Below, piece by piece: positions 1 to 64,000 of a stretch of DNA of 64,000 bases; the stretch's first letter is position 1, and each line of letters starts with the position of its first letter. This DNA is from Synechococcus sp. PCC 7335 (GTDB lineage Bacteria > Cyanobacteriota > Cyanobacteriia > Phormidesmidales > Phormidesmidaceae). The stretch spans positions 256,477 through 320,476 of the forward strand of contig NZ_DS989904.1 in NCBI RefSeq assembly GCF_000155595.1. The letters run 5' to 3'. The translations under genes were made by a program, and so were the position numbers. The notes beneath the pieces were generated by a model. The model was not told the DNA's origin and searched no databases. It worked only from the letters and a program-made list of their open reading frames with translations.

Positions 1-1
1 G

Positions 2-1006
2 GAACTCAACATTGTATTTTGGAATACTTATCTCAAAGAACAAACAGAGTTTCTGCCATACCTCAGCGCCCGCTATGGCAAACAAATCAGTGAAGGTGAA
101 CCGCTACTGCTAGATATTATCGGCTCGCTTAGCCCAGAGGCCTTAACCACTGCCTATGGGCAAGCGCCACCTACTGCGATCATTCCCGAACCGAGCGATA
201 GCGTTCTGCGGCGTCCTAGAGAAGAATCTGTTCTTGCTGAGATTGAGCGTACGGGAGTGCTGAAGGTGGCGCTGAGAAAAGATGCTTCACCTTTCGGCTA
301 CATTGATAGCGATGATAACTGGGTAGGCTACTGTCACCGTTTTGCTACCGACTTGCAGGCTCATGTAGACCAGACAGTCGGTTCGCAAGTTGAGGTAGAG
401 TTGGTGAGAATCTCTTCGACTTTAGATAGTCGCTTTTCACTAGTGCAAGATGAGACTGCCCATGTCGAGTGTGGTCCTAATACTATTCGAGAAGATATTG
501 AAGGTGTTAATTTTTCGTCTCCTTTAGCTGTATCGGGTACACAGTTTCTAGTCCCGAGAGGAACAATCGATAGTGAAGATGCTAATCCTCGCTTAGATGG
601 TCTGCGCGTAGCGGTTTTGTCCAACACCACTACAGCGCAGTTCGTTGAAGAGACATTTCCACAGGCGAATGTCGTTTCTTTCCCAGGCCCTATTGGGAGA
701 AGTGAAGCTATCAGTGCTCTTGGGATGGGTGAGGTCGATGTTGTTGCTAGTGACGGTATTCTCTCTATAAGCGAACTTCTCCGCCAAAATTTATCTTTGG
801 CGGACTATGCTGTTGTTCCCGAACGTCCTTTGACCTGTGAATTCTACGGTTTGGCGCTGCCAAATAACGATCAAGAGTGGCAAACCATGATCAACAATTT
901 TCTAAGAGATACTCATATAGAACGACTAGAGCAAGAAGTTCCTACGCCTCTGCTAGCAGGACAGATTGAAACGTTAGATTATTGTCTAAATCGAGCTCCA
1001 GACTAG
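2..1006 (+). CDS. Solute-binding protein, family 3-like (5' end outside window)
   Basis: The reading frame is open from base 2 to the stop at 1006, so the gene began before the window. The part from about base 245 onward (VLKVALRKDASPFGYID) has the opening of a bacterial family-3 periplasmic solute-binding domain, which binds amino acids or similar small polar solutes for an ABC importer or sensor. The roughly 80 residues before this domain, ending in a Pro/Arg-rich linker, are not something I recognise, so this may be a longer multidomain protein. No permease or ATPase gene lies next to it in the window, so neither substrate nor partner can be named. A GTG at 257 lies inside the domain start and is unlikely to be the true start. 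Confidence 0.7.
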   Translation, partial: ELNIVFWNTYLKEQTEFLPYLSARYGKQISEGEPLLLDIIGSLSPEALTTAYGQAPPTAIIPEPSDSVLRRPREESVLAEIERTGVLKVALRKDASPFGYIDSDDNWVGYCHRFATDLQAHVDQTVGSQVEVELVRISSTLDSRFSLVQDETAHVECGPNTIREDIEGVNFSSPLAVSGTQFLVPRGTIDSEDANPRLDGLRVAVLSNTTTAQFVEETFPQANVVSFPGPIGRSEAISALGMGEVDVVASDGILSISELLRQNLSLADYAVVPERPLTCEFYGLALPNNDQEWQTMINNFLRDTHIERLEQEVPTPLLAGQIETLDYCLNRAPD

Positions 1007-1215
1007 AGTAATCATAGGACTATAGAACGGTCCATCTACTATCGCTAATTCTCTCGCCTAGGTTGAGAAGTATGAATTTGATCTATAGCTTTGGTCACTT
1101 AGCTTACGGTATAGTCATCGGCTACGACCCTTATATTTCAATAGGCTAAGTGACTCGCAAAGTGCGAATGCATCCGCACTTTGCTATAGCTGGGATACCT
1201 TTAGCATCATGGACT

Positions 1216-1449
1216 TCAATAGTCCTGGTCTTCTTCGCGATCACGCTGTGCTTGCATCTGTCTCAATGCCTCTTGCGTGGTGCCTACCACAAAACCACCC
1301 GTACCACATACCAGCATGTAGATCCGTCCTAGTCGCTGATAGTTTGCACTGGTATAGGGTGTCTCTACGATTCTAGATAACACTAAGCCAATGAAGACTC
1401 CAATGGCGCTCGTAACAATGCCAGCAAACCAGATTTTTCGTTGATTCAT
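1216..1449 (-). CDS. Small two-helix membrane protein, unknown function
   Basis: A 77-residue protein with two hydrophobic stretches (about residues 7-25 and 44-58) and a charged C-terminal tail rich in Arg, Gln, Asp and Glu. It lies 29 bases downstream of the RND transporter gene on the same strand, so it is probably the last gene of that transcription unit. Similar short uncharacterised membrane proteins occur in cyanobacteria, but I do not recognise a named family. The overlapping plus-strand frame at 1150-1332 looks like a shadow of this gene. Confidence 0.55.
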   Translation of the reverse strand: MNQRKIWFAGIVTSAIGVFIGLVLSRIVETPYTSANYQRLGRIYMLVCGTGGFVVGTTQEALRQMQAQRDREEDQDY

Positions 1450-1478
1450 GGCATTTCTTCCTCTGTTCTAGAGATCTC

Positions 1479-4400
1479 CTAAATCAAGTCTTCACCTTCA
1501 ATCTTGACAGGTGGGAACACAACTTCAGGGCTTCCTACATTGCCAGTACCTGCCGCCGCGAGTTCTATACCGCCACCTTTACTACCCCCATCAAGAGTAT
1601 CAGACCCACCTGAAGAAGATTCATCCTTCAAGAAGTTTGCTTCTAAACTTTTGATCACCACGTACAGTACCGGCACAACCAAAAAGCTAAGCACTGTTGA
1701 GACCAGTAGTCCGCCAAAGAGTGCAGTTCCAATGACCCGGCGTGAGGCTGAGCCTGCACCGGTCGAAATCACCAATGGGAAGAAGCCTACTAAAGACGAT
1801 ACGGCAGTCATCAAAATAGCTCTGAATCTAGCCTCGCCAGCTCTCTTAGCAGCCTCTACAATTGTTGCACCGGCTTCCTTTTCCTGGTTTGCGAATTCAA
1901 CAATCAGAATGGCGTTTTTACTAGCTAGTCCGATCAGCATCACCAAAGCTACCTGCACATACACATCGTTTTGCATGTCTCGCACAGCGACAAAGCTCAG
2001 GGCTCCGAGCAGTGCTAGTGGTACCGTAAGCAGAATAATGATCGGGTCGATATAGCTTTCGTACTGAGCCGATAGTGTGAGAAACACCATGATGATACCG
2101 AAAGCGAAGACCAGCAGCCCTAGGTTGCCAGCAGCTATCTCTTCCTTAGCAAGACCAATCCAGTCTGATTCTAAACCAGGGAAAGAGACTTCTGCTAAAG
2201 ATTCATTTAGGGCGGCGATCGCCTGACCACTAGAGAATCCATCGGCTGGCTGTGCTTGAAACTTAATCGTACGAAAACCGTTGTAGTGATAGATAATCTG
2301 CGGACCCGTTACTGAGTTCACTTGAGCGATCGCACCTAGAGGAATCATCTGATTATCACGCGATCGCACGTACAAGCTTTGCAGATCTTCTGGCGAATTT
2401 CGGAAATCACCTTGCGCCTGCACAAATACCTTATAACCTCGGGCCCCTAACGTGAAATCGTTAACGTACTGCGATCCAATCGTGGCACCAATCGTTTGCA
2501 GGGCCTGTTGAAAGTCAATATTTAATGCTTCGAGCTGGTTTCGATCGAGATTGATTTCCAACTGTGGCGCGCCCGCTGTGAACTGAGTACTGGCCGAACC
2601 AATCGCTTCTTCCGCATTCGCACGCGCTAGCACCTCACGGGCACTACCTAAGAAATCATCAATGCTGTAGTCACCCCCTGTCTGATCTTGAAACTGAAGT
2701 TCGATCCCTCCGGTGGCACTAAATCCGGGAATCGGTGGTGGGTTAAACCCGGCGGCAATAGCTTCTTGATTTTGATAGAATGTGCCGTTGATTTTCTGTA
2801 AGATACTATCGACATCTTCGCCTTCGCCAGCGCGCTCGTCCCAAGGTTTGAGCTTGGCAAAAAACATGCCTCGGTTCGGGCCTGCGCCCTCTAGCGAAGC
2901 GCCACTCGCAGCAAAATAGCCTTCTACTTCGGGAATGCTGCTGATGGTTTCTCCTACCGACTCGATCACATCGTCTGTGTAGCCTAGAGAAACCCCGTCT
3001 GGCCCTTGCACAATACCTAGAAGAATCCCTTGGTCTTCATTCGGGACGAAGCCACTGGGCACTATCATGAACATTTGATAGGTAGCAATTAGGCCAAGTA
3101 CGAACACCCCAATGATGATGTAGCGCATTCGAACAAACAGAGCAACAACGCTTCTATATTTCGCTATGAGCCAATCTTGAGCCTGGTTGAATTTGTTGAA
3201 GAACCACTGTAGGGGATTGACGCGGCCACTGTGGTTAGTTGCCGCTTCTGTGCTTTTTGGCTTTAGTAAAATAGCGGCCATGCTCGGGCTAAAGCTGAGG
3301 GCGTTGAAGGTAGAAACAGCCACCGAAAAAGCAATGATCAGGGCAAACTGCTGATAGAGTGCGCCTGTTGTTCCAGGGAAAAAAGCCACCGGAATAAACA
3401 CTGCCATCAAAACCAATGAAGTGGATACTACCGCACCAGCGATCTCATCCATTACGGCTAGAGAAGCTTGTTTTGGCAGCAGTCCCTCATTGATCTTGGT
3501 CGTGACCGCTTCCACAATTACGATCGCGTCGTCTACTACCAGACCTGTTGCCAAAATCAAGCCAAACAAAGTCAAACTGTTGAGCGAAAAGCCAAAGGCG
3601 AAGGCGAAACCCAGCGCGCCAACTAGGGCTACTGGAATCGCAACTGCAGGAATAATCGTGGTGCGCCAGTCTTGTAAAAAGATAAAGATCACCAAAATAA
3701 CTAGGCCAATCGCCTGCATGAGAGTGATCAACACTTCTTGAATAGAAACCTGGATAAACTCAGTGGTGTCGTACACCAATGAAGCCGTCATCCCAGGGGG
3801 AAATTTCTTACTCAATTCAGCTATCACAGCTTTTGTATTGTTGCCTACATCTAAGGCATTACTGCCTGGCAACTGGGAGACCGCTATGGCGACACCTTGC
3901 TGACCATTAATCAGAGCATTGGTAGCATAGTTCTCACCACCGATTTTGGCATACCCTACGTCTCGCAAACGCACCAATCCTCCATCAGGTAGCGTTTTAA
4001 CTACCAGGTTCTCGAACTCAGCGGTGTCTGTAAATCGACCTTGAATCCGAATTGGCAGCTCAAAATTCTGACCCTCCGGCACAGGCGCTTGACCAATGGC
4101 ACCGGCACCAACTACCACACTTTGGGTTCTCAAGGCATTAGAGACATCCAAAATGGTCAGTCCGCGAGCTGCGAGCGCGCTAGGATCGAGCCATAAACGC
4201 ATAGCATTTTGCTTACTGCCAAAAACCGTAACATCACCCACTCCCTTTATTCGCTTGAGGGTGTCGACAATATTGGCATCGACGTAGTCACTAATGAAAA
4301 TGTCGTCATACTCACCGTTTTCTCCATATATGCCGTAGACCATCAAGATGCTACTAGAGGTTGCTTTGGTTGTTACCCCCAACTGTTGTACCGTACTCGG

Positions 4401-4757
4401 CAGCTTGGGCAATGCCTGAGCCACTCGGTTTTGAACGTTTACTTGACTGATATCTTTATCACTGCCGGGAGGAAAGTAGACCGAAATATTACTAGTTCCG
4501 GCATAGGTTTCTGAACTGATGTAGTCCATCCCAGCCACCCCATTAATCTCGCGTTCTAGAATGGTGGTGACCGTATTCTCCACGGTTTGCACATCGGCTC
4601 CGGTATAGAAACTGGACACCCGAATCTGGACGGGAGAAATATCTGGTAGGTAATTAATCGGCAGCAGTGGAATACATACGCCACCAATCAACATAATCAC
4701 GATGGTACAAACGGTGGTGAGTACCGGTCGTTTGATAAAGTTTCCAGAAACAGACAT
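1479..4757 (-). CDS. RND multidrug efflux transporter, AcrB/HAE1 family
   Basis: At 1092 residues this is the usual size for an inner-membrane resistance-nodulation-division pump, which exports hydrophobic compounds by proton antiport together with an adaptor protein and an outer-membrane channel. The N-terminus has the typical first membrane helix followed by the porter-domain start (LPINYLPDISPVQI). The proton-relay Asp pair is present in GLVVDDAIVIVE near residue 405. Two sets of periplasmic porter loops alternate with twelve predicted membrane helices. The C-terminus has an unusual Gly/Ser-rich tail (DESSSGGSDTLDGGSKGGG) beyond the last helix. The adaptor gene lies upstream at 4861-6204, 103 bases away, so the two are probably co-transcribed. 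No outer-membrane channel gene is in the window. Confidence 0.95.
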   Translation of the reverse strand: MSVSGNFIKRPVLTTVCTIVIMLIGGVCIPLLPINYLPDISPVQIRVSSFYTGADVQTVENTVTTILEREINGVAGMDYISSETYAGTSNISVYFPPGSDKDISQVNVQNRVAQALPKLPSTVQQLGVTTKATSSSILMVYGIYGENGEYDDIFISDYVDANIVDTLKRIKGVGDVTVFGSKQNAMRLWLDPSALAARGLTILDVSNALRTQSVVVGAGAIGQAPVPEGQNFELPIRIQGRFTDTAEFENLVVKTLPDGGLVRLRDVGYAKIGGENYATNALINGQQGVAIAVSQLPGSNALDVGNNTKAVIAELSKKFPPGMTASLVYDTTEFIQVSIQEVLITLMQAIGLVILVIFIFLQDWRTTIIPAVAIPVALVGALGFAFAFGFSLNSLTLFGLILATGLVVDDAIVIVEAVTTKINEGLLPKQASLAVMDEIAGAVVSTSLVLMAVFIPVAFFPGTTGALYQQFALIIAFSVAVSTFNALSFSPSMAAILLKPKSTEAATNHSGRVNPLQWFFNKFNQAQDWLIAKYRSVVALFVRMRYIIIGVFVLGLIATYQMFMIVPSGFVPNEDQGILLGIVQGPDGVSLGYTDDVIESVGETISSIPEVEGYFAASGASLEGAGPNRGMFFAKLKPWDERAGEGEDVDSILQKINGTFYQNQEAIAAGFNPPPIPGFSATGGIELQFQDQTGGDYSIDDFLGSAREVLARANAEEAIGSASTQFTAGAPQLEINLDRNQLEALNIDFQQALQTIGATIGSQYVNDFTLGARGYKVFVQAQGDFRNSPEDLQSLYVRSRDNQMIPLGAIAQVNSVTGPQIIYHYNGFRTIKFQAQPADGFSSGQAIAALNESLAEVSFPGLESDWIGLAKEEIAAGNLGLLVFAFGIIMVFLTLSAQYESYIDPIIILLTVPLALLGALSFVAVRDMQNDVYVQVALVMLIGLASKNAILIVEFANQEKEAGATIVEAAKRAGEARFRAILMTAVSSLVGFFPLVISTGAGSASRRVIGTALFGGLLVSTVLSFLVVPVLYVVIKSLEANFLKDESSSGGSDTLDGGSKGGGIELAAAGTGNVGSPEVVFPPVKIEGEDLI

Positions 4758-4780
4758 AGTGTGACGTTGTTCTCAAGGGG

Positions 4781-4804
4781 GTCAGAAAGTGGGTCAGAAG
4801 GTTA
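4781..4804. repeat. Two-copy 12-base tandem repeat between pump genes
   Basis: The unit GTCAGAAAGTGG is followed directly by GTCAGAAGGTTA in the spacer between the adaptor and transporter genes. It is one of many site-specific short tandem duplications in this window. Confidence 0.55.
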
Positions 4805-4860
4805 AAGTAGATCAGATAGCTAAGTGGACTAAGTAGACACAAGCTGTAAACTACTCAGCA

Positions 4861-6204
4861 TCAGGAGTTAGTGTCTCTTTGCGCACTATCTGCACTAGAG
4901 TCGACTTCACTGTTCGCTTCACTTTCAGTAAAGGGCTGTTTGCTAACTACTTCTGGAACAATCGGTGCACCGTCTTGGAGCTTGAGGATATTAGAGACAG
5001 CAATGCGATCGCCTTCTTCTAACCCAGACATCACGCGATAGCGACCGCCTTGGATATCTCCTAGCTCTACAGGCTTGAGGTTGACAATCTCCTGTCCAGA
5101 CTCATTGGGTTCTTCACCCACCACATATACGAAATTTTTACTTCCCGAGCGGCTGATCGCTGCTGACGGAATCAGCAAACCTGGCTCTGTGTTCCAAATA
5201 ACCTTGGCCTCTACATATTGGCTATCTTTAAGCTTGCGGCCTACATTGTTGAAGAGCGCCTTCACTAAGATGGTTTGCCCTTCCGAATTTACAGTAGGAG
5301 AAATAAAGTCGACTGTTCCATTGGTCAGTAGTTCGTCTGTTGCTGGGTCAATTAGCTGTACAGTCAGCCCTTCTTTTAGCTGAGAAGAGCGAGTAGACGG
5401 CACTTGCAGATTCAAGACTAGGTTTTCAGTTTGGGTGATTTGGACAATCTGATCACCTGTTCCTATATATTCGCCTCGCTTTACGTTTAAGTCGCCCACC
5501 ACCCCAGAGATAGGAGATACAACTTCTTTAGATTGAAAACTGACTAAAGAGGCGTCAGCCCGGGCCTGAGCCTGGCGAATGGAACTCTCCGCTTGAATGA
5601 TTGCACTCTGCGCAGCGGTCACTTTTTCTTCAGCAGCAGCAAAGTTATTCTTAGCGGCTTCTACCTCAAGTAATCCCTCATCTAAGCGTAGCTCTGCGAT
5701 CGCCCCCTGCTCATATAAGGTGCGCAGCCTCGGCTCATACTCGGTAGCCACATTCAGTTCCGAGAGCGCATTTGTTCGCTGAGCTTGAGCAATCCCTAGT
5801 TGCGCTCTTGCACTAGCTAAATTCGTCCTAGCAACTTCGACACCAGCTAGATCGCCTTCATACTGAGGTGCCGTTTGATCTGGCCTTAGGGATACTATCG
5901 ACTGCCCTGGACCAACAAACTCTCCAGGTGAGACAAAGACGGTTTCTATTCGTCCCTGGATTTCCGAGCGTACGTCAACGATTTCAACGGCTTCAAGCGT
6001 ACCGACAAACGTCGTACTATCGCGCACCGTATCAGACGCTAACTCTTCTACCTGTGCGGGTATACCTGGCGAAACCACATCTGCATCAGGGGTACGCCGA
6101 CAGCCTAAACTTAGAAGTGAAATAGAAAGAGCTGTTCCTAATACAAAAGGCGATAGCCAGCTTCTTTGAGGGCTTTGAGAGCTTATTTTATTTTCAGCAA
6201 GCAT
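4861..6204 (-). CDS. RND efflux periplasmic adaptor (membrane fusion protein, AcrA/MexA-like)
   Basis: A 447-residue adaptor that would bridge the RND pump to an outer-membrane channel. The N-terminus is a signal sequence ending in LLSLGCRR; the Cys near residue 35 could be lipidated, although the lipobox is imperfect. A biotinyl-lipoyl-like half follows (RSEIQGRIETVFVSPGEFV), then a long alpha-helical hairpin rich in Ala, Gln and Glu (about residues 120-215), the second lipoyl half (VVSPISGVVGDLNVKRGEYI), a beta-barrel domain and a membrane-proximal domain. An AGGA ribosome site sits about 6 bases before the ATG. It is the first gene of the efflux operon, and a 19-base palindrome lies about 150 bases upstream. 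Confidence 0.93.
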   Translation of the reverse strand: MLAENKISSQSPQRSWLSPFVLGTALSISLLSLGCRRTPDADVVSPGIPAQVEELASDTVRDSTTFVGTLEAVEIVDVRSEIQGRIETVFVSPGEFVGPGQSIVSLRPDQTAPQYEGDLAGVEVARTNLASARAQLGIAQAQRTNALSELNVATEYEPRLRTLYEQGAIAELRLDEGLLEVEAAKNNFAAAEEKVTAAQSAIIQAESSIRQAQARADASLVSFQSKEVVSPISGVVGDLNVKRGEYIGTGDQIVQITQTENLVLNLQVPSTRSSQLKEGLTVQLIDPATDELLTNGTVDFISPTVNSEGQTILVKALFNNVGRKLKDSQYVEAKVIWNTEPGLLIPSAAISRSGSKNFVYVVGEEPNESGQEIVNLKPVELGDIQGGRYRVMSGLEEGDRIAVSNILKLQDGAPIVPEVVSKQPFTESEANSEVDSSADSAQRDTNS

Positions 6205-6356
6205 CGGAATTCCTAGAGGATGAATAGGAGGCTAGAAAAAGTGTAGTAGGAGAAGGCCTTAGGAAGAAGCATTTTGCTCCTTAATTCTCAACAAACTTCT
6301 AGGCTCATGAATATACCGGGAAAACCCTATGGCAGCCCTAAAATTATTACATCGAA

Positions 6357-6375
6357 ATTCAACGATACGTTGAAT
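6357..6375. promoter_or_regulatory. Palindromic operator candidate for the RND operon
   Basis: Eight-base arms ATTCAACG and CGTTGAAT flank a 3-base centre, with a perfect match over 19 bases. This shape is typical of a dimeric TetR/AcrR- or MarR-type repressor site, and such repressors commonly control RND pumps. It lies about 150 bases before the adaptor start. No such regulator gene is next to the pump in this window, so the binding protein is unknown. Confidence 0.45.
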
Positions 6376-6680
6376 GCAATAGGCAAAAAAACATTAAACT
6401 TTATTCACTATTAGAAAATTGACAAGCATAGCCTCTGCCCCAAATACTTTATCGACACCACAGCGTTGTGATAGAACTCACCGCGATCAAATGTATCAAA
6501 GAAAATGTGTATTAGAGAAAATGTCAGAGGAAAAAGATACTTGTATTGATTTTTACACGTTATACCTAGATGAACAGCCTTAGCCGCTTTGGTCAGCTAG
6601 TCGCGATGATCCTAATATCCAGCAAAAGATATCTAACAAAGGAGTGATCTTCGAGAGGGCTAAACCGCGCCTATTGTTTT

Positions 6681-6728
6681 CGTGCATCTGGCTAATAATT
6701 TATTCGTGCATCTGGCTAATGATTTAAA
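6681..6728. repeat. Two-copy 24-base tandem repeat
   Basis: CGTGCATCTGGCTAATAATT and its continuation are repeated at once with two or three changes (GATTT for AATTT). It lies between the K+ channel stop and the efflux operon, with no coding role. Confidence 0.75.
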
Positions 6729-6762
6729 TGTGTTCTGTATCAAAAGAATACTAGCAAAAGCT

Positions 6763-7437
6763 TTACTCACGACGTGCAAGATAGCCGCCTACTAGAATGG
6801 CGATGAATACTGTTGAATACATTTGGCCAATAATCGCTTCTAAGTTCGTCAAAACTAGAGCGATATCACTTATTGGAACGATATCGCCGTAGCCTAGGGT
6901 AGTGAGCGTTGTAAAGCTGAAGTGAAACGTCTTTTGGTAGGCACCTTCTACCCCACCAGCATCAAACATAGGCTGAGAGAAGGCTTCAGGATTGAGCACA
7001 GCAACCATGCCATAAAACAGCGCCCAGACAAAGCCAATCAGCAAATAGACACTGATACCTCCTCGAATGGTGTCTGCCGTGACTTCAGCAGCGGTGAAGA
7101 TATCTTTACCAATCCAGTAGGCTGCTCCTCCAAGATAAATGGCATAAACACTCTGAGCGATCAGAGCATAACGGATAGACAAAGCATCACCCATCCAGCC
7201 TAAGTTCGCGCCGAGGATGAGTAGATACGCTAGCACAGCAATGGCTGTGTAGACGGAGAGCAAAGCTCTGGGTAGCGAGAGGCTCTTAGTGAGCAAGATC
7301 ATGGTGCTGAGTAGCAACAGAGGGAAAAATATACTACTCAAACGACCTTCGAGAAAGGGAGAGGCAAAAAAAGTTACAAGCAAACTAATAAGCAGAAGCG
7401 TGTACTTATCTCTATGAGGAATATAACGACGATTCAT
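6763..7437 (-). CDS. Two-pore-helix potassium channel protein (Ion_trans_2 type)
   Basis: A 224-residue inner-membrane protein with several hydrophobic helices in the first 145 residues. A pore loop then carries the K+ selectivity filter TLGYGD at residues 180-185, followed by a final membrane helix. This is the ion-channel domain shared by prokaryotic KcsA/Kch-like channels. The extra N-terminal helices (about four) exceed the minimal two-helix channel, but there is no obvious Arg-rich voltage sensor. No cytoplasmic RCK/TrkA-N regulatory domain follows the pore, so gating is unclear. The gene is transcribed away from the secreted-protein gene at 7806 and appears monocistronic. Confidence 0.88.
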   Translation of the reverse strand: MNRRYIPHRDKYTLLLISLLVTFFASPFLEGRLSSIFFPLLLLSTMILLTKSLSLPRALLSVYTAIAVLAYLLILGANLGWMGDALSIRYALIAQSVYAIYLGGAAYWIGKDIFTAAEVTADTIRGGISVYLLIGFVWALFYGMVAVLNPEAFSQPMFDAGGVEGAYQKTFHFSFTTLTTLGYGDIVPISDIALVLTNLEAIIGQMYSTVFIAILVGGYLARRE

Positions 7438-7751
7438 ACTGCTTCAAGCTCATCTAGTTTACTCTGATTCATCCTATTACTATCTATACTTTCAGAAAGT
7501 ACCTTGATGCATAAGAAGCACAATACCCTTTATAGAATCTGATTCTTATCCAAAAGCGATCGCGGGGCCGGAGTCACTGAGGGTCAATTGCGGTCGACCT
7601 TATATTCTGTTGGGATATCGGACTTCTATAGCGCTACAGCGATAGAAGACATAATCTATGGAAAATCAGTGAGCATTATTTCTATGGATTGATACCAACT
7701 ATCGGTACAATCAAATACAGGTATGAGAGTAACAGCTCCCCACCCTCTACC
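7438..7751. other. Divergent intergenic region with a stem-loop
   Basis: This region lies between the K+ channel and the secreted-protein gene and contains no gene. A short stem-loop (CTTCTAT at 7623-7629 pairing with ATAGAAG at 7642-7648) and a HIP1-like site near 7559 are visible. A GTA-N8-TAC match at 7705-7718 lacks a spaced -10 box on either strand and is probably chance. Confidence 0.5.
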
Positions 7752-7781
7752 TTGAACGCTAATAAATTTAGCTAGTATACT
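7752..7781 (+). promoter_or_regulatory. Sigma-70-type promoter for the exported protein at 7806
   Basis: TTGAAC at 7752-7757 and TATACT at 7776-7781 are separated by 18 bases, a near-consensus housekeeping promoter. Transcription would start near 7788. This rules out the upstream in-frame TTG at 7782 as the start codon and supports the ATG at 7806. Confidence 0.65.
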
Positions 7782-7805
7782 TTGTTCGCAAATTCAAAGG
7801 AACTT

Positions 7806-8291
7806 ATGAAATATCGTGGTATTTTCTCTCTATCTGGCCTGCTTGCATTAGGGACAGCTTTTTGTACACTACCTGCAATTGCAGATTCCGATTTTGTGAT
7901 GAGAGAATCTTTACTTATCACTCAAGACGCAGAACCTCCTGAGAATCGCCCCCCTGTTGACTCTGTCGTCGCCACAGCGCCTATCCAGCTTAGAGTCGTC
8001 AACGAATCTACGATAGATGCGGATATCTCTGCAGCGCTTTTGGATCCCCCTTCAGATGATCGAGTAGCTGCGCCTGGTGAATCAGTAACCTTTGGTCGAT
8101 TGCATACTAGCTTTTTACCACCACCGCTGGAGTTAGAGATTGTTGCAGTAGATAGGGACATCAGTTTGGATAACCTGACGCTAGCTGTAGAAGACAATGA
8201 GATTATCATCACTATACTTGCCGAGCCAGGAGTTTCTGGCGAGGCAAGGGTTATCCGCGTAGACGAAGCCGGCTTGGTTTATATTCTATAG
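7806..8291 (+). CDS. Small exported protein, unknown function
   Basis: A 161-residue protein starting at the ATG that follows AAAGGAA by about 5 bases. The N-terminus is a clear signal peptide (MKYRGIFSLSGLLALG, cleavage probably after AIA near residue 27), so the mature protein is periplasmic or secreted. The mature part has a Pro-rich acidic segment and then a beta-rich region of about 100 residues (QLRVVNESTIDADISAALL and following) that reads like a single immunoglobulin-like or lipocalin-like sandwich. I do not recognise the family. It has its own promoter and is followed by hairpins before the convergent HdeA-like gene. Confidence 0.65.
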   Translation: MKYRGIFSLSGLLALGTAFCTLPAIADSDFVMRESLLITQDAEPPENRPPVDSVVATAPIQLRVVNESTIDADISAALLDPPSDDRVAAPGESVTFGRLHTSFLPPPLELEIVAVDRDISLDNLTLAVEDNEIIITILAEPGVSGEARVIRVDEAGLVYIL

Positions 8292-8390
8292 TCACAGGCA
8301 GTTCAAAGACATGCCGACACTACATGTACGCGTACGTAGGTCTGTGGGTCGTTTATTAGTAGCCTGTTAATATGCGTTTTTGTTTGAGGC

Positions 8391-8421
8391 ACACCCTCTC
8401 TACAACGAATTGAGAAGGTGT
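8391..8421. terminator. Stem-loop downstream of the exported-protein gene
   Basis: ACACCCTCTC at 8391-8400 pairs with GAGAAGGTGT at 8412-8421 (one mismatch, 11-base loop). AGGC/GCCT extends the stem across a bulge. There is no U-run, so a strong intrinsic terminator is doubtful. Confidence 0.4.
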
Positions 8422-8506
8422 AGCCTTATCACAATGATGACTACGGATGACCAATTGTGGAGAAAATTACTGGATTAGACTGAGCTGAGTATTTCAAGGA
8501 TAGGAA

Positions 8507-8546
8507 TCCAGATTGACTTTTGATATACCTTAGAAGTCAATCTGGA
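8507..8546. terminator. Perfect 13-base-pair stem-loop between convergent genes
   Basis: TCCAGATTGACTT at 8507-8519 is perfectly complementary to AAGTCAATCTGGA at 8534-8546, with a 14-base loop. It lies between two genes that point at each other, which suits a bidirectional terminator or mRNA-stabilising end. No T-tract follows on either side, so the role is inferred from position. Confidence 0.5.
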
Positions 8547-8618
8547 CTAGTTCTATGGTCGAACCGCGCTAAGTTTCAGTCACGTGTGCAGGAGATACAT
8601 CACGCTGTTTGTAAAGCT

Positions 8619-8957
8619 CTAGCGGTTGGCTTCAAATTGACTGAGCAGCGTTCCTTCGGGATCATCTATGCAGCCATCGACAATACTGTCTGAGGCAGCG
8701 ACTAACGCAGGTGCATCAATCGTTGTAGTCTCAGAGACACCACTCATGTAGCCATGCATGAATATCATCAAATTTGTTTGCTCATCACCAGGTGTTTTGA
8801 GAAAGTCGCGGCAAGTGAGAGCTTCCAAATCAATCTGATCTACGGTAGCGGCGGGTACAGTAGTCTCTTCTTGAGCGATCACCTGAGAATTTCCATAGGC
8901 TGTGATACCCAGTGTTGCAACAGAAGCAGACAAAATAAACCAACTAAGCTTTTTCAT
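8619..8957 (-). CDS. HdeA/HdeB-family periplasmic protein
   Basis: A 112-residue protein when read from the ATG at 8957. An in-frame ATG at 8978 would add seven residues, but its GGA sits too close to the codon. The signal peptide (MKKLSWFILSASVATLGITA) ends near AIAQ-type residues. The mature part carries the HdeA-family pattern LTCRDFLKTPGDEQ, then MIFMHGYMSG, then a second Cys in DGCID; the two Cys are expected to form the fold's disulphide. HdeA proteins are small acid-stress chaperones in enterobacteria. The role in cyanobacteria is not established, so only the fold is assigned with confidence. It lies downstream of two other exported-protein genes on the same strand. Confidence 0.8.
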   Translation of the reverse strand: MKKLSWFILSASVATLGITAYGNSQVIAQEETTVPAATVDQIDLEALTCRDFLKTPGDEQTNLMIFMHGYMSGVSETTTIDAPALVAASDSIVDGCIDDPEGTLLSQFEANR

Positions 8958-9031
8958 GGATTTTTCTCGCTTATACATTTCCTTTTCTTCATTTACAAGT
9001 CTTGCAGACCAGATAGATTGAAATCAACTGT

Positions 9032-9067
9032 TAAGACTAAGGTTTCTAGTAAGACTAAGGTTTCTAG
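9032..9067. repeat. Perfect two-copy 18-base tandem repeat
   Basis: TAAGACTAAGGTTTCTAG occurs twice without a gap in the spacer between the HdeA-like gene and the glycine-zipper protein gene. It has no coding role. Confidence 0.8.
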
Positions 9068-9085
9068 ATGATCCGCTAAAACAAC

Positions 9086-9454
9086 TTAGTAACCATTTCG
9101 GTCCATACAGCGCTCGTACTCAGCTCTGCGATAATCGTCCCAGTCGTCGCTCTGCGCACTGAGTCCACCCACAGTGCCTAGAGACGCGCCTACAAGCGCA
9201 CCTTTGCCACCATCGTCACCAAAAACTGAACCCAGAACAAATCCTCTAGTGGCACCGCGGGCGGCCTGCCCAACGATGGGGTGACCAGAGAATTGGCGGT
9301 CGGCAGCGTCTCGCGATACATCGTCGCAGTAGCGAGAAACAGAATCATAGCTGTAGCTCCGTGGCTGCGCTTTCGCAGCACTGGCCGTTGCGAAAGCGCA
9401 ACCAGACAGAATGATCACGCTTAGGACCATCTGCTTGCCTAACTTTATTCCCAC
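9086..9454 (-). CDS. Exported glycine-zipper protein
   Basis: A 122-residue protein. The GTG start is kept because the basic residues before MVLSVIILSGCAFATA give a normal signal peptide; an ATG at 9430 is the alternative. After the cleavage region (AKAQ) the mature part contains a Gly/Ala-rich stretch with the small-residue spacing of a glycine zipper (ARGATRGFVLGSVFGDDGGKGALVGASLG). This motif packs membrane-inserting helices in outer-membrane and lipoprotein families such as SlyB/OmpA-linked proteins. Two Cys (DCYDD-like RYCDD and ERCMD) may form a disulphide. The specific function is unknown. Confidence 0.65.
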   Translation of the reverse strand: MGIKLGKQMVLSVIILSGCAFATASAAKAQPRSYSYDSVSRYCDDVSRDAADRQFSGHPIVGQAARGATRGFVLGSVFGDDGGKGALVGASLGTVGGLSAQSDDWDDYRRAEYERCMDRNGY

Positions 9455-9603
9455 AAGCCTTATCTCTCAGTAAAACTACATATACATCAAGCGAGTGTTT
9501 ATTCTACACGATAAACGTAGCTGGATATTGAACAATCGCTAGATAAATCATGGCGCTACTAGAACAACAATGAAAGACCGTAATTACTCTAAAATACAGC
9601 TTA

Positions 9604-10422
9604 CTAACTGTTTGTATTAAACGAAGGAAACGTCTTTATCTCCTCTACGGTGCCACGGCCCAAACGCCAGGTTTCGACGCTGCCATTGTCGAAGTCCATT
9701 CTGACATCGAGTGTTTTATTCGGCAACTGGGCAATTTCAGCTTGCACGGGAGTCAGATCAAAGCGGCTACCACCAACGCTGCAGTTTTCAGCAGGAACGT
9801 AGATAGACTCAACAGTTGTAGTAGGGAAGGGCGTGCCAAGACTACCATAATAACCACCTCCCCAGTAGGGACTGCTAAAAGGGTCTGCAAGCAAGGTAGT
9901 CGTTTCGTAATAGGCCGGAGCGACTTCAACAGCTTGGGCCTGAGTCGCTACTATTTTTTGATCAATCGTTACCAAGACCTGATCGCCATCAAGCAACGTA
10001 ATCTTCTCAAGCTGGGCATTAGCTATGGCTTGATTACGGAAGCAATAGAACATAGAGACCTGTAACACGTTCGAAGAAGGAATGTCTCCCCAGAGAGTGT
10101 ATAGTCCTACTCTCTTGTGCTTAGGATCGTAGTCTCTATCTTTGACTGCATAGCCAAGTCCTCTATCAGGAATAGAGAGAGTAAACACTTCACTGAAAGG
10201 CGCTTCACGAATGGCCTCTAGAATCTCTGCTGGTGGTTCGTCTAAAACTTCGTTCAGCAGCTCCTCTTCAATATTGCTTTGAGTAAGTTGCTGAGCATGA
10301 CTAGGAAGAATTTCACCTGTGCCAGTAATCCCGCCTGCAACTAAACTACTAACCAGCAGTATCCTGGAGCAGGAGCGCCTAACAAGCGTGCTGTATTGCT
10401 TTGAGAATGAACCTTTGGTCAC
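9604..10422 (-). CDS. Exported protein of unknown function
   Basis: A 272-residue protein with a signal segment (about residues 18-44, ending PSHAQQ). The mature part is mostly beta-rich, with an aromatic-Gly segment (SSPYWGGGYYGSLG, about residues 183-196) and two Cys about 90 residues apart (MFYCFRN and ENCSVGG) that could form a disulphide. I do not recognise a domain. It is the third of three minus-strand genes for small exported proteins (8619, 9086, 9604), with spacers of 128 and 149 bases, so an envelope-related role is likely but not shown. Confidence 0.6.
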   Translation of the reverse strand: MTKGSFSKQYSTLVRRSCSRILLVSSLVAGGITGTGEILPSHAQQLTQSNIEEELLNEVLDEPPAEILEAIREAPFSEVFTLSIPDRGLGYAVKDRDYDPKHKRVGLYTLWGDIPSSNVLQVSMFYCFRNQAIANAQLEKITLLDGDQVLVTIDQKIVATQAQAVEVAPAYYETTTLLADPFSSPYWGGGYYGSLGTPFPTTTVESIYVPAENCSVGGSRFDLTPVQAEIAQLPNKTLDVRMDFDNGSVETWRLGRGTVEEIKTFPSFNTNS

Positions 10423-10683
10423 AAGTGAATCCCTTTCTAACTTTTAGAATGATTAGGTTGAGGCATACAGCGCAATAATGCCGTAAACAAATTTATCTCT
10501 ATTACAATACCTGGCGGTAGAGCGTGAGAAAAATGCTTAAATTACTTTCTTCATAGTTCGTAATTTGACCTAAGGAACAAGGTAACAAAAAGATCTTGGC
10601 TTAGATGTTGGCTTATTAGTGCTGACAATCTTCCCTTTCAGAAGCCGCAATTGTGAGCGAGTTGTCATTGCCGACTATGCACT

Positions 10684-11673
10684 TTAATCATTCTGTTGAA
10701 TCTGTGTATTGCCGAACCCTGTGAGCGATCGCGTCAAATCCCATAGTAGCCGCCGCTCATCTTGCAACTGCAGCACGACGCTAGTCATCGGAGTGATTTC
10801 TCCAACTGTCTGACAAACAACCTGATTAGAAGCAAATAGTCTCTTAACTGCTGCAACATTGTTTGGCGGTACGCTTAATAGAAATCCATAGCTAGGAAAG
10901 CTCGTCAGCCACTTAGTCCATGGCACACCAACCGGGCGCGGCACTCTGTTCAAATCTAGCAAAGCCCCACAGCCAGAAGCCTCGCACAGCATCAACAACG
11001 TGCCCGCCAAACCACCCATACTAATGTCTTTACCGGCGCTGCATAGATTGGCATTAGCTAGATCGGTTAACTTTGATAGGTGTGATCGCAACATAGCCGG
11101 TTCTGCCATAGTCGCTGCGTTCCAAAAGGGATAGTCGCCGTAATAGACCCCTGCCATATTGATCACCATCATCAGCGTATCCCCCGGACTAGCCTCGAAG
11201 CTGGTGATCAGCTGACTTGCCCGTCCTAATACCGCTACGGCCAAACCGCTGTACTCGCTATGACAGTTTGTATGTCCACCTACGATGGGAACGCCGTAGG
11301 CAGTTGCGGCTGCTCGCATACCTGCCCATATCTGTTGAGTTTCTTCTTGCGAACGACTCCATAGCGCATCTACAACAGCGATCGCGCTTCCTCCCATAGC
11401 CGCGATATCCGATAGATTAACCATCACCGCACACCACCCGGCAAACCACGGATCGCTCAAAACTAGCTGCGGCCAGATGCCTTCTGCTGCTAGCAGCAAA
11501 TAGCCGTCCCCATCGAAAATCGCTGCGCAATCATCCCCTAGTCGAATCTGTGAGCCATCTACGCCAGGTACATACTGTCCGATTGCAGTGGCTGCCGTTT
11601 GAATATCTTGTTTATTCAAGATGCTGGCAGCCGACTGAAGCAAATGAACAATCTGCGAAAGCGTTTGCTGCAT
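10684..11673 (-). CDS. AIR-synthase-related protein of the Nit1C cluster (Sll0787 family)
   Basis: A 329-residue protein with the two-domain PurM/SelD/ThiL architecture, in which an N-terminal half with acidic metal/ATP-binding residues (QIRLGDDCAAIFDGDGYLLLA) precedes the C-terminal domain (SAGKDISMGGLAGTLLMLCE). These enzymes bind ATP and usually phosphorylate or cyclise small molecules; the substrate of this subfamily is unknown. It ends the five-gene nit operon, 6 bases after the acetyltransferase gene, and so is probably translationally linked to it. The family occurs almost only in Nit1C clusters, which is the main basis for the assignment. Confidence 0.88.
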   Translation of the reverse strand: MQQTLSQIVHLLQSAASILNKQDIQTAATAIGQYVPGVDGSQIRLGDDCAAIFDGDGYLLLAAEGIWPQLVLSDPWFAGWCAVMVNLSDIAAMGGSAIAVVDALWSRSQEETQQIWAGMRAAATAYGVPIVGGHTNCHSEYSGLAVAVLGRASQLITSFEASPGDTLMMVINMAGVYYGDYPFWNAATMAEPAMLRSHLSKLTDLANANLCSAGKDISMGGLAGTLLMLCEASGCGALLDLNRVPRPVGVPWTKWLTSFPSYGFLLSVPPNNVAAVKRLFASNQVVCQTVGEITPMTSVVLQLQDERRLLWDLTRSLTGFGNTQIQQND

Positions 11674-11679
11674 AAGAGA

Positions 11680-12192
11680 CTACGCTACGTTTAGGATCGG
11701 TAAGGCAGGGCGTGGCTGGTCGGTGGGAGGGTAATAGTCTAAATCGGCTTGCATGAGGTGATGAGGGCGCTCTAGGATTTCTAGCGTTTCTAGGCTCTCC
11801 CAGTGTAGGCGAGTAAAGAAACGAACGTTCTGCAACTGAACCGTGGCCAGAAAGCGATCGCAACCCCAGGTATTCGCGGTCGTGACTGCTTTTTGGATTA
11901 ATCCTTTACCAATGCGACCAACCCGGCGAAAGTCAGGATGCACGCCGAGTCGCCCACCGTACCAAAGGCGAGGAGACTGCTCATAGATTCTGACAACGCC
12001 GACGATTTGGTTGGGTTTGTCCTCTTCATGGGCGATCGCCACAATGGGATAAGACTTCTGATCGATAGCATCGCGATCTGTTTGTTCAAACAGTTCTTGT
12101 TCTTTACAGAAAATCTGCGATCGTAGGTCAAAGTAACTATCTATCTCGTCGGTTGATAGCGCTAATTCAAAGCTGTAAGTTCGTTTAGCCAC
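11680..12192 (-). CDS. GNAT-family N-acetyltransferase of the Nit1C cluster (Sll0786/MSMEG_0567 family)
   Basis: A 170-residue acetyltransferase. The acetyl-CoA-binding core is seen in GVHPDFRRVGRIGKGLIQKA (about residues 81-100), which matches the R/Q-x-x-G-x-G/A motif A of GNAT enzymes. A fitting motif-B region follows (FFTRLHWESLETLEI). The N-terminal DEIDSYFDLRSQIFCKEQ stretch is typical of GNAT proteins acting on small molecules. The acceptor is unknown. It sits between the radical SAM gene (125 bases, containing a minisatellite) and the AIR-synthase-like gene (6 bases). Confidence 0.85.
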   Translation of the reverse strand: MAKRTYSFELALSTDEIDSYFDLRSQIFCKEQELFEQTDRDAIDQKSYPIVAIAHEEDKPNQIVGVVRIYEQSPRLWYGGRLGVHPDFRRVGRIGKGLIQKAVTTANTWGCDRFLATVQLQNVRFFTRLHWESLETLEILERPHHLMQADLDYYPPTDQPRPALPILNVA

Positions 12193-12281
12193 TTCTCTTG
12201 CCTTCCTCTACTGCTAGCAACGCTTCAATTCTCGTACCGCTTTAGCTCATACATGTTTCGATTTAAGCTATCCGGCCCAAA

Positions 12282-12341
12282 GCCAGACTATTCGAAGCCA
12301 GACCATTCAAAGCCAGACTACTCAAAGTTAGACTGCTCAAA
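12282..12341. repeat. Four-copy 15-base tandem repeat across the radical SAM stop codon
   Basis: Units GCCAGACTATTCGAA, GCCAGACCATTCAAA, GCCAGACTACTCAAA and GTTAGACTGCTCAAA follow one another. The last copies encode the C-terminal residues SNFEQSNFE of the radical SAM protein on the minus strand. The TAG stop lies inside the third unit, and the remaining units are in the spacer. The length is a multiple of three, so expansion keeps the frame. Confidence 0.85.
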
Positions 12342-13469
12342 GTTAGAGAGAGCCGAGCAGGCCCCACATTTCGCACACCCTGCTTTCATCTCGCTAGATA
12401 ATAGATTCGCATCTCTCAGCATCTGTGCAATGCGCTGATAAAGCTCAAACATTAGTCCACTATCCGGTGGAGGCGTTTGTGCCAAGGGCGTGCCTACAAT
12501 CGGAACAAACGGCACTACAAATGGATAGACGCCTAACTGAATCAGTCGCTCACTCACCGAAAGCAAAGTATCCTTACTATCACCTAATCCTGCAAGCAAG
12601 TAAGTACTTACCTGTCCTCGACCAAAGACTTTGACAGCCGCCGAGAATGCTTCAAAATAGTAGCTAAGTGGCACCTTTGCCTTTCCGGGCATGATTCTTG
12701 CTCGAACTGTCGGATCTGCGGCTTCTAGATGCATTCCTAAGCTATCTATCCCAGCCGAGTGCATTCGATCAAACCATCGAAAATCATCGGGCGGCTCGCA
12801 CTGTGCCTGAATAGGCAAAGAGACTTTTGCTTTGATGGCTTGAGCACAGTCGGTTAGATAGGCGGCACCTCTATCTGTTGTATTTGGGGTGCCTGTCGTC
12901 ATAATCATGTGCTCTACCTGGTCAAGACGAACAGCAGCTTCAGCAACTTCGGCTAGTTGCTCAGGCGTTTTCTTAGCAATCGTGCGATCGCTTTCTAAAG
13001 ACTGACCAATCGCACAAAACTGACAGGCCGTTTTACGATTCTCGTATCGAATGCAGGCTTGCAAAACTGTTGTTGCTAGTACATTGTTGCTATGCAACAG
13101 CGCGATCTTCGAGTAGGGGATGCCATCAGCGGTGTGCAAACCGTAAAACTTAGGCTGACGTGGAAAGTCAAGCGGACTAATCACTTGATTGTTCTTTGCT
13201 AAATAAGACTGACCGGTTGAGGAATCAATATCTACTCGGTAGGGAGACTGGGCTGCACCATCAGTGTAAACAGGCACCATTACAGTTGTCCGGCCAATCG
13301 TTACCGCTTTATGATCAGAAGGACCCGCACCGCCTTTTCGTCCGGCTGCCCCTATCTCAGATGTCGCTAGGTTGAGCCCTCTAGATTGCAGGTCAGTAAT
13401 GATATGTTGTGCGTTTAATGGCTCAGCGGATAGCAGACTACTTCGCATGTAGGGAACTGATTTGGACAT
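12318..13469 (-). CDS. Radical SAM protein of the Nit1C cluster (Sll0785/MSMEG_0568 family)
   Basis: A 383-residue enzyme expected to bind a 4Fe-4S cluster and S-adenosylmethionine. The cluster Cys are C139, C149 and C152, spaced C-x9-C-x2-C rather than the classical C-x3-C-x2-C; to my knowledge this wider spacing is normal for this family. A TIM-barrel-like core follows (MIMTTGTPNTTDRGAAYLT; PIQAQCEPPDDFRWFD). A second Cys group, C365/C368/C371 (CAKCGAC), near the C-terminus could hold an auxiliary cluster. The last residues come from a 15-base tandem repeat. It is the third gene of the nit operon, 67 bases after the nitrilase gene. Its reaction is unknown. Confidence 0.9.
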   Translation of the reverse strand: MSKSVPYMRSSLLSAEPLNAQHIITDLQSRGLNLATSEIGAAGRKGGAGPSDHKAVTIGRTTVMVPVYTDGAAQSPYRVDIDSSTGQSYLAKNNQVISPLDFPRQPKFYGLHTADGIPYSKIALLHSNNVLATTVLQACIRYENRKTACQFCAIGQSLESDRTIAKKTPEQLAEVAEAAVRLDQVEHMIMTTGTPNTTDRGAAYLTDCAQAIKAKVSLPIQAQCEPPDDFRWFDRMHSAGIDSLGMHLEAADPTVRARIMPGKAKVPLSYYFEAFSAAVKVFGRGQVSTYLLAGLGDSKDTLLSVSERLIQLGVYPFVVPFVPIVGTPLAQTPPPDSGLMFELYQRIAQMLRDANLLSSEMKAGCAKCGACSALSNFEQSNFE

Positions 13470-13479
13470 AGGTCGACAA

Positions 13480-13520
13480 AATAATCTGAGAATAAATAGG
13501 AATAATCTGAGAATAAAGAA
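13480..13520. repeat. Two-copy 21-base tandem repeat upstream of the radical SAM gene
   Basis: AATAATCTGAGAATAAATAGG is followed immediately by AATAATCTGAGAATAAAGAA, between the nitrilase stop and the radical SAM start. It may alter the spacing between the two cistrons. Confidence 0.75.
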
Positions 13521-13536
13521 GAGACGCCTAGTTGAT

Positions 13537-14631
13537 TTAGTCGTTGCTCTTTGAAGAGAGCCGCTCTAGGCGACGGGTAGAAGAATCGGAACTATTTGAA
13601 GAAATAGGGATTCCAACAGAATAGTCAGCGTCTTCTTGAAGACCTTCAAGTCCTTCTACTGCAGAAGAGTCTAAAGGCTGCGAGTCCCTCTTCTCATGAG
13701 TAACCTGGTTGATAGCTGAGTAGGCAGATGTATTGATCTTGAGCTGGAGCAGATCGGGTCTCGCATAGTGACCCACAGAATCCATCATACGCTTACGTTT
13801 GGTGATCAAAGAGAAATCTAGGCTAGCGATCGCCATGCCCTCTCCTTCTCGAATCGGCTCTGCTAAATGGACCCCTTCCGGACTAATAATCGTCGTATAG
13901 CACCCACCTTGCAGTACCTTTTGTAACGCCTCAGTCGGCGCAATCTGTTCTACCTGCGCAGGCGATAGCCAGCCCGTCGAATTCACAACAAAACAGCCTG
14001 ACTCTAGAGCGTGATGACGCATTGTCACTTCAGTTTGTTCACTGAAAATATCACCCACCATTGAGCCAGGAAACTGGCCGCAGTGAATTTGTTCATGCCC
14101 TGTCATCAGACTATAGCGGGCAAGCGGATTGTAATGCTCCCAACAGGCCAACGTACCCAATCGTCCAACTGCTGTCTCACACACCTGCAACCCAGACCCA
14201 TCGCCCTGTCCCCATACCATCCGTTCGTGATAGGTCGGTGTTAGCTTCCGGCGCTTCAACACACACTCACCTGTTGCGTCGAAAACGAGCTGAGTGTTGT
14301 AAAGTGAGCCCTTATCCCTTTCGTTCACGCCTAGAACAATTACCATCTGATGTACGCGAGCTGCCTGACCAACTGCGTCAGTCACAGGACCCGGGACAAC
14401 TACTGCCTCCTCATAGAGTCTCATATGTTCTTTGCCCATCAGCACGGGCGGCAGCACAAAAGAGAAGTAAGGATAGTAAGGGATAAAGGTCTCAGGAAAA
14501 ACAATCAGATCTACGCCTTCTTTGGCAGCTTCACCAATCGCCTTGAGCACTTTTTCTACCGTACCCGACTGACTATGTAACACAGGTGAAAGCTGTACGG
14601 CGGCAGCTTTTACTGTTTTAGAGTAATCCAT
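13537..14631 (-). CDS. Nitrilase of the Nit1C cluster (Sll0784 family)
   Basis: A 364-residue carbon-nitrogen hydrolase that would convert a nitrile to the acid and ammonia. The catalytic triad is visible: Glu47 in VFPETFIP, Lys129 in [11 protein letters not shown] and Cys163 in [10 protein letters not shown]. Length and motifs fit true nitrilases rather than amidases. A Ser/Glu-rich tail of about 60 residues follows the fold. In other bacteria, Nit1C nitrilases have been linked to growth on cyanide or simple nitriles as nitrogen source; the physiological substrate here is not known. It is the second gene of the operon, with the Sll0783-family gene 105 bases upstream. Confidence 0.94.
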
Positions 14632-14736
14632 AGTAAATGCTGCTTAGTGAACAGGCTCTCTTGATAATTGTGGCGTTGCTTCTCTAACGTTAATACCCCT
14701 TCTACAGCGGACTAGAGTGGGTATTGAGCCACAGTC

Positions 14737-15219
14737 CTACATCGTCCAAGTATCTAATATAAACGCACCTTCTTTACGATGCATGAGTACGATATCTAAA
14801 ACATCTTTGGGGTTAATGGGCGTAATGCCAGGAATCAAAGAAGGCTCACCGTGCCCGTACAATGCCTGCAGCGCGAACCGACAGGCATAGACCTTAGCCC
14901 CATCTGCAATCACCTTTTCAACCCGATTGTTCATGGCCATATGTCCAGGGAAGGCCTCATCCCCCAACTTAGGAAAGCCGCGCTGTACACCTAGCGTTAC
15001 CCCAGGCCCGTACAACAATACAGAAGTCTCGAATCCTTTGCTAATCAGACGGCTAACTTGCAACAGATTCACTAGTCCAATAGAACCTTCAAACGCAACC
15101 GTATGAAAGGTTACTAGTGCCTTTTCGCCAGGTTCTGCCTGAACATCAGGAAATACTTTCTCTTCATAATCTACAAAAAAGTCACCACTCTGATGCGCTG
15201 GCGTTGTTACAGCTGGCAT
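14737..15219 (-). CDS. Sll0783/MSMEG_0572-family protein, first gene of the nit operon
   Basis: A 160-residue protein of the family that opens Nit1C clusters. The ATG at 15219 has GGGAG 9 bases upstream and lies about 22 bases after the predicted transcription start. The fold appears DsrE-like (alternating beta strands and helices: [50 protein letters not shown]). The Synechocystis homologue Sll0783 is known as a nitrogen-starvation-induced protein needed for normal polyhydroxybutyrate accumulation; its biochemical role is unresolved. A perfect NtcA-type promoter precedes it here. Confidence 0.9.
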
Positions 15220-15247
15220 ATGTCATTACTCCCAAATATCTGTCCAC

Positions 15248-15289
15248 ACCGTAAGTGGTCGAAGCACCTTTTCCAGTATCTATTGCTAC
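15248..15289 (-). promoter_or_regulatory. NtcA-activated promoter of the nit cluster
   Basis: On the minus strand GTAGCAATAGATAC (GTA-N8-TAC, 15289-15276) is followed by exactly 22 bases and then TACGGT (TAN3T, 15253-15248). This is the textbook class II NtcA promoter of cyanobacteria, centred near -41.5. Transcription would start near 15241, giving a leader of about 22 bases before the Sll0783-family ATG. Confidence 0.8.
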
Positions 15290-15563
15290 AGATAGATAGA
15301 GTCTGACTATTGAGACAGGACAAACTACTTCAAGATAGTCGCTTACGACTTATTGAAGACATCAGCCTGCACGAAAAGACAGGTAATTCTTCAAAGCGAC
15401 ACTGTTAAAAGAGTGAGGCTTTTCGATTCTGTAACGTCTGATACAAGGCTATTCTAAAGGTCTTTCTATGGTTGATAAATAGTCTTCAGTGAAATAATCT
15501 TTTCTGCTTCTATGGCATCTGTTTTGAGGTGCTTGTTCTCACACAGCGTTTGCCTAACTGCTT
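15290..15563. other. Rest of the divergent nit intergenic region
   Basis: This non-coding stretch lies between the NtcA promoter and the flavoprotein gene. I see no -10 box at the right distance from the NtcA box in the rightward direction and no clear sigma-70 promoter, so expression of the flavoprotein gene is unexplained. Confidence 0.45.
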
Positions 15564-16880
15564 ATGAGCTTATCAACGACTACGCACTATCCAGTTGTTA
15601 TTGTTGGCGGTGGCCAAGCAGGGCTATCTGTCAGCTACTGCCTAAAGCAGCGAGGCATTGAAAATATCATCTTTGAGAAGCATAGCGTTGCTCATTCTTG
15701 GGAAGCTAAGCGATGGGATTCTTTCTGTCTAGTTACGCCTAATTGGCAGTGCGTACTACCAGGGTATGCGTATTCAGGTGACGACCCTGATGGCTTCATG
15801 GGAAAGCGTAAGATTGTTCAATATGTTCAAGATTATGCCCAGTTTTTTGAAGCTAACATTAGAGAAGGGGTTGCGGTAGAGAAAGTTGAGGAAGAACCCA
15901 GCAATGCTGTTTTCAAGGTAACGACCTCGGCAGGAATATATACAGCTGATCAGGTTGTCGTTGCGACAGGTGGATATCATATTCCTAAGATTCCGACTAT
16001 AAGTGAGGCTTTACCTGAAAGTGTTTTACAGCTTCATTCTTCAGCATATAAGAAGCCAGCGGATCTACCGGCAGGAGATGTGCTAGTCGTAGGCACGGGT
16101 CAGTCGGGATGTCAGATTGCAGAAGATCTGCATCTAGCGGGTAGGCAGGTACATCTGTGTGTTGGTGGAGCACCGCGATCGCCCCGGCAATATAGAGGTA
16201 AAGATGTCGTCGAGTGGCTAGATCAGCTAGGCTACTACGACATTACTGTAGATGAACACCCGCAAAAGGAAGCCGTTCGGAAAAAGACAAATCACTATGT
16301 CACAGGGCGTGGCGGGGGTAGAGAGATCGATCTGCGGCAGTTTGCAACAGAAGGAATGCGACTCTACGGCAAACTGAAATCTATTGAGGGAACTCGGCTG
16401 ACTTTAAAAGACGATCTAAAAAAGAATCTTGATCAAGCAGATGAAGTAGCCGAAAGTATTAAAAGAACCATCGATCAGTACATAGAGAAGAACAACATAG
16501 AAGCTGTGGTTGATCCTCCCTATGAACCCGTGTGGCAACCGAATGACACACCGACCTTGATCGATCTTGAAGCCGCTGGCATCAATACCGTCATTTGGGC
16601 AACCGGCTATCATATGGATTTTAGCTGGATAGAGATTCCTGCGTTTGATGGGAAAGGCTACCCGACGCATCAGCGGGGTGTAACGACAGTAGAGGGGCTG
16701 TATTTTATTGGACTGCCCTGGCTGTACACCTGGGGGTCGGGGCGTTTTTCTGGGGTAGCTCACGATGCCGAGCACCTTGCTGACTGTATCGAACACTGCA
16801 TTGAGCTTAGACATCGTGGATTAAAACTCTCACAACCGGGTCGTTATGAGGCAATTAATGAAGTGGCGATTGGATCATAG
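15564..16880 (+). CDS. FAD-dependent oxidoreductase of the Nit1C cluster (MSMEG_0569 family)
   Basis: A 438-residue flavoprotein monooxygenase-like enzyme. The FAD-binding Rossmann motif is VVIVGGGQAGLSVSYCL (residues 10-26). A second dinucleotide-binding motif, VLVVGTGQSGCQIAEDL, near residue 175 probably binds NAD(P)H, and the ATG-type motif is seen in VVATGGYHIPKIP and WATGYHMDF. This arrangement resembles YUCCA/CzcO-like flavin monooxygenases. The family is characteristic of Nit1C clusters, where the substrate is unproven. It is transcribed away from the nit operon and converges on the LuxR-type gene, 47 bases from it. Confidence 0.9.
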   Translation: MSLSTTTHYPVVIVGGGQAGLSVSYCLKQRGIENIIFEKHSVAHSWEAKRWDSFCLVTPNWQCVLPGYAYSGDDPDGFMGKRKIVQYVQDYAQFFEANIREGVAVEKVEEEPSNAVFKVTTSAGIYTADQVVVATGGYHIPKIPTISEALPESVLQLHSSAYKKPADLPAGDVLVVGTGQSGCQIAEDLHLAGRQVHLCVGGAPRSPRQYRGKDVVEWLDQLGYYDITVDEHPQKEAVRKKTNHYVTGRGGGREIDLRQFATEGMRLYGKLKSIEGTRLTLKDDLKKNLDQADEVAESIKRTIDQYIEKNNIEAVVDPPYEPVWQPNDTPTLIDLEAAGINTVIWATGYHMDFSWIEIPAFDGKGYPTHQRGVTTVEGLYFIGLPWLYTWGSGRFSGVAHDAEHLADCIEHCIELRHRGLKLSQPGRYEAINEVAIGS

Positions 16881-16927
16881 ACCGCGCTTAGTCCACTCTT
16901 TCTAGCGACTCGCACTTTCATAGCCAG

Positions 16928-18214
16928 CTATAGCCAGCCTTGTTTGGTAGCCCTGAAAACGGCCTGGGTTCGAGTTCTAACGCCTAGCTTTCCCAACATG
17001 TTTCTGGTGTGAAACTTGACAGTGCGCTCACTGATAAATAGCTGTTTGGAGATTTCGCGATCGCGCAACCCCTGAGCTAACAACATAATCACCTCCTGCT
17101 CTCTAGCAGACAAAGGCGACTCCTTCGACAGCGGTTGAGGTGAGGAATTATGTTGAGGTGAGGAATTATTTAGAGTAGACACCTTCAAAGGCGCAGCCTG
17201 CGCAAACGCCTGTCCAAACGCCTGTTCAAACGATAGTTCAGCAAACCGTTCTGCGGACTGCTTTGAGCGTGGTATTTGCCATCGTACCTCTGCTACCGTT
17301 CTATCGTGACCGATCTGAGTTCGTACCCTTCCCCCCAAGCGTTCAATTTCAATAGAAAGCGCTCTAAGTTCTCGACTCAAAAGAATTAAGGGCTGGTTGT
17401 TCTGTTCAATCACATCACCACTGGCTTCAACTGACAGCATTGCCTCTAGAAAGACACTCTCACTTTCATAAACCAAACGACAATACTGGCAAGTTTGTTG
17501 ATTGAGATGTCTGACAACTAGAAGCAGTACCTGACTAATTTCGGGTTCTAGCGGATGTTCCACCCCTAATAGGCTCAGCCTTTGCGGCCCCAGGATTGCT
17601 GCTATTTGTTCTGATAGATAAACAGAGGGCAGCAGTCTTTGAGACTGTTCATGAGGCTGCATTAATCGCATCGCCTCTTGATGATTGAGTGCACTAGCTA
17701 GGGTACCTGCAACCGATAGACTCATTATCTGAAATACCTCTAGTAATTCAGGTGCCATTACGTTGTGACTAAAAATAGCAAGTACGCCAATTGCCTGCTG
17801 CTTGGCGATCAGTGGCAGTCCCGCAAATCCTTGAATTCTGTTTTTGATCGCCCATTCTCTATCCTTCACCCAATCTTCTTCAGAAAGCGCGTTGCTCAAA
17901 AATGGAATGCAGTGCTGGGCGATTTTTCCAACTTTAAAAGCACCCATAGGGACCTGAGCGAATGAGCCATCTAACCGGGTATACAGTCCAGAAGAGGCAA
18001 CTAGCCGTAAAGCCTTGCGATTATCTTCAACTAGCCAAATCCTAGCAAAGGCACAGTCAAAGATTTCAATCAGGCCATCTGTTGTGCAAGCGGCGATCGC
18101 CTCTGCATCTAGCCATCCGGTAAAGCGATTTACCAGCTCGCCGCATCGCTTGAGATCGAACAGCAACCTAGACGCATCCAAATTTTGACGGGATGCAGTA
18201 TCAGTCACAGGCAC
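16928..18214 (-). CDS. GAF-LuxR family transcriptional regulator
   Basis: A 428-residue regulator with a GTG start. The N-terminal half (about residues 25-190) has a GAF-like sensory region (IFDCAFARIWLVEDNRKALRLVA; GFAGLPLIAKQQAIGVLAIF). The C-terminal 65 residues are a LuxR/FixJ helix-turn-helix (LSAREQEVIMLLAQGLRDRE; ISERTVKFHTRNMLGKLGV). An in-frame 18-base duplication at 17134-17169 repeats the linker residues QHNSSP just before the HTH. The signal is unknown. It borders the nit cluster and converges with the flavoprotein gene, so control of that cluster is a reasonable guess, not a demonstration. Confidence 0.85.
   Translation of the reverse strand: MPVTDTASRQNLDASRLLFDLKRCGELVNRFTGWLDAEAIAACTTDGLIEIFDCAFARIWLVEDNRKALRLVASSGLYTRLDGSFAQVPMGAFKVGKIAQHCIPFLSNALSEEDWVKDREWAIKNRIQGFAGLPLIAKQQAIGVLAIFSHNVMAPELLEVFQIMSLSVAGTLASALNHQEAMRLMQPHEQSQRLLPSVYLSEQIAAILGPQRLSLLGVEHPLEPEISQVLLLVVRHLNQQTCQYCRLVYESESVFLEAMLSVEASGDVIEQNNQPLILLSRELRALSIEIERLGGRVRTQIGHDRTVAEVRWQIPRSKQSAERFAELSFEQAFGQAFAQAAPLKVSTLNNSSPQHNSSPQPLSKESPLSAREQEVIMLLAQGLRDREISKQLFISERTVKFHTRNMLGKLGVRTRTQAVFRATKQGWL
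17134..17169. repeat. In-frame two-copy 18-base repeat in the LuxR gene linker
   Basis: GTTGAGGTGAGGAATTAT is repeated perfectly and duplicates six residues in the linker between the sensory region and the HTH domain. Confidence 0.75.
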
Positions 18215-18277
18215 TCAGTCATCGGCATACGGCTCTATATCACCATCCATCAAACGTCAAAAGTATCAACAGCGACT

Positions 18278-18291
18278 GTAGCTTTCAATAC
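18278..18291 (-). promoter_or_regulatory. NtcA-like box upstream of the GAF-LuxR gene
   Basis: GTAGCTTTCAATAC matches GTA-N8-TAC perfectly, 64 bases upstream of the GTG start. No TAN3T box lies 20-24 bases downstream, so this is not a class II site and may be chance. Confidence 0.3.
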
Positions 18292-18309
18292 GTTCAGCTC
18301 GGCAGGGCA

Positions 18310-18379
18310 AAGATCTAGGCGCGAAGATCTAGGCGCAAAGACTTGGCCCAGAAGATTTGGCCCAGAAGACTTGCTTGCT
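18310..18379. repeat. 14-base tandem repeat, four to five copies
   Basis: The first two units are AAGATCTAGGCGCG/A and the next two are AAGACTTGGCCCAG/AAGATTTGGCCCAG, with a fifth degraded unit. They lie between the LuxR-type gene and the end of the pseudouridine synthase gene. Confidence 0.8.
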
Positions 18380-18396
18380 ATGGCAGCGGTTAGTGT

Positions 18397-19326
18397 TCAG
18401 CGCAGGCGCGATCGCAACTGGCCCAATAGGATCTTCCATTGATCTGGTAATGGCGCTTCAGCCGACACGACTGCTTGCGTTATCGGATGGCTTAGCGTCA
18501 GTCGAAAGGCATGCAAAGCCTGACCTGGCAACTTTACGCCAGGGAACCTAGTGGACCCATAGTCTGGATCACCAATTATTGGCAAGCCTAGATAGGCACT
18601 ATGAACGCGAATCTGATGGGTGCGTCCGGTTTCTAGCTGGAAATGTATGAGTGTGTAGTTGCCTAGTCGCTCCACCGTTTTCCAGTGGGTAATGGCAGTG
18701 CGCCCGCCCGATTCTACTGGCAGAATCGACATTTTCTTGCGGTGCTTTGGATGACGACCAATAGGTTGATCAATCGTTCCTTGTTCTGCTTTCGGTGCGC
18801 CGTTGACGATGCCTAGATACTCACGTTTGGCAGTTTTTGCCTGAATCTGTTGCTGAAGGTTACACAGCGCGGTTTCAGTTTTCGCGACGACCATCGCGCC
18901 AGTTGTGTTCTTATCTAGCCGATGCACAATGCCTGGGCGCTGAACGCCTCCCACCCCTGTAAGCTGCTCACCACAGTAAAAGAGCAAAGCATGAACCAGC
19001 GTACCCGTCGCGTGACCAGGCGCAGGGTGAACCACCATACCAGCAGGCTTGTTGACGATCAAGAGCTGATCGTCTTCATAGAGAATATCGAGCGGAATAT
19101 CTTCAGGGGTCAGTTCGTAAGGCTGAGCTTCAGGAACGCTCAAGATAATATAATCACCTGCTGTAACCAGTTCTTTCTTGCGATCGCATACCTCCCCATT
19201 CACAGAGACTGCGCCCTGCTCTATGAGCTGCTGCACTCGGTTGCGAGAAAACGCTTCAACATTGTCTGCTAGCCATCGGTCCAAACGCTCAGGCGCGCCG
19301 GCTTCAACTGTTCGCTCAATCCCCAA
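18397..19326 (-). CDS. Ribosomal large-subunit pseudouridine synthase, RluA/RluD family
   Basis: A 309-residue enzyme that isomerises uridine to pseudouridine in rRNA. An N-terminal S4 RNA-binding domain (RLDRWLADNVEAFSRNRVQQ) is followed by the catalytic domain, with the active-site Asp in the family motif HRLDKNTTGAMVVAK (near residue 140), the VNKPAGMVVHP motif, and RTHQIRVHSAYLG near the C-terminus. The start is a TTG with GAGGA 10 bases upstream, since no ATG is available after the in-frame stop in the tandem repeat just upstream. The exact rRNA target cannot be read from sequence, but length and domains fit RluD. Confidence 0.9.
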   Translation of the reverse strand: MGIERTVEAGAPERLDRWLADNVEAFSRNRVQQLIEQGAVSVNGEVCDRKKELVTAGDYIILSVPEAQPYELTPEDIPLDILYEDDQLLIVNKPAGMVVHPAPGHATGTLVHALLFYCGEQLTGVGGVQRPGIVHRLDKNTTGAMVVAKTETALCNLQQQIQAKTAKREYLGIVNGAPKAEQGTIDQPIGRHPKHRKKMSILPVESGGRTAITHWKTVERLGNYTLIHFQLETGRTHQIRVHSAYLGLPIIGDPDYGSTRFPGVKLPGQALHAFRLTLSHPITQAVVSAEAPLPDQWKILLGQLRSRLR

Positions 19327-19331
19327 TACTC

Positions 19332-19377
19332 TTAGTTCCTCAGCTTTTAGTTCCTCAGCTTTTTAGCTCCTCAGCTT
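19332..19377. repeat. 15-base tandem repeat, three copies, at the pseudouridine synthase start
   Basis: TTAGTTCCTCAGCTT is repeated three times (the second spacing is 16 bases). On the minus strand it supplies GAGGAACT, so each copy carries a potential ribosome-binding sequence upstream of the TTG start. Confidence 0.8.
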
Positions 19378-19404
19378 TCTTCAGCTCTTAGCACCCTAGT
19401 ATCG

Positions 19405-20247
19405 TCAACTTTGTATGGCATTCCAGTGCTCTCCATTCACAGGCGATGCGGGCGATAATAGTGGCTGCAGCTCAACTACCTTGCCAATCACGGCGATCGC
19501 CGGTGCTTCGAATCCAGTTTTAGCCACCTGATCAACGATATCGTCCAGTGTGCCTATTAGCTGCGCTTGCTCTGGCCGGGTCCCCCAGCGCACCAGTGCA
19601 ACCGCTGTCGTTTTTGACAGCCCTGCTTCGATCAATGCCTTCGTAATGTTCGGCAAATTGTGGACGCCCATATAAACAACAATCGTCTCCGAGGACTGAG
19701 CGATCGCCCCCCAGTTAACATCAGGTCGATACTTGCCCGCAGATTCATGGCCCGTTACAAACGTCACCGAAGAGCTGTAGCCTCGATGCGTCACTGGAAT
19801 CCCAGCATAGGCAGGCGCTGCAATCCCTGCTGTAATTCCTGGCACCACCTCTACTGGCACACCTGCGGCCATCAAATCGGCCATCTCTTCGCCACCACGA
19901 CCAAAGACAAACGGATCGCCACCTTTTAGACGGACGATAACCGCTTGCTCCTGCGCCTTTTGTAGTAGGAGTTGAGTAATCTGCGTTTGAGACATCGAGT
20001 GTCTACCCCGCCGTTTACCCGCATGAATCCGCTCAGCGCTAGGGTTGATCCAACTTAGAATCGGTTGGCTTACTAGCGCGTCAAACACGACAACATCAGC
20101 GCATTCTATCAGCGTCTTTGCCTTCACGGTCATCAGGCCCGGATCGCCCGGACCAGCACCCACTAGATATACTTTTCCTACCGGCGGTTGCGCGGGGGGA
20201 TAGTCTTGTAAGGATGAAGCATTCAAGTTCGAAAGATCACAAGGCAT
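19405..20247 (-). CDS. cobA: Uroporphyrinogen-III C-methyltransferase
   Basis: A 280-residue SUMT that methylates uroporphyrinogen III twice with SAM to give precorrin-2, the precursor of sirohaem and cobalamin. Family motifs are VYLVGAGPGDPGLMTVKA (residues 26-43), the VVFDALVS segment, VRLKGGDPFVFGRGGEE (about residues 105-121) and VVPGITAGIAAPAYAGIPVTHRG. It is a stand-alone methyltransferase, without the CysG dehydrogenase/chelatase domain. The chelatase gene at 20390 lies just upstream on the same strand, so the pair would supply sirohaem for nitrite and sulphite reductases. Confidence 0.95.
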   Translation of the reverse strand: MPCDLSNLNASSLQDYPPAQPPVGKVYLVGAGPGDPGLMTVKAKTLIECADVVVFDALVSQPILSWINPSAERIHAGKRRGRHSMSQTQITQLLLQKAQEQAVIVRLKGGDPFVFGRGGEEMADLMAAGVPVEVVPGITAGIAAPAYAGIPVTHRGYSSSVTFVTGHESAGKYRPDVNWGAIAQSSETIVVYMGVHNLPNITKALIEAGLSKTTAVALVRWGTRPEQAQLIGTLDDIVDQVAKTGFEAPAIAVIGKVVELQPLLSPASPVNGEHWNAIQS

Positions 20248-20389
20248 AGTCGAGAGCAGTTGCGTGATGGAGGCTACGCGTAGTTAAGCAAACTTACTTA
20301 GAGCAAGCTGACATCTATGATACGCTCTATAAATTCTATAGATCTTCAGATCTTCTCCTTATCTATCAATTCTCCAGGCGCCAACGAGA

Positions 20390-21256
20390 TCAGGTGCTAA
20401 CAAGATTGACAATTAGGTTGGCAACCTCACGAGTTGCTCCTAGCGTCGGCAATAGCCGGAACTGTATCTTTGGAAAGCGTTCGGCTAGCTCTTCTGTACG
20501 GTGGGCGATCGCATCTGTAATCCCCCCTGAAAATAGAAAGTAAGGCAGAATCGTCAGTCGCTGACAGCCCTGCTGCATCAGCTCAATCACCTGTGTCTCA
20601 AGATCAGGCGGCGTCGCCCAATACGCGACTTTCATCTTCACATCGATCCGCCTAGCCAGGCCTTGAATAGCTCTGTTGCCCTTCTTTCTACGACTACCGT
20701 GAGCTACTAGCAAAGACCCTTCTGCATCTACTGAAGTCAGCTTGTTTTCCAATACTAAAGAAATATCTTCGTGGCTACCTAAATGAGGACATAGCGTGAG
20801 CTGCAAAGACTCTCCTAGCCTTTCTCTTGCTATCTCAATCTCGTGGGGAATATCCTCCATCACATGGACACCAGACATCAAAAAAACAGGTAGCAGCTTC
20901 AGCTCCTTTACCCCTGCCGCCCGCAGCCGCAGCCCAAATTCGTAGATCTGCTCACTCAACGGCAGCGCCGCCAATTCCAAACAGGCAGTCCCTACGATAA
21001 CCTCTGAACTGAGCTGAGTTAGCTTATCCAAGCGGGGCCGGGCCAGCAAAGAAGTAGTGCCCTGAGAAGGAATAGATTGCTCAACCGCCTGGTCTACTGA
21101 ATTGTCAGCATCGAAGCTCGTAGAATTTCGTCTCAAAGCAGCTTCCAGTTGCGATCGCACCAAGTCTGCCAAGCGGTTCATCGCCTCTTGTGGGCGAGGG
21201 TCACGGCTACCATGCGAAATAAGTAAGTATGCAGTTGAAGCAACGACTGGTTTCAA
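20390..21256 (-). CDS. Sirohydrochlorin chelatase, two-domain CbiX/SirB type
   Basis: A 288-residue protein made of two CbiX halves: LLISHGSRDPRPQEAMNRLA near residue 11 and LLVAHGSRRKKGNRAIQGLA near residue 182. The His in each SHGSR/AHGSR motif is the metal-insertion ligand region. It should insert Fe2+ into sirohydrochlorin to make sirohaem, although cobalt chelation for B12 cannot be excluded. The first half contains an extra Ser/Gln-rich insert of about 45 residues. The TTG start has AGGGG about 5 bases upstream. CobA follows 142 bases downstream on the same strand. Confidence 0.88.
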   Translation of the reverse strand: MKPVVASTAYLLISHGSRDPRPQEAMNRLADLVRSQLEAALRRNSTSFDADNSVDQAVEQSIPSQGTTSLLARPRLDKLTQLSSEVIVGTACLELAALPLSEQIYEFGLRLRAAGVKELKLLPVFLMSGVHVMEDIPHEIEIARERLGESLQLTLCPHLGSHEDISLVLENKLTSVDAEGSLLVAHGSRRKKGNRAIQGLARRIDVKMKVAYWATPPDLETQVIELMQQGCQRLTILPYFLFSGGITDAIAHRTEELAERFPKIQFRLLPTLGATREVANLIVNLVST

Positions 21257-21589
21257 AGCAAACCCCTGTGTGTGTAGATGCTTGATTTCATTGATATCGA
21301 CTTTTTGAAGCTGTGACCCATGAATATAAATTATTGAAGATTTAATTTACAAAGTGGTGTATCAGAGGTTGCATTTTTACTTTTTCTTCTCACTTTGGCA
21401 ACCGGCACGCTAGCGGCTAGCCATAGATGCGGATGCGCAGCCAATAGATAAGTATGGAAAGCAGTCTGATTAACACCATCTTTTTCAGCTAATGAGACTG
21501 TTCTAAACAACTCCACAAAAGCGACAGGTAGCCAAAAGGTCGGCGTGAAACACAAACGCTTTGAAGAGTGGAGTTTGGTCAAGAAGCAG
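21257..21589. other. Intergenic region with one doubtful small ORF
   Basis: The only long frame is a minus-strand ORF of 83 residues at 21331-21582. It starts near an Arg/Phe-rich segment, has no recognisable domain and no good ribosome site. I see no other gene. The right end holds the tRNA-His promoter. Confidence 0.4.
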
Positions 21590-21598
21590 TGCTATACT
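21590..21598 (+). promoter_or_regulatory. Extended -10 promoter for tRNA-His
   Basis: TGCTATACT has the TG-n extension and a near-consensus -10 hexamer 16 bases before the tRNA. No good -35 is seen, as is usual for extended -10 promoters. Confidence 0.55.
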
Positions 21599-21614
21599 GA
21601 GTACCGATTATCAT

Positions 21615-21688
21615 GGCGAGCGTGGCCAAGTGGTTAAGGCAGTGGATTGTGATTCCACCATTCGCGGGTTCAAGTCCCGTCGTTCGCC
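21615..21688 (+). tRNA. trnH: tRNA-His (anticodon GTG)
   Basis: The cloverleaf is complete. The acceptor GCGAGCG pairs with CGTTCGC, and the extra G at 21615 pairs with discriminator C at 21688, the tRNA-His identity element. The anticodon loop ATTGTGATT holds GTG, and the T-loop is TTCAAGT. CCA is not encoded. Confidence 0.95.
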
Positions 21689-21718
21689 CTCTTCTTAATA
21701 ACCTCTCCCTATTAGTTT

Positions 21719-21740
21719 AATTTCGGGGCAGCCCGAAATT
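21719..21740 (+). terminator. Stem-loop downstream of tRNA-His
   Basis: AATTTCGGG at 21719-21727 pairs perfectly with CCCGAAATT at 21732-21740 around a 4-base loop. It sits 30 bases after the tRNA. The T-tract is weak, so termination is likely rather than certain. Confidence 0.55.
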
Positions 21741-21903
21741 TAGCGATCCGTAATGCGCTTAATGTCAATTCAGAAGGGCCTAATAGGTCGCTGTAGCGCT
21801 GTATCTTTGCCTAAAAAATGAGGTGGTAGGCGATTATGCGTTTGTCTTACGCTATGTGCCAGCTCAGCAAAACTTCGGTTGGATTTTGTATTCACTGATG
21901 TAT

Positions 21904-22194
21904 TCACTGAATTCTCCTGCGCCGGTTGGGCGAGCGCAGCCACATCAAAAACCCTGTGATTATCATGGTCAAAAGCCCTAGCGCATTTAAGAAAGGGTAG
22001 ATCCACGTCAGGTCAATGTTTCCAAACTTACCTTTATGTAACTCTAGTAGCCACAGGAAATCGCCAGCTTTACTACTCACTGCCGCTATCTGGAAAAGTG
22101 TACCAGTTACTAGCGTGATGAGCAGCGGCACAACCAGAAAAGGCACAAGGGTTCTATGTAGTTGACGTAGACGGATTGGATTAAGGTTCATCAT
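21904..22194 (-). CDS. PepSY-associated-type small membrane protein
   Basis: A 96-residue protein with two membrane helices (about residues 12-38 and 70-90). The pattern MNLNPIRLRQLHRTLVPFLV resembles the PepSY-associated TM proteins that start with a basic segment and an HRT-type motif in the first helix. It ends in a basic tail (LRSPNRRRRIQ). Those proteins accompany iron reductases or sensors, but the precise role here is unknown. I chose the ATG at 22194; a TTG at 22209 is possible. A 12-base tandem duplication at 21887-21910 overlaps its 3' end. Confidence 0.6.
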   Translation of the reverse strand: MMNLNPIRLRQLHRTLVPFLVVPLLITLVTGTLFQIAAVSSKAGDFLWLLELHKGKFGNIDLTWIYPFLNALGLLTMIITGFLMWLRSPNRRRRIQ

Positions 22195-22499
22195 ATTACT
22201 CAAGCGCAAGCTTGTTGGAGCAGCAAGTATCCAGAGTGTAAGCGATTCCTTAAGCTCACGAGGCGCCCCAGTCCCATCACAATCACACTGGCATTTTATG
22301 CAAAGCTCACTACACCTGATGGCGCTCTAGAGTTACTGCCCACACAGGCACAGTTCAGCGCCAGCTTATTGGGATAAACTGCTTTGAACACTTTTATATA
22401 GAGCTATATAGAGCCGCATGGGTTGTTGGAATAATGTAAAGAATAGCCGGCCTCGGTTGTCATTACTGTTAATAAGTTAGGCCGTTAAGTTAGGAGCAG
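22195..22499. other. Intergenic region, nothing recognised
   Basis: This 305-base stretch lies between the PepSY-type gene and the subtilase stop. I see no gene, strong hairpin or promoter. Confidence 0.45.
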
Positions 22500-24134
22500 C
22501 TAGTCAGCAGTTTGTGCCCACCAGGCTAGGGAATAGGGCTGCGCCTCTTGAAGAGTAGTCTGCTTCTGGATGACTCTAAGTTTGTAGCGTCCTGTTTCGG
22601 GAATGGGGATAAAGATGTGCTCTAGGCTATCTTCAGTACTCACTGAAGACCAAACGCTGTTGTTGATATCGTCTGTATCAGCAGGCAAGAGGTAGAGATC
22701 TAGGTTACTGATAGGCTGTCCTCTAAAGCTTTCACCCACATCGAAGTACTCATCAGTGGAGTTGAGCTCTACTATCCGCTCCCAGCTAAGCGTTGCATTA
22801 AGATAGCTGCCACCTTTCAGGGGCTGTTCAAATATGTAGTCTTCCGCGCTGCCTGCTGTGGCCAGACTGCTATAGCTCCAACCTTTTTCGGGAATAGCGT
22901 CACCGGGTTGCCACTGACCGCCCTCTAGCTGCTCATAGGCTCTAAAGGCATTCAGGTGGCCAGTCCCTAGTTCAGTATGGAGCGGAATGTTTTGACTGCT
23001 GTAGGCATCAGACTGAAGCCAATCTTTGCCACCTTCATCGAGCAGGGTGCGGGACATGCCGAGCAGCGATCCATCGCCCGGGTCTTGGATCTTATCAGCA
23101 GCGTTAAGCAGCACCGATTTCATCACCAGCGGTTCTCTATAATCTAAGCTCCAACGCGGGGCTCCGGCGCGAAATTGGCGATCGCCAAACTCTTGCAATA
23201 GAGCAATAGTCGCAACGACATGTGGAGCGGCGAAGCTAGTGCCACTACTAACATTTCGTTGGCCGTCGGGATCGAACATCTCGATGTCTCTACCCGGTGC
23301 GACCAAATTGATTGACCGGCGAGCGCCTACATTTGACTCTACCTCCGGTCCTGGGGTAGCACTAGCAGGTGGCTCGCTAGTCAAGTTAGCTCGATCTAGC
23401 CGAACGAAGCGACCATTCATCCGCCGAGAGTAGGCAACATTAATCCCATTGAAGTTGTCAGTAGGAATAGGGATGCCGCCGCGTCCCTGGTTCCCTGCAA
23501 CCACGTACAGCAGTTTATGTACACGAGAAGACCAGTCGATGCACTGAGTGAGTAGCGCATTTCCATCTAGAGACGCTCTAGGCCTAGGATCACGGCCAAG
23601 GGGCTCACCAAAGCTAAAGTTCATCGCCCGGACATCGCCACTGTTTTGAAGAGCGATGTGCTGGGAAGCCAAGCATTCTTCGTTTTGGCCGATGAATTCT
23701 GTTAGCGTCCCGATAGCATCTGAGTACAAAACGGCATTAGGAGCGACCCCTTTAAAAGTCTTGTCTTGACTGATCATGACGCTAGCAACGTTGGCCGCAT
23801 GACCATCAATGGATTCATCTGCGATCGCAGGCCCGTCTAGCTCAAACACTCTTGCTACCCTCACAGTAGAATTTTCAACTGCGATTTTGTCAATTCCGAA
23901 CTGGCTAGGTCGACCGATTTCTACTTGGCCAATCGCAATCTTACGACCGGTCAGGTTATAGGGTGCTGCTTGCAAACGGCGGGCATCAATGCCGTCACTC
24001 CCCACAGACGAAGACAACGCCAGCGCCGGAACACCCGCAATTAAAGCACTCAAACTCAACCCCAGTCCACTAAGACGCGAGCCGAAACGACGTTTAAGGT
24101 TATCGTTCGAATTTGCTACTTTATCCGAGGTCAT
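22500..24134 (-). CDS. Subtilisin-like (S8) serine peptidase, exported
   Basis: A 544-residue protein with a basic N-terminus and hydrophobic signal segment (about residues 21-40, ending PALALSSS). The peptidase domain shows the Ser motif SSGTSFAAPHVV with Ser300, the His motif SIDGHAANVASVM with His112, and the oxyanion Asn215 in VVAGNQG. At the position of the usual catalytic Asp the sequence reads KIAIGQVEIGRPSQFG, so Glu72 replaces Asp. The C-terminal 140 residues form a beta-rich domain like a pre-peptidase or P-domain. Activity is likely but not certain because of the Asp-to-Glu change. The gene stands alone. Confidence 0.85.
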   Translation of the reverse strand: MTSDKVANSNDNLKRRFGSRLSGLGLSLSALIAGVPALALSSSVGSDGIDARRLQAAPYNLTGRKIAIGQVEIGRPSQFGIDKIAVENSTVRVARVFELDGPAIADESIDGHAANVASVMISQDKTFKGVAPNAVLYSDAIGTLTEFIGQNEECLASQHIALQNSGDVRAMNFSFGEPLGRDPRPRASLDGNALLTQCIDWSSRVHKLLYVVAGNQGRGGIPIPTDNFNGINVAYSRRMNGRFVRLDRANLTSEPPASATPGPEVESNVGARRSINLVAPGRDIEMFDPDGQRNVSSGTSFAAPHVVATIALLQEFGDRQFRAGAPRWSLDYREPLVMKSVLLNAADKIQDPGDGSLLGMSRTLLDEGGKDWLQSDAYSSQNIPLHTELGTGHLNAFRAYEQLEGGQWQPGDAIPEKGWSYSSLATAGSAEDYIFEQPLKGGSYLNATLSWERIVELNSTDEYFDVGESFRGQPISNLDLYLLPADTDDINNSVWSSVSTEDSLEHIFIPIPETGRYKLRVIQKQTTLQEAQPYSLAWWAQTAD

Positions 24135-24491
24135 ATTGTGTCAGGTTTATAGAAAGTGAACATTTCGGCGTGATGATTGCAGCGCGCGGATGCATGACTT
24201 CATGAGGAAGGGTTCACCCTCATGGAGTAGTACCTTCGAGGATACACACAAGACTATTGCATACAGCTTTAGTCATTCAAACCAGTCATCCAAGCCCATC
24301 GGTTTGTACGAAGTTACCTACAACACGTGGCACTTTATCCGAGCGTCATAGAGCAACTTTAGCTTAATTTTGATGATGGACCTTTAGACTGTGTGTACCA
24401 GAAATGTCACTTTAAGGTGAAGATGCGATCGCCTATCGGCTCAAAATAGCAGAATCAACTACCGTTAAACTATCGGTGAAGCGAAATGTTT
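24135..24491. other. Intergenic region upstream of rpe
   Basis: This is non-coding sequence between the divergent subtilase and rpe genes. A HIP1 site is present near 24425. Nothing else is recognised apart from the rpe promoter at its right end. Confidence 0.4.
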
Positions 24492-24500
24492 TGTTACAAT
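24492..24500 (+). promoter_or_regulatory. Extended -10 promoter for rpe
   Basis: TGTTACAAT has the TG-n extension and the -10 box TACAAT. It would start transcription about 57 bases before the rpe ATG, and AGGAGG at 24549-24554 provides a strong ribosome site. Confidence 0.55.
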
Positions 24501-24563
24501 AGCTACAGCCGAAGATAGATCCTCATCTATATCAAACATTCACTTCTTAGGAGGCTGTTCCCT

Positions 24564-25265
24564 ATGGCAAGAACTCAATCTGATAAACCCGTTGTCATTT
24601 CACCATCGATTTTGTCTGCGGATTTCAGTCGCCTAGGCGAAGAAATCCGTGCAGTCGACAAAGCTGGTGCAGACTGGATTCATGTTGATGTCATGGACGG
24701 TCGCTTTGTGCCTAACATCACTATTGGCCCAATGATTGTGGATGCGGTTCGCCCCCATACAGAAAAGCCCCTCGATGTTCACCTGATGATTGTTGAACCC
24801 GAGAAGTATGTAGAAGACTTTGCCAAAGCAGGCGCAGATATTATCTCCGTTCACTGCGAGCACAACGCCTCACCCCACCTGCACCGAACGCTCGGTCAGA
24901 TCAAGGAATTAGGTAAGCAAGCAGGCGTCGTTTTGAACCCTGGAACTAACCTGGATATGATTGAGTACAGCCTAGAGCTATGCGACTTAATCTTGATCAT
25001 GAGTGTAAACCCTGGCTTCGGTGGCCAGAGCTTTATTCCAGGCATGGTTTCTAAGGTTCAAAAGCTAAGAGCTATGTGCGATGAGCGTGGCCTCGACCCT
25101 TGGATCGAAGTAGACGGTGGATTGAAGAGTCACAACACTTGGCAAGTGCTTGAAGCTGGTGCGAACGCGATCGTTGCCGGCTCAGCTGTCTTCAAAGCAG
25201 ATGACTATGCTGAGGCGATTGAAAGCATTCGCAATAGCCGCCGTCCTGAGCTGGCTGCTGTCTAA
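24564..25265 (+). CDS. rpe: Ribulose-phosphate 3-epimerase
   Basis: A 233-residue TIM-barrel enzyme interconverting ribulose 5-phosphate and xylulose 5-phosphate in the Calvin cycle and pentose phosphate pathway. Signature segments are [35 protein letters not shown] (metal-binding HxD), [22 protein letters not shown] and [10 protein letters not shown] (phosphate and metal sites). The length is standard. AGGAGG sits 9 bases before the ATG. A strong intrinsic terminator follows, so it is monocistronic. Confidence 0.98.
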
Positions 25266-25305
25266 GCACCGTTTACCAGACCTTTCGTAGAATGGCCTTG
25301 TGGAT

Positions 25306-25345
25306 AAAAAGCCCTGCTTTCTCTATAGAGAAGGCAGGGCTTTTT
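25306..25345 (+). terminator. Intrinsic terminator of rpe
   Basis: AAAAAGCCCTGCTTTCTCTA pairs with TAGAGAAGGCAGGGCTTTTT (one G-U pair), giving a long GC-rich stem ending in a T-run. The symmetric A/T tracts would also stop transcription from the right. Confidence 0.9.
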
Positions 25346-25366
25346 AGATTCTAAGTTTTCCGATAA

Positions 25367-25438
25367 AGCCCATGACGAGGATTGAACTCGTGACCTCACC
25401 CTTACCAAGGGTGTGCTCTACCACTGAGCCACATGGGC
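25367..25438 (-). tRNA. trnT: tRNA-Thr (anticodon GGT)
   Basis: The acceptor GCCCATG pairs with CATGGGC, followed by discriminator T as in plastid and cyanobacterial trnT-GGT. The anticodon stem-loop ACCCTTGGTAAGGGT carries GGT. The T-loop is TTCAATC. CCA is not encoded. Confidence 0.95.
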
Positions 25439-25482
25439 ATCACTACATAAAAACACTACAACAAACCACTATAACGAGGTGG

Positions 25483-25564
25483 TGGGCCAGGCTGGATTCG
25501 AACCAGCGTAAGCATAGCTAGTGGATTTACAGTCCACCCCCATTAACCACTCGGGCACTGACCC
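25483..25564 (-). tRNA. trnY: tRNA-Tyr (anticodon GTA)
   Basis: This is a type II tRNA with a long variable arm (ACTAGCTATGCTTAC). The acceptor GGGTCAG pairs with CTGGCCC, with discriminator A. The anticodon loop CTGTAAA carries GTA. It lies 44 bases from tRNA-Thr on the same strand, so the two are probably co-transcribed. Confidence 0.95.
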
Positions 25565-25718
25565 TCGCGCTGCAGCCTATAAAATGTATCACACGATGCG
25601 CCTAGATGGGAGGGCCACTCTTTCAAAGTATGAATGTCTGCTAAAGGGCTGATAGTGAGCGTGCTGAAGCGGAGAAGACCCGATTGAGAACAGCATTAAG
25701 AACGGCGTACAGGTTAAA

Positions 25719-26438
25719 ATGTCGCCTATGAGAGATCTAACGCGCGCCAATATTAATCACTACAAAACCCTGGGTATCACTGAAAGTGCGAGTCAGACTC
25801 AGGTAAAACAAGCGTATCGCCAGCTAGCTAAGCAGTTCCACCCCGATAGTCAAAACCGAGGGGCAACTAACGAAAAGATTGCATTGGTGAATGCAGCTTA
25901 TGAGGTATTAGGCGATGTTGATGCGCGCCAGCAGTACGACGTGGAACGGCAGCTAGTCGCAAAGTCCAAGCAGCGAGAGCGGACTTCTAGGACGGTAGAG
26001 TCTCAAAATCAGTATCGAAAGCGAAAAACAACTCGCGTAGACTCGGCGACAATTGAACAGTGGCTTCGTCACGTTTTCAACCCAACCGATCGGCTAATTG
26101 ACAAGATTATTAAGCCTTTGAAAGCAGAAGTGCGATCGCTCTCTGCGGACCCCTTTGACGATGAGCTAATGGAAGCTTTTCAAACCTATGTGGAGACTTG
26201 CCGAGAGAATCTAGAAAAGGCTCAAACAGCCTTCAAATCGATGCCTAACCCAGCGGGTGTAGCAGGAGCAGCGGCAAATATGTATTACTGCTTGAATCAG
26301 CTAGAAGACGGTATAGAAGAGATAGAGCGATTTACCTATACCTATGACGAGCACTATTTACATACAGGGCAAGAGCTGTTTCGCATCTCAGCCGGGTTGC
26401 GCAAGGAGGCAAAGGCGGATGTTAAAGCAGCACTCTGA
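25719..26438 (+). CDS. J-domain (DnaJ-like) protein
   Basis: A 239-residue protein with an N-terminal J domain (about residues 13-75). The HPD motif that stimulates Hsp70/DnaK ATPase is seen in LAKQFHPDSQNRG, after QVKQAYRQ. Instead of the zinc-finger and substrate domains of DnaJ, it has a basic linker (KRKKTTRV-type residues) and a helical C-terminal region of about 130 residues that I do not recognise. It is therefore a specialised DnaK partner whose client is unknown. ATG codons at 25719 and 25728 are both possible. Confidence 0.88.
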   Translation: MSPMRDLTRANINHYKTLGITESASQTQVKQAYRQLAKQFHPDSQNRGATNEKIALVNAAYEVLGDVDARQQYDVERQLVAKSKQRERTSRTVESQNQYRKRKTTRVDSATIEQWLRHVFNPTDRLIDKIIKPLKAEVRSLSADPFDDELMEAFQTYVETCRENLEKAQTAFKSMPNPAGVAGAAANMYYCLNQLEDGIEEIERFTYTYDEHYLHTGQELFRISAGLRKEAKADVKAAL

Positions 26439-26622
26439 CTTCGCCGCCACTCAGCTACCGGAAGGTGTTGGGACTTAGTTTGCACTTAAAGTTAGCCCTT
26501 AGAATGACAATCAGCGCTGTGCTAAGCGACAGCGAAGGAACAAAACCCGACTGTTCCTAGTCAGCGCGAAGTTGCTACAATATCCGTTCGTATTGTTTGG
26601 CCGCTGTTGGGCCTTTCCTATC

Positions 26623-28023
26623 ATGGCTCTTCCTGTTGTCGCAATTATTGGTCGCCCGAACGTCGGAAAATCTATGCTGGTGAATCGGTTTGCTGGGGGG
26701 CGGCAGTCGATTGTATTTGATCAGCCGGGTGTGACTCGTGATCGCACTTATCAACCTGCCTTTTGGAAAGACCGCGAATTCTTAGCGGTAGATACAGGCG
26801 GACTGGTGTTTGATGACGACACTGAATTTTTGCCCTACATTCGTGAGCAGGCGATGACTGCGCTGAGTGAAGCAGCCGCGGCGCTATTTGTGGTGGATGG
26901 GCAGATTGGACCGACAGAAGGCGATCAAGAGATTGCCTCTTGGATGCGATCGCAAAATATTCCGGTCGTATTAGCAGTTAACAAATGCGAATCGCCTGAT
27001 GAAGGCATTATCCAGGCTGCTCAGTTTTGGGAATTAGGCCTAGGTGAACCCTACGCTGTTTCAGCCATTCATGGTAGCGGCACGGGCGAGCTGCTTGATG
27101 CGCTAGTAGAACATCTGCCCCCTGCCGATCAGATCGAGACGGTAGACGAATACCGAGTAGCTATCGTCGGACGTCCTAACGTTGGCAAGTCCAGTATTCT
27201 TAATGCCTTTGTCGGGGAAAACCGGTCGATCGTTAGCCCTATTTCTGGCACCACGCGCGATGCGATCGACATGGTAGTCACTCGCGGTGACGGCGATGAC
27301 CAGAAACGCTATCGATTGATCGATACAGCCGGGATTCGCAAGAAAAAGAATGTAGATTTTGGCCCAGAATATTTTGGCATCAACCGAGCGTTCAAAGCGA
27401 TTAAACGAGCGGACGTGGTGTTGCTCGTTATCGATGCCTTAGACGGGGTTACAGAGCAAGACCAAAAATTAGCTGGCCGCATAGAAGAAGAAGGGCGAGC
27501 CTGCGTGATTGTGGTCAATAAGTGGGACGCAATCGACAAGGACTCTCATACTATCTATGAGTTTGATAAAAAGATTGAGGCTAAGATTCACTTTTTAGGC
27601 TGGGCGAAGCGGCTGTATGTCAGCGCGTTGACCGGACAGCGTCTGCCCAAGATTTTGGATGCGGTAGATATGGCAGTTAGCGAGCATCGTCGCCGGGTAA
27701 GTACGTCTGTAGTCAACGAAGTTTTAGAAGATGCGGTAAGCTGGCATACGCCACCGACAACCCGGCAAGGCCGACAGGGACGAATTTACTATGGAACGCA
27801 GGTGCGATCGCAACCGCCTTCTTTTGCACTGTTTGTGAACGATCCTAAACTGTTTGGTGAAAGCTATCGTCGATACATTGAAAAGCAGTTTCGCCAGAAC
27901 TTAGGGTATGACGGTACACCGATTCGATTACTGTGGCGGGGCAAGAGCGTGCGTGATGTAGAGCGCGCCCATAGTTCTAGCAATGGGGCGAACCGAGCGA
28001 CAAAGGTTCGCTATCTAGGCTAG
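26623..28023 (+). CDS. der: Ribosome biogenesis GTPase Der (EngA)
   Basis: A 466-residue protein with two tandem GTPase domains and a C-terminal KH-like domain, needed for 50S subunit assembly. Domain 1: P-loop [13 protein letters not shown] near residue 10, DTGG switch II and NKCE. Domain 2: [12 protein letters not shown] near residue 184, DTAGIRKK and NKWD. The C-terminal [20 protein letters not shown] is typical. The ATG at 26623 fits the family N-terminus [10 protein letters not shown]; the longer upstream frame has no family support. Confidence 0.97.
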
Positions 28024-28108
28024 TCGCTAGATCAGCAGAGTCGGTTTGATCAGAACCAAGGGTTATCAACGGCTAAGTCTTGAGGATTTGAGTGAGTAAG
28101 AGTTCTAA

Positions 28109-29059
28109 ATGGATTTACTGCGATCGCTCCCTATTGGTCTGTATTTAGAACAGCCAATCACCTGGCTACATAGGCTTGATCCTAGGGTCAAAGTAGCTTG
28201 GCTGCTGAGCATACTGCTAGCGCCGATCTTGGCCAATTCAGCTTGTCGAGTGGCCATCGTCGCTTTTTTGGTATTACTGACCATCAGCGCTCGAATTCCT
28301 TTACGGGTCTGGCGTCAGCAGATGGGATGGCTGCTATTATTAGGCGCGTTAGTGACTGGCCTACTGCTGATTATGCCTGATGGTATTGCAGTGTCTCAGC
28401 AGCCAAGGCTTCCCACCGAGCAGATGATTCAAGCTTGGCCAGAGCCGCTAGCGGCCCCTGAGCTATTGCCAGAGATGCCGACTGCGACTAACTATCGATA
28501 CGATCTCTTCGATTGGCAGCTGACTCAGCTTCCCCCCTTTAGTTTTTCGATTCAGATCACGCAGCGATCACGTCGAATCGCCATCAAAATCAGCACCTTA
28601 CTATTCACGCTGCTCTACTCCACTACCTTGTTTTTATTGACCACCGCCCCCGAAGAGATCACGGAGGCCTTTGAACTGCTGATGCGGCCACTGCGAGTAT
28701 TCAAGCTACCGGTCACTGAAATCGCCCTCACGCTGACGCTTGCCCTGCGCTTTATTCCGCTGGTTTTAGAAGAAGTGCAGAATCTAGTCCGTTCTATTCG
28801 CACTAGAGCGATCAAATGGCAAAAGCTAGGTGTTCGAGGAGCGATGCAGATTTGGCTGATGGTAGCCGAGCGGCTGATCCAAAATTTGCTGCTGCGGGCA
28901 GAACAGATCTCTAGTGCCATGCAGGTCCGGGGGTTCACAAGTCCGAATACGCACAGAGTGGTCTGGCACCAAATGCGTTTGAGCTGGCGGGATTGGCTGG
29001 TGCTAAGTGGACTAGGATTATTTTGGTGGAGCCGGCTAGCCTACGGAGGCGTAGCTTGA
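28109..29059 (+). CDS. EcfT/CbiQ-type transmembrane component of an ECF transporter
   Basis: A 316-residue membrane protein. The N-terminal LHRLDPRVKVAWLLSILLAP is the family opening, and the C-terminal coupling helices include VQNLVRSIRTRAIKWQ and LLLRAEQISSAMQVRGF (the conserved A-R-G motifs that contact the ATPases). Energy-coupling-factor transporters take up vitamins or metal ions, but no substrate-binding S component or ATPase is nearby, so the cargo is unknown. It follows der by 85 bases and its stop overlaps the TTG start of the next gene, indicating one operon. Confidence 0.9.
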   Translation: MDLLRSLPIGLYLEQPITWLHRLDPRVKVAWLLSILLAPILANSACRVAIVAFLVLLTISARIPLRVWRQQMGWLLLLGALVTGLLLIMPDGIAVSQQPRLPTEQMIQAWPEPLAAPELLPEMPTATNYRYDLFDWQLTQLPPFSFSIQITQRSRRIAIKISTLLFTLLYSTTLFLLTTAPEEITEAFELLMRPLRVFKLPVTEIALTLTLALRFIPLVLEEVQNLVRSIRTRAIKWQKLGVRGAMQIWLMVAERLIQNLLLRAEQISSAMQVRGFTSPNTHRVVWHQMRLSWRDWLVLSGLGLFWWSRLAYGGVA

Positions 29060-30717
29060 GAGGACTATCTCCTTGCTCCATATATTACTGGCAATCTTTG
29101 CCACTAGAAGAAAGAACGGGTTCGGATGTTTTTGCTGTTCTTTTTGAGCCTCAAACAGCTCAGCCAGGACCTGCTGGCATCGCAACTCTATTAGAAAGTC
29201 CCCATCCGCTACCAGATGATTTTTCATCCAATCAATCTGTATCTAGTCAAGTAGCTAAGCTCGCTCGCTATTCAATCTGTGCAGGCCCCCCTCGAAGCGT
29301 AGATAGCCAAACTCAGCTTTGGACACCTCAAATTGGGCATATTGTTCCCTTCTTAGAACAGTTGGGTACGGTAGAGGCACCTCGCTCTGCTGTCTTGATT
29401 GAGAAAAAATTAGCGAAAGATGTCCTACCAGAACAGTTGCCTTTCATCGGAGGATGGCTAGGATGGCTAGGCTATGACTTAGCTTGGGAGATTGAGCAGC
29501 TACCGTGGCTAAAAGAAGACGCCCTTCCCTTTCCTGTTGCCTTTTGGTACGAACCGACTGAATTTGCTGTGGTTGATCACCAATTGCAGCGAGTGTGGTT
29601 AGCCGCGGAAAGTATCGATCAGCTCTTTGATCTAAGTACAAAGTTTCTCAATGCGAAGTTGCCAACCAAGGTGGGATCAACTGGATCTATAGTCAGCTCG
29701 ATTCCTGAGCAGGATGACTTTGGTAAGACCTCGCCGCCAGTATCCCCATCATCTATATATGAGGGATCTATATATGAGGGATATAGAAGAGGGGATAGAG
29801 ATAAAGGCATAGGCTGGAAATATATAAACGCAGAGAACAAAGATCGCAACCAGAGCGGGCAAAGGACGCAAAGTTTAAGACTTGAGACCCAAAAAGCAGA
29901 ATTTATGGCGGCTGTGGCCAAAGCAAAGGCTCACATCAAAGCGGGCGATGTTTTTCAAGTTAATCACTCTTTGCGGTTTCAGGCGCAGACAACGGCTGAT
30001 AGCTGGAGTGTGTATCAGGCGTTGCATACTATCAATCCTTCACCTTTTGCCAGCTACTGGCATACTCCGTGGGGATCGGTAGTAAGCTGCTCTCCTGAAA
30101 GGTTAGTGCAGGCAGAAGGGGGTAGAGCGCAGACCAGGCCGATTGCGGGAACGCGCCCTCGAGGGCAGCATCGATATGAGGATGAGAACTATGCAAAGCA
30201 GCTACGGGGCGATCGCAAAGAACAGGCTGAGCACATCATGCTAGTTGACCTAGAGCGCAACGACCTCGGCCGAGTATGCCAGTGGGGAACGGTACAGGTA
30301 GAAGAGCTGATGACCATAGAACGCTATAGCCATGTGATGCATTTGGTCAGCAACATAGTCGGCAAACTAACGCCGGAGTGTTCAATGGCACAGCTTATTG
30401 TGGCACTGTTCCCTGGTGGGACAATTACAGGCTGTCCGAAGGTTCGCTGTATGGAAATCATTGAGGCACTAGAACCTGTCAGACGCAGCCTCTTTTATGG
30501 CTCATGTGGTTACTTGGATCGGCGGGGGCGGCTAGATCTCAATATCTTGATTCGGACGCTGTTACTATCAACCTTAGATAAATCGGATAGCCCAGATAGC
30601 GCAACGACCGTTTGGGGACAGGTGGGGGCTGGCATCGTCGCAGACAGCGAGCCTGAAAAAGAGTGGGTTGAGTCTTTGCAAAAAGCCAAAGCTCAACTGC
30701 TGGCACTAGGGCTGTAG
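29056..30717 (+). CDS. Anthranilate/aminodeoxychorismate synthase component I-like protein (TrpE/PabB family)
   Basis: A 553-residue chorismate-binding enzyme. The start is the TTG at 29056, because GGAGG lies 6 bases upstream and the codon overlaps the EcfT stop (TTGA). An N-terminal domain is followed by the catalytic domain with PIAGTRPRG, HIMLVDLERNDLGRV and FPGGTITGCPKVRCMEIIE. The Ala in PIAGT favours TrpE over the Lys of classical PabB, but the surrounding PRG is PabB-like, so both anthranilate and 4-amino-4-deoxychorismate synthesis are possible. A charged linker of about 50 residues, partly made by a 15-base duplication (SIYEG twice, 29751-29780), separates the domains. No glutamine amidotransferase partner is adjacent. 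Confidence 0.85.
   Translation: MRGLSPCSIYYWQSLPLEERTGSDVFAVLFEPQTAQPGPAGIATLLESPHPLPDDFSSNQSVSSQVAKLARYSICAGPPRSVDSQTQLWTPQIGHIVPFLEQLGTVEAPRSAVLIEKKLAKDVLPEQLPFIGGWLGWLGYDLAWEIEQLPWLKEDALPFPVAFWYEPTEFAVVDHQLQRVWLAAESIDQLFDLSTKFLNAKLPTKVGSTGSIVSSIPEQDDFGKTSPPVSPSSIYEGSIYEGYRRGDRDKGIGWKYINAENKDRNQSGQRTQSLRLETQKAEFMAAVAKAKAHIKAGDVFQVNHSLRFQAQTTADSWSVYQALHTINPSPFASYWHTPWGSVVSCSPERLVQAEGGRAQTRPIAGTRPRGQHRYEDENYAKQLRGDRKEQAEHIMLVDLERNDLGRVCQWGTVQVEELMTIERYSHVMHLVSNIVGKLTPECSMAQLIVALFPGGTITGCPKVRCMEIIEALEPVRRSLFYGSCGYLDRRGRLDLNILIRTLLLSTLDKSDSPDSATTVWGQVGAGIVADSEPEKEWVESLQKAKAQLLALGL
29751..29780. repeat. In-frame two-copy 15-base repeat in the TrpE/PabB-like gene
   Basis: ATCTATATATGAGGG is repeated perfectly and doubles the residues SIYEG in the interdomain linker. 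Confidence 0.8.
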
Positions 30718-31041
30718 ATACCATAGGAAGACCCTTTAAAGAGACTTAAATGACACAGTCAAGCTAGCTAGTAACGTAATTTCTACAAAATTCTGGGGAA
30801 AACGCTGTAAACTCCACTCATGCAAAGATACAGCTATACAATTAGCTGCCTACCGACACAACATCGACGGGCAGTATAGGAAAGTAAAGAAGAATGCTTA
30901 CTTTGCCAGTAAAGTTGCCAGTTGCCCTGTAACGGGTTAGCCATGAGCATGTCCTTAGCAACGCTACGTAAGCCATATAGAGACAACCTTAGAAGAATAA
31001 ATTTCAACATTTCTTTGTTCTCACTACCTCCCGAAGCTTGA
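30718..31041. other. Intergenic region upstream of pipX
   Basis: These 324 bases are without a gene. I found no perfect GTA-N8-TAC box and no clear promoter. Short direct repeats of TTGCCAGT occur near 30903-30925. Confidence 0.4.
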
Positions 31042-31308
31042 ATGAGTACCGAAAACTACCTAAACCATCCAAACTTTGGCCTACTGTTTAGAGTTTGCAT
31101 AGCTGGTGAGGGACAAGAGCTATTTGCGACACTATATGCCCATCGGCTGTTTTTTATCGTGAGAAACGATAGGAGTGGACTATCATTCGAGCCGATTGGC
31201 CGAGTTGAGTCAAAGCAAATAATTGAGCAGCGATTACGGCTTATTCGTCGTACGGGCCATCAGACAGAATACGAGCACCTACAAAAAACATATAAGCAGA
31301 CTTTCTAA
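31042..31308 (+). CDS. pipX: PipX, PII-interacting co-activator of NtcA
   Basis: An 88-residue protein with the full PipX fold: an N-terminal Tudor-like (KOW) half (NYLNHPNFGLLFRVC; QELFATLYAHRLFFIV) and two C-terminal helices (RVESKQIIEQRLRLIRR; EYEHLQKTYKQTF). In cyanobacteria PipX binds NtcA with 2-oxoglutarate and boosts NtcA-dependent transcription under nitrogen limitation, or is sequestered by PII at low 2-oxoglutarate. pipY starts 2 bases after its stop, so the two are co-translated. This pipX-pipY linkage is conserved in cyanobacteria. Confidence 0.97.
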   Translation: MSTENYLNHPNFGLLFRVCIAGEGQELFATLYAHRLFFIVRNDRSGLSFEPIGRVESKQIIEQRLRLIRRTGHQTEYEHLQKTYKQTF

Positions 31309-31310
31309 GT

Positions 31311-32003
31311 ATGTCCCTTGGGCCGTCTCATTTAGGATCAAAAGACGAGTTATCTGCTCGGTTAGCTCACATTCGGCAGCAGGTTCCCCCTTCTGTGCGA
31401 ATCATTGGTGTTACCAAAACTTTCTCGTCTGATATTGTTCGCCAAGCCTATGACGCTGGCTTCAGAGAATTTGCGGAAAACAAAGTGCAAGAAGGAATAG
31501 CTAAACAGGCTAAGCTAAGTGATCTTACGGATATCACTTGGCACTTCATCGGCCATATCCAGTCGAACAAAGCGTTGAAAGTAGTCGAAAACTTCGACTG
31601 GATTCACTCGGTAGATAGTCTAAAGCTAGCAGCACGGCTCAATCGACAGGCGAAGTCTTTGGGTAAGCGACCTAGCTGCTGTCTACAAGTTAAGCTAGCC
31701 CCGGACCCAGCTAAAACTGGATTTGAAATAGAAACACTCTTGTCTGGACTAGCCGATCTAGATCAGCTATCGGCGCTTGATATTCGCGGGCTAATGGTGA
31801 TTCCGCCATACGGACTAACCAATGTGCAAGTTCGAGCAATCTTTGAAAAAGGTGCAGCGTTGGCACAAGAGATTGCTGGGCGATCGCTAGTCAATATAAA
31901 GATGGATCAGCTCTCGATGGGAATGTCTGGCGATTTTGAGCAGGCGATCGCAGCTGGTGCCACTATGATTCGGATTGGCCGCGGGCTGTTTGGGCAGCGA
32001 TAA
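31311..32003 (+). CDS. pipY: PipY, YggS-family pyridoxal-phosphate homeostasis protein
   Basis: A 230-residue single-domain PLP-binding TIM barrel of the YggS/PROSC family. The PLP Lys is in IIGVTKTF near residue 38. Other family segments are FAENKVQEGIAKQ, WHFIGHIQSNK, LMVIPPYG and LSMGMSGDFEQAIAAGATMIRIGRGLFG, which end the phosphate-binding site. It buffers PLP and influences amino-acid and keto-acid pools rather than catalysing a known reaction. Its start lies 2 bases after pipX. Confidence 0.96.
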   Translation: MSLGPSHLGSKDELSARLAHIRQQVPPSVRIIGVTKTFSSDIVRQAYDAGFREFAENKVQEGIAKQAKLSDLTDITWHFIGHIQSNKALKVVENFDWIHSVDSLKLAARLNRQAKSLGKRPSCCLQVKLAPDPAKTGFEIETLLSGLADLDQLSALDIRGLMVIPPYGLTNVQVRAIFEKGAALAQEIAGRSLVNIKMDQLSMGMSGDFEQAIAAGATMIRIGRGLFGQR

Positions 32004-32612
32004 AATTGACTACACTTTGTGACTACGCTTCTCTAAACTCTCTTAGCTTTATAGCACTTCGCCTTATAGCACTTCGGCTAACGTCTCTTTTCTAAACGTG
32101 GCAAAGAACGCACAAAAAACTCTTGACATATTATCAAAACCATGGCGTAATGCTGATGACTCTAAAATTGAGTGTTCTAGAAAACTAAGTAGCTAACTCC
32201 GGTATCCTCTAATACGTTTTGGCATGTAAATGTCACAGTCGTATGTAGGAAAAAATTTTATAAGCCAAAGTAGTCAAAGTAGAAAGAAATCCAGGACTTT
32301 ATTCCTAATAATTTATTTTTAGCTCAACTTTGATGACTACCTTTGGCTATAAATCAAAACTTCTGTCATTTACGAATTCTCACTTGGACACAGCGGTCTT
32401 CTTGTTAGCTGACCTTAGTAGCTAGAGGCTCGTTGGTAGGCCACGTTAACAACTATTGTTAGCGATGAATGGACTACATTCTGCTAGTAAAGAGGGAATT
32501 CCATTCAGAAGAACTTAGTTTTATTGACACAATTCTACGTAGCGCTTTTAATAACCTAGTTACCGCGTAGGGTCATGCCAGGTCATCAATAATCGTGTTG
32601 GAGCAAAAGTTA
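32004..32612. other. Long intergenic region upstream of sepF
   Basis: These 609 bases contain no gene. They hold a two-copy 15-base repeat (TTATAGCACTTCG units, 32049-32078), a TTGACA at 32123-32128 with only a poor -10 17 bases on, a chance-like GTA-N8-TAC at 32202-32215, and a large imperfect inverted repeat at 32257-32353. Confidence 0.5.
32257..32353 (+). repeat. Large imperfect inverted repeat upstream of sepF
   Basis: The left arm TTTATAAGCCAAAGTAGTC (continuing AAAGT) at 32257-32280 pairs with the right arm AACTTTGATGACTACC and TTTGGCTATAAA at 32326-32353, with small bulges. The loop is about 45 bases and AT-rich. It could fold in a long sepF leader, or mark a former mobile fragment. 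Confidence 0.5.
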
Positions 32613-33224
32613 ATGAGTGGTCTAGTTGGGAAGATTAAGGATTTTGTTGGATTGAATGGTCTAGCAGACTACGAGTATGAGTACGAAGAAGTAGAAGGCG
32701 ATGAGTATCAAAACCTCTACGAAGAAGAGAATACTGAGTCTGAAGCCCACGTACCCCCAATGCCTATTGAGGAGATGGAGCGTCCTGCCCGTCGACGTAT
32801 TCGTGAAAGAGTGCTATCTACTGAATCTGGAATGGTGTCAATGAACAACGTGATTGGTATGCCCGGTACAACAAATGGAATGTCCGAAGTGATGGTGATG
32901 GAACCACGCACGTTTGAAGAAGTACCACAAGCCATTCGGGCTTTGCGCGAGCGTAAGTCTGTCGTGCTCAACTTGACTATCATAGATCCTGACCAAGCTC
33001 AACGCGCTGTTGACTTCGTCGCAGGAGGTACCTACGCTATGGATGGCCATCAGGAACGTATCGGCGAGAGTATCTTCCTCTTCACGCCTAGCTGTGTTCA
33101 AGTCAGTATGCCGACCAGAAGCGAAGATAGTTTTATCGACCAAGAAACTGAGAACGACTCTCACGAGGCTATACCGACGCCTGCATGGGCAACTGCAACT
33201 GAGCAAATCGTTCGGATGGCATAG
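32613..33224 (+). CDS. sepF: Cell division protein SepF (Cdv2)
   Basis: A 203-residue protein that binds FtsZ and anchors the division ring. The ATG at 32613 gives the expected N-terminal amphipathic membrane-targeting helix ([16 protein letters not shown]) and has GGAG 9 bases upstream; a GTG at 32595 is less likely. An acidic, Tyr-rich linker follows (residues 15-50), then the SepF core from about residue 95 ([60 protein letters not shown]). The C-terminal tail is acidic. It lies between pipY and proC, a cyanobacterial arrangement. Confidence 0.95.
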
Positions 33225-33244
33225 ACTGGCATAGTACTATGGCC

Positions 33245-33395
33245 AGCCTAGCGCTGACTGCTCGCTAGGCTAGCTAACAAACTAGCTAAAAAATAGGTTT
33301 GTCCAGTGCTTGGTTAACTTCAGTATCTTCACTCTAGTATCACAGAGTGAAGCTAAAGTCACTCTAAGATTAGGCTCATAGATAATAGGCCTAAT
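33245..33395 (+). other. Three consecutive stem-loops between sepF and proC
   Basis: AGCCTAGCG/CGCTAGGCT (33245-33271), CTTCACTCT/AGAGTGAAG (33327-33352) and ATTAGGC/GCCTAAT (33369-33395) are perfect stems of 9, 9 and 7 pairs. The first is placed as a terminator of sepF, though no T-run follows. The other two may form a small RNA or a leader for proC. The rest of the spacer to 33586 shows nothing else. Confidence 0.5.
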
Positions 33396-33586
33396 AGGCA
33401 TTGAGATTTCATAGAGGCTAGCTTATAAGCTGACAAAACCAAACCAACACAGTCTGGCAAAGCAAAGAGCTTTATCACTTTATTTCTTAGATACTTCGAA
33501 AAGCGCTGTTACCAATAGGATGACTTCTCCTGATGTAGTGGCTATTCGCGGTATGCTATGGATGAAATTTGGTGAGGGCTGTGTTC

Positions 33587-34417
33587 TTGTCTGTAAGACT
33601 TGGCATTATCGGTGGCGGGGTGATGGGCGAAGCCCTGTTATCCCGCCTTCTTGGTCAGGGCCTGTATACCGCTGAAGAAGTGGTACTTAGTGAGCCTTCG
33701 CCCGAACGCCGGCAGGTACTCTTCGAGCAGCATTCAATCAAGACAACAGATAACAATCGAGAAGTCCTTGAGGCGAGTAATGTTGTGTTACTTGCTATCA
33801 AGCCCCAAGTTTTTGACATAGTTTCTAAGGACTTTCAAGGTGTGCGCTGTGAGATACCGCCTTTGGTCCTTTCTATTCTAGCTGGGGTGCCCCTGTCTAA
33901 GCTGGAATCGGCAATGCCTGGCTGGCCTGTCGTGCGAGCGATGCCGAATACACCTGCTACAGTAGGCCGTGGGATGACAGCGATCGCGCTCGGGACTCGT
34001 ACGCTTACCGAACACGGTGATCTCGCTCAGAAAATCTTCGCGGCGATGGGACAAGTGGTGAAGGTACCCGAAGCCATGTTAGATGCGGTCACCGGACTCT
34101 CTGGCTCTGGCCCTGGCTATGTGGCAATCGTGATCGAAGCACTAGCAGATGGCGGGGTAGCTGCTGGCTTACCCCGGGCTATTGCCAATCAGCTCGCATT
34201 GCAGACTGTACTAGGGACCGCTGAGCTGATTCAGAAAACAGGGATGCATCCAGCTGAGTTGAAAGACCGGGTAACAAGTCCTGGTGGAACAACAATTGCG
34301 GGCATTGCCTGTCTAGAGGAATTAGGATTGCGCTCTGCTTTGATCGAGGCGGTACGAACAGCCAGTTCGCGATCGCGTGAGCTAGGTAAGCCTGCGAATG
34401 GAAAGCCACTTAGCTAA
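33587..34417 (+). CDS. proC: Pyrroline-5-carboxylate reductase
   Basis: A 276-residue NAD(P)H-dependent enzyme for the last step of proline synthesis. The dinucleotide-binding motif RLGIIGGGVMGEALLSRLL starts near residue 4. Other family segments are VLLAIKPQVFD, RAMPNTPATVGRGMTAIA, GLSGSGPGYVAIVIEALADGG and DRVTSPGGTTIAG. The TTG at 33587 gives the usual N-terminus MSVRLGIIGG and has GAGGG about 9 bases upstream; in-frame GTG and TTG codons lie further up. The sepF-proC order is conserved in cyanobacteria. Confidence 0.95.
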   Translation: MSVRLGIIGGGVMGEALLSRLLGQGLYTAEEVVLSEPSPERRQVLFEQHSIKTTDNNREVLEASNVVLLAIKPQVFDIVSKDFQGVRCEIPPLVLSILAGVPLSKLESAMPGWPVVRAMPNTPATVGRGMTAIALGTRTLTEHGDLAQKIFAAMGQVVKVPEAMLDAVTGLSGSGPGYVAIVIEALADGGVAAGLPRAIANQLALQTVLGTAELIQKTGMHPAELKDRVTSPGGTTIAGIACLEELGLRSALIEAVRTASSRSRELGKPANGKPLS

Positions 34418-34503
34418 AAGTCACCGAGCAAATAAAACGCTAGCTTAAGAAGACAGTCTGATCAAAACCCATCCGAAAGTGTAAAGATAATTGGCCTGAG
34501 ACC

Positions 34504-35610
34504 GTGCCCACAGAAGACACTACTCCTTACGAAGAGACAGAGAATATTGACAGTGCTTCTGATGAGGCTACTTCAGAAGCACCTAGTTCGGCTTCATCGA
34601 CACCGACACCTACTGCCAGTACACCGCTAGGTCTTAAACGCTCTGATCGAGGCATCCGTAGCAGCCGCACCCCAGCCTCTAGCGGGTCAGCTACAGGAGC
34701 TAAGCTATCAAGCACTCAGCCATTTGATAGCCAAGTAGCCATTGACCAAATGGTCCGTCAGGGTTTGCGCGAGCTAGAAAAACGGCGAGGCGCTTTGCAG
34801 TATGAGATTGAGCAGTTAGAGCGACAAAAGGCCGAACTAGAAGAAGAAATGCGCTCTAGCTTCGCTGGTTCATCTCAAGATATCGCTATTCGAGTTCAAG
34901 GCTTCAAAGATTACCTAATTGGCAGCCTACAAGATTTGGCAACGGCCGCTGAGCAGATCAATTTGGTCTCTCAGCCCGTAGTAGAGCCACCGGCGCCTAG
35001 TGCTGAGATATCATCGGCTGCTATACCAGAAGCTACCCAGGAAGGGACTGTGATCCCTCTGGCAGCGCAGCGATTTGCTGAACAGCGCGATCGCATTCAT
35101 AGCTTGTTAGACCAATACCGCACTCGCCCTGATTATTACGGCCCTCCCTGGCAGCTCAGGCGCACCTTTGAGCCGATTCACGCTGAACGCACTGCTAACT
35201 GGTTTTTCACCCAAGGGGGACGCGGCGCGGTTAAAAGTATGAGTAGCCGTCTGCAAAATGTGTTGGTAGCTTCGGCTGCAATTTCTTGTTTGTATGCCCT
35301 GTACGACCGGCGACTATGCGTACTGGTGCTGGCGACAACACCTGAGCGTTTAGGAGAGTGGCGACGCTGGCTGCAAGACTGCTTGGGTATTGCCCGTGCC
35401 GATTTTGGTACGAACCGAGGGGTGATGCTATTTGAATCTGCAGAGCCAATGGCACAGCGAGCTGAGCGGCTAATAGACAACGGTAGACTGCCTTTTTTGA
35501 TCATGGATGAAGCAGAAAGAAAAGTAAGTTTTTCTTTGTTGCAGTATCCCCTTTGGCTTGGGTTCGCGCCCGATCCTGCTAATTCCTCTACCGATTATGA
35601 CTATTACTAA
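34504..35610 (+). CDS. DUF3086 domain protein
   Basis: A 368-residue cyanobacterial protein of unknown function, starting at GTG. The first 75 residues are low-complexity Ser/Thr/Pro, then a coiled coil (about residues 85-120: LRELEKRRGALQYEIEQLE), a helical segment (VQGFKDYLIGSLQDLA), and the conserved DUF3086 region (about residues 200-360: YYGPPWQLRRTFEPIHAERT; RLCVLVLATTPERLGEWRRW). It looks cytoplasmic. It follows proC by 86 bases and precedes plsY by 9 bases, so it is probably in the same operon as plsY. Confidence 0.9.
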   Translation: MPTEDTTPYEETENIDSASDEATSEAPSSASSTPTPTASTPLGLKRSDRGIRSSRTPASSGSATGAKLSSTQPFDSQVAIDQMVRQGLRELEKRRGALQYEIEQLERQKAELEEEMRSSFAGSSQDIAIRVQGFKDYLIGSLQDLATAAEQINLVSQPVVEPPAPSAEISSAAIPEATQEGTVIPLAAQRFAEQRDRIHSLLDQYRTRPDYYGPPWQLRRTFEPIHAERTANWFFTQGGRGAVKSMSSRLQNVLVASAAISCLYALYDRRLCVLVLATTPERLGEWRRWLQDCLGIARADFGTNRGVMLFESAEPMAQRAERLIDNGRLPFLIMDEAERKVSFSLLQYPLWLGFAPDPANSSTDYDYY

Positions 35611-35619
35611 TGACTGCTG

Positions 35620-36306
35620 ATGATTTCTACACCCGTACCTGGGCAAAGTATTATGTCAGGCTCAACGATTGCGCTCCTATCGCTAGCTTCGCTAATCGCC
35701 TACCTTTTGGGCTCTATTCCAACCGGCTTCTTGCTGGCTAAGGCACTACGAGGCATTGATATTCGAGAGCACGGTTCGGGTAATACAGGTGCGACCAATG
35801 TCTTTAGGGTGATGGGCAAAGGCGCTGGGATTGCAGCATTAGTGATCGATTTATCAAAAGGTATCACAGCAGTTCTATTGATGCGCTGGCTGGTGACTCA
35901 TTCTGATCTATTCGGCTCTAGGCTAAGCGAGATCTCTGATCAAGCAGCGGCTTGGGCCTATGTTTTAGCAGCAGCGCTGGCAGTGCTTGGTCATAGTAAG
36001 TCAGTTTGGTTAGGGTTTACAGGCGGTAAGTCGGCAGCAACTGGATTAGGTGTGCTGTTAGCGCTGACCTGGCCTGTAGCCTTGAGTGTTGCATCGGTAT
36101 TTGGCGTTGCAGTAGGCATTTCGCGAACGGTGTCCGTAGGCTCGATTGCAGCGGCAATGTCCGTGGTAGTGTTTATGTGGCTGACCGGTCAGCCGATAGC
36201 GTATGTTTGGCTAGCGATCGCAGGTGGCCTATATGTTGTGCTTCGTCATCGTAGCAACATCGTCAGACTGCTAGAAGGCACTGAGCCTAAAACCTTTGGT
36301 AGCTAG
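35620..36306 (+). CDS. plsY: Glycerol-3-phosphate acyltransferase PlsY
   Basis: A 228-residue inner-membrane enzyme that transfers acyl groups from acyl-phosphate to glycerol 3-phosphate in phospholipid synthesis. Family motifs are LLGSIPTGFLLAKAL, IREHGSGNTGATNVFRVMGK, LGHSKSVWLGFTGGKSAATG and LYVVLRHRSNIVRLLEGTE. About five to six hydrophobic helices are predicted. The ATG at 35653 would better match the usual N-terminus; neither start has a strong ribosome site. It starts 9 bases after the DUF3086 gene. Confidence 0.95.
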   Translation: MISTPVPGQSIMSGSTIALLSLASLIAYLLGSIPTGFLLAKALRGIDIREHGSGNTGATNVFRVMGKGAGIAALVIDLSKGITAVLLMRWLVTHSDLFGSRLSEISDQAAAWAYVLAAALAVLGHSKSVWLGFTGGKSAATGLGVLLALTWPVALSVASVFGVAVGISRTVSVGSIAAAMSVVVFMWLTGQPIAYVWLAIAGGLYVVLRHRSNIVRLLEGTEPKTFGS

Positions 36307-36323
36307 TGATAGCTAGCGTATCT

Positions 36324-36710
36324 TCAAACAGCGCAATCAGGGCTACGTAGCTCTAATTGTTCTTTGAGCTGTTGAGGATCATACAGCACCGGTAGAAAGT
36401 GAATACTATTGACCTCTTTGAAATAGAACAAAATGGGAACAGTAGGCCAAAAGATTTTCCAACTTTCCCAGTCGGCATAGGGAAAGGTTTTAAGCAGATT
36501 TTCGTTACGGCTGATATCTAGTGCTGTGGGTGTAAACGAGAGCCGAATCACTTTCGTTTGGTAAAGCAGAAACAGACTAAACAAAGCCCAAACGACTCCG
36601 ACGGCTAGCTGGATAAACAACAGCGGTAGAGAGAGTAAAACCATCGCGATTGGTAGTTTGTAGCTAGGGCTTAGTGTTGTCGTGATATTGGCATTAGTCG
36701 TACTAGTCAC
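36324..36710 (-). CDS. DUF3119 family membrane protein
   Basis: A 128-residue cyanobacterial protein with one or two membrane helices (about residues 18-48) followed by a cytoplasmic domain (LSFTPTALDISRNENLLKTF; YADWESWKIFWPTVPILFYF). This is the DUF3119 pattern. It lies 65 bases downstream of the MlaE-type permease gene on the same strand, an association seen in many cyanobacteria, so a role with that lipid transporter is likely. No biochemical function is known. Confidence 0.85.
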   Translation of the reverse strand: MTSTTNANITTTLSPSYKLPIAMVLLSLPLLFIQLAVGVVWALFSLFLLYQTKVIRLSFTPTALDISRNENLLKTFPYADWESWKIFWPTVPILFYFKEVNSIHFLPVLYDPQQLKEQLELRSPDCAV

Positions 36711-36775
36711 TGAGAAAAAATCCTGAACGTAAGGAGCTTTTAATTCAGTTTAATGGCTCTTTATTTAATAGCTCA

Positions 36776-37570
36776 CTAATTACCGACGAAAGCTGCGCCC
36801 ATACCCTGGAACATCATCCAGGACAAAAAGAAATTGCTGACAAAGATAGCCAGCAGCGAAGTGACCACCGCTGTCGTTGTTGACTGTCCAACACCCTTAG
36901 CGCCTCCTGTTGTTGTCAATCCCCAGCTAGAGCCAATAACAGCAATCAATACGCCAAAAATCAATGATTTGATAAGAGAAGCGGCTAAGTCCCAGATAGT
37001 CAGGAAGTTGCGAGCCGAATTGAGAAACACTGCAAAGGGAATGGCATAGAGCGTCGTAGCCACAACCAAGCCCCCTAGTAAGCCAGTGATAATAGCTAGC
37101 ACATTGAGCATTGGCACCATCAGGGCGCAGGCGATGACTCGAGGAATGACTAAGTAATCTACTGGGTCGCTTCTGAGCATTTGCAGCGCGTCGATTTGCT
37201 CAGTCACTCTCATTGTGCCAATCTCTGCAGCAAAGGCTGAGCCGACCCGACCAGCGAGTACCACCGCGGTAAGAACGGGTGCTAGCTCTCTAGAAAGCGT
37301 GATCGCTAGCACGCCGCCGATAGCTGTAGTCGCTCCAAATGTAATAAATTCGCGAGTAACCTGAATAGTAAAGACCATCCCCACAAACACAGAGGTGACT
37401 AGCGCAATCAGCAGTGACTCTGGACCAACTGCCGACATTTGCTCTATTGTGTTGCGGCGATGAATGGGTTTAGAGATGACATGAATAATCACCTGCCCAC
37501 CTAGTAAAATAGCCGAGAGCAGTCGCTGAAACCAAATCGCAAGATTCTGCGGAACAAGAGAGGGGGCCAT
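36776..37570 (-). CDS. MlaE-family ABC transporter permease (Ycf63/TGD1-like)
   Basis: A 264-residue permease with five predicted helices. The family core is visible in VTREFITFGATTAIGGVLAI, LSRELAPVLTAVVLAGRVGSAFAAEIGTMRVTEQIDAL (the EQIDAL coupling motif) and VIPRVIACALMVPMLN. MlaE proteins move phospholipid between membranes; in plastids the homologue TGD1 imports lipid. The ATPase and MCE-domain partners are not in this window. The DUF3119 gene follows it on the same strand. Confidence 0.94.
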   Translation of the reverse strand: MAPSLVPQNLAIWFQRLLSAILLGGQVIIHVISKPIHRRNTIEQMSAVGPESLLIALVTSVFVGMVFTIQVTREFITFGATTAIGGVLAITLSRELAPVLTAVVLAGRVGSAFAAEIGTMRVTEQIDALQMLRSDPVDYLVIPRVIACALMVPMLNVLAIITGLLGGLVVATTLYAIPFAVFLNSARNFLTIWDLAASLIKSLIFGVLIAVIGSSWGLTTTGGAKGVGQSTTTAVVTSLLAIFVSNFFLSWMMFQGMGAAFVGN

Positions 37571-37922
37571 AGGCTGTGATGCTGGCGACGGTTGTAATCA
37601 CCATTGTATGAAAATCAAAGCCTTAAAGGCTGTTTTCGCTAACCATCTCGGCTGCTGTCCTACAGCGGTTCTAGCCAGAGATAGTGTCCCAACTGATACG
37701 ACAGATGCAATGTATAGCTATCCAACGCTACCTTATTACATTTTTCGCTCAGGTACGTCGATGTATCAAAACTCTCTACATACGGATGTAGGCGAGAACC
37801 GATATGAATGCTCAGTGATATAACCCAATGTGCCTGCTAGCAAAGTCGCTAAATGTCCCTGATTTTTTCAAAAAAAACTATGCTAGTAAACAGTGTTTTT
37901 TTAGTAGGGTAGTTCAGGTGCT
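37571..37922. other. Divergent intergenic region mlaE / M16 peptidase
   Basis: I reject the 71-codon plus-strand frame at 37608-37823, which has no domain. A/T tracts (TTTTTTCAAAAAAAAC near 37863, GTTTTTTT near 37894) flank a possible -10 TATGCT at 37879-37884 and may give curved promoter DNA for the M16 gene. No clear -35 is seen. Confidence 0.4.
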
Positions 37923-39752
37923 ATGGGTTTTTGGGTTCAACGCCGCACGGTGTGGCTTCGGCTAGTTGCGATCGCGCTCATTGTTGGCTTTAGTTTTAGT
38001 ACCTCTCCTTCACCCGCTCTGGCAAGTTCGTTCAATCTCAATGTGGCACCGTATGTAGCACCGTCGATTACGTATCAAGGCGCTCGGACGAACACTCACC
38101 CTATTGCTCAATCTGGCGTCATCGCGCAAGCTAATGTCTCAACGAACTCCATCCAGCCCTACTTAGACAGAGTAGCTGATGCGGTAACCGAGTTTACACT
38201 ACCAAACGGTATGAAGTTCATTGTGCTAGAGCAGCATGATGCTCCTGTTGCGTCGGTCATGCTCTATGCCAACGTCGGCGCTTCGTATGAAGAAGATGGA
38301 AAGACAGGAGTTGCCCATTATCTAGAGCATCTGGCCTTTAAGGGAACAACTCGAATCGGTACTCGCGACTACGCAGCTGAAAGAGTAGTACTAGACCAGC
38401 TAGACAACGTTTTCGATCAGCTGATTGCCGCTGAAGCTGCAGGAGAGGCGGAAAGGGTAAGCGAACTGACTGAACAGTTTGCACAGCTACAACAAGAGGC
38501 TGCCACCTATGTAGAGCAAAATAAGTTTGGTCAAATTATTGAGCAGTCAGGCGGTACTGGACTAAACGCAACGACTTCCGCTGATGCCACGCGCTATTTC
38601 TACAACCTACCTTCGAACAAGATAGAGCTGTGGTTCTCGTTGGAGTCCGAACGTTTCCTAGATCCGGTTTTTAGAGAATTTTACAAAGAGAAAGAGGTGA
38701 TCTTAGAAGAGCGTCGTAGCCGAGTAGATAATTCCCCTATCGGTCAGATGGTCGAGCGATTTTCCGAGGTTGCCTACAGTGAGAGTCCTTATCGTCGTCC
38801 AGTCATTGGCTACCAAGAAGACCTTCGCAAAGCAACTCGTGCTGACGTTCGAGCGTTCTTTAATACTTACTATGGTCCGAGCAATCTCATTGCAGCAGTA
38901 GTAGGCGATGTAGATCCTGAGCAGATCAAGCAGCTAGCAGACGCTTACTTTGGCCGCTTCGAGTCTAGGGTAGAACCGCCAGAGCTGGTTGCCAATGAGC
39001 CTGAGCAGATCGAGCCTCGTTCGTTCACCCTCCAACTGGCTTCTCAGCCATGGTATCTAGAAGGCTATCACCGACCGGGAATCAACGATCCTGACCATGT
39101 GGTGTATGCAATTATCAACAGCATCTTGACAGGTGGACGCACAGCTAGGCTCTACAAGGCATTGGTAGAGCCACAAATCGCACTGGATGTCGGCAGCGCT
39201 AATGGCTTCCCTGGAGACAAGCTATCTTCTATCATGCTGCTCTATGGGTTGACTGCGCCAAACCACACGGTAGAGGAGTTAGCAGCGGGATTAGATGCCG
39301 AGCTATTGCGTTTGCAGCAAGAGCCCGTAGATACCATGACGCTAGATCGAGTAAAGACTCAGGCACGCGCTGGACTGTTGCGGCAGCTAGATTCTAATCA
39401 AGGAATGGCTAGCCTGCTAACAGAATATGAGGCCAAGACTGGTGACTGGCGGAATGTGTTTCGTGAGCTTCAGCTGATAGAAGCGGTCGAGGCCTCGGAT
39501 GTACAGCGGGTTGCTAGACAGACATTTCGCCTTGAAAATCGAACTGTAGGCAAGCTGATCCCGGCTGAAGAGGCAGCACCACAAAGTTCTACATCATCTG
39601 AAACTTCAACCCCTGAACTCACACCAGAAACGGAGACATCTGGGCTGGAGGATGATGAAGCTGCTTCGGAGGTTGCTGAAGAGGCAAGTGCCGAAGACAC
39701 GGCTACTCGTTCAGCTACAGCACCAGTAGCTCCAGTTAGAGGACTTTGGTAG
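37923..39752 (+). CDS. M16 family zinc metallopeptidase, catalytic subunit
   Basis: A 609-residue exported peptidase. A signal peptide (about residues 1-34, ending PALA) indicates periplasmic or thylakoid-lumen location. The inverted zinc motif HxxEH is HYLEH at residues 132-136, and a distal Glu follows near residue 262 (VILEERRSR). Between them, residues 155-205 form a charged coiled-coil insertion. A second M16 homology domain follows (YLEGYHRPG; GGRTARLYKALVE). The last 55 residues are an acidic Ser/Thr/Ala-rich tail. It pairs with the gene at 39861, 108 bases downstream, as the active member of a heterodimer. Confidence 0.92.
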   Translation: MGFWVQRRTVWLRLVAIALIVGFSFSTSPSPALASSFNLNVAPYVAPSITYQGARTNTHPIAQSGVIAQANVSTNSIQPYLDRVADAVTEFTLPNGMKFIVLEQHDAPVASVMLYANVGASYEEDGKTGVAHYLEHLAFKGTTRIGTRDYAAERVVLDQLDNVFDQLIAAEAAGEAERVSELTEQFAQLQQEAATYVEQNKFGQIIEQSGGTGLNATTSADATRYFYNLPSNKIELWFSLESERFLDPVFREFYKEKEVILEERRSRVDNSPIGQMVERFSEVAYSESPYRRPVIGYQEDLRKATRADVRAFFNTYYGPSNLIAAVVGDVDPEQIKQLADAYFGRFESRVEPPELVANEPEQIEPRSFTLQLASQPWYLEGYHRPGINDPDHVVYAIINSILTGGRTARLYKALVEPQIALDVGSANGFPGDKLSSIMLLYGLTAPNHTVEELAAGLDAELLRLQQEPVDTMTLDRVKTQARAGLLRQLDSNQGMASLLTEYEAKTGDWRNVFRELQLIEAVEASDVQRVARQTFRLENRTVGKLIPAEEAAPQSSTSSETSTPELTPETETSGLEDDEAASEVAEEASAEDTATRSATAPVAPVRGLW

Positions 39753-39860
39753 TTTGGCATGATTGCTTCATCACGGTTGGGTAGGTCTTTTTGAGTTGTC
39801 TATCCCTAGCTGTTTGTTCACTTTATTCTGATAGTCATCTGAAGGTTATTCGAGGAATTC

Positions 39861-41342
39861 ATGGGTTTATTCTCAGGGCGATCGCGCGAACGTTTTATCC
39901 CTCTGTTGTTTTTGGCGGTGGCAACCTGTGCGGCGCTACTGACACTATCATGGCCAAGGCCTGCTCAAGCAATAGAGCCCAAGCCTTATGAAGAGCTAGT
40001 GTTTCCGACTTTAGGGGAGATTCAAATTCCCGAATACGAGCGCTATGAGCTAGACAACGGGCTGGTGGTCTATCTGATGGAAGATCATGACCTGCCTCTA
40101 GTGAGTGGCTCGGCGACATTTCGAACAGGCGCTTATCTAGAGAGTTTTGAGCAGACAGGGTTAGCAGGCATCACCGGCCAAGCAATGCGCCTAGGGGGAA
40201 CGGTTAATCATGCACCTGACGAGCTCAATCAGCTTTTAGAACAAAGGGCTGCATCGGTAGAAACCTCAATTGGTGATACGTCTGGTACGGCTGGATTTTC
40301 TACGCTGACAGAGGATTTAGAAGCCGTGTTTGAGCTGTATGCAGACGTGATCATGCAGCCGGCTTTCGATGAGACGCAAATAGCCTTGATAGAAGGCAGA
40401 ACGGAAGGGAGCATTTCTCGTCGTAACGACGATCCAGCAGATATCGCATCACGAGAGTTTCGCAAGCTGATCTATGGCGATGAAAGTCCATATGCTCGCA
40501 CGGTTGAGTATGAAAGCTTAGAGAACATTAGCCACGAGGACATCGTTAGCTTTTATGAGCGAACCATCACCCCTGAAAATACAATTTTGGGGATTGTAGG
40601 TGACTTTGATCCGGACCAGATGAAGACGCTAATCGCCCAGACATTGGGGAATTGGCAAGCGGGGGATGGAAGTGTGATCGCCCCACCTCCAGAAGGCCTG
40701 CAGCAAAAAACAGGATTGTTCTTTGTTAACCAGCCGCAGCTAACCCAAAGCACCATTCATATCGGTCATATCGGCGGTGAACTGCGTAACCCCTACCACG
40801 CTTCAATGACGGTGCTCAATGAAGTGCTTAACGGTTTCGGCGGACGTCTTTTCAACGAAATCCGCTCGCGGCAAGGGCTAGCCTACAGTGTGTATGCTTT
40901 CTGGAGCCCTAGATTTGACTACAACGGCATTTTTATTGGTGGCGGCTCGACGCGCTCAGAAGCCACCGTTCCTTTTATCCAGTCAATGTATCAAGAACTG
41001 GAAAAAGTACAGAAAGAACTCATTAGCGAGACAGAACTAGCCTTTGCCAAAGATTCTGTGCTCAATAGCTTTGTCTTTAACTTCCAAACGCCAAACCAAA
41101 CCCTATCACGGTTGATTCGCTACGAGTATTACGACTATCCTACTGACTTTGTTTTTCAGTTTAGAGAGGGGGTAGAACAGGCAACAACAGCAAGTGTGTT
41201 GGAGGCGGCTCAGGTAAATTTAGATCCGCAGAAGTTGATTACGATTGTGGTAGGCAACACTGCAGAGATTGAACCAGATCTAGCTACCTTAGGTATGGAC
41301 CCTGTCGCAATTGATGTGACGATTCCAAACCCAACAACATAG
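39861..41342 (+). CDS. M16 family peptidase-like protein, non-catalytic subunit
   Basis: A 493-residue exported protein with a signal sequence (about residues 1-38, ending AQA). It has the two M16 homology domains but lacks the HxxEH zinc motif; the equivalent region reads GLAGITGQAMRLGGT. It keeps the Arg/Tyr pair in LFNEIRSRQGLAYSVYAFW, which in bacterial two-gene M16B peptidases positions substrate for the partner. It therefore should complete the active site of the preceding gene's product. Both are in one operon. Confidence 0.9.
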   Translation: MGLFSGRSRERFIPLLFLAVATCAALLTLSWPRPAQAIEPKPYEELVFPTLGEIQIPEYERYELDNGLVVYLMEDHDLPLVSGSATFRTGAYLESFEQTGLAGITGQAMRLGGTVNHAPDELNQLLEQRAASVETSIGDTSGTAGFSTLTEDLEAVFELYADVIMQPAFDETQIALIEGRTEGSISRRNDDPADIASREFRKLIYGDESPYARTVEYESLENISHEDIVSFYERTITPENTILGIVGDFDPDQMKTLIAQTLGNWQAGDGSVIAPPPEGLQQKTGLFFVNQPQLTQSTIHIGHIGGELRNPYHASMTVLNEVLNGFGGRLFNEIRSRQGLAYSVYAFWSPRFDYNGIFIGGGSTRSEATVPFIQSMYQELEKVQKELISETELAFAKDSVLNSFVFNFQTPNQTLSRLIRYEYYDYPTDFVFQFREGVEQATTASVLEAAQVNLDPQKLITIVVGNTAEIEPDLATLGMDPVAIDVTIPNPTT

Positions 41343-41393
41343 TTGACCGACACAGGTTCAACTTACATAGTTCCAGCACATAGTTCCAGCTCA

Positions 41394-41422
41394 CCTACTA
41401 CTTAGTTGCTTAGTAGGATTTT
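41394..41422 (+). terminator. Terminator after the M16 operon
   Basis: CCTACTA (41394-41400) pairs with TAGTAGG (41411-41417), followed by ATTTTT. It ends at the stop of the convergent putA gene. A perfect two-copy 13-base repeat (ACATAGTTCCAGC, 41365-41390) lies just before it. Confidence 0.6.
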
Positions 41423-44400
41423 TAATCCATGCCTTCAATGGGGGCAAAGCCCTGCCGCTGGACATTTTCTGTCACAGTGCGGGGATCAAGGAACTGCAGT
41501 AGATAGTCTGGGCCGCCTGCTTTGGAACCGACCCCAGAGAGTTTGAAGCCGCCAAAGGGTTGGCGAGCAACAATAGCACCGGTGATAGTGCGGTTGATGT
41601 ATAGATTGCCGACTTCGAAGTCGGCGTATGCTCGCTCAATATGAGAGGGAGTGCGAGAGTAGAGTCCACCCGTTAAGGCATAGTTGGTATTGTTAGCGAT
41701 CGCCAGTCCCGCTTCAAAACTGTCCGCCTTGATCACCGCTAGCACCGGTCCAAAGATTTCTTCTTGAGCAATCGTTGATTGGGGATCGACATCGGTAAAA
41801 ATCACTGGACCGACAAAATATCCAGGCTCAGGCGAAGGGAGTTCTAGTGCAAGCGTTGCCTCGGATTTGCCTTTCTCAATGTAGTCTCGAATCTGCTGCT
41901 GCGCAGCGGCATCAATCACTGGTCCTACTTTGGTACTCGGCAGAACCGCATCACCTACGTTCAAAGACTTTGTCGCTTCGATCACCCTGGCAACAAAAGT
42001 CTCGTAAATAGAAGCAACAACAATCACCCGAGAGCACGCAGAACACTTTTGTCCACTGTATCCAAAGGCAGAATACACAACGCCTTGAACGGCTTGATCA
42101 AGATCGGCGCTTTCGTCCACGATAATGGCGTTCTTACCCCCCATCTCCGCGACGACTCGCTTTAGGTGTTTCTGCCCTGGCTGCAAAATGGCCGCATCTG
42201 CATAGATTTGACAGCCCACTTCTTGTGAACCCGTGAACACAATCATGTGAACATCAGGATGCTTGACCATGTGCGATCCCACAGTTGATCCCCGCCCAGG
42301 GACGTATTGGAAAACCCCTTTAGGAATGCCCGCATCGACAAATATCTCGCTCAGCTTAGCCGCAATCACAGAAGTGACGGCTGCTGGCTTCAGCAGAGCA
42401 CAGTTGCCAGTAACTAATGCGGCAACGGTCATACCAGTTGGAATCGCTAGTGGAAAGTTCCAGGGAGAGATGACTAGCACGATGCCTTTGGGCCGATAGA
42501 AGTAGCGATCGCGCTCTCCTGCCACATCGTAGTCAATCTCTTGGTCTAGGCGCTCCATTTCGGCGGCGTAATACCGACAGAAATCCGCGGCCTCTGATAC
42601 TTCTGCATCTGCCTGCTGTAGAGGCTTTCCACCTTCTAATACCATCCAAGCATTCAGCTCATGACGACGCTCTTCTAGCAAATCCGCAGCCCGGTTAATA
42701 ATAGCCGCTCGCTCTTTTACAGGCGTACGCTTCCAAGTCTCAAAAGCCGTTTTAGCCGACGCGATCGCACTATTTGCCTGTTCAATATCGATTTGACCTA
42801 CCGTCCCTACCAACTGCGCTGGACGAGAAGGATTCACCGACTGAACTGTTTCAGAAGTCTGCACATACTCCCCGTCAATCAGGGGTCTGTAGGTTTTGCC
42901 AATCTGTTTTTGAATCGCTTCTAGAGCAGCATCAGCAGCGCTTCTTTTTTGAGCGACTGCGTAGTCTGTATCAGCAGCAGGATTGATTCGGGTCACAGGA
43001 GAATCCGACAGCGCGATTGGGGTCAGGCCGCTCGTACTATCAGCATCGCTATCGGCATCGCCTGGCCCCCACTGCGGAATCGCCAGTAGCTCCTCAGCAG
43101 GGCGCTCTTCCAAGTTTTGTCGCAAGAAGGAACTATTCGCCGTATTTTCTAGAAGGCGGCGAATTAGGTAAGCCATACCGGGAATCAGCTCACCATAGGG
43201 ACAGTAAACTCGGACACGATGACCTTGTTTTACCAGCGCGTTTGCAAGGCTATCGGCCATGCCGTACAGCACTTGAAACTCGACATTGCGAGCAGGAATA
43301 TCAAGCGTTTGGGTGATCGCCATAGCCAGCGCTTGCGATCGCACGTTATGGCTACCAATAGCTGCATACAGATACTGATGATTCTCTAACAGCAGCCGAG
43401 TCATCCGCTCGAAGTTGGCATCGGTCGAAGATTTGTGATTGTAAACTGGCGTCGGCCAGTAGTTCTGCCGCGCTGTGATGGTTTCTTGATCCCAATAGGC
43501 GCCTTTAACTAGACGCAGCGTGATAGGGGTTCCTCGGCTTTTGGCCCATCCAATGAGATCTTCAAGGTCGCGATAGCTATCGCGTAAGTATGCCTGTAGC
43601 GTCATGCCAATATCAGAGCGAGAGCGGAACTCTTCTTCCATCAGAAGCTGCTTTAAAGCCGCTAGCGTTGCGTCCTTGTAGCGATACTGCTCCATATCAA
43701 AGTGAACAGCCACACCCAACGCTTCGGCTCTGCGTAACAGCGTCCGAACGCGTTCACCAACTTTGGCTTTAGAGCCTTCTACATCTAGCGGATCAAACTG
43801 AGAGTAAAAGGCCGTTAGCTTGACAGAGACCTGCACTTTTGCCAAAGGCTTTCCTTCAGCAGCATCTAGCTTAGCAACGGGTTTCCAGCTTTCAGCGGCC
43901 TCGGTAAGCTGCGCCATCAGCTCTAAATACTGATTCAAATAAGCTTCGGCTTCGCGCTCGGTAACGACTGCCTCACCTAGCAAATCCATTGTGAACGCCA
44001 TAGACTGCTTTCGCAGTTGCTCAATACTCTTGAGTGCCTGTTTGATATTCTCACCAGCAATATACTTACGAGCGAGTGTCTCTACCGCTCCAGATAGGGT
44101 CGTAGCAGCCACCTGTGCGGGCATAGAGTTAGGATCTGCGAAGTTGAGCAGACTCTTTAGCGCCTGGGGTAGCTCTACGCTGGCATCACCTAAATACTCT
44201 TGAAAATGGCTAGCGATTTCGGCCTTAGTCGTCAGTGCTGGTAAACAGTCGATCAGACGAAACATCTGCACTCGCAGGCCCGGATTCTCCATCGTCCAAG
44301 CTAGCAGCTTGTCATCCCACCGAAGCTGATCACGCATCTTGGTGACAACGGACGAGAAAAGCGATCCCTTGCCTCGGCTATCAGATAATAGCTGACGCGC

Positions 44401-44475
44401 GATCGCCTGAGTTTTTTCTTCATAATCAGCCTGGGCCGAAGACTCTGTAACCGCGCGAGATGCATTGATAACCAT
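41422..44475 (-). CDS. putA: Bifunctional proline dehydrogenase / glutamate-semialdehyde dehydrogenase (PutA-like)
   Basis: A 1017-residue two-step enzyme oxidising proline to glutamate. The N-terminal half is the FAD-linked proline dehydrogenase barrel (VSVKLTAFYSQFDPLDVEGS; TLRLVKGAYWDQE; YLYAAIGSHNVRS). The C-terminal half is the aldehyde dehydrogenase, with Glu in VAEMGGKNAIIVDES and the catalytic Cys in YSGQKCSACSRVIV. There is no DNA-binding domain, so this PutA is not its own repressor. The ATG at 44475 follows TAGGAGAG; the longer frame to 44541 is unlikely. An NtcA-type promoter lies upstream, and cphA and cphB precede it on the same strand. Proline made from cyanophycin arginine is its likely substrate. 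Confidence 0.94.
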   Translation of the reverse strand: MVINASRAVTESSAQADYEEKTQAIARQLLSDSRGKGSLFSSVVTKMRDQLRWDDKLLAWTMENPGLRVQMFRLIDCLPALTTKAEIASHFQEYLGDASVELPQALKSLLNFADPNSMPAQVAATTLSGAVETLARKYIAGENIKQALKSIEQLRKQSMAFTMDLLGEAVVTEREAEAYLNQYLELMAQLTEAAESWKPVAKLDAAEGKPLAKVQVSVKLTAFYSQFDPLDVEGSKAKVGERVRTLLRRAEALGVAVHFDMEQYRYKDATLAALKQLLMEEEFRSRSDIGMTLQAYLRDSYRDLEDLIGWAKSRGTPITLRLVKGAYWDQETITARQNYWPTPVYNHKSSTDANFERMTRLLLENHQYLYAAIGSHNVRSQALAMAITQTLDIPARNVEFQVLYGMADSLANALVKQGHRVRVYCPYGELIPGMAYLIRRLLENTANSSFLRQNLEERPAEELLAIPQWGPGDADSDADSTSGLTPIALSDSPVTRINPAADTDYAVAQKRSAADAALEAIQKQIGKTYRPLIDGEYVQTSETVQSVNPSRPAQLVGTVGQIDIEQANSAIASAKTAFETWKRTPVKERAAIINRAADLLEERRHELNAWMVLEGGKPLQQADAEVSEAADFCRYYAAEMERLDQEIDYDVAGERDRYFYRPKGIVLVISPWNFPLAIPTGMTVAALVTGNCALLKPAAVTSVIAAKLSEIFVDAGIPKGVFQYVPGRGSTVGSHMVKHPDVHMIVFTGSQEVGCQIYADAAILQPGQKHLKRVVAEMGGKNAIIVDESADLDQAVQGVVYSAFGYSGQKCSACSRVIVVASIYETFVARVIEATKSLNVGDAVLPSTKVGPVIDAAAQQQIRDYIEKGKSEATLALELPSPEPGYFVGPVIFTDVDPQSTIAQEEIFGPVLAVIKADSFEAGLAIANNTNYALTGGLYSRTPSHIERAYADFEVGNLYINRTITGAIVARQPFGGFKLSGVGSKAGGPDYLLQFLDPRTVTENVQRQGFAPIEGMD

Positions 44476-44613
44476 TAAAACTCTCCTACCGCTCTCAACT
44501 AAGTTAAGAGCACTAAAGCTAAAGAAAGCACCTAAACCCAAACAGCTTCAGCAACCTGATTACTGGAAATCGGTGCTGCTAGCGGCGAATTCTAAAAGCC
44601 GCTGTAATACGCA
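44476..44613 (-). other. Leader of putA
   Basis: These are about 130 bases between the predicted putA transcription start (near 44607) and its ATG. The sequence has no gene and no recognised riboswitch. Confidence 0.4.
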
Positions 44614-44656
44614 ACTATAGCAAAAGTCACGCAAACAAGACTGTAGAGGTAAGTAC
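44614..44656 (-). promoter_or_regulatory. NtcA-activated promoter of putA
   Basis: On the minus strand GTACTTACCTCTAC (44656-44643) fits GTA-N8-TAC. After 23 bases comes TATAGT (44619-44614), which fits both TAN3T and the -10 consensus. This spacing is that of class II NtcA promoters. Confidence 0.75.
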
Positions 44657-44861
44657 AGTAACAGCGCTTAGAACCGACACGAGCTAAAGGAAACGTTTCC
44701 TACAACTATTGCCTACAACTAGGGAAAGACCTTCAAACTAATAGCGTAGGGGAAGACAGACCAGCTTCGTCTAAATCCAAGCCGAAAGCTGGCAAAGCCG
44801 AACGCTTGGTAGTTTCTAGTAGCGTACCGATTATCGATGAAAACTATGGGCTAGAAAAAGG

Positions 44862-47639
44862 CTACAAAATAGAAGAAGCAGTCGCACCGTTAAAGAGCTG
44901 AAGCTCTTTTCTAGAAGTATTATCTAGATCTTCGGCAGGCTCTGCCCCTGAAGTGTCAGAATCCGACTTCAAAATTGGCCCAGATGAATTGGCGGGGCTA
45001 AATCCTTCAGAAACGGGACCTTTTGCCGAAATCAAGGAAATCGCTCGACTGATACTTTCTGGCAAAATCACCACTAGGCAATTGTCCGGCGCGCTGTCTA
45101 AAGCATGGTTAACGGCTTCAGATTCATCTAGCTCAATGTGATAGGAAAAGTCAGTAGAACGCTGGCTCTCATCGGTCTGAAGAATCCCTTGTTCAATCAG
45201 CGCTGCCACCGCCCCCGGTGAGCGACCGCGTCTATCTTTATCTTCTTTGATAATGACTTGATCGAAGATATCGACCGAGAGCTGACCTAGCTCAATGAGA
45301 TCTTCATCTCGGCGATCGCCCGGTGCACCAACAACCCCAATCGCAGGGCCTGGCCAGTTCTTCACAAAGCTGCCGATCGCCGCATAGCCAGCTGGATTGT
45401 GTGCGTAGTCCACAAGTGCGTGATAGTTGCCCATATCGAACAAATTCATCCGCCCTGGAATCTGGCTAGCCGATGGCTGAAAACTATGCAAGGCTGCTCG
45501 AATCTGTTCAATCTTCACGCCTTGGACGAAACCAGCCAAACTAGCCGCTAACGCATTAGCGATCATGAAAGGCGCACGTCCGCCCATCGTCAATGGCACC
45601 CTCTCGGCCTTGATAATGCGATGCAGCCAATCCTGCTGAATAATCGAGAGATAACCCTCCTCATACACAGCAGCGATACCACCATTGGCAAGATGCGATC
45701 GCACCAAAGGATTCTTTGAATCCATCGAGAAATAGGCTACCTTTGCAGCCTTCACCCGCTCTGCCATCGCAGCTACTCGGTGATCGTCCGCGTTCAGAAC
45801 CACATAGCCACTGCCAGCAACCGACTCAGCAACTACCGCCTTCAACTTTGCTAGCTGGTCGATCGTATCAATGTCTCCGATACCCAAGTGATCCGCTGCT
45901 ACGTTTAGCACAATACCCACATCGCTTTGATCGAAGGCAAGCCCAGAACGGAGCAGCCCTCCCCTAGCGGTCTCTAATACAGCCATCTCGACTGTGGGAT
46001 CTTCTAAGATCAACCGCGCGCTCTGTGGACCAGTCGTATCGCCCTTTTCAACTAAGTGATTACCAATATAGATACCGTCAGTCGTCGTGTAGCCGACCAT
46101 ACTGTAGACCTGGCGGAAAATATGCGCCGTTAACCGAGTTGTCGTTGTCTTTCCGTTCGTTCCAGTAATCGCCACAATTGGAATTCGACTGGGCTGATCA
46201 GGCGGTATCAGCATATCCAAGATAGGTGCGCCAACGTTACGAGCAAGTCCCTGACTAGGCGAAACATGCATCCGCAAACCAGGCGCGGCATTCACTTCGA
46301 CAATTACGCCATCAGCTACCGCCAGGGTCTTAGAAATATCTGTTGTCACCACATCAATGCCCGCCACATCTAGACCCAGCAACCGAGCCGCTCGCTCGGC
46401 GATCCAAATCGTCTCTGGGTGAATCTCGTCGGTTCGATCGATAGCAATGCCACCGGTGCTCAAATTTGCAGTCGCCCTTAGATAGCAAATCTCGCCTTTT
46501 CTAAGCACGGTATCTAGGTTGTAGCCCTGAGACTCCATTAGCTGATCGCTTGTTCGATCCAGCCTAATTTGAGTCAGGAGATTATCATGGCCTTCGCCCC
46601 GACGCGGATCTTGGTTCTCGCGATCAACTAACGCCTCAATCGTATCGATCCCATTGCCCACGACATGAGCAGGTACCCGCTCAGCCACTGCCACCATCTT
46701 GTTATCAACTACTAGAATGCGATGATCTCGGCCCTGATAGTGATGTTCAACAATCACGCCATCAGAGACCTGACGAGCTAAATCGTAGGCGGCTTCTGCC
46801 TGCTCCCAAGAACTGATGTTTAGAGTTATTCCCCGGCCGTGGTTACCATCTAGCGGTTTGACCACAATCGGATAGCCTCCCAAATAATCGAGCGACTCTT
46901 CAAGTTCACGCAGAGAATAGACCACGGTTCCTTTGGGAACCGGAATACCCGCATTGCCCAACATCCGCTTGGTCGCTTCCTTATCACAGGCAAGCTCCAC
47001 ACTCAAGATATTGCTGTGGGAAGTCAGCGATGCCTGCACTCGCTTTTGATGGACGCCGTAGCCAAACTGCAACAGATTGCGAACGTCTAGCTCTAGCCAA
47101 GGAACGTTTCGTGCTTCGGCCGCACGCACCAAAGCTTCAGTGCTAGGTCCTAGAGCAGCAGCGGCACGCAACTCCTTTAGGTCTTCCAGGTCTTTGCGAA
47201 TTTCGGAGTCTGGATAAAAGCCAGTTTCGATAATGCTCTCACACAACCTCAAAGCGGCTCTAGCTGCATAGCGCCCAGCAGCCTCATTCTCGTATTGGAA
47301 AACAACCTGATACACACCTGGATCAGAGGTCTCCCGAGTACGACCAAACCCAACTCGCATACCAGCTAGTGTCTGCAGTTCTAAAGCAACGTGCTCGACG
47401 ATATGACCCATCATCGTGCCAGTCTGCAGCCGACTAAGAAACCCACCCCGCACGCCCGGAGAGCAGAAATGCTCTACAAGGCTAGGCAAAGCTGAAACTA
47501 GACCATCGTAGAAACCATCGATAGTATCTGAAGGGCGCTCAGCGAGATCTTCTAAATCAAGGCGAACGACAATTAGCTTCCCATATCGAATACTCCAATA
47601 ATTTGGTCCGCGCAGCGTCTGAGTTTTAAGAACTTTCAT
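44862..47639 (-). CDS. cphA: Cyanophycin synthetase
   Basis: A 925-residue enzyme that builds the arginine-aspartate storage polymer from ATP, Arg and Asp. The N-terminus MKVLKTQTLRGPNYWSIRYG is diagnostic. An ATP-grasp domain (about residues 220-480: VVKPLDGNHGRGITLN; VIVEVNAAPGLRMH) adds Asp, and a Mur-ligase-like domain (P-loop ITGTNGKTTTTRL near residue 492; LVDYAHNPAGY) adds Arg. About 55 extra residues, Ser/Glu-rich, follow the usual end. cphB lies upstream on the same strand and putA downstream. Confidence 0.98.
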   Translation of the reverse strand: MKVLKTQTLRGPNYWSIRYGKLIVVRLDLEDLAERPSDTIDGFYDGLVSALPSLVEHFCSPGVRGGFLSRLQTGTMMGHIVEHVALELQTLAGMRVGFGRTRETSDPGVYQVVFQYENEAAGRYAARAALRLCESIIETGFYPDSEIRKDLEDLKELRAAAALGPSTEALVRAAEARNVPWLELDVRNLLQFGYGVHQKRVQASLTSHSNILSVELACDKEATKRMLGNAGIPVPKGTVVYSLRELEESLDYLGGYPIVVKPLDGNHGRGITLNISSWEQAEAAYDLARQVSDGVIVEHHYQGRDHRILVVDNKMVAVAERVPAHVVGNGIDTIEALVDRENQDPRRGEGHDNLLTQIRLDRTSDQLMESQGYNLDTVLRKGEICYLRATANLSTGGIAIDRTDEIHPETIWIAERAARLLGLDVAGIDVVTTDISKTLAVADGVIVEVNAAPGLRMHVSPSQGLARNVGAPILDMLIPPDQPSRIPIVAITGTNGKTTTTRLTAHIFRQVYSMVGYTTTDGIYIGNHLVEKGDTTGPQSARLILEDPTVEMAVLETARGGLLRSGLAFDQSDVGIVLNVAADHLGIGDIDTIDQLAKLKAVVAESVAGSGYVVLNADDHRVAAMAERVKAAKVAYFSMDSKNPLVRSHLANGGIAAVYEEGYLSIIQQDWLHRIIKAERVPLTMGGRAPFMIANALAASLAGFVQGVKIEQIRAALHSFQPSASQIPGRMNLFDMGNYHALVDYAHNPAGYAAIGSFVKNWPGPAIGVVGAPGDRRDEDLIELGQLSVDIFDQVIIKEDKDRRGRSPGAVAALIEQGILQTDESQRSTDFSYHIELDESEAVNHALDSAPDNCLVVILPESISRAISLISAKGPVSEGFSPANSSGPILKSDSDTSGAEPAEDLDNTSRKELQLFNGATASSIL

Positions 47640-48117
47640 GGTGGCAGGTGTGTTGAACCGGGTCGGCAGAAACTGAAGCTTGATACGCTTAGGAAAACTA
47701 AATAAAACTTAGCTTAAGCTAATAGCATTTTATACGCTCTCTGACCTCCGCCCCAACAGACTTAAGTAACGGAGATCCTCTTATTTGGTAGGTTTGCGAG
47801 GTTACTTAAAAAGAACTAGCAGTCAACCCAGGGCAAACTGAGCGTTTAACTAAGCGACTACTATCAAATGAAATTGATGTATTAACCAATATTGTTGCTT
47901 TGAGCTTAGGGCTTAGAAACAGTATCCTCGATATTCCTATGTTTTTATCCCTTATTTTCTGACAGTGGTTCCCTAATGACGGTCTTTTTACGGGTGCGTG
48001 GATAGAAGATTGAAACTTATTAGGTATAACCATTTAGGTATAGGGTTATCAGACGTCTGAAGCTAGCTGAATAATCCTGATTACTTCTTCAAGTTGAATC
48101 AACTCAACTTTACCAAC
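47640..48117. other. cphB-cphA spacer with inverted repeat
   Basis: A 478-base spacer. TTAAGTAAC at 47762-47770 and GTTACTTAA at 47801-47809 form a perfect 9-base inverted repeat around 30 bases. The 75-codon frame at 47806-48033 has no recognisable features. Only a one-mismatch NtcA-like sequence (GTATTAACCAATAT) is seen, near 47878. cphA may use its own promoter or be read from cphB. Confidence 0.5.
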
Positions 48118-48984
48118 TCAACTCCAATCAGCTTTGCTTTGAAGCTGCATCAGTGCGCGGGCTTTATAGTCATAGCGATCGCCTTGATTGAGCACATGTA
48201 CCTTGAGATTGTGCAAACTCAGCGGGGACGTCTCTAGACTTTCAGGATAGCTAGTATGAGTTAAATTGCCAGGATCTATCACGGTGATTGTGCCTTTACC
48301 CAGGACTTGAAAAATGCCGTCGTTAGCAATGGCTATGCAGGTGTCTTCGTCGATACCCACGCCTAGTCTATTGGGATGAGCAGCGATCGCACTCAACAAG
48401 CGTGCCATCCGATTGCGATTGTGAAAGTGCTGATCGACTAGCAATTCGGGCACAAACCCCAATCCATCTGTCAAATCTACTAAGCTCTGATTAGGAGACT
48501 CACCGCTACTACCGCCTGCGATCATCTGCTCACCCATGACGGCTGCGCCCGCACTGGTACCGGCTAGTACAAGTTCAGACTTGGCGAGCTTCTCTTTGAT
48601 TAGCTGCAAAAGGCGAGTGCCCCCGATTAGATCGCGTAGTCTAAGCTGATCCCCACCAGTAATAAATATTCCACTACAGTCGTTCAACACTTCTATCCAA
48701 CGCGCCTCCTCGCACTCACTGCGATAGCGGATGTCTAGGATCTGCACCCGCAGGGCGCCCATTGCTGTGAAGAGCTGGTAGTATCTATCACCAACAATGG
48801 CTGGTTCCCTAGATGCAGATGGAATAATACCGATAGTCGCGTCGCTTCCGCCTGCGCTTTTAACAAATGCGTTTAATATAGTGCATCCGTTAGTCTTGTC
48901 TTCTGCCCCGCCAATGATCATCACTGGGTACTGGGTAGAAACTGTCATAGGCTTGTGAGCTAAAAGTGGTTGCACTTCCAGCAT
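48118..48984 (-). CDS. cphB: Cyanophycinase
   Basis: A 288-residue S51-family serine peptidase that cleaves cyanophycin to beta-Asp-Arg dipeptides. The nucleophile is in LAGTSAGAAVMGEQM (near residue 160). Other family segments are VMIIGGAEDK, GIFITGGDQLRL, LLVDQHFHNRNRMARL and GVGIDEDTCIAI. The ATG at 48984 is preceded by GAGGA; the in-frame TTG at 49014 is less likely. It is the first gene of the minus-strand cphB-cphA-putA series and has an NtcA-type promoter upstream. Confidence 0.97.
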   Translation of the reverse strand: MLEVQPLLAHKPMTVSTQYPVMIIGGAEDKTNGCTILNAFVKSAGGSDATIGIIPSASREPAIVGDRYYQLFTAMGALRVQILDIRYRSECEEARWIEVLNDCSGIFITGGDQLRLRDLIGGTRLLQLIKEKLAKSELVLAGTSAGAAVMGEQMIAGGSSGESPNQSLVDLTDGLGFVPELLVDQHFHNRNRMARLLSAIAAHPNRLGVGIDEDTCIAIANDGIFQVLGKGTITVIDPGNLTHTSYPESLETSPLSLHNLKVHVLNQGDRYDYKARALMQLQSKADWS

Positions 48985-49158
48985 AGAGCTATCCTCGCTA
49001 TTTATTAAAGGCAATTACCATAAAAGCCTTAGCTATCGCAACGTGTATGGCATGATGCGAGCCAGATCGCAGTGCGATTTGGATCAGGTCAGAACCCGCA
49101 TCATCAGGCAACGCTTTTAGTCTGTGTGAAAACAATCAAGACCTTTCGCTCAACATTT

Positions 49159-49201
49159 AACTTATCAATAGCAATCATCTAATATTTGTATCTCAGGCTA
49201 C
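49159..49201 (-). promoter_or_regulatory. NtcA-activated promoter of cphB
   Basis: On the minus strand GTAGCCTGAGATAC (49201-49188) fits GTA-N8-TAC and is followed by 23 bases and TAAGTT (TAN3T, 49164-49159). The predicted start near 49152 leaves a leader of about 165 bases before cphB. No -10 box fits in the opposite direction. Confidence 0.65.
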
Positions 49202-49321
49202 ACAAAGTCAAGGAGATATCTTGGGGAAAACTCGAGCTTCTATTCAGTTACGTAGTCGTACAATAGACATCAAGCTAAGACAGTTGCTTACAAAGTGCTG
49301 TGGTTCTAGGTAGAGAAAGAA

Positions 49322-49600
49322 ATGAGCAAAGCAGACATTAACCAGTCCATAGAAGCGCTTCGAGCCGAGTTAGACAAAGTTGCAACAACTGATATCGCTG
49401 CTAAGGATAAGCTGCTCGCGCTGATAACTGATGTCGAAAGACAGCTGCAAGAACCTGATAAGGAAGTTGATAGCGAAGGGAGCAGAAAGGCTACCCTACA
49501 GCAGTTGCCAGCGCTAATTGAGCAGTTTGAAGCCGATCATCCGAAAGTGACGAATACGCTAGGTCGATTGCTCAATACGCTCAGCAGTATGGGCATATAA
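49322..49600 (+). CDS. DUF4404 family small protein
   Basis: A 92-residue, mostly helical, acidic protein matching the DUF4404 pattern (SIEALRAELDKVATTDIAAK; IEQFEADHPKVTNTLGRLLN). It has no signal peptide or membrane segment. The function is unknown; family members occur in diverse bacteria as small helical-hairpin proteins. It is transcribed away from cphB and converges with the GMC oxidoreductase gene. Confidence 0.8.
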   Translation: MSKADINQSIEALRAELDKVATTDIAAKDKLLALITDVERQLQEPDKEVDSEGSRKATLQQLPALIEQFEADHPKVTNTLGRLLNTLSSMGI

Positions 49601-49622
49601 CGATTCCTAGATGCGTACCCCT

Positions 49623-49653
49623 AAAAGGCTACTTAAGCTGGAGCTGGCCTTTT
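49623..49653. terminator. Bidirectional terminator between convergent genes
   Basis: AAAAGGC (49623-49629) pairs with GCCTTTT (49647-49653), with an AGCT inner pairing. The A and T tracts serve both directions. It lies between DUF4404 and the GMC oxidoreductase gene. Confidence 0.65.
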
Positions 49654-49668
49654 CACTAAACAACTCCT

Positions 49669-51204
49669 CTACCGAACAGCTACGTTTGCTACCGACTGAA
49701 GCGAAATTGTTTGGCGCAAATGTTCACCTAGCCGACGGGCTAGCGCCAGTATCGTGAATGTGGGCGAATAAGATGGTCCGGTTGGGAACACTGCCGAGCT
49801 TGCAATATAGAGATTATCAGTACCAAAAACCCGGCAGTTCGTATCAACAACGCCTGCTTCAGGGCAATTGGCCATTCGGGTGGTGCCCATTTGGTGAGCT
49901 GCATCAGTCATAGTCTCTAACGTCGGCGGATCATCACCAAAGTTAAAAGTCCCAAGGCCTGATTGTTCGAACCGCTTTGTCAAAAGTTGCAGTGTTTTCG
50001 CCATAGAGCGTTTGTCTTGCTCAGTAAACCGCCAGTCGAGTGCTATTCTTCTCTTACCTAGCGAATCGTATTCGGAACTTAGCGTAATGCGGCTATCTTT
50101 GTGCGGGACTTGCTCAACAACAAACTTGACGCGGTAGGAATCGACGATGCCGTTGCCATCTTGACAGGTCGGGCGCAAAGTCAAAATTCTACGTAGGCTT
50201 CCTAATCGCGTTTCATAAATCGGCTTTAAGTACAAAACGTGTTCTAGCAGCTCTTCTGCTTCCTGCGTCTGATCGTCCAATGCAAAGCACGTACAAAAGC
50301 GAGGCTTAGGCGCGTACTGCAATTCCCTTGCATATTTCCTAGTGAGGGCACCTGGTCGCAGTGTGCCTGTGTGGTGCTTGGGGTGATCGGTATAAAACCG
50401 CCCAACTAGATCGTGTTCGTTCCCAATGCCACCTGGTAGCTGTCGGTCGGAGGCCAATAGCAGCCGCGCGGATTCTAGCGCCCCCATTGCCAGCACAACG
50501 GTCTCGCCCTCGACCATGAGCTCTTTTCCTTCTAATGACCGACAGGCAACCGCACTCACATGCTGCTTAGACTCATCTAATAGCAATTCAGTAGCAGTCG
50601 CCCCCATCAGCACCTGAAGATTCTTCGACTGACGCATTTCCTTACCGAAGCGCTTAGCCGTGCGGGTTGGTGTTTGCTCCCAGTAGAAACTGCTGACCTT
50701 CAACCCTGCTGCTGCAATCTTCGAGCGAAACGCCATAATTTCTGGGCGAATCGCTTCTGCTTCTAGGTCACCAAATCCATAGTCTTTAGCTGCAGAGCGA
50801 TAGTGTTCTAAAAGATCTTCAAATGTAATTGGCCAACCACTGTTTGGTACCCACTCTCTTCCCTCGAAATCAGAAGGCTGTAGATATTTCCACTTACCCG
50901 TCCAAACGTTGCTAGTTCCACCGAACTGACGCACCCGACTAACACCCCGCAACGCCGGTGGTAAGTATCGATGATAGTAAGAATTCGGATTGAGTTCACG
51001 ATGACGCTTGCCCAAGAACACGACGTCATTAAGAGCCTGAATAGCCGGGTCAAACTGCTCGCGACCGCTTTCTACTAGCACGACTTCTAGGCCATGACGC
51101 GCTAAATAAGTCGATACTTCAGCGCCAGCAATTCCAGAACCGACCACGACAACCTGCCGACGAAGTGTCGCCTGCTCGCCCATGTCTAAAATATCGGTAA
51201 ACAT
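49669..51204 (-). CDS. GMC-family FAD oxidoreductase
   Basis: A 511-residue flavoprotein of the glucose-methanol-choline family. The FAD-binding motif is VVVVGSGIAGAEVSTYLA (near residue 18). The GMC signature region includes RQFGGTSNVWTGKWKYLQP. The C-terminus carries HQMGTTRMANCPEAGVVDTN, with the catalytic His, followed by FPTGPSYSPTFTILALARRL. The members most like it oxidise alcohols or sugars, and the substrate cannot be read from sequence. It is transcribed away from the glycosyltransferase cluster with a 243-base spacer, so a link to sugar or lipid modification there is possible. Confidence 0.88.
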   Translation of the reverse strand: MFTDILDMGEQATLRRQVVVVGSGIAGAEVSTYLARHGLEVVLVESGREQFDPAIQALNDVVFLGKRHRELNPNSYYHRYLPPALRGVSRVRQFGGTSNVWTGKWKYLQPSDFEGREWVPNSGWPITFEDLLEHYRSAAKDYGFGDLEAEAIRPEIMAFRSKIAAAGLKVSSFYWEQTPTRTAKRFGKEMRQSKNLQVLMGATATELLLDESKQHVSAVACRSLEGKELMVEGETVVLAMGALESARLLLASDRQLPGGIGNEHDLVGRFYTDHPKHHTGTLRPGALTRKYARELQYAPKPRFCTCFALDDQTQEAEELLEHVLYLKPIYETRLGSLRRILTLRPTCQDGNGIVDSYRVKFVVEQVPHKDSRITLSSEYDSLGKRRIALDWRFTEQDKRSMAKTLQLLTKRFEQSGLGTFNFGDDPPTLETMTDAAHQMGTTRMANCPEAGVVDTNCRVFGTDNLYIASSAVFPTGPSYSPTFTILALARRLGEHLRQTISLQSVANVAVR

Positions 51205-51447
51205 ACAGCCTCTAGAACCTTATAGGATGTACCTTATTCCAGGCGTCACTAGACTGGCCATTGCCCTAGCCTAGGCTTCACGCCGCCTTCATATCTCTGT
51301 CATTTTTTTTCAATATTCTCTTTTGAGCACTCCTGCATCCGTCAAACAGTATTAAATCCAGCCATTTACAAATCTACAAAGAAATGATGAAGCTAGGCCA
51401 TCAGCCTGCAGCCTACAAGGAATCCCTTATACCATCGAGACTGTCCC

Positions 51448-52458
51448 ATGCTTACCCACTTAGATGCGATAGGAATGCCAAAGCGTTCAGATGATCGGTT
51501 TGTATCTGTAATCGTACCCGTGTTTAATGATGCGGCGCGACTACGCCTGTGTCTACAGGCACTTGCAGCACAAACTTATGGAGCTTATGGAGAGGGCGCT
51601 CAAGCAGAAGGTGGCCAAGTAGAAGGCCATCAGGTCGATCGAAAGGCTGATTACGAGGTAATCGTAGTAGACAACGCTTCGGCAGCGAGTGAGAACATTT
51701 CGGATGTGGTCGCTGAGTTTCCTTGCGCTGTCTATGCCTACGAGTCATTACCTGGCTCTTATGCTGCGCGCAATCGCGGGGTGGCCTTGGCAAAAGGCGA
51801 TATTCTGGCGTTTACTGATGCTGATTGTATCCCTGCAAAAGATTGGATAGAAAAGGGTGTTAGCTATCTCATCAAGAGTCCTCACTGCGGATTGGTTGCC
51901 GGTCAAATCAAATTGTTTTTTCGAGGGGCTAAGGCAAATCCAATAGAGCTGTACGAAAGTGTGACTGCGTTCCCGCAGCAGCGATTGCTAGAGCAGCAGA
52001 AAGGAGCTGCGACAGCCAATGTTTTCACTTTTAGCTCGGTGATGGATGAAGTCGGCCCATTCAATGCTGAGCTGCGTTCTCAAGGCGATCTAGAGTGGGG
52101 ACAGCGAGTGTTTGCAGCGGGTTATCAACAGCTTTATGCAGCGGATGTGTGTGTGTCTCACCCGGCTAGATACACGCTTCAACAGTTACACCACCGAACA
52201 CTTCGCCTAGCAGGCGGTTCCTTCGGCCGGCTTATTCGGCCCGAGCAAAGTGTTTTACAGCGCAATTGGACATTCACTAAGATGCTCTTAGCCGATTTGA
52301 TACCACCTGTCAATTTTGCGATTAGTGCTTTTAGAGACGATCGGCTACGCGGTTTTGGGCAAAAGTCAGTAGTGCCATTGGTGCTTGTGTGGGTGCGCTG
52401 TGTCAGTGCAGTTGAAAAGGCACGGCTGAAATTTGGCGGAGTTCCGCATCGCGGTTAG
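51448..52458 (+). CDS. Glycosyltransferase family 2
   Basis: A 336-residue GT-A enzyme. The nucleotide-sugar site is shown by VSVIVPVFNDAARLRLCLQA (near residue 19), VIVVDNASA, and the metal-binding Asp triplet in ILAFTDADCIPA. The C-terminal segment (SQGDLEWGQRVFAAGYQ) holds the general-base region. A Gly/Gln/Glu-rich insert (about residues 49-70) between the first strand-helix unit and the second strand looks like repeat-derived sequence. It starts the exopolysaccharide or glycolipid operon, and the next gene begins 28 bases after its stop. Confidence 0.9.
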   Translation: MLTHLDAIGMPKRSDDRFVSVIVPVFNDAARLRLCLQALAAQTYGAYGEGAQAEGGQVEGHQVDRKADYEVIVVDNASAASENISDVVAEFPCAVYAYESLPGSYAARNRGVALAKGDILAFTDADCIPAKDWIEKGVSYLIKSPHCGLVAGQIKLFFRGAKANPIELYESVTAFPQQRLLEQQKGAATANVFTFSSVMDEVGPFNAELRSQGDLEWGQRVFAAGYQQLYAADVCVSHPARYTLQQLHHRTLRLAGGSFGRLIRPEQSVLQRNWTFTKMLLADLIPPVNFAISAFRDDRLRGFGQKSVVPLVLVWVRCVSAVEKARLKFGGVPHRG

Positions 52459-52486
52459 AGGAAGCAAGCGGCATGGACGAGAGGTA

Positions 52487-53776
52487 ATGGACAAGAAGCT
52501 AAAGGTTGCGTTTGTCGTTCACGAGTTTCCAGTCCTATCGGAGACATTTATTATCAATCAAGCAACGGGTCTGATCGACAGAGGCTGCGAAGTTGATATC
52601 TACACTGACCGCTTGGGTGATACCGATAAGGTGCATCCAGATATACATCGATATGACTTACTAGATCGCACTCGGGTACTACCAGCTGTGCCCCAAAACT
52701 ATGCGGTACGAGTGATAAAGGCGATCGCAATCATTGCTAAACACGGCTACCGATATCCTAGGAAAGTAGCGCGATCGCTCAACGTTTTCCGTCGAGGCAT
52801 TCGAGCTGCCTCCCTATGGTCACTATTTACCGAACTGCCTCCATTAGATCTGCCTAGTTACGACATCATCCATGCTCAGTTTGGCAATCTCGGCTTTAGG
52901 TCGCTGCTATTGAAAGATCTCAGTAAGGATGCGCGGTTAGTCGTGATGTTTCGCGGGTTTGACATCTCTCAGCAGGTGCAGGCGAACGGCCCGAATGTCT
53001 ACAGCTCGCTGTTCAAACAGGCGGACTTCTTTTTGACCAACTGTGATTTCTTTCGACAAAGGCTACTGGCCCTAGGCTGTTCGCCCGACAAGATAAGAGT
53101 CCATTATTCTGGCTTAGACTGTAGCAAGTTTACGCCGAGCGCGCGATCTAAATCGTCTTCAGAAAAAGTTCGGATTGCGGCCACCGGTCGACTGGTCGAA
53201 AAGAAGGGATTTGAATACAGTATCCGAGCAGTCGCAAAAGTAGCAGAACGCTACCCCCATATCACGTTTGACATCATCGGCGATGGGCCTTTGCGGAATG
53301 AGCTATCGGCCTTAATTAAGTCGTTGAATATGCGAGAAACCATTCATCTTCTAGGCTGGCGAGATGAACAAGAAATTATTGATATATTGACGCGATCGCA
53401 TTTGTTTGTAGCGCCTAGCGTGACGGCTGCTAAGGGTAATCAGGATGCGCCAATCAACGTACTTAAAGAGGCAATGGCGTTAGGCTTACCGGTAGTAAGT
53501 ACCACCCATGGAGGCATTCCAGAACTGGTAGAAGATGGCATCTCTGGTTTCTTGGTGCCAGAGCGGGATGCGACTGCGATCGCCCATGCCCTCACTACCT
53601 TGATAGAGCATCCAGAACGCTGGGCAGGTATGGGAGCAGCAGGCCGGTCCTATGTAGAAACTCACTACAACCTGGATTTGCTCAACGATAGGCTACTAGA
53701 GCTTTATCACCAGCTATTGGCAGGTCCGATAGAAGGGCCTAAGCAGAGTTTACCCTCCGTAGTTCCTGCTACTTAG
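52487..53776 (+). CDS. Glycosyltransferase family 4, paralogue 1
   Basis: A 429-residue GT-B enzyme. The N-terminal acceptor domain opens with KVAFVVHEFPVLSETFIINQ, the pattern of colanic-acid WcaL/Lsg-type GT4 enzymes. The C-terminal GT4 domain begins at VRIAATGRLVEKKGFEYSIR and holds the nucleotide-sugar-binding segment DAPINVLKEAMALGLPVVST and HGGIPELVEDG. The next gene is a close paralogue in the same order of motifs. The start chosen is the ATG at 52487; the longer frame to 52433 overlaps the preceding gene. Confidence 0.93.
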   Translation: MDKKLKVAFVVHEFPVLSETFIINQATGLIDRGCEVDIYTDRLGDTDKVHPDIHRYDLLDRTRVLPAVPQNYAVRVIKAIAIIAKHGYRYPRKVARSLNVFRRGIRAASLWSLFTELPPLDLPSYDIIHAQFGNLGFRSLLLKDLSKDARLVVMFRGFDISQQVQANGPNVYSSLFKQADFFLTNCDFFRQRLLALGCSPDKIRVHYSGLDCSKFTPSARSKSSSEKVRIAATGRLVEKKGFEYSIRAVAKVAERYPHITFDIIGDGPLRNELSALIKSLNMRETIHLLGWRDEQEIIDILTRSHLFVAPSVTAAKGNQDAPINVLKEAMALGLPVVSTTHGGIPELVEDGISGFLVPERDATAIAHALTTLIEHPERWAGMGAAGRSYVETHYNLDLLNDRLLELYHQLLAGPIEGPKQSLPSVVPAT

Positions 53777-53794
53777 TTCCTATTCAGTTGAGTT

Positions 53795-53818
53795 CTTGTC
53801 TAACTACTTGTCTAACTA
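53795..53818. repeat. Perfect two-copy 12-base tandem repeat
   Basis: CTTGTCTAACTA is repeated at once in the spacer between the two GT4 paralogues. Confidence 0.75.
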
Positions 53819-53973
53819 GATAATTTTTGACTAGATATAATTTCTAACTAAGCGCTCTCCAGACAGCTCCGTAGAGACGATGACTATCTTCCTAGCTTCT
53901 CAAGCTATGTCCATTTTCCTAGTATTTCTCGCCCAAGCTCAAACCATATTCAAAGTAGTCGTAAGGTAAGCAG

Positions 53974-55287
53974 ATGTCTGAAAAGTTGAGAATTGCTTTT
54001 GTGGTTGGCCAGTTTCCGATGCTGTCTGAAACATTTGTGATGAATCAAGCGACAGGACTATTAGCACGAGGCCACGAAGTTGATATCTACACCGAGCAGC
54101 TATGCGATACCAGTAGCGTGCATCCCGATGTCACTCGATATAACCTTTTAGAGCGTACGTACGTTCTGCCTCCTGTGCCAGATAACTATCTGCTGCGATT
54201 GGGGAAAGGGGTAGGGCTAGTGGCAAAGCATATCTACCGACACCCAAAACAGACTTTGCAATCACTCAACGTCTTTCGCTACGGAATGCAAGTAGCCTCT
54301 CTACGAATGCTCTTTGCGAACGTGCCGCGTTCTAATCCTATCCCTTACGACATTATTCACGCCCAGTTCGGAACGTTGGGCTTTCGGGGGCTGCTATTGC
54401 GAGAGCTGAACCGAGGATCGCGCTTGATTGTGATGTTTCGCGGATCTGATATCAGCCAGTGGGTCAAATCTCAAGGCGACCATGTATACGATACGCTCTT
54501 TAGCCAGGCAGACTACTTTCTAACAAACTGCGATTTCTTCAGGCAGAAGTTATTGGCACTAGGGTGTCCATCCGATAGGTTGAAAGTCCATTATTCTGGA
54601 CTAGACTGTAGCAAATTCCAGCCTGTGCTTCGGCGGCTAGATGCGTCTGACAAGATTCGGATTGCAGCAACAGGTCGCTTGGTTGAGAAAAAAGGATTTG
54701 AATACTGTATTCGCGCTGTCGCAAAAGTCGCGAAGCAATATCCTCAAATCACCTTTGATATTATGGGCGACGGGCCGCTTCATCAAACACTGGCCAAACT
54801 CATCGAATCCTTACAGATGACCGAGGTCATCCACCTTCGGGGCTGGCAAAATGAGGAAGAGATTATTGATACGCTCGCTCGTGCCCATCTATTCGTAGCG
54901 CCTAGTGTGACTGCCTCTAATGGCAATCAAGATGCCCCTATCAACGTTCTTAAAGAGGCGATGGCACTGGGGCTACCGGTAGTCAGTACCTATCATGGTG
55001 GCATTCCTGAACTAGTAGAAGATGGCGTTTCTGGTCTGCTAGTGCCTGAGCGAGATGCCGATGCGATCGCTCAGGCACTTACGACTCTAATAGAGCACCC
55101 AGAACGTTGGCCGGATATGGGAAAGGCAGGTCGAGCCTATGTAGAAGCCCACTACAACTTAAGTGCACTAAACGATCGGTTAGTCACCATTTATCAGCAG
55201 CTAAAAGCAGGCCCAGCTGGTGATCAGCCTTCAAATGCTGAGCCCAACGAACAAACTGCTACCCATATTGGACCAGTGTTAGGTTAG
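53974..55287 (+). CDS. Glycosyltransferase family 4, paralogue 2
   Basis: A 437-residue GT-B enzyme, colinear with the product of 52487-53776 over almost its entire length. They share MFRG-DIS, FLTNCDFFRQ, VHYSGLDCSKF, RIAATGRLVEKKGFEY and DAPINVLKEAMALGLPVVST. This shows a local gene duplication followed by divergence, mainly in the N-terminal acceptor half. The two probably add related sugars in successive steps. It has its own 197-base upstream spacer. Confidence 0.93.
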   Translation: MSEKLRIAFVVGQFPMLSETFVMNQATGLLARGHEVDIYTEQLCDTSSVHPDVTRYNLLERTYVLPPVPDNYLLRLGKGVGLVAKHIYRHPKQTLQSLNVFRYGMQVASLRMLFANVPRSNPIPYDIIHAQFGTLGFRGLLLRELNRGSRLIVMFRGSDISQWVKSQGDHVYDTLFSQADYFLTNCDFFRQKLLALGCPSDRLKVHYSGLDCSKFQPVLRRLDASDKIRIAATGRLVEKKGFEYCIRAVAKVAKQYPQITFDIMGDGPLHQTLAKLIESLQMTEVIHLRGWQNEEEIIDTLARAHLFVAPSVTASNGNQDAPINVLKEAMALGLPVVSTYHGGIPELVEDGVSGLLVPERDADAIAQALTTLIEHPERWPDMGKAGRAYVEAHYNLSALNDRLVTIYQQLKAGPAGDQPSNAEPNEQTATHIGPVLG

Positions 55288-55421
55288 TTTCCTCACCGTT
55301 CTAGCCTAGATGGCGTTCTCTAGCCTAGACACTTAGGTCTATCCATTCAGCTCAGGTGTGCAGACATAGATGATCTTCAAACATTCCAATACAGTTTCAT
55401 TCAACCTTTTTCACTCGACCC

Positions 55422-56528
55422 ATGCCCTCACCTCTTTCAAACACACCTGAGTCCGTCTCACTAACATCAAACGCAACAGCCCCATCAGACTCAACATCAG
55501 CTCAAGTAACTATCGTGGTCGTTCCTCGCGAACGGTTTAGCTGCACTGAGACCTCCTTGCAAAGCATCTATGACCACACCCAAATTCCCTTTGATCTAGT
55601 CTATGTAGATGGCAACTCACCCCCGCCTGTACAGGAGTACCTCGAAGCGCAGGCTCAAGCGCGCCAGTTTGATCTGGTTCGAACCGAGTACTACCTTTTC
55701 CCTAACCAGTCTAGAAACATCGGTCTAGCTAGGGTGAAGACGCCCTATCTCGTCTTTGTAGACAACGATGTTATTGTTTCTCCTGGCTGGCTCGCAGCGC
55801 TCTTAACCTGCGCGGAAGAAACTGGCGCTGCGGTTGTCGGACCGCTGATGTGTCATAAGGAACCGATCCACAAGGAGATTCACTTTGCCGGCGGAGAGTC
55901 CCATGTCTGGGTCGATAAGCTAGGTCGTCGGCGCATCAGAGAGAGAATGCTCAAGCAGGGTCAAAAAGTTGAAGCAGCTTTGCCTACGCTACAACGTACC
56001 CCTACCGAGCTAGCTGAGTTTCACTGTGTATTGATTCGCCGCTCAGTCTTTGAGCAACTGGGTGCGCTAGACGAAGGGATGCTTAATACCAAAGAGCATC
56101 TCGACTTTTGCATGACCGTTGCTCAGCTAGGAGAAAAGATATACTTCGAACCGGCCGCGATTGTTACCTACGTTGCCGGCCCCCCGATAGAGCGTAGCGA
56201 CATGACCTACTTTATGCTGCGCTGGAGCGATGAATGGACGCTAAAGAGTTTGAATCACTTCCGCAACAAGTGGAATGTTGTAGAAGATGGCTACTTTACT
56301 TCAAAGTACAAGAAGCTGGGATGGCGACGCCGAAACACGATTGTAGGTCCGTTCATTCGCGCTATTACACTAGGCCGAGGCAGCTACATCCTGATGAGGA
56401 TGTTCGCTGGAGTAGATCATCTTTTCAATCGCTATCTCACTTACCGCCATTCGCGGTTGCAAGCACAGTTTCAGGCTAAGGAGGCCGGGGATGCAGACAC
56501 TGCTGACTATCATTATTCCCACCTATAA
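55422..56528 (+). CDS. Glycosyltransferase family 2
   Basis: A 368-residue GT-A enzyme with a Ser/Thr-rich N-terminal leader of about 28 residues. The catalytic domain starts at QVTIVVVPRERFSCTETSL; the Asp motif is in YLVFVDNDVIVSPGW, followed by PLMCHKEPIHKEIHFAGGES. A second conserved segment, LDEGMLNTKEHLDFCMTVAQ, positions the general base. The C-terminal part (residues 260-340) resembles GT2 enzymes that finish with basic helices. The next gene overlaps its last 38 bases, indicating translational coupling. Confidence 0.88.
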   Translation: MPSPLSNTPESVSLTSNATAPSDSTSAQVTIVVVPRERFSCTETSLQSIYDHTQIPFDLVYVDGNSPPPVQEYLEAQAQARQFDLVRTEYYLFPNQSRNIGLARVKTPYLVFVDNDVIVSPGWLAALLTCAEETGAAVVGPLMCHKEPIHKEIHFAGGESHVWVDKLGRRRIRERMLKQGQKVEAALPTLQRTPTELAEFHCVLIRRSVFEQLGALDEGMLNTKEHLDFCMTVAQLGEKIYFEPAAIVTYVAGPPIERSDMTYFMLRWSDEWTLKSLNHFRNKWNVVEDGYFTSKYKKLGWRRRNTIVGPFIRAITLGRGSYILMRMFAGVDHLFNRYLTYRHSRLQAQFQAKEAGDADTADYHYSHL

Positions 56529-57384
56529 TCGTCCTCAGATGGTTGAGCGAGCAGTGCAAAGTGCTTTAGCACAGACGATAGATACTGCGGCAGAAGGGAT
56601 TGAGGTCTTAGTCGTAGACGACCACTCACCTGCCCCCCTGTCTCTGCTAGAGCATCCTCGCTTGCGGGTTATTCGGCTACCGGAGAACCGTGGCGGTGCG
56701 GCGGCTCGCAATGAAGGTGCGCGGCTCGCTTCCGGGAGATATATCACCTATCTAGACGATGACGATCAGCTTTTACCCGGAATGGCAGAAGTCGCTATCA
56801 AAGCGCTCCGCGATTCTACCCTACCTCCTCCAGTAGGCGTTTTGTCCGGCATAGAGGTGGTCAACCAGTCAGGGCAGGTCTTGAGAACTCGGCGGCCGCC
56901 GATTCTGCCGAAGGGATCGCATTTTTCGCTAGAAAAGATTAGTCCTGACAAATCGTTCCTCACCAAGCAAACTTTGGTAGTTGAGAAAGAAGTTCTACTA
57001 GCCATTGGCGGGTTTGACGAAACTTTTCGCTCGCGCGTCCATTCAGAGCTATTCTTGCGCCTCAATCAGGTTTGTTCTCTGGTGGGTTTGCCAACAACTA
57101 CCTATCGGCTAATGGCTCACGAAGGACCTAGAGTCTCTAGCAATCTAGGTTTACGCCAGGCCAGCTTCAAGCAACTAGTTTCCAAACATCGCGAGCTGTT
57201 CGAGGCACACCCCGAGCAGTTTGCTAAGTTCTTGTATGACCATGCTCGAAAGTCTTCTACGCTAGGACAAAGACAGGCTGCTCTAAAAGCATTGGCCTGG
57301 GCCTTCAAAGTGCATCCCCTTCACAGCTCCTTGCTTGCTGGTAGAGATATCAAAGCTCGACTAGTGAAGCGGATGGCAGCTTAG
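56491..57384 (+). CDS. Glycosyltransferase family 2
   Basis: A 297-residue GT-A enzyme. The domain begins at LLTIIIPTYNRPQMVERAVQ. The nucleotide-binding Asp is in VLVVDDHSP, the metal-binding motif is YITYLDDDDQLLPGM, and the acceptor side has SRVHSELFLRLNQVCS. It lacks membrane helices. The ATG at 56491 lies within the end of the previous gene, so the two are co-translated. The ABC exporter gene starts 31 bases after its stop. Confidence 0.9.
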   Translation: MQTLLTIIIPTYNRPQMVERAVQSALAQTIDTAAEGIEVLVVDDHSPAPLSLLEHPRLRVIRLPENRGGAAARNEGARLASGRYITYLDDDDQLLPGMAEVAIKALRDSTLPPPVGVLSGIEVVNQSGQVLRTRRPPILPKGSHFSLEKISPDKSFLTKQTLVVEKEVLLAIGGFDETFRSRVHSELFLRLNQVCSLVGLPTTTYRLMAHEGPRVSSNLGLRQASFKQLVSKHRELFEAHPEQFAKFLYDHARKSSTLGQRQAALKALAWAFKVHPLHSSLLAGRDIKARLVKRMAA

Positions 57385-57414
57385 TAGATATCGCGTTTTT
57401 ATAACTACCCTTCT

Positions 57415-59280
57415 GTGAAATTTATGAGAATGAAGCTACCTGCAATTATCAGAAGAGTACTTGAAGCTAATAGCTTTTGGAGAAAAAACCGACTCATCCT
57501 ACGGGAGTTTAGGCATTTTCGCTGGATTGCCTTTGGCGCGATCGCGTTTGCCTTTGCCTCTGCTTTTCTTGAAGGGATCACAGTAGGCTTTATCGCCTCG
57601 TTCCTGCAGGGATTAACGAACCCTGAGGAACCGCCTATCCAAACGGGGCTAGCCTGGTTTGATACGCTGTTTCTAGCATCAGAAGCCTCAGCATCAGAGC
57701 GAATCTATCGACTTTCCGGACTGCTGATGGTGGGTGTATGGCTAAGAGCCGGATTCGACTACCTCAGCCGGGTGTATTCTAAGAAGTCATCACTAAGCTT
57801 GGTAGACAATCTGCGCCGCAGAATCTTTGAACAGCTCAAAAGCTTCAATCTAAGCTTTTATACAACTGCTAGTCCGGGCGCTCTCATTAGCACACTTAGA
57901 GGAGAGGTTAACCAGGTACAGCAGGCGTTTGATCTGCTCTCTGTTTCCTTCGTCTTTAGCTCCAAGCTATTGGCCTATATGGTAGCGATGCTGCTACTGT
58001 CCTGGCAGCTTTTCATAGCATCTGTTCTTTTGTTTGGGCTGTTGGGTGTTAGCTTGACCTCGTTAACATCTAGGGTCAGAGAAGCGAGCTTCGAAGTGCC
58101 CAAAGCGAATAAAGCGTTCACATCTCGCGCTTTGTCTTTTGTCAATGGCATTCGCACGGTCCATGCTTGCGGTACCCAAGACTATGAAACTCGACGTTAC
58201 AACAAAGCAACTCGAAAAATCTATAGCGCTCAGATGGGCGTTATCAAACTCTCAGAGCTAGTACAGCCGATTATTGAAGGTGCAGGTGCAACGCTGTTAG
58301 TTGGCATGGTTGTTGTTTCTTATGGATTGCTAATTTCAACTGGCAGATTGACGGCAGCTGAGCTGCTAACGTTTCTGTTTGTGCTGATTCGAACAACGCC
58401 AATCTTCTCTGCGTTGAATGGAGCCTTAGTCAGGTTTATGTCTGTTCAAGGCTCTTTAGGCGCTGTCAACGATTTGCTTCGACGTGATGACAAACCGTAC
58501 TTCCAGGATGGGCACCTGACCTTCACTGGCTTACAGCGTTCAATCGATTTCGAGGCGGTAGATTTCTCCTATCAACCAGAAGAACCTGTACTGCGCGATA
58601 TTACCCTATCGATCGAACGGGGAAAAACAACAGCGTTGGTTGGGACATCAGGAGCCGGTAAAACAACGCTAGCAGATTTGATTCCTCGATTCTATGATCC
58701 TACTCAGGGCCGAATTATGGTGGATGGGGTTGATATTCGATCGCTCAAGATTGATTCTTTTCGGCAGTGTATGGCTATTGTTAGCCAAGATACTTTCATC
58801 TTTAATACCACCGTAAGAGAGAACATCGCTTATGGCACTACTGGTGGCGGTGAGGTCAGCGATCAAGACTTGTATGAAGCCGCCAGGATGGCTAACGCAT
58901 TGGAATTTATTCTCGATCTACCACAAGGCTTTGATACGGTGCTAGGCGATCGCGGCATTCGGCTCTCAGGGGGACAGCGACAGCGAATTGCGATCGCCCG
59001 CGCGCTTCTACAAAATCCTGAAGTCCTCATTCTAGATGAGGCAACGAGTGCGCTGGATTCTTTGACTGAGAAATTGATCCAAGATTCGTTAGAACGCTTA
59101 TCGAAGGGACGTACGGTGATTGCGATCGCCCACCGCCTCTCTACCATTGCTGAAGCTGATAAAGTTGTTGTTCTAGAAAAAGGTCGCATTGTTGAGCAAG
59201 GCAGCTATCAAGACTTGCTAGAAACGCGTGGCAAGCTTTGGGAATATCACAAGATGCAGTTTGAGATGAGCAACACATAG
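57415..59280 (+). CDS. ABC exporter, MsbA/HepA-like (fused permease-ATPase)
   Basis: A 621-residue half-transporter. About six membrane helices occupy residues 35-330. The ATPase domain has Walker A in GTSGAGKTTLADLIPR, the signature LSGGQRQRIAIARALL, Walker B in VLILDEATSALD and the H-loop in IAHRLSTI. The overall sequence resembles HepA, the exporter needed for the heterocyst polysaccharide layer, and the lipid-flippase MsbA. Placed directly after five glycosyltransferase genes, it probably exports or flips the glycan or glycolipid they make. I cannot say whether this organism makes heterocysts. The start is GTG. Confidence 0.9.
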   Translation: MKFMRMKLPAIIRRVLEANSFWRKNRLILREFRHFRWIAFGAIAFAFASAFLEGITVGFIASFLQGLTNPEEPPIQTGLAWFDTLFLASEASASERIYRLSGLLMVGVWLRAGFDYLSRVYSKKSSLSLVDNLRRRIFEQLKSFNLSFYTTASPGALISTLRGEVNQVQQAFDLLSVSFVFSSKLLAYMVAMLLLSWQLFIASVLLFGLLGVSLTSLTSRVREASFEVPKANKAFTSRALSFVNGIRTVHACGTQDYETRRYNKATRKIYSAQMGVIKLSELVQPIIEGAGATLLVGMVVVSYGLLISTGRLTAAELLTFLFVLIRTTPIFSALNGALVRFMSVQGSLGAVNDLLRRDDKPYFQDGHLTFTGLQRSIDFEAVDFSYQPEEPVLRDITLSIERGKTTALVGTSGAGKTTLADLIPRFYDPTQGRIMVDGVDIRSLKIDSFRQCMAIVSQDTFIFNTTVRENIAYGTTGGGEVSDQDLYEAARMANALEFILDLPQGFDTVLGDRGIRLSGGQRQRIAIARALLQNPEVLILDEATSALDSLTEKLIQDSLERLSKGRTVIAIAHRLSTIAEADKVVVLEKGRIVEQGSYQDLLETRGKLWEYHKMQFEMSNT

Positions 59281-59328
59281 AACCCATCGCCACCCTTTCG
59301 ACTACGCTAGGAAAAACTTTGGTTACTT

Positions 59329-59352
59329 TGTAGTTTTGGTTGTAGTTTTGGT
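59329..59352. repeat. Perfect two-copy 12-base tandem repeat
   Basis: TGTAGTTTTGGT is repeated at once in the spacer between the ABC exporter and the convergent YchJ-type gene, with further GGTTACTTTG direct repeats around it. Confidence 0.7.
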
Positions 59353-59380
59353 TACTTTGCAGCTTTGGTCACAACGACTG

Positions 59381-59845
59381 CTATAGCGATTGCTTACTAC
59401 CATGACACTGTTTGAACTTTAGCTTGCTACCACACCAGCAGGGTTGCGTCCGTTTGGGTTGATAAGCCGGTAATAAGTCGCCCTGCGTATAAAACCACTG
59501 AGCCCCTTCACGCACGAACTGAGATTTTTCATGCAGCTGGCTAAGTTCATCGGGGCTGTTCAAGATTTCTTCTGAGGACTTTTCTAAAGCGTTGGCTTTA
59601 TTGCTCAAGATAACAGGTAGCTTAACAACTGACTTAGAACGATAGGCAGCAACGAACTCTACACGGCCGGTTTTGTCTTTCCGCTGGCCTTTGTGAGTAC
59701 CTAGTACAATCAGGTTCACCCACTGAGTCGTTCGAATCGTTTGCCATATAGTGTTGCGATCATCCGTTCGATAGTCAGCATGATGAGTGGCTATTAGGTA
59801 GTCAATATTTCCTAGTACAAAGGCTGTATAGCGCGATCGCATCAA
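59381..59845 (-). CDS. YchJ-family protein with SEC-C motif, 5' end damaged
   Basis: A 154-residue product carries most of the YchJ/UPF0225 family: MRSRYTAFVLGNIDYLIATH at its start and a C-terminal SEC-C zinc motif CWCGSKLKFKQCHG. The frame continues upstream of the apparent start and encodes the family's N-terminal SEC-C motif (CPCGS...NCCEPYLTG, about 59846-59930), but there it has no start codon. The in-frame ATG at 59965 is followed at once by TGA TGA, and a second ATG at 59951 is out of frame. A 14-base duplication of GATGAGTAAAG-type sequence covers this point. The gene is probably a pseudogene or uses an unseen start; an assembly error is possible. Confidence 0.7.
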   Translation of the reverse strand: MMRSRYTAFVLGNIDYLIATHHADYRTDDRNTIWQTIRTTQWVNLIVLGTHKGQRKDKTGRVEFVAAYRSKSVVKLPVILSNKANALEKSSEEILNSPDELSQLHEKSQFVREGAQWFYTQGDLLPAYQPKRTQPCWCGSKLKFKQCHGSKQSL

Positions 59846-59937
59846 AGCTTCAGCCGTCGGAGCAGGCTGTCCTTTGCTTATTCCTGTTAGATACGGTTCA
59901 CAGCAGTTCGCAAAAGATCGCCTGCTACCGCATGGGC

Positions 59938-59966
59938 ACTGCTTTACTCATCAATCTTTACTCATC
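59938..59966 (-). repeat. 14-base duplication at the ychJ start region
   Basis: On the minus strand GATGAGTAAAGATT is followed by GATGAGTAAAGCAG, so an ATG codon occurs twice, 14 bases apart and in different frames. This is the apparent cause of the start defect in the YchJ-type gene. Confidence 0.75.
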
Positions 59967-60044
59967 GCTCTAGGTGACCTGTCTGCTTTGTGCTAATCCT
60001 AAAATCATCGATGCTAAGCTTGCTATGGAACATCTGTTTTCTCT

Positions 60045-61385
60045 ATGTCGCAGTCCGCCGCTACTAAACTAAACCAAGCTGAGGCTTCGAAAGGCATCCC
60101 AGAAGTGCTTCCTGGCATCGAGCTAAGTCAGCAGCAGTGGCAGTCACTACAGGCGCTAGAAGCGTTTGTTCACAGCAACGAAAAAATCTATCTACTCACT
60201 GGCTACGCTGGCACAGGCAAAACGACCCTTCTACAGGCTTTGATTACCCGGCTACAGCAGCAGCACGACAATCGACCCATCGCTTTAACCGCACTTAGCA
60301 ACAAGGCTACCAAAGTATTGCAGTCAATGGCCTATCGATGGGGATGCGAAGTAGACTGTATGACCTGCTGTCGGTTGCTAGGATTGAAGCCTGTGATTGA
60401 TAAAGAGACAGGTGGTCAAAAGTTTGAGCCAGATCACAATCGCAAGAACCTCACCACCGAATACGATCTTGTTGTCGTAGACGAATGTTCCATGATCAAT
60501 GTAGATATGTGGGACTTGCTGGTTAGCGCTGTATCTAAGTTCACCGATCGCACTCAGCTTTTATTTGTTGGCGATTCTGCGCAGCTACCACCCGTTGGCG
60601 AAACGGAGTCTCCTTGCTTTGCTAACGTTTTGCACCGCAGCGATCTCACAGAAGTCATTCGTTATGGGGGTGCGATTGGACTGCTCGCAGAAGACGTGCG
60701 AACTAACTTAGAAAGAACAACAATGCCTCGGGCAATCAGCGATCGCAACGCCACTAACACGGAAGGCATTTTTACGATTCCTCCGGCTCAATGGGAAAAG
60801 CTCATGCTCCGAGCCTTCAAAAGCAAAGCCTACGAGCGAAACCCCGATCAGGTCCGCGTGCTTGCCTACACCAACAACCGCGTCAACTACCTCAACAACA
60901 AAATTCGCGCCGCTATCTATGGTAAGAAGGCCGCTCGATTCATGGCTGGAGAACGCTTGGTTGCTAGAAATGCCTGCATGGGAAGAGACGGCATCTTACT
61001 ACAGACTTCGGAAGAATGTGAAGTCTTAGCTGCCTACCTGACTCGTTTTGAAGGATGGCTAGTATGGGAACTAGAAGTTGAGACTGATGACCAGCAAGAG
61101 CGTCAGCTGAGAGTTCTTCACGAAGATGAACAGCAGCGATTTAAAGAAATTCTCTCTGACTATTCAGAGAAAAAACAATGGATGGCCTTTTGGGACTATA
61201 AAGAGCTTTTTCACGATCTTAGCTACGCCTACAGTCTTACAGTTCACAAAAGTCAGGGGTCTACCTTCCAAGATGTCTTTGTAGACGTGCCTAATCTTAT
61301 GCTTAATCGCAAAGTAATAGAGCGTAACCAACTCTACTACGTCGCCTTTACCCGCGCCGCCAAGAGACTGTTTCTATTGGGATGA
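60045..61385 (+). CDS. Superfamily 1 helicase, Dda/RecD2-like
   Basis: A 446-residue ATPase. Walker A is in YLLTGYAGTGKTTLLQAL (near residue 47). Walker B is VVVDECSMIN, motif III is FVGDSAQLPPVGE, the Arg-finger motif VI is YVAFTRAAKRLF, and motif V is LTVHKSQGSTFQDVFVDV. The UvrD-like C-terminal half starts near residue 260. It lacks the long N-terminal domain of RecD2 and the RecB/RecC interfaces, so it resembles the short Dda helicases of T4-like phages. The role in replication or repair is inferred. It is a single gene. Confidence 0.87.
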   Translation: MSQSAATKLNQAEASKGIPEVLPGIELSQQQWQSLQALEAFVHSNEKIYLLTGYAGTGKTTLLQALITRLQQQHDNRPIALTALSNKATKVLQSMAYRWGCEVDCMTCCRLLGLKPVIDKETGGQKFEPDHNRKNLTTEYDLVVVDECSMINVDMWDLLVSAVSKFTDRTQLLFVGDSAQLPPVGETESPCFANVLHRSDLTEVIRYGGAIGLLAEDVRTNLERTTMPRAISDRNATNTEGIFTIPPAQWEKLMLRAFKSKAYERNPDQVRVLAYTNNRVNYLNNKIRAAIYGKKAARFMAGERLVARNACMGRDGILLQTSEECEVLAAYLTRFEGWLVWELEVETDDQQERQLRVLHEDEQQRFKEILSDYSEKKQWMAFWDYKELFHDLSYAYSLTVHKSQGSTFQDVFVDVPNLMLNRKVIERNQLYYVAFTRAAKRLFLLG

Positions 61386-61507
61386 GGAAGATTCCTTCAT
61401 AGATTCAAGCCTCCATATCTTCAAAACTGATACCTAACGGCTGGTCGATAGCCGACCTACTAAACTGTATTTCTCATGCTTTATAGCAATACGCAAAAAA
61501 GCTATAG

Positions 61508-62527
61508 CTACCAAACCGAACGGGCGATCGCCTCTACCGCCTGATCGATCTGCTCAGTACTCACCATCAGATTAGTCACTGCTCGAATCTTTCGCGGCCC
61601 AGTGGCCAAAACAGCTACCCCCTCTTTCGCTAACGTCTTGATCACGTCACTAGCGCTAAACTTAGTCAACTCAAAGTTGACAATGTTTGTTTCAACTAGG
61701 GCAGGATCAACTGATATACCCTTTATTCCTTTCAACTTCTTCGCTAATCGCTGAGCGTTGTAGTGATCTTCTGCCAAACGCTCGAACTGATGCTGCACAG
61801 CGTAGAGCGCACCAGCCGCAATCATCCCAGCTTGTCTCATTCCACCGCCAAACATTTTACGAAATCGCCGCGCAGTCGCTATCTTCTGCGCGCTGCCGAC
61901 TAGCGCTGATCCAACCGGTGCGCCTAGCCCCTTTGAAAAACATACGCTCACAGTATCGAACGGAGCCGCGTACTCTTGGGGAGAAAGGCCAGTGGCAACA
62001 CAGGCGTTCCAAAATCTAGCACCATCCATATGCAGCTGTAGGTCGTTTCGTTGACAAACACCGGCAATTTCTTGAATTGTCTCTAAAGGAAAGACCCGGC
62101 CACCGCTACGATTGTGCGTATTTTCAACGCAGACCAGTCGAGTCCGAGGAAAGTGAGGATCCACCGGACGCAATGACTTTTCAACGGCTGCCGCTGAGAA
62201 AATGCCCCCTTCACCAGACAATAGCCGACAGCTAACGCCAGATAGAGCCGCCGGACCACCCCCTTCGTAGTAGTAGATATGGGCCTCAGCCTCCAAGACA
62301 ATCTCATCACCAGGTTGAGTATGCGATCGCAGTGCCACCTGATTTGTCATTGTACCCGAAGGCATGTAAACCGCCGCTTTTTTGCCTAATAGCGCAGCAA
62401 CGTAGGTCTCTAGCTCATTAACAGAAGGATCATCCCCTAGTACATCGTCTCCAACCGGCGCAGCTAGCATCACCTGTCGCATTTCCGGTGTTGGCTGAGT
62501 GACTGTATCGCTACGCAAATCGATCAT
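61508..62527 (-). CDS. ltaE: Low-specificity L-threonine aldolase
   Basis: A 339-residue PLP-dependent enzyme that splits threonine or allo-threonine to glycine and acetaldehyde. The start MIDLRSDTVTQPTPEMRQVM at 62527 matches the family; the longer frame to 62560 does not. The PLP Lys is in SVCFSKGLGAPVGSALVG (near residue 198). Other family segments are GDDVLGDDPSV, LHMDGARFWNACVATG and KMFGGGMRQAGMIAAGALY. It is convergent with the helicase gene and divergent from argC. Confidence 0.94.
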   Translation of the reverse strand: MIDLRSDTVTQPTPEMRQVMLAAPVGDDVLGDDPSVNELETYVAALLGKKAAVYMPSGTMTNQVALRSHTQPGDEIVLEAEAHIYYYEGGGPAALSGVSCRLLSGEGGIFSAAAVEKSLRPVDPHFPRTRLVCVENTHNRSGGRVFPLETIQEIAGVCQRNDLQLHMDGARFWNACVATGLSPQEYAAPFDTVSVCFSKGLGAPVGSALVGSAQKIATARRFRKMFGGGMRQAGMIAAGALYAVQHQFERLAEDHYNAQRLAKKLKGIKGISVDPALVETNIVNFELTKFSASDVIKTLAKEGVAVLATGPRKIRAVTNLMVSTEQIDQAVEAIARSVW

Positions 62528-62724
62528 AATTTTGGCAAGCTGCAAAATAAAGACAGGCATAGGACAAAGGCAGCAACAGGCTAGTTGCCCTACCTAACCC
62601 TAATCTAATAGGACGAAGATATGGTAACCGTTTGTAGACTAAGATTTCTAGAGTTGCAGACTGCCTAATAGATTAGGTAAGCGGACTTTAGAGAGGTTAG
62701 CTGCTCGGCAGCAGAGGCGATCGC

Positions 62725-63699
62725 ATGACAGTTCCAAAGGTTTTTATCGATGGAGAAGCCGGTACAACCGGGCTACAGATCTATCAGCGCCTAGCTGATC
62801 GTGAAGATTTGGAGGTAATCAGTATTGATCCAGATAAGCGGAAAGTGGCCAGTGAACGCGCCAAGATGATCAACGCAGCCGATGTGGCAATTTTATGCTT
62901 GCCCGATGACGCTGCTCGCGAGGCCGTTAGCTGGGTTACCAACCCCCAGACCAAAATCCTAGATGCTAGCACCGCCCATAGAACGGCTGACGAGTGGGTC
63001 TATGGGTTTCCAGAGATGAGCGCAGATCAGCGATCGCACATCGCTACCGCTAACCGAGTGAGCAATCCAGGCTGCTATCCGACCGGATTTTTAGCGCTCA
63101 TGTCTCCGCTTGTTAGAGGCGGACTGCTGCCAGCGACGTTCCCAGCAACGGTCAATGCGATTTCAGGCTACTCCGGCGGCGGCAAGAAGCTAATCGCCCA
63201 GTACGAAGGCTTTCGAGCGGAGGCGCCGGCGGAGGAATCGCGATCGCCCTATAGTCCCTATGGTCTAGGCTTTAGGCACAAGCACGTTAAGGAAATGCAG
63301 AAATATGCGAGACTACATCACGTCCCGCTTTTTGTACCTGCTGTGGGTGACTTTGCCCAAGGAATGGTCGTACAGATACCGCTGCCGCTGTGGAGCCTAG
63401 AAGATGCGCCTACCGGAAAGCAGCTACATGAGAAACTCAGCAGTCACTATGCCAATGAACCGTTCGTCCCTGTAGCGCCGCTAAATGATCAGGGCCAGCT
63501 TCGTGACGGCAGTTTCTTTGAAACCAAAAGCGCCAATCAGACAAACGAAGTGCAGCTCTTCGTCTTTGCCAACGACGAGACCAAAGAAGCCTTGCTAATT
63601 GCTCGTCTAGATAACTTAGGCAAAGGCGCCTCAGGCGCAGCGGTACAAAATCTCAACATTATGCTGGGTTTATCCGAGAAGTCTGGTCTTTCTAGCTAG
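62725..63699 (+). CDS. argC: N-acetyl-gamma-glutamyl-phosphate reductase, short type 2
   Basis: A 324-residue NADP-dependent dehydrogenase for the third step of arginine synthesis from glutamate. The nucleotide-binding start is KVFIDGEAGTTGLQIYQRLA. The catalytic Cys is in SNPGCYPTGFLALMSPLV (near residue 117), and the active-site His is in LGFRHKHVKEMQKY. The EAGTTG motif and short length place it in the type 2 AGPR group rather than the longer type 1 common in cyanobacteria. GAGG lies 7 bases before the ATG. It is not linked to other arg genes here. Confidence 0.92.
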   Translation: MTVPKVFIDGEAGTTGLQIYQRLADREDLEVISIDPDKRKVASERAKMINAADVAILCLPDDAAREAVSWVTNPQTKILDASTAHRTADEWVYGFPEMSADQRSHIATANRVSNPGCYPTGFLALMSPLVRGGLLPATFPATVNAISGYSGGGKKLIAQYEGFRAEAPAEESRSPYSPYGLGFRHKHVKEMQKYARLHHVPLFVPAVGDFAQGMVVQIPLPLWSLEDAPTGKQLHEKLSSHYANEPFVPVAPLNDQGQLRDGSFFETKSANQTNEVQLFVFANDETKEALLIARLDNLGKGASGAAVQNLNIMLGLSEKSGLSS

Positions 63700-63848
63700 T
63701 TGTTGTAGTTGTTCTATTGGCTTAGCTGCAATACAAACTAAGTGCTTCTGGATGGAACGACAAACAATTCTCTTCTAAAGAAACTAGTGGGAAAAAAGGC
63801 TTACAGGGTAGTCTTGATCAATATTTGAATACAGGTGGATATTTATTT

Positions 63849-64000
63849 ATGGTACAGGTCAAAATCACAGGCAGCGCAGATGCTCTTAATCCCATAAAAT
63901 CAAAACTCTCAGACATTATTCATAGCTGTTTGCAAGAGGCTATTGGTACGCCAGAAGAAAAACGATTTCAAAGATTCTATCCTCTCGATGCAGAAAACTT
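63849..64000 (+). CDS. Tautomerase-family protein, 3' end outside window
   Basis: The frame from the ATG at 63849 runs off the window after 50 codons. The visible part (MVQVKITGSADALNPIKSKL; EEKRFQRFYPLDAEN) resembles small cyanobacterial tautomerase_2-type proteins, which have a catalytic N-terminal region and an RFxPL-type segment. Only the family is suggested. The start has no strong ribosome site. It is transcribed in the same direction as argC, 149 bases after it. Confidence 0.6.
   Translation, partial: MVQVKITGSADALNPIKSKLSDIIHSCLQEAIGTPEEKRFQRFYPLDAEN

Follow-up and report, generated by a model that had tools for sequence, protein, structure and literature searches.

The nit genes of Synechococcus sp. 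PCC 7335

The window analyzed here is a stretch of 64,000 nucleotides of the Synechococcus sp. PCC 7335 genome, in which nitB, nitC, nitD, nitE, nitF, and nitH are found together. Open reading frames were assigned with NCBIfam profiles, and all six nit genes score above the curated cutoffs:

10684 to 11673, minus strand: nitF, sll0787-family AIR synthase-like protein, the last nit gene here (TIGR04049)
11680 to 12192, minus strand: nitE, Sll0786-family N-acetyltransferase (TIGR04045)
12318 to 13469, minus strand: nitD, MSMEG_0568-family radical SAM protein (TIGR04043)
13537 to 14631, minus strand: nitC, Nit6803-family nitrilase (TIGR04048)
14737 to 15219, minus strand: nitB, Sll0783/MSMEG_0572 family, first gene of the operon (TIGR04044, E = 1e-82)
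15564 to 16880, plus strand: nitH, MSMEG_0569-family flavin-dependent oxidoreductase, divergent from nitB (TIGR04046, E = 4e-201)

The seventh gene, nitG (TIGR04042, which we take to be the ssl1464 family), was not found in the window, making this a split variant of the Nit1C cluster. It lies at G000:C1:2217924, ∼1.95 Mb away from the other nit genes, directly behind a gene for an MSMEG_0565-family glycosyltransferase (TIGR04047) in a mini-locus spanning approximately G000:C1:2216727 to 2218190. An earlier, sequence-only reading of this DNA had placed the Nit1C operon behind a single promoter. That description fits nitBCDEF, which are all present on the minus strand, but not nitG, and we claim Nit1C membership only for the conserved nitBCDEF/nitH part. 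The expectation that the displaced nitG would retain an NtcA site was ruled out, as no GTA-N8-TAC was found near nitG or its glycosyltransferase neighbor. The regulator gene nearest to the cluster is an open reading frame for a GAF and LuxR-type protein (16928 to 18214, minus strand), convergent with nitH.

Two predicted outward-pointing promoters in the nitB-nitH intergenic region

An NtcA-activated class II promoter is defined by a GTA-N8-TAC palindrome centered near -41.5 and followed after 22 to 23 nt by a TAN3T -10 box (PMC3898017). A pattern scan for GTA-N8-TAC-N22-TAN3T matched the minus strand in front of nitB at 15248 to 15289, with the sequence GTAGCAATAGATAC TGGAAAAGGTGCTTCGACCACT TACGGT, in agreement with the sequence-only reading. 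The palindrome (15289 to 15276) is perfect, and exactly 22 nt separate it from the -10 box (15253 to 15248). The ribosome site and ATG that had been placed just downstream were read directly as GGGAG at 15233 to 15229 and ATG at 15219 to 15217. A second full 42-bp pattern, absent from that reading, spans 15431 to 15472 on the plus strand and points to nitH. The two share the 344 bp that separate nitB from nitH, facing outward to the divergent genes:

15229 to 15233, minus strand: GGGAG, probable ribosome-binding site located 9 nt upstream of the nitB ATG, read directly
15248 to 15253, minus strand: -10 box TACGGT, 22 nt past the palindrome, a spacing conserved at 22 to 23 nt
15276 to 15289, minus strand: NtcA palindrome GTAGCAATAGATAC, from pattern scan and conservation, centered at -41.5 of the predicted nitB start
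15431 to 15444, plus strand: second NtcA palindrome GTAACGTCTGATAC, from pattern scan, centered at -41.5 of the predicted nitH start
15467 to 15472, plus strand: -10 box TATGGT, 22 nt past the second palindrome

Setting each -10 box at -12 to -7 predicts that nitB transcription would start near 15241, with the palindrome at the canonical position for NtcA activation, and that nitH transcription would start near 15479, 85 nt upstream of its ATG (15564), which has no obvious ribosome-binding site. All features of a class II promoter that sequence can reveal are thus present, as first proposed, although that account was incomplete in noting only one of two mirrored promoters and in not seeing that nitG lies outside the cluster.

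Frequency of the pattern in the window and genome

The bare palindrome is a poor guide. GTA-N8-TAC occurs 23 times in the window, more often than the 9.2 copies that dinucleotide shuffles predict or the 16.5 predicted by base composition, and one copy (15101 to 15114) falls within the nitB coding sequence. Because of this overrepresentation it was rejected as evidence. The full 42-bp pattern occurs three times in the window against a shuffle mean of 0.26. Genome-wide it occurs 34 times in 5.97 Mb compared to 19 times in a control read backward, so that about half of the genomic matches may be due to chance and a lone match would carry only modest weight. Of the three matches in the window, two sit in the single nitB-nitH intergenic region. 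The third, at 31046 to 31087, overlaps the beginning of the pipX coding region (from 31048) and was not taken as support. Elsewhere in the genome, the full pattern precedes glnN (glutamine synthetase III), nirA (ferredoxin-nitrite reductase), and genes for a formamidase/acetamidase-family protein, an 8-oxoguanine deaminase, and a related amidohydrolase. The chance argument made previously overrated the palindrome itself, while its other element, the promoter geometry, combined with conservation across species, constitutes in our judgment strong evidence, far beyond chance, for the predicted promoters.

Conservation across cyanobacteria

Among 57 distinct nitB upstream regions from nonpicocyanobacterial genomes, which are related sequences whose counts are not independent events, 47 contain a perfect palindrome, compared to 4 in a reversed-text control. 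The TAN3T box follows after 22 nt in 20 and after 23 nt in 19, with any other spacing seen at most twice, and the median identity of the 150-bp nitB upstream regions to that of the window is ∼52%. A position weight matrix was built from nitH promoters alone. It detects the site in front of nitB in the window, does so at 34 of 46 further named cyanobacterial loci, and finds none in 13 proteobacterial nitB upstream regions. Four of the 46 loci (L139, L152, L197, and L199) have no recognizable site before nitB, or before nitH where this was tested. Upstream regions of ftsZ served as a negative control, with the palindrome and -10 box in 0 of 27 and no match at P ≤ 0.01, and glnA served as a positive control, with a site in 12 of 19.

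The nitH side is conserved as well. Its own palindrome and -10 box precede nitH in 14 of 15 genomes, and these include nitH genes that diverge from nitB, that precede it co-directionally, and that lie unlinked on another contig. At seven loci where nitH lies directly upstream of a nitB without a site, six have the site before nitH. One contig filed as Tatlockia sp. (a metagenome-assembled genome, L166) has a perfect NtcA promoter in front of its nitB; it is probably a cyanobacterial contaminant and was set aside from the counts.

NtcA and its partners in this genome

One protein in the genome exceeds the NtcA profile cutoff. It scores 390 bits against the Anabaena NtcA of solved structure, with an identical helix-turn-helix segment and an intact recognition helix. 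Four further, weaker matches to the NtcA-family profile are CRP-like proteins. The genome encodes one PipX and three PII-family proteins. The gene for the NtcA coactivator PipX (PF12058; 31046 to 31305) lies within the window, ∼15 kb from Nit1C, and is followed by a YggS/PipY-like open reading frame. No glutamine synthetase above the type I GlnA cutoff was found in this 95% complete assembly (best score, 343.7 versus 429 bits). A type III enzyme gene, glnN, in the region of G000:C1:738661, stands behind a perfect NtcA promoter, and glnN may encode the main glutamine synthetase of this genome.

Picocyanobacteria and Proteobacteria

No perfect site with a -10 box was found before nitB in 20 picocyanobacterial loci (Synechococcus, Cyanobium, and Prochlorococcus). 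Loss of the site was dropped as an explanation after the nitH-trained matrix and a comparison of GTG with GTA forms revealed degenerate sites. The matrix finds a nitB site in 12 of 19 picocyanobacterial loci at P < 0.02, where fewer than one would be expected by chance. GTG-N8-TAC, a form spotted by eye before it was counted, occurs at -82 to -102 of nitH in 10 of 12 genomes of a picocyanobacterial-type family (f20) that was equated with the named picocyanobacteria indirectly, partly from gene order. It is found before ftsZ in 0 of these 12 genomes, and glnA in this family often carries the GTG form too. The picocyanobacterial site thus seems to be degenerate rather than lost.

In Proteobacteria, elements resembling the sigma54 -24/-12 sequence TGGCAC-N5-TTGCA precede nitB at about 10 of 13 loci (L148 to L191), a count made without a shuffled control, mostly at -64 to -92. 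We consider it an evenly balanced proposition that Nit1C was put under nitrogen control separately in each lineage: by NtcA for nitB and nitH in most cyanobacteria, by degenerate NtcA sites (GTG-N8-TAC and GT-N10-AC) in picocyanobacteria, and by sigma54 in Proteobacteria. If so, the enzyme set would have been selected as a nitrogen-scavenging or nitrogen stress module and not for detoxification alone, and the weaker picocyanobacterial sites would raise the induction threshold or lower output, a testable prediction for those organisms.

Proposed regulation of nitB and nitH

The mirrored sequence architecture, its conservation, and the genes for NtcA, PipX, and PII are direct observations. From them we infer NtcA binding, activation, the positions of the transcription starts, and a response to nitrogen, with high confidence that the nitB-nitH region contains two back-to-back NtcA-activated class II promoters that would be switched on in nitrogen shortage. 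In the mechanism we propose, nitrogen shortage would raise 2-oxoglutarate, and NtcA loaded with this metabolite, aided by PipX freed from PII, would bind each palindrome. Standing in for a -35 box at -41.5, NtcA would recruit RNA polymerase to the TACGGT and TATGGT boxes and so activate nitBCDEF on one side and nitH on the opposite side, while ammonium would turn both transcripts off. Because both NtcA sites are kept across distant cyanobacteria, the Nit1C cluster here is very probably a nitrogen starvation gene set. The sll0783-ssl1464 operon of Synechocystis is repressed by ammonium (PMC10094980), and Sll0783 increases in nitrogen-starved cells (PMC3901256), as the sequence-only reading had said of Sll0783 homologues. 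Use of nitrile or cyanide nitrogen by the cluster is known from other bacteria (PMC9716671, PMC10119275).

The alternative that survives best is that NtcA binds but is permissive or minor and that nitB and nitH are governed chiefly by a second signal, for example through the sensing of cyanide or nitriles. The cluster is reported to be cyanide inducible elsewhere (PMC9716671, PMC10119275), the Pseudomonas Nit1C has its own sigma54-type regulator gene, nitA (PMC11049912), and Sll0783 protein is present before starvation in Synechocystis (PMC3901256). Against this, no nitA-like regulator gene was seen beside the cluster, the LuxR-type open reading frame convergent with nitH being the nearest, and we judge a dominant second input to be unlikely. 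It is far less probable that another CRP-family regulator reads the sites. The four weaker profile matches offer candidates, but GTA-N8-TAC is the NtcA consensus (PMC3898017), a single protein passes the NtcA cutoff, and this element also stands before glnN and nirA in the present genome and, in relatives, before glnA. Least credible of all is a random, functionless occurrence of the palindromes and -10 boxes, which the abundance of bare palindromes and the 19 control matches might invite but which is opposed by two outward-pointing matches within 344 bp, by fixed-spacing conservation before both genes in dozens of distantly related cyanobacteria, and by absence from the ftsZ and proteobacterial controls.

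Returning to paired NtcA promoters as the preferred reading, the retention of the pair irrespective of gene order suggests joint expression of nitB-F and nitH in nitrogen shortage, as parts of one pathway. Nit1C includes proteins of still unsettled chemistry, and a nitrogen step-down with and without ammonium is a clear condition under which to seek the substrate and product of the cluster in cyanobacteria.

Comparison with known systems

The predicted promoter is a typical, well-formed example of an established class, and the nitrogen regulation of the cluster that it precedes was known beforehand; the comparative rewiring between lineages is the mildly new part. Neither a mirrored, order-independent promoter pair nor a change of regulator type between lineages was found described in the literature searched.

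The canonical class II promoters of glnA, nirA, urtA, and ntcB (PMC3898017) have the same GTA-N8-TAC, 22- to 23-nt spacing to TAN3T, and position near -41.5. In contrast to these, the promoters predicted here form a back-to-back pair that would serve two divergent transcripts. The Nit1C operon of Synechocystis 6803, sll0783-ssl1464, is made up of gene families common to both organisms and is ammonium repressed (PMC10094980) and induced by nitrogen starvation (PMC3901256). It differs in that nitG of Synechococcus sp. PCC 7335 has left the cluster for a position beside a glycosyltransferase gene. The proteobacterial Nit1C clusters, such as those of Pseudomonas CECT 5344, Rhizobium, and Methylopila, consist of orthologous genes, and their nitB is likewise preceded by a promoter type often used in nitrogen control. 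Unlike the cyanobacterial cluster, they have sigma54 -24/-12-like elements and no NtcA site before nitB, with NitA as the regulator in Pseudomonas.

Follow-up and report, generated by a model that had tools for sequence, protein, structure and literature searches.

On the minus strand of the window (the whole 64,000-nucleotide stretch of DNA that was analysed) three apparently intact open reading frames lie in the transcription order cphB, cphA, putA (Table 1); the order and common direction that the first-pass annotation had given to cyanophycinase, cyanophycin synthetase and proline oxidation genes are thus borne out by the reading frames and by family matches. The span assigned to the three genes in that annotation, 44614-49201, takes in cphA, cphB and the two promoter regions but not putA, which lies at 41422..44475. 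The cphB product scores 302 bits against TIGR02069 (curated cut-off 126.6), carries a Peptidase_S51 domain in the profile search and matches the solved cyanophycinase 3en0 with a phmmer E value of 1.9e-88; the GTSAGAA motif is retained in the alignment, and by score and Ser motif together the protein belongs to the cyanophycinases. The Ser of this motif is presumably the nucleophile. CphA has the N-terminal, ATP-grasp and Mur-ligase domains of CphA1 in a single chain, scores 1208 bits against TIGR02068 (curated cut-off 850) and aligns over residues 1-879 with the solved CphA 7lg5. In PutA the Pfam domains PutA_N, Pro_dh and Aldedh are fused, by which it is classed as a PutA; it scores 776 bits against TIGR01237 (cut-off 660) and 685 against the PutA equivalog NF008869, under the cut-off of 747. 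An equivalent of the ATG at 44475 is found in 10 of the 12 loci compared. The DUF4404 gene is the divergent neighbor of cphB in 7/7 genus genomes.

Table 1. Features of the cphB-cphA-putA locus, in coordinates of the window
Feature	Position	Strand	Remarks
putA, bifunctional proline dehydrogenase / glutamate-semialdehyde dehydrogenase	41422..44475	-	conserved ATG 44475; TTG ORF up to 44541
cphA-putA intergenic region	44476..44861	-	386 bp; without terminator-like site on minus strand
NtcA-type consensus match upstream of putA	44614..44656	-	GTAN8TAC - 23 nt - TATAGT; exact; doubtful functionally
cphA, cyanophycin synthetase	44862..47639	-	925 aa; TIGR02068
cphB, cyanophycinase	48118..48984	-	288 aa from ATG 48984; TTG would lengthen ORF to 49014
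Putative NtcA-activated-type promoter of cphB	49159..49201	-	GTAN8TAC - 23 nt - TAAGTT; exact match
DUF4404 protein gene	49322..49600	+	PF14357; divergent from cphB across NtcA-site region

Upstream of cphB the letters GTAGCCTGAGATAC-N23-TAAGTT (49201..49159) take the form of an NtcA-activated promoter, with GTAN8TAC about 22-23 nt before TAN3T, and the element is conserved in relatives. It is kept at equal spacing in 8/8 close genomes (the genus plus G032) as GTN8ATACAAA...TTGNTANNNT, most of them having GTN10AC instead of the strict GTAN8TAC, and a similar site precedes cphB in G065 and G078, both outside the training set; in total it was found in 10 of the 16 genomes tested. The six in which it was not found include the cluster-bearing G097, L028 and L046, and upstream of cphA there is no match resembling it. 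The first-pass annotation had placed NtcA-type promoters at both cphB and putA. Both sequences are present, the one ahead of putA reading GTACTTACCTCTAC-N23-TATAGT (44656..44614), but only the cphB site is conserved: the strict site recurs upstream of putA in none of the seven other clade genomes scanned and at none of 77 other putA loci (0.6 expected). Judged by conservation, only the cphB site of the two stands as a putative NtcA promoter, and control of putA by a conserved NtcA promoter of its own is rejected.

The check for adjacency in other cyanobacteria that had been advised at first pass showed cphB-cphA-putA to be kept throughout the genus and in its closest relatives, namely in 7/7 genus genomes, in G032, G065 and G097 and on the MAG contigs L028 and L046 (same-strand adjacency among 38 relatives occurs in G000-G006 and G032). 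At class scale (145 genomes) cphA and putA are both found in 116 genomes, and their starts lie within 6 kb in only 8 of these; the earlier word "cassette" therefore says too much for cyanobacteria as a whole. In the PutA tree a clade of 16 rows (SH-aLRT 100) contains all cphBA-putA rows except that of G041; it comprises 15 distinct genomes or contigs, of which 12 have the genes adjacent, two have them apart and one is cut by a contig end. The adjacency is clade-bound, with a single origin in this tree; G041, whose PutA branches far from the clade, holds the only comparable close cluster outside it, one assembled independently. Inside the clade the adjacency has been lost in L030 and in G078/L027, and is therefore not essential. 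The cphA-putA gap ranges from 23 to 386 bp across the 12 clade loci (23 bp in L028, 59 bp in L046, 386 bp in this genome), and the gaps are too diverged for alignment to reveal any shared element. A gap of 386 bp is long for an operon. The search of the gap for terminator-like sites gave none on the minus strand; thus read-through is possible.

The arginine-to-proline enzyme of ArgZ/AgrE type that the first-pass annotation had suggested locating is present in the genome, and its gene joins the same cluster in relatives. The protein scores 1320 bits against NF052231 (bifunc_ArgZ; cut-off 1025), also exceeds the cut-offs of NF052232 and TIGR00300, matches the solved Alr4995 (6lrf) with 1194 bits and combines the N-terminal dihydrolase and C-terminal ornithine cyclodeaminase of AgrE/ArgZ. 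Here agrE lies 28 kb beyond cphB, beside iaaA (beta-aspartyl-peptidase), the pair being 24-30 kb from the cph genes; in G001-G006 neither shares a contig with the cph genes. In G032, cphB, cphA, putA, iaaA and agrE, all five, lie within 17 kb in the order cphB-cphA-putA-...-iaaA-Y-agrE; in L028 and L046 agrE-cphB-cphA-putA form an unbroken row; and in G041 putA-agrE is divergent from cphB-cphA. The 28 kb between agrE and cphB are not taken to reflect former linkage: in G001 two long contigs carry agrE and the cph genes separately, and a neighborhood of 30 kb in 6 Mb is expected by chance at ~1%. Nor is NtcA control of agrE claimed; only L046 scored (1/300 shuffles), and the motif was poor.

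For many cyanobacteria cyanophycin serves as the main store of nitrogen, and it is also a candidate biopolymer; the enzymes turning its arginine into glutamate were discovered piecemeal. The gene identities, their order and conservation, the cphB site and the presence of agrE and iaaA are observations; on the reading that we consider likely, the locus serves cyanophycin turnover as a unit to which the last step of arginine breakdown has been added, switched by NtcA from the cphB site and clustered because its products act in sequence. With activities assigned by family, CphA would synthesize the polymer and CphB degrade it to beta-Asp-Arg, IaaA, whose gene lies apart from the locus in this genome, would split that dipeptide, AgrE would convert arginine to proline with release of ammonium and CO2, and PutA would oxidize proline to glutamate. 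NtcA binding, read-through and physiological coupling are likewise predictions: NtcA would turn the unit on under nitrogen limitation via the conserved site, and cphA and putA may be transcribed by read-through from the cphB promoter, from promoters of their own, or both. We propose that the genes came together on two occasions, one in the Phormidesmis/Leptolyngbya-type clade and one in the G041 lineage, each time because the products act in sequence.

The coordinated NtcA control that had been suggested for putA through its own promoter is unsupported, because no other genome scanned has the site; since the match (GTAN8TAC-N23-TAN3T) is exact, it is retained in the form of a rival in which NtcA activates cphB and putA individually, this genome having recently gained a genuine site at putA. 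The window holds 6 strict matches, where Markov simulations predict 1.2-1.5 (~4-5 fold above expectation), and two of the other matches are located in the divergent promoter region of a Nit1C nitrogen-starvation cluster. Such a gain nevertheless seems rather doubtful: the site is absent from G002 despite a 92% identical PutA, as well as from all other relatives scanned, and 0.4% of random 350-bp windows hold such a match, so that a single hit carries little weight when many upstream regions are considered.

The genes might instead be stable neighbors by descent only, putA having its own NtcA-independent promoter and serving mainly proline turnover (osmolyte, exogenous proline) uncoupled from cyanophycin; the lack of a conserved NtcA site at putA, the wide gap between cphA and putA in this genome, the occurrence of putA without cphA in 4/120 putA-bearing class genomes and the separation of the two genes in most cyanobacteria all agree with this. 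It is improbable in view of the persistence of the adjacency down to ~72-82% PutA identity while the surrounding genes change, and of the joining of agrE, whose product acts between the two steps, to the cluster once in L028/L046 and a second time in G041, which chance neighborhood does not predict. If the locus is instead a turnover unit, as we favor, the clustering clade would lend genetic support to AgrE-PutA as the route for cyanophycin arginine, and the locus would offer a compact target for study or engineering.

Between iaaA and agrE in this genome lies the gene for a protein, Y (L018:9645-11294), with a transglutaminase-like domain (PF01841, 71.6 bits against a cut-off of 23); no NCBIfam model and no close solved structure was found for it. 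C458, H501, E517 and D521 are invariant in 24/24 sequences, which places Y among the transglutaminase-like cysteine hydrolases (Cys-His-acid triad), the AlphaFold models from two-row alignments (mean pLDDT 47 and 40) being too weak to place these residues. A fold search with the N-terminal part returned propellers, which is a hint only. Presence of Y matches that of cphA in 25/25 family genomes and 141/145 class genomes (raw counts, kinship ignored). A role in arginine catabolism is less likely, as G014 has agrE and putA and lacks both cphA and Y; G076 and G120 show the same pattern. Y may tentatively be viewed as a core protein of cyanophycin turnover in cyanobacteria that has so far gone unrecognised, either a granule-associated hydrolase or a protein that activates or processes CphA or CphB. 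All cyanophycin producers would then be expected to retain it, its gene clustering with cphA in distant lineages and, in this clade, with iaaA and agrE. It shares the PF01841 domain with the transglutaminase-like superfamily, with invariant Cys458 and His501, but has a possibly propeller-like N-terminus and Glu517, where members of the superfamily usually have Asp.

Cyanobacteria have a nitrogen-regulated cphB-cphA operon of cph1 type, and PMC4234267 cites Picossi et al. (2004) in this connection. The present locus is like that operon in having cyanophycinase then cyanophycin synthetase on one strand, and differs in the addition of putA downstream here and of agrE upstream in L028/L046. Plant-type asparaginase / isoaspartyl dipeptidase splits the beta-Asp-Arg released by cyanophycinase, according to a passage of PMC4234267; relative to this family (Asparaginase_2, PF01112), iaaA is here followed by the Y gene and is divergent from agrE. 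The pathway from Arg by AgrE to Pro and by PutA to Glu is stated in PMC8262935, where the AgrE/ArgZ-PutA route of arginine catabolism (Burnat 2019, Zhang 2018) is described, and the locus shares its enzymes and their reaction order. The underlying chemistry is thus already published, and clustering of cyanophycin genes with agrE/putA appeared in none of the literature searched; PMC8262935 gives the chemistry without gene clustering, whereas here there is physical linkage with the cyanophycin genes.

The cyanophycinase gene cphB, the cyanophycin synthetase gene cphA and putA, encoding the bifunctional proline dehydrogenase/glutamate-semialdehyde dehydrogenase, are transcribed in that order from the minus strand, bearing out the gene order and common direction proposed in the first-pass annotation. 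No sign of pseudogene status was found for the three by family tests or in alignments of CphB and CphA, which solved cyanophycinase and cyanophycin synthetase chains cover almost end to end.

Features in the window (plain positions) and at other loci (L018, locus of this genome, G000)
Feature	Position	Strand	Remark
cphB	48118..48984	-	passes curated family test
cphA	44862..47639	-	passes curated family test
putA	41422..44475	-	passes curated family test
DUF4404 gene	49322-49600
agrE	G000:C1:333725-335875		bifunctional ArgZ model
iaaA	L018:8676-9620	opposite agrE	Asparaginase_2
Y	L018:9645-11294	opposite agrE	adjoins iaaA and agrE
Nitrogen-starvation cluster	10684-16880		sll0787-like AIR protein; MSMEG_0567 acetyltransferase; MSMEG_0568 radical SAM; Nit6803 nitrilase; MSMEG_0572/Sll0783; MSMEG_0569 flavoprotein
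Strict NtcA-type site	15289..15248	-	divergent promoter region of that cluster
Strict NtcA-type site	15431..15472	+	same region
Glycosyltransferase ORFs	52433-55287		two, similar, consecutive; 447 and 437 aa
Second cphA-like match	G097:C57:50829-52772		diverged

Adjacency of these genes in other cyanobacteria holds in the genus and in one PutA clade but not across the class. Of 38 relatives examined, eight show the one-strand arrangement, namely all seven members of the genus (G000-G006) plus G032; it was not seen in the remaining 30, some of them fragmented. Both cphA and putA are present in 116 of 145 class genomes, and their starts lie <6 kb apart in eight of the 116 (G000, G001, G003, G006, G032, G065, G097 and G041) and 10-18 kb apart in three further genomes. 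Among the 80 nearest putA loci from named genomes, some being short contigs with scant flank for judging neighbours, cphA adjoins putA in seven (Phormidesmis LEGE 11477, Leptolyngbya BC1307, P. priestleyi Ana, ULC027bin1, and the Pseudanabaenaceae (G032), Chamaesiphon (L028) and Synechococcales (L046) MAGs). In a 60-row PutA tree (quick method, LG+G4), a single 16-row clade (SH-aLRT 100) contains every adjacent case but G041; its 15 distinct genomes or contigs comprise 12 adjacent, two non-adjacent (L030 and L027, the latter being G078) and one ending at a contig edge. Because all adjacent cases save G041 share this clade, adjacency arose once and then broke up in some lineages; G041 is a separate case, its cphB-cphA pair being divergent from a single unit made up of putA and agrE.

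NtcA promoters had been claimed for both cphB and putA, and on conservation only the former stands. The predicted site upstream of cphB fits the consensus, its common form in 8/8 close genomes being GTN8ATACAAA followed by TTGNTANNNT, where TAN3T comes 23 nt after GTN10AC. In leave-one-out scoring 0/300 shuffles were higher in seven genomes and 6/300 in G000, a result that is partly circular because the sites were chosen via a pattern seen beforehand. Out of sample, the site was found in G065 and G078 (0/300 shuffles higher, each) and not in G097, G079, L028, L046, G008 or G041. The DUF4404 gene, divergent from cphB in 7/7 genus genomes, shares one intergenic region with this candidate site.

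The match upstream of putA is an exact consensus fit; however, a strict site (GTAN8TAC, then TAN3T) occurs in 0/7 clade relatives and at 0/77 other putA loci (0.6 expected; three of 80 had <150 bp upstream). Since, moreover, no terminator-like site was found on the minus strand of the cphA-putA gap, which, although 386 bp long in the window, is only 23 bp in L028, putA is more likely expressed together with cphB by read-through than from its own NtcA site.

Elsewhere in the window lies a nitrogen-starvation gene cluster of the Nit1C type, with two strict NtcA-type sites in its divergent promoter region. GTAN8TAC occurs 23 times in the whole window against 9.2 expected from shuffles (0/100 as high). 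The glycosyltransferase ORF pair is apparently a tandem duplication.

The arginine-to-proline enzyme sought in this genome is present: AgrE scores 1320 bits against the bifunctional ArgZ model (cut-off 1025) and matches Alr4995 of Anabaena (6lrf). As window position p equals C1:256476 + p, agrE starts 28 kb past cphB. Its block with the beta-aspartyl-peptidase gene iaaA and the uncharacterised gene Y recurs in G001, G002, G003, G005, G006, G032, G065, G078 and G079, and in G004 its pieces sit at contig ends. The block meets the cph genes in L028, which reads agrE-cphB-cphA-putA (agrE 3785-5881, cphB to 6824, cphA to 9983, putA from ~10004); in L046, with the same order and Y divergent; in G032, where cphB-cphA-putA is followed, all within 17 kb, by two unrelated genes and then by iaaA, Y and agrE; and in G008, where agrE, Y, cphA and cphB lie inside 12 kb, with putA far off. 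G097, which carries cphB-cphA-putA, has its second cphA-like match 12 kb from an iaaA-Y pair; two cphA matches each occur in genomes G037, G055, G068, G081, G102, G113 and G122 of family f16.

Protein Y (549-602 aa among intact copies of the clade) carries a Transglut_core domain in which Cys458, His501, Glu517 and Asp521 (L024 copy numbering) are invariant in 24/24 homologues, preceded by strand-rich repeats predicted, at low confidence, to be propeller-like. NCBIfam holds no model for it, and its one PDB match, to a transglutaminase, is marginal (E 0.00078). Across the 145 class genomes Y and cphA occur together in 116, Y alone in two (G031, G155), cphA alone in two (G062, G066) and neither in 25 (Fisher 1.5e-23, uncorrected for kinship); Y is discordant with agrE in 6/145 and with putA in 8/145. 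In f1, the family of this genus, counting all 25 genomes in either draw, 20 have both, five neither (G013, G014, G017, G021, G099) and none is discordant (Fisher 1.9e-5, likewise uncorrected). Because genus-mates of G021 and G099 retain both genes, no fewer than two of the co-losses are recent. In distant lineages Y adjoins cphA (~45 bp by match coordinates, G091) or lies 1.3 kb (G089) or 2.2 kb (G034) away. The control gene TIGR04044 is discordant with cphA in 5/23 f1 genomes, and Y in 0/23 of those; judged against this single control and without a species tree, the match is a lead rather than proof.

No report of clustering of agrE, cphB, cphA and putA was found in the literature searched, in which subscription papers were mostly out of reach, or in passages of PMC2242806, PMC4234267 and PMC12930504; titles and abstract openings of papers naming both cyanophycin and transglutaminase mention no Y-like protein. 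The reaction chain from cyanophycin through beta-Asp-Arg, Arg and Pro to Glu, and its enzymes, are already known, the AgrE and PutA steps from PMC8262935 and the dipeptidase step (beta-Asp-Arg to Arg) from PMC4234267. Compared with the gene cluster, Y is the more surprising part.
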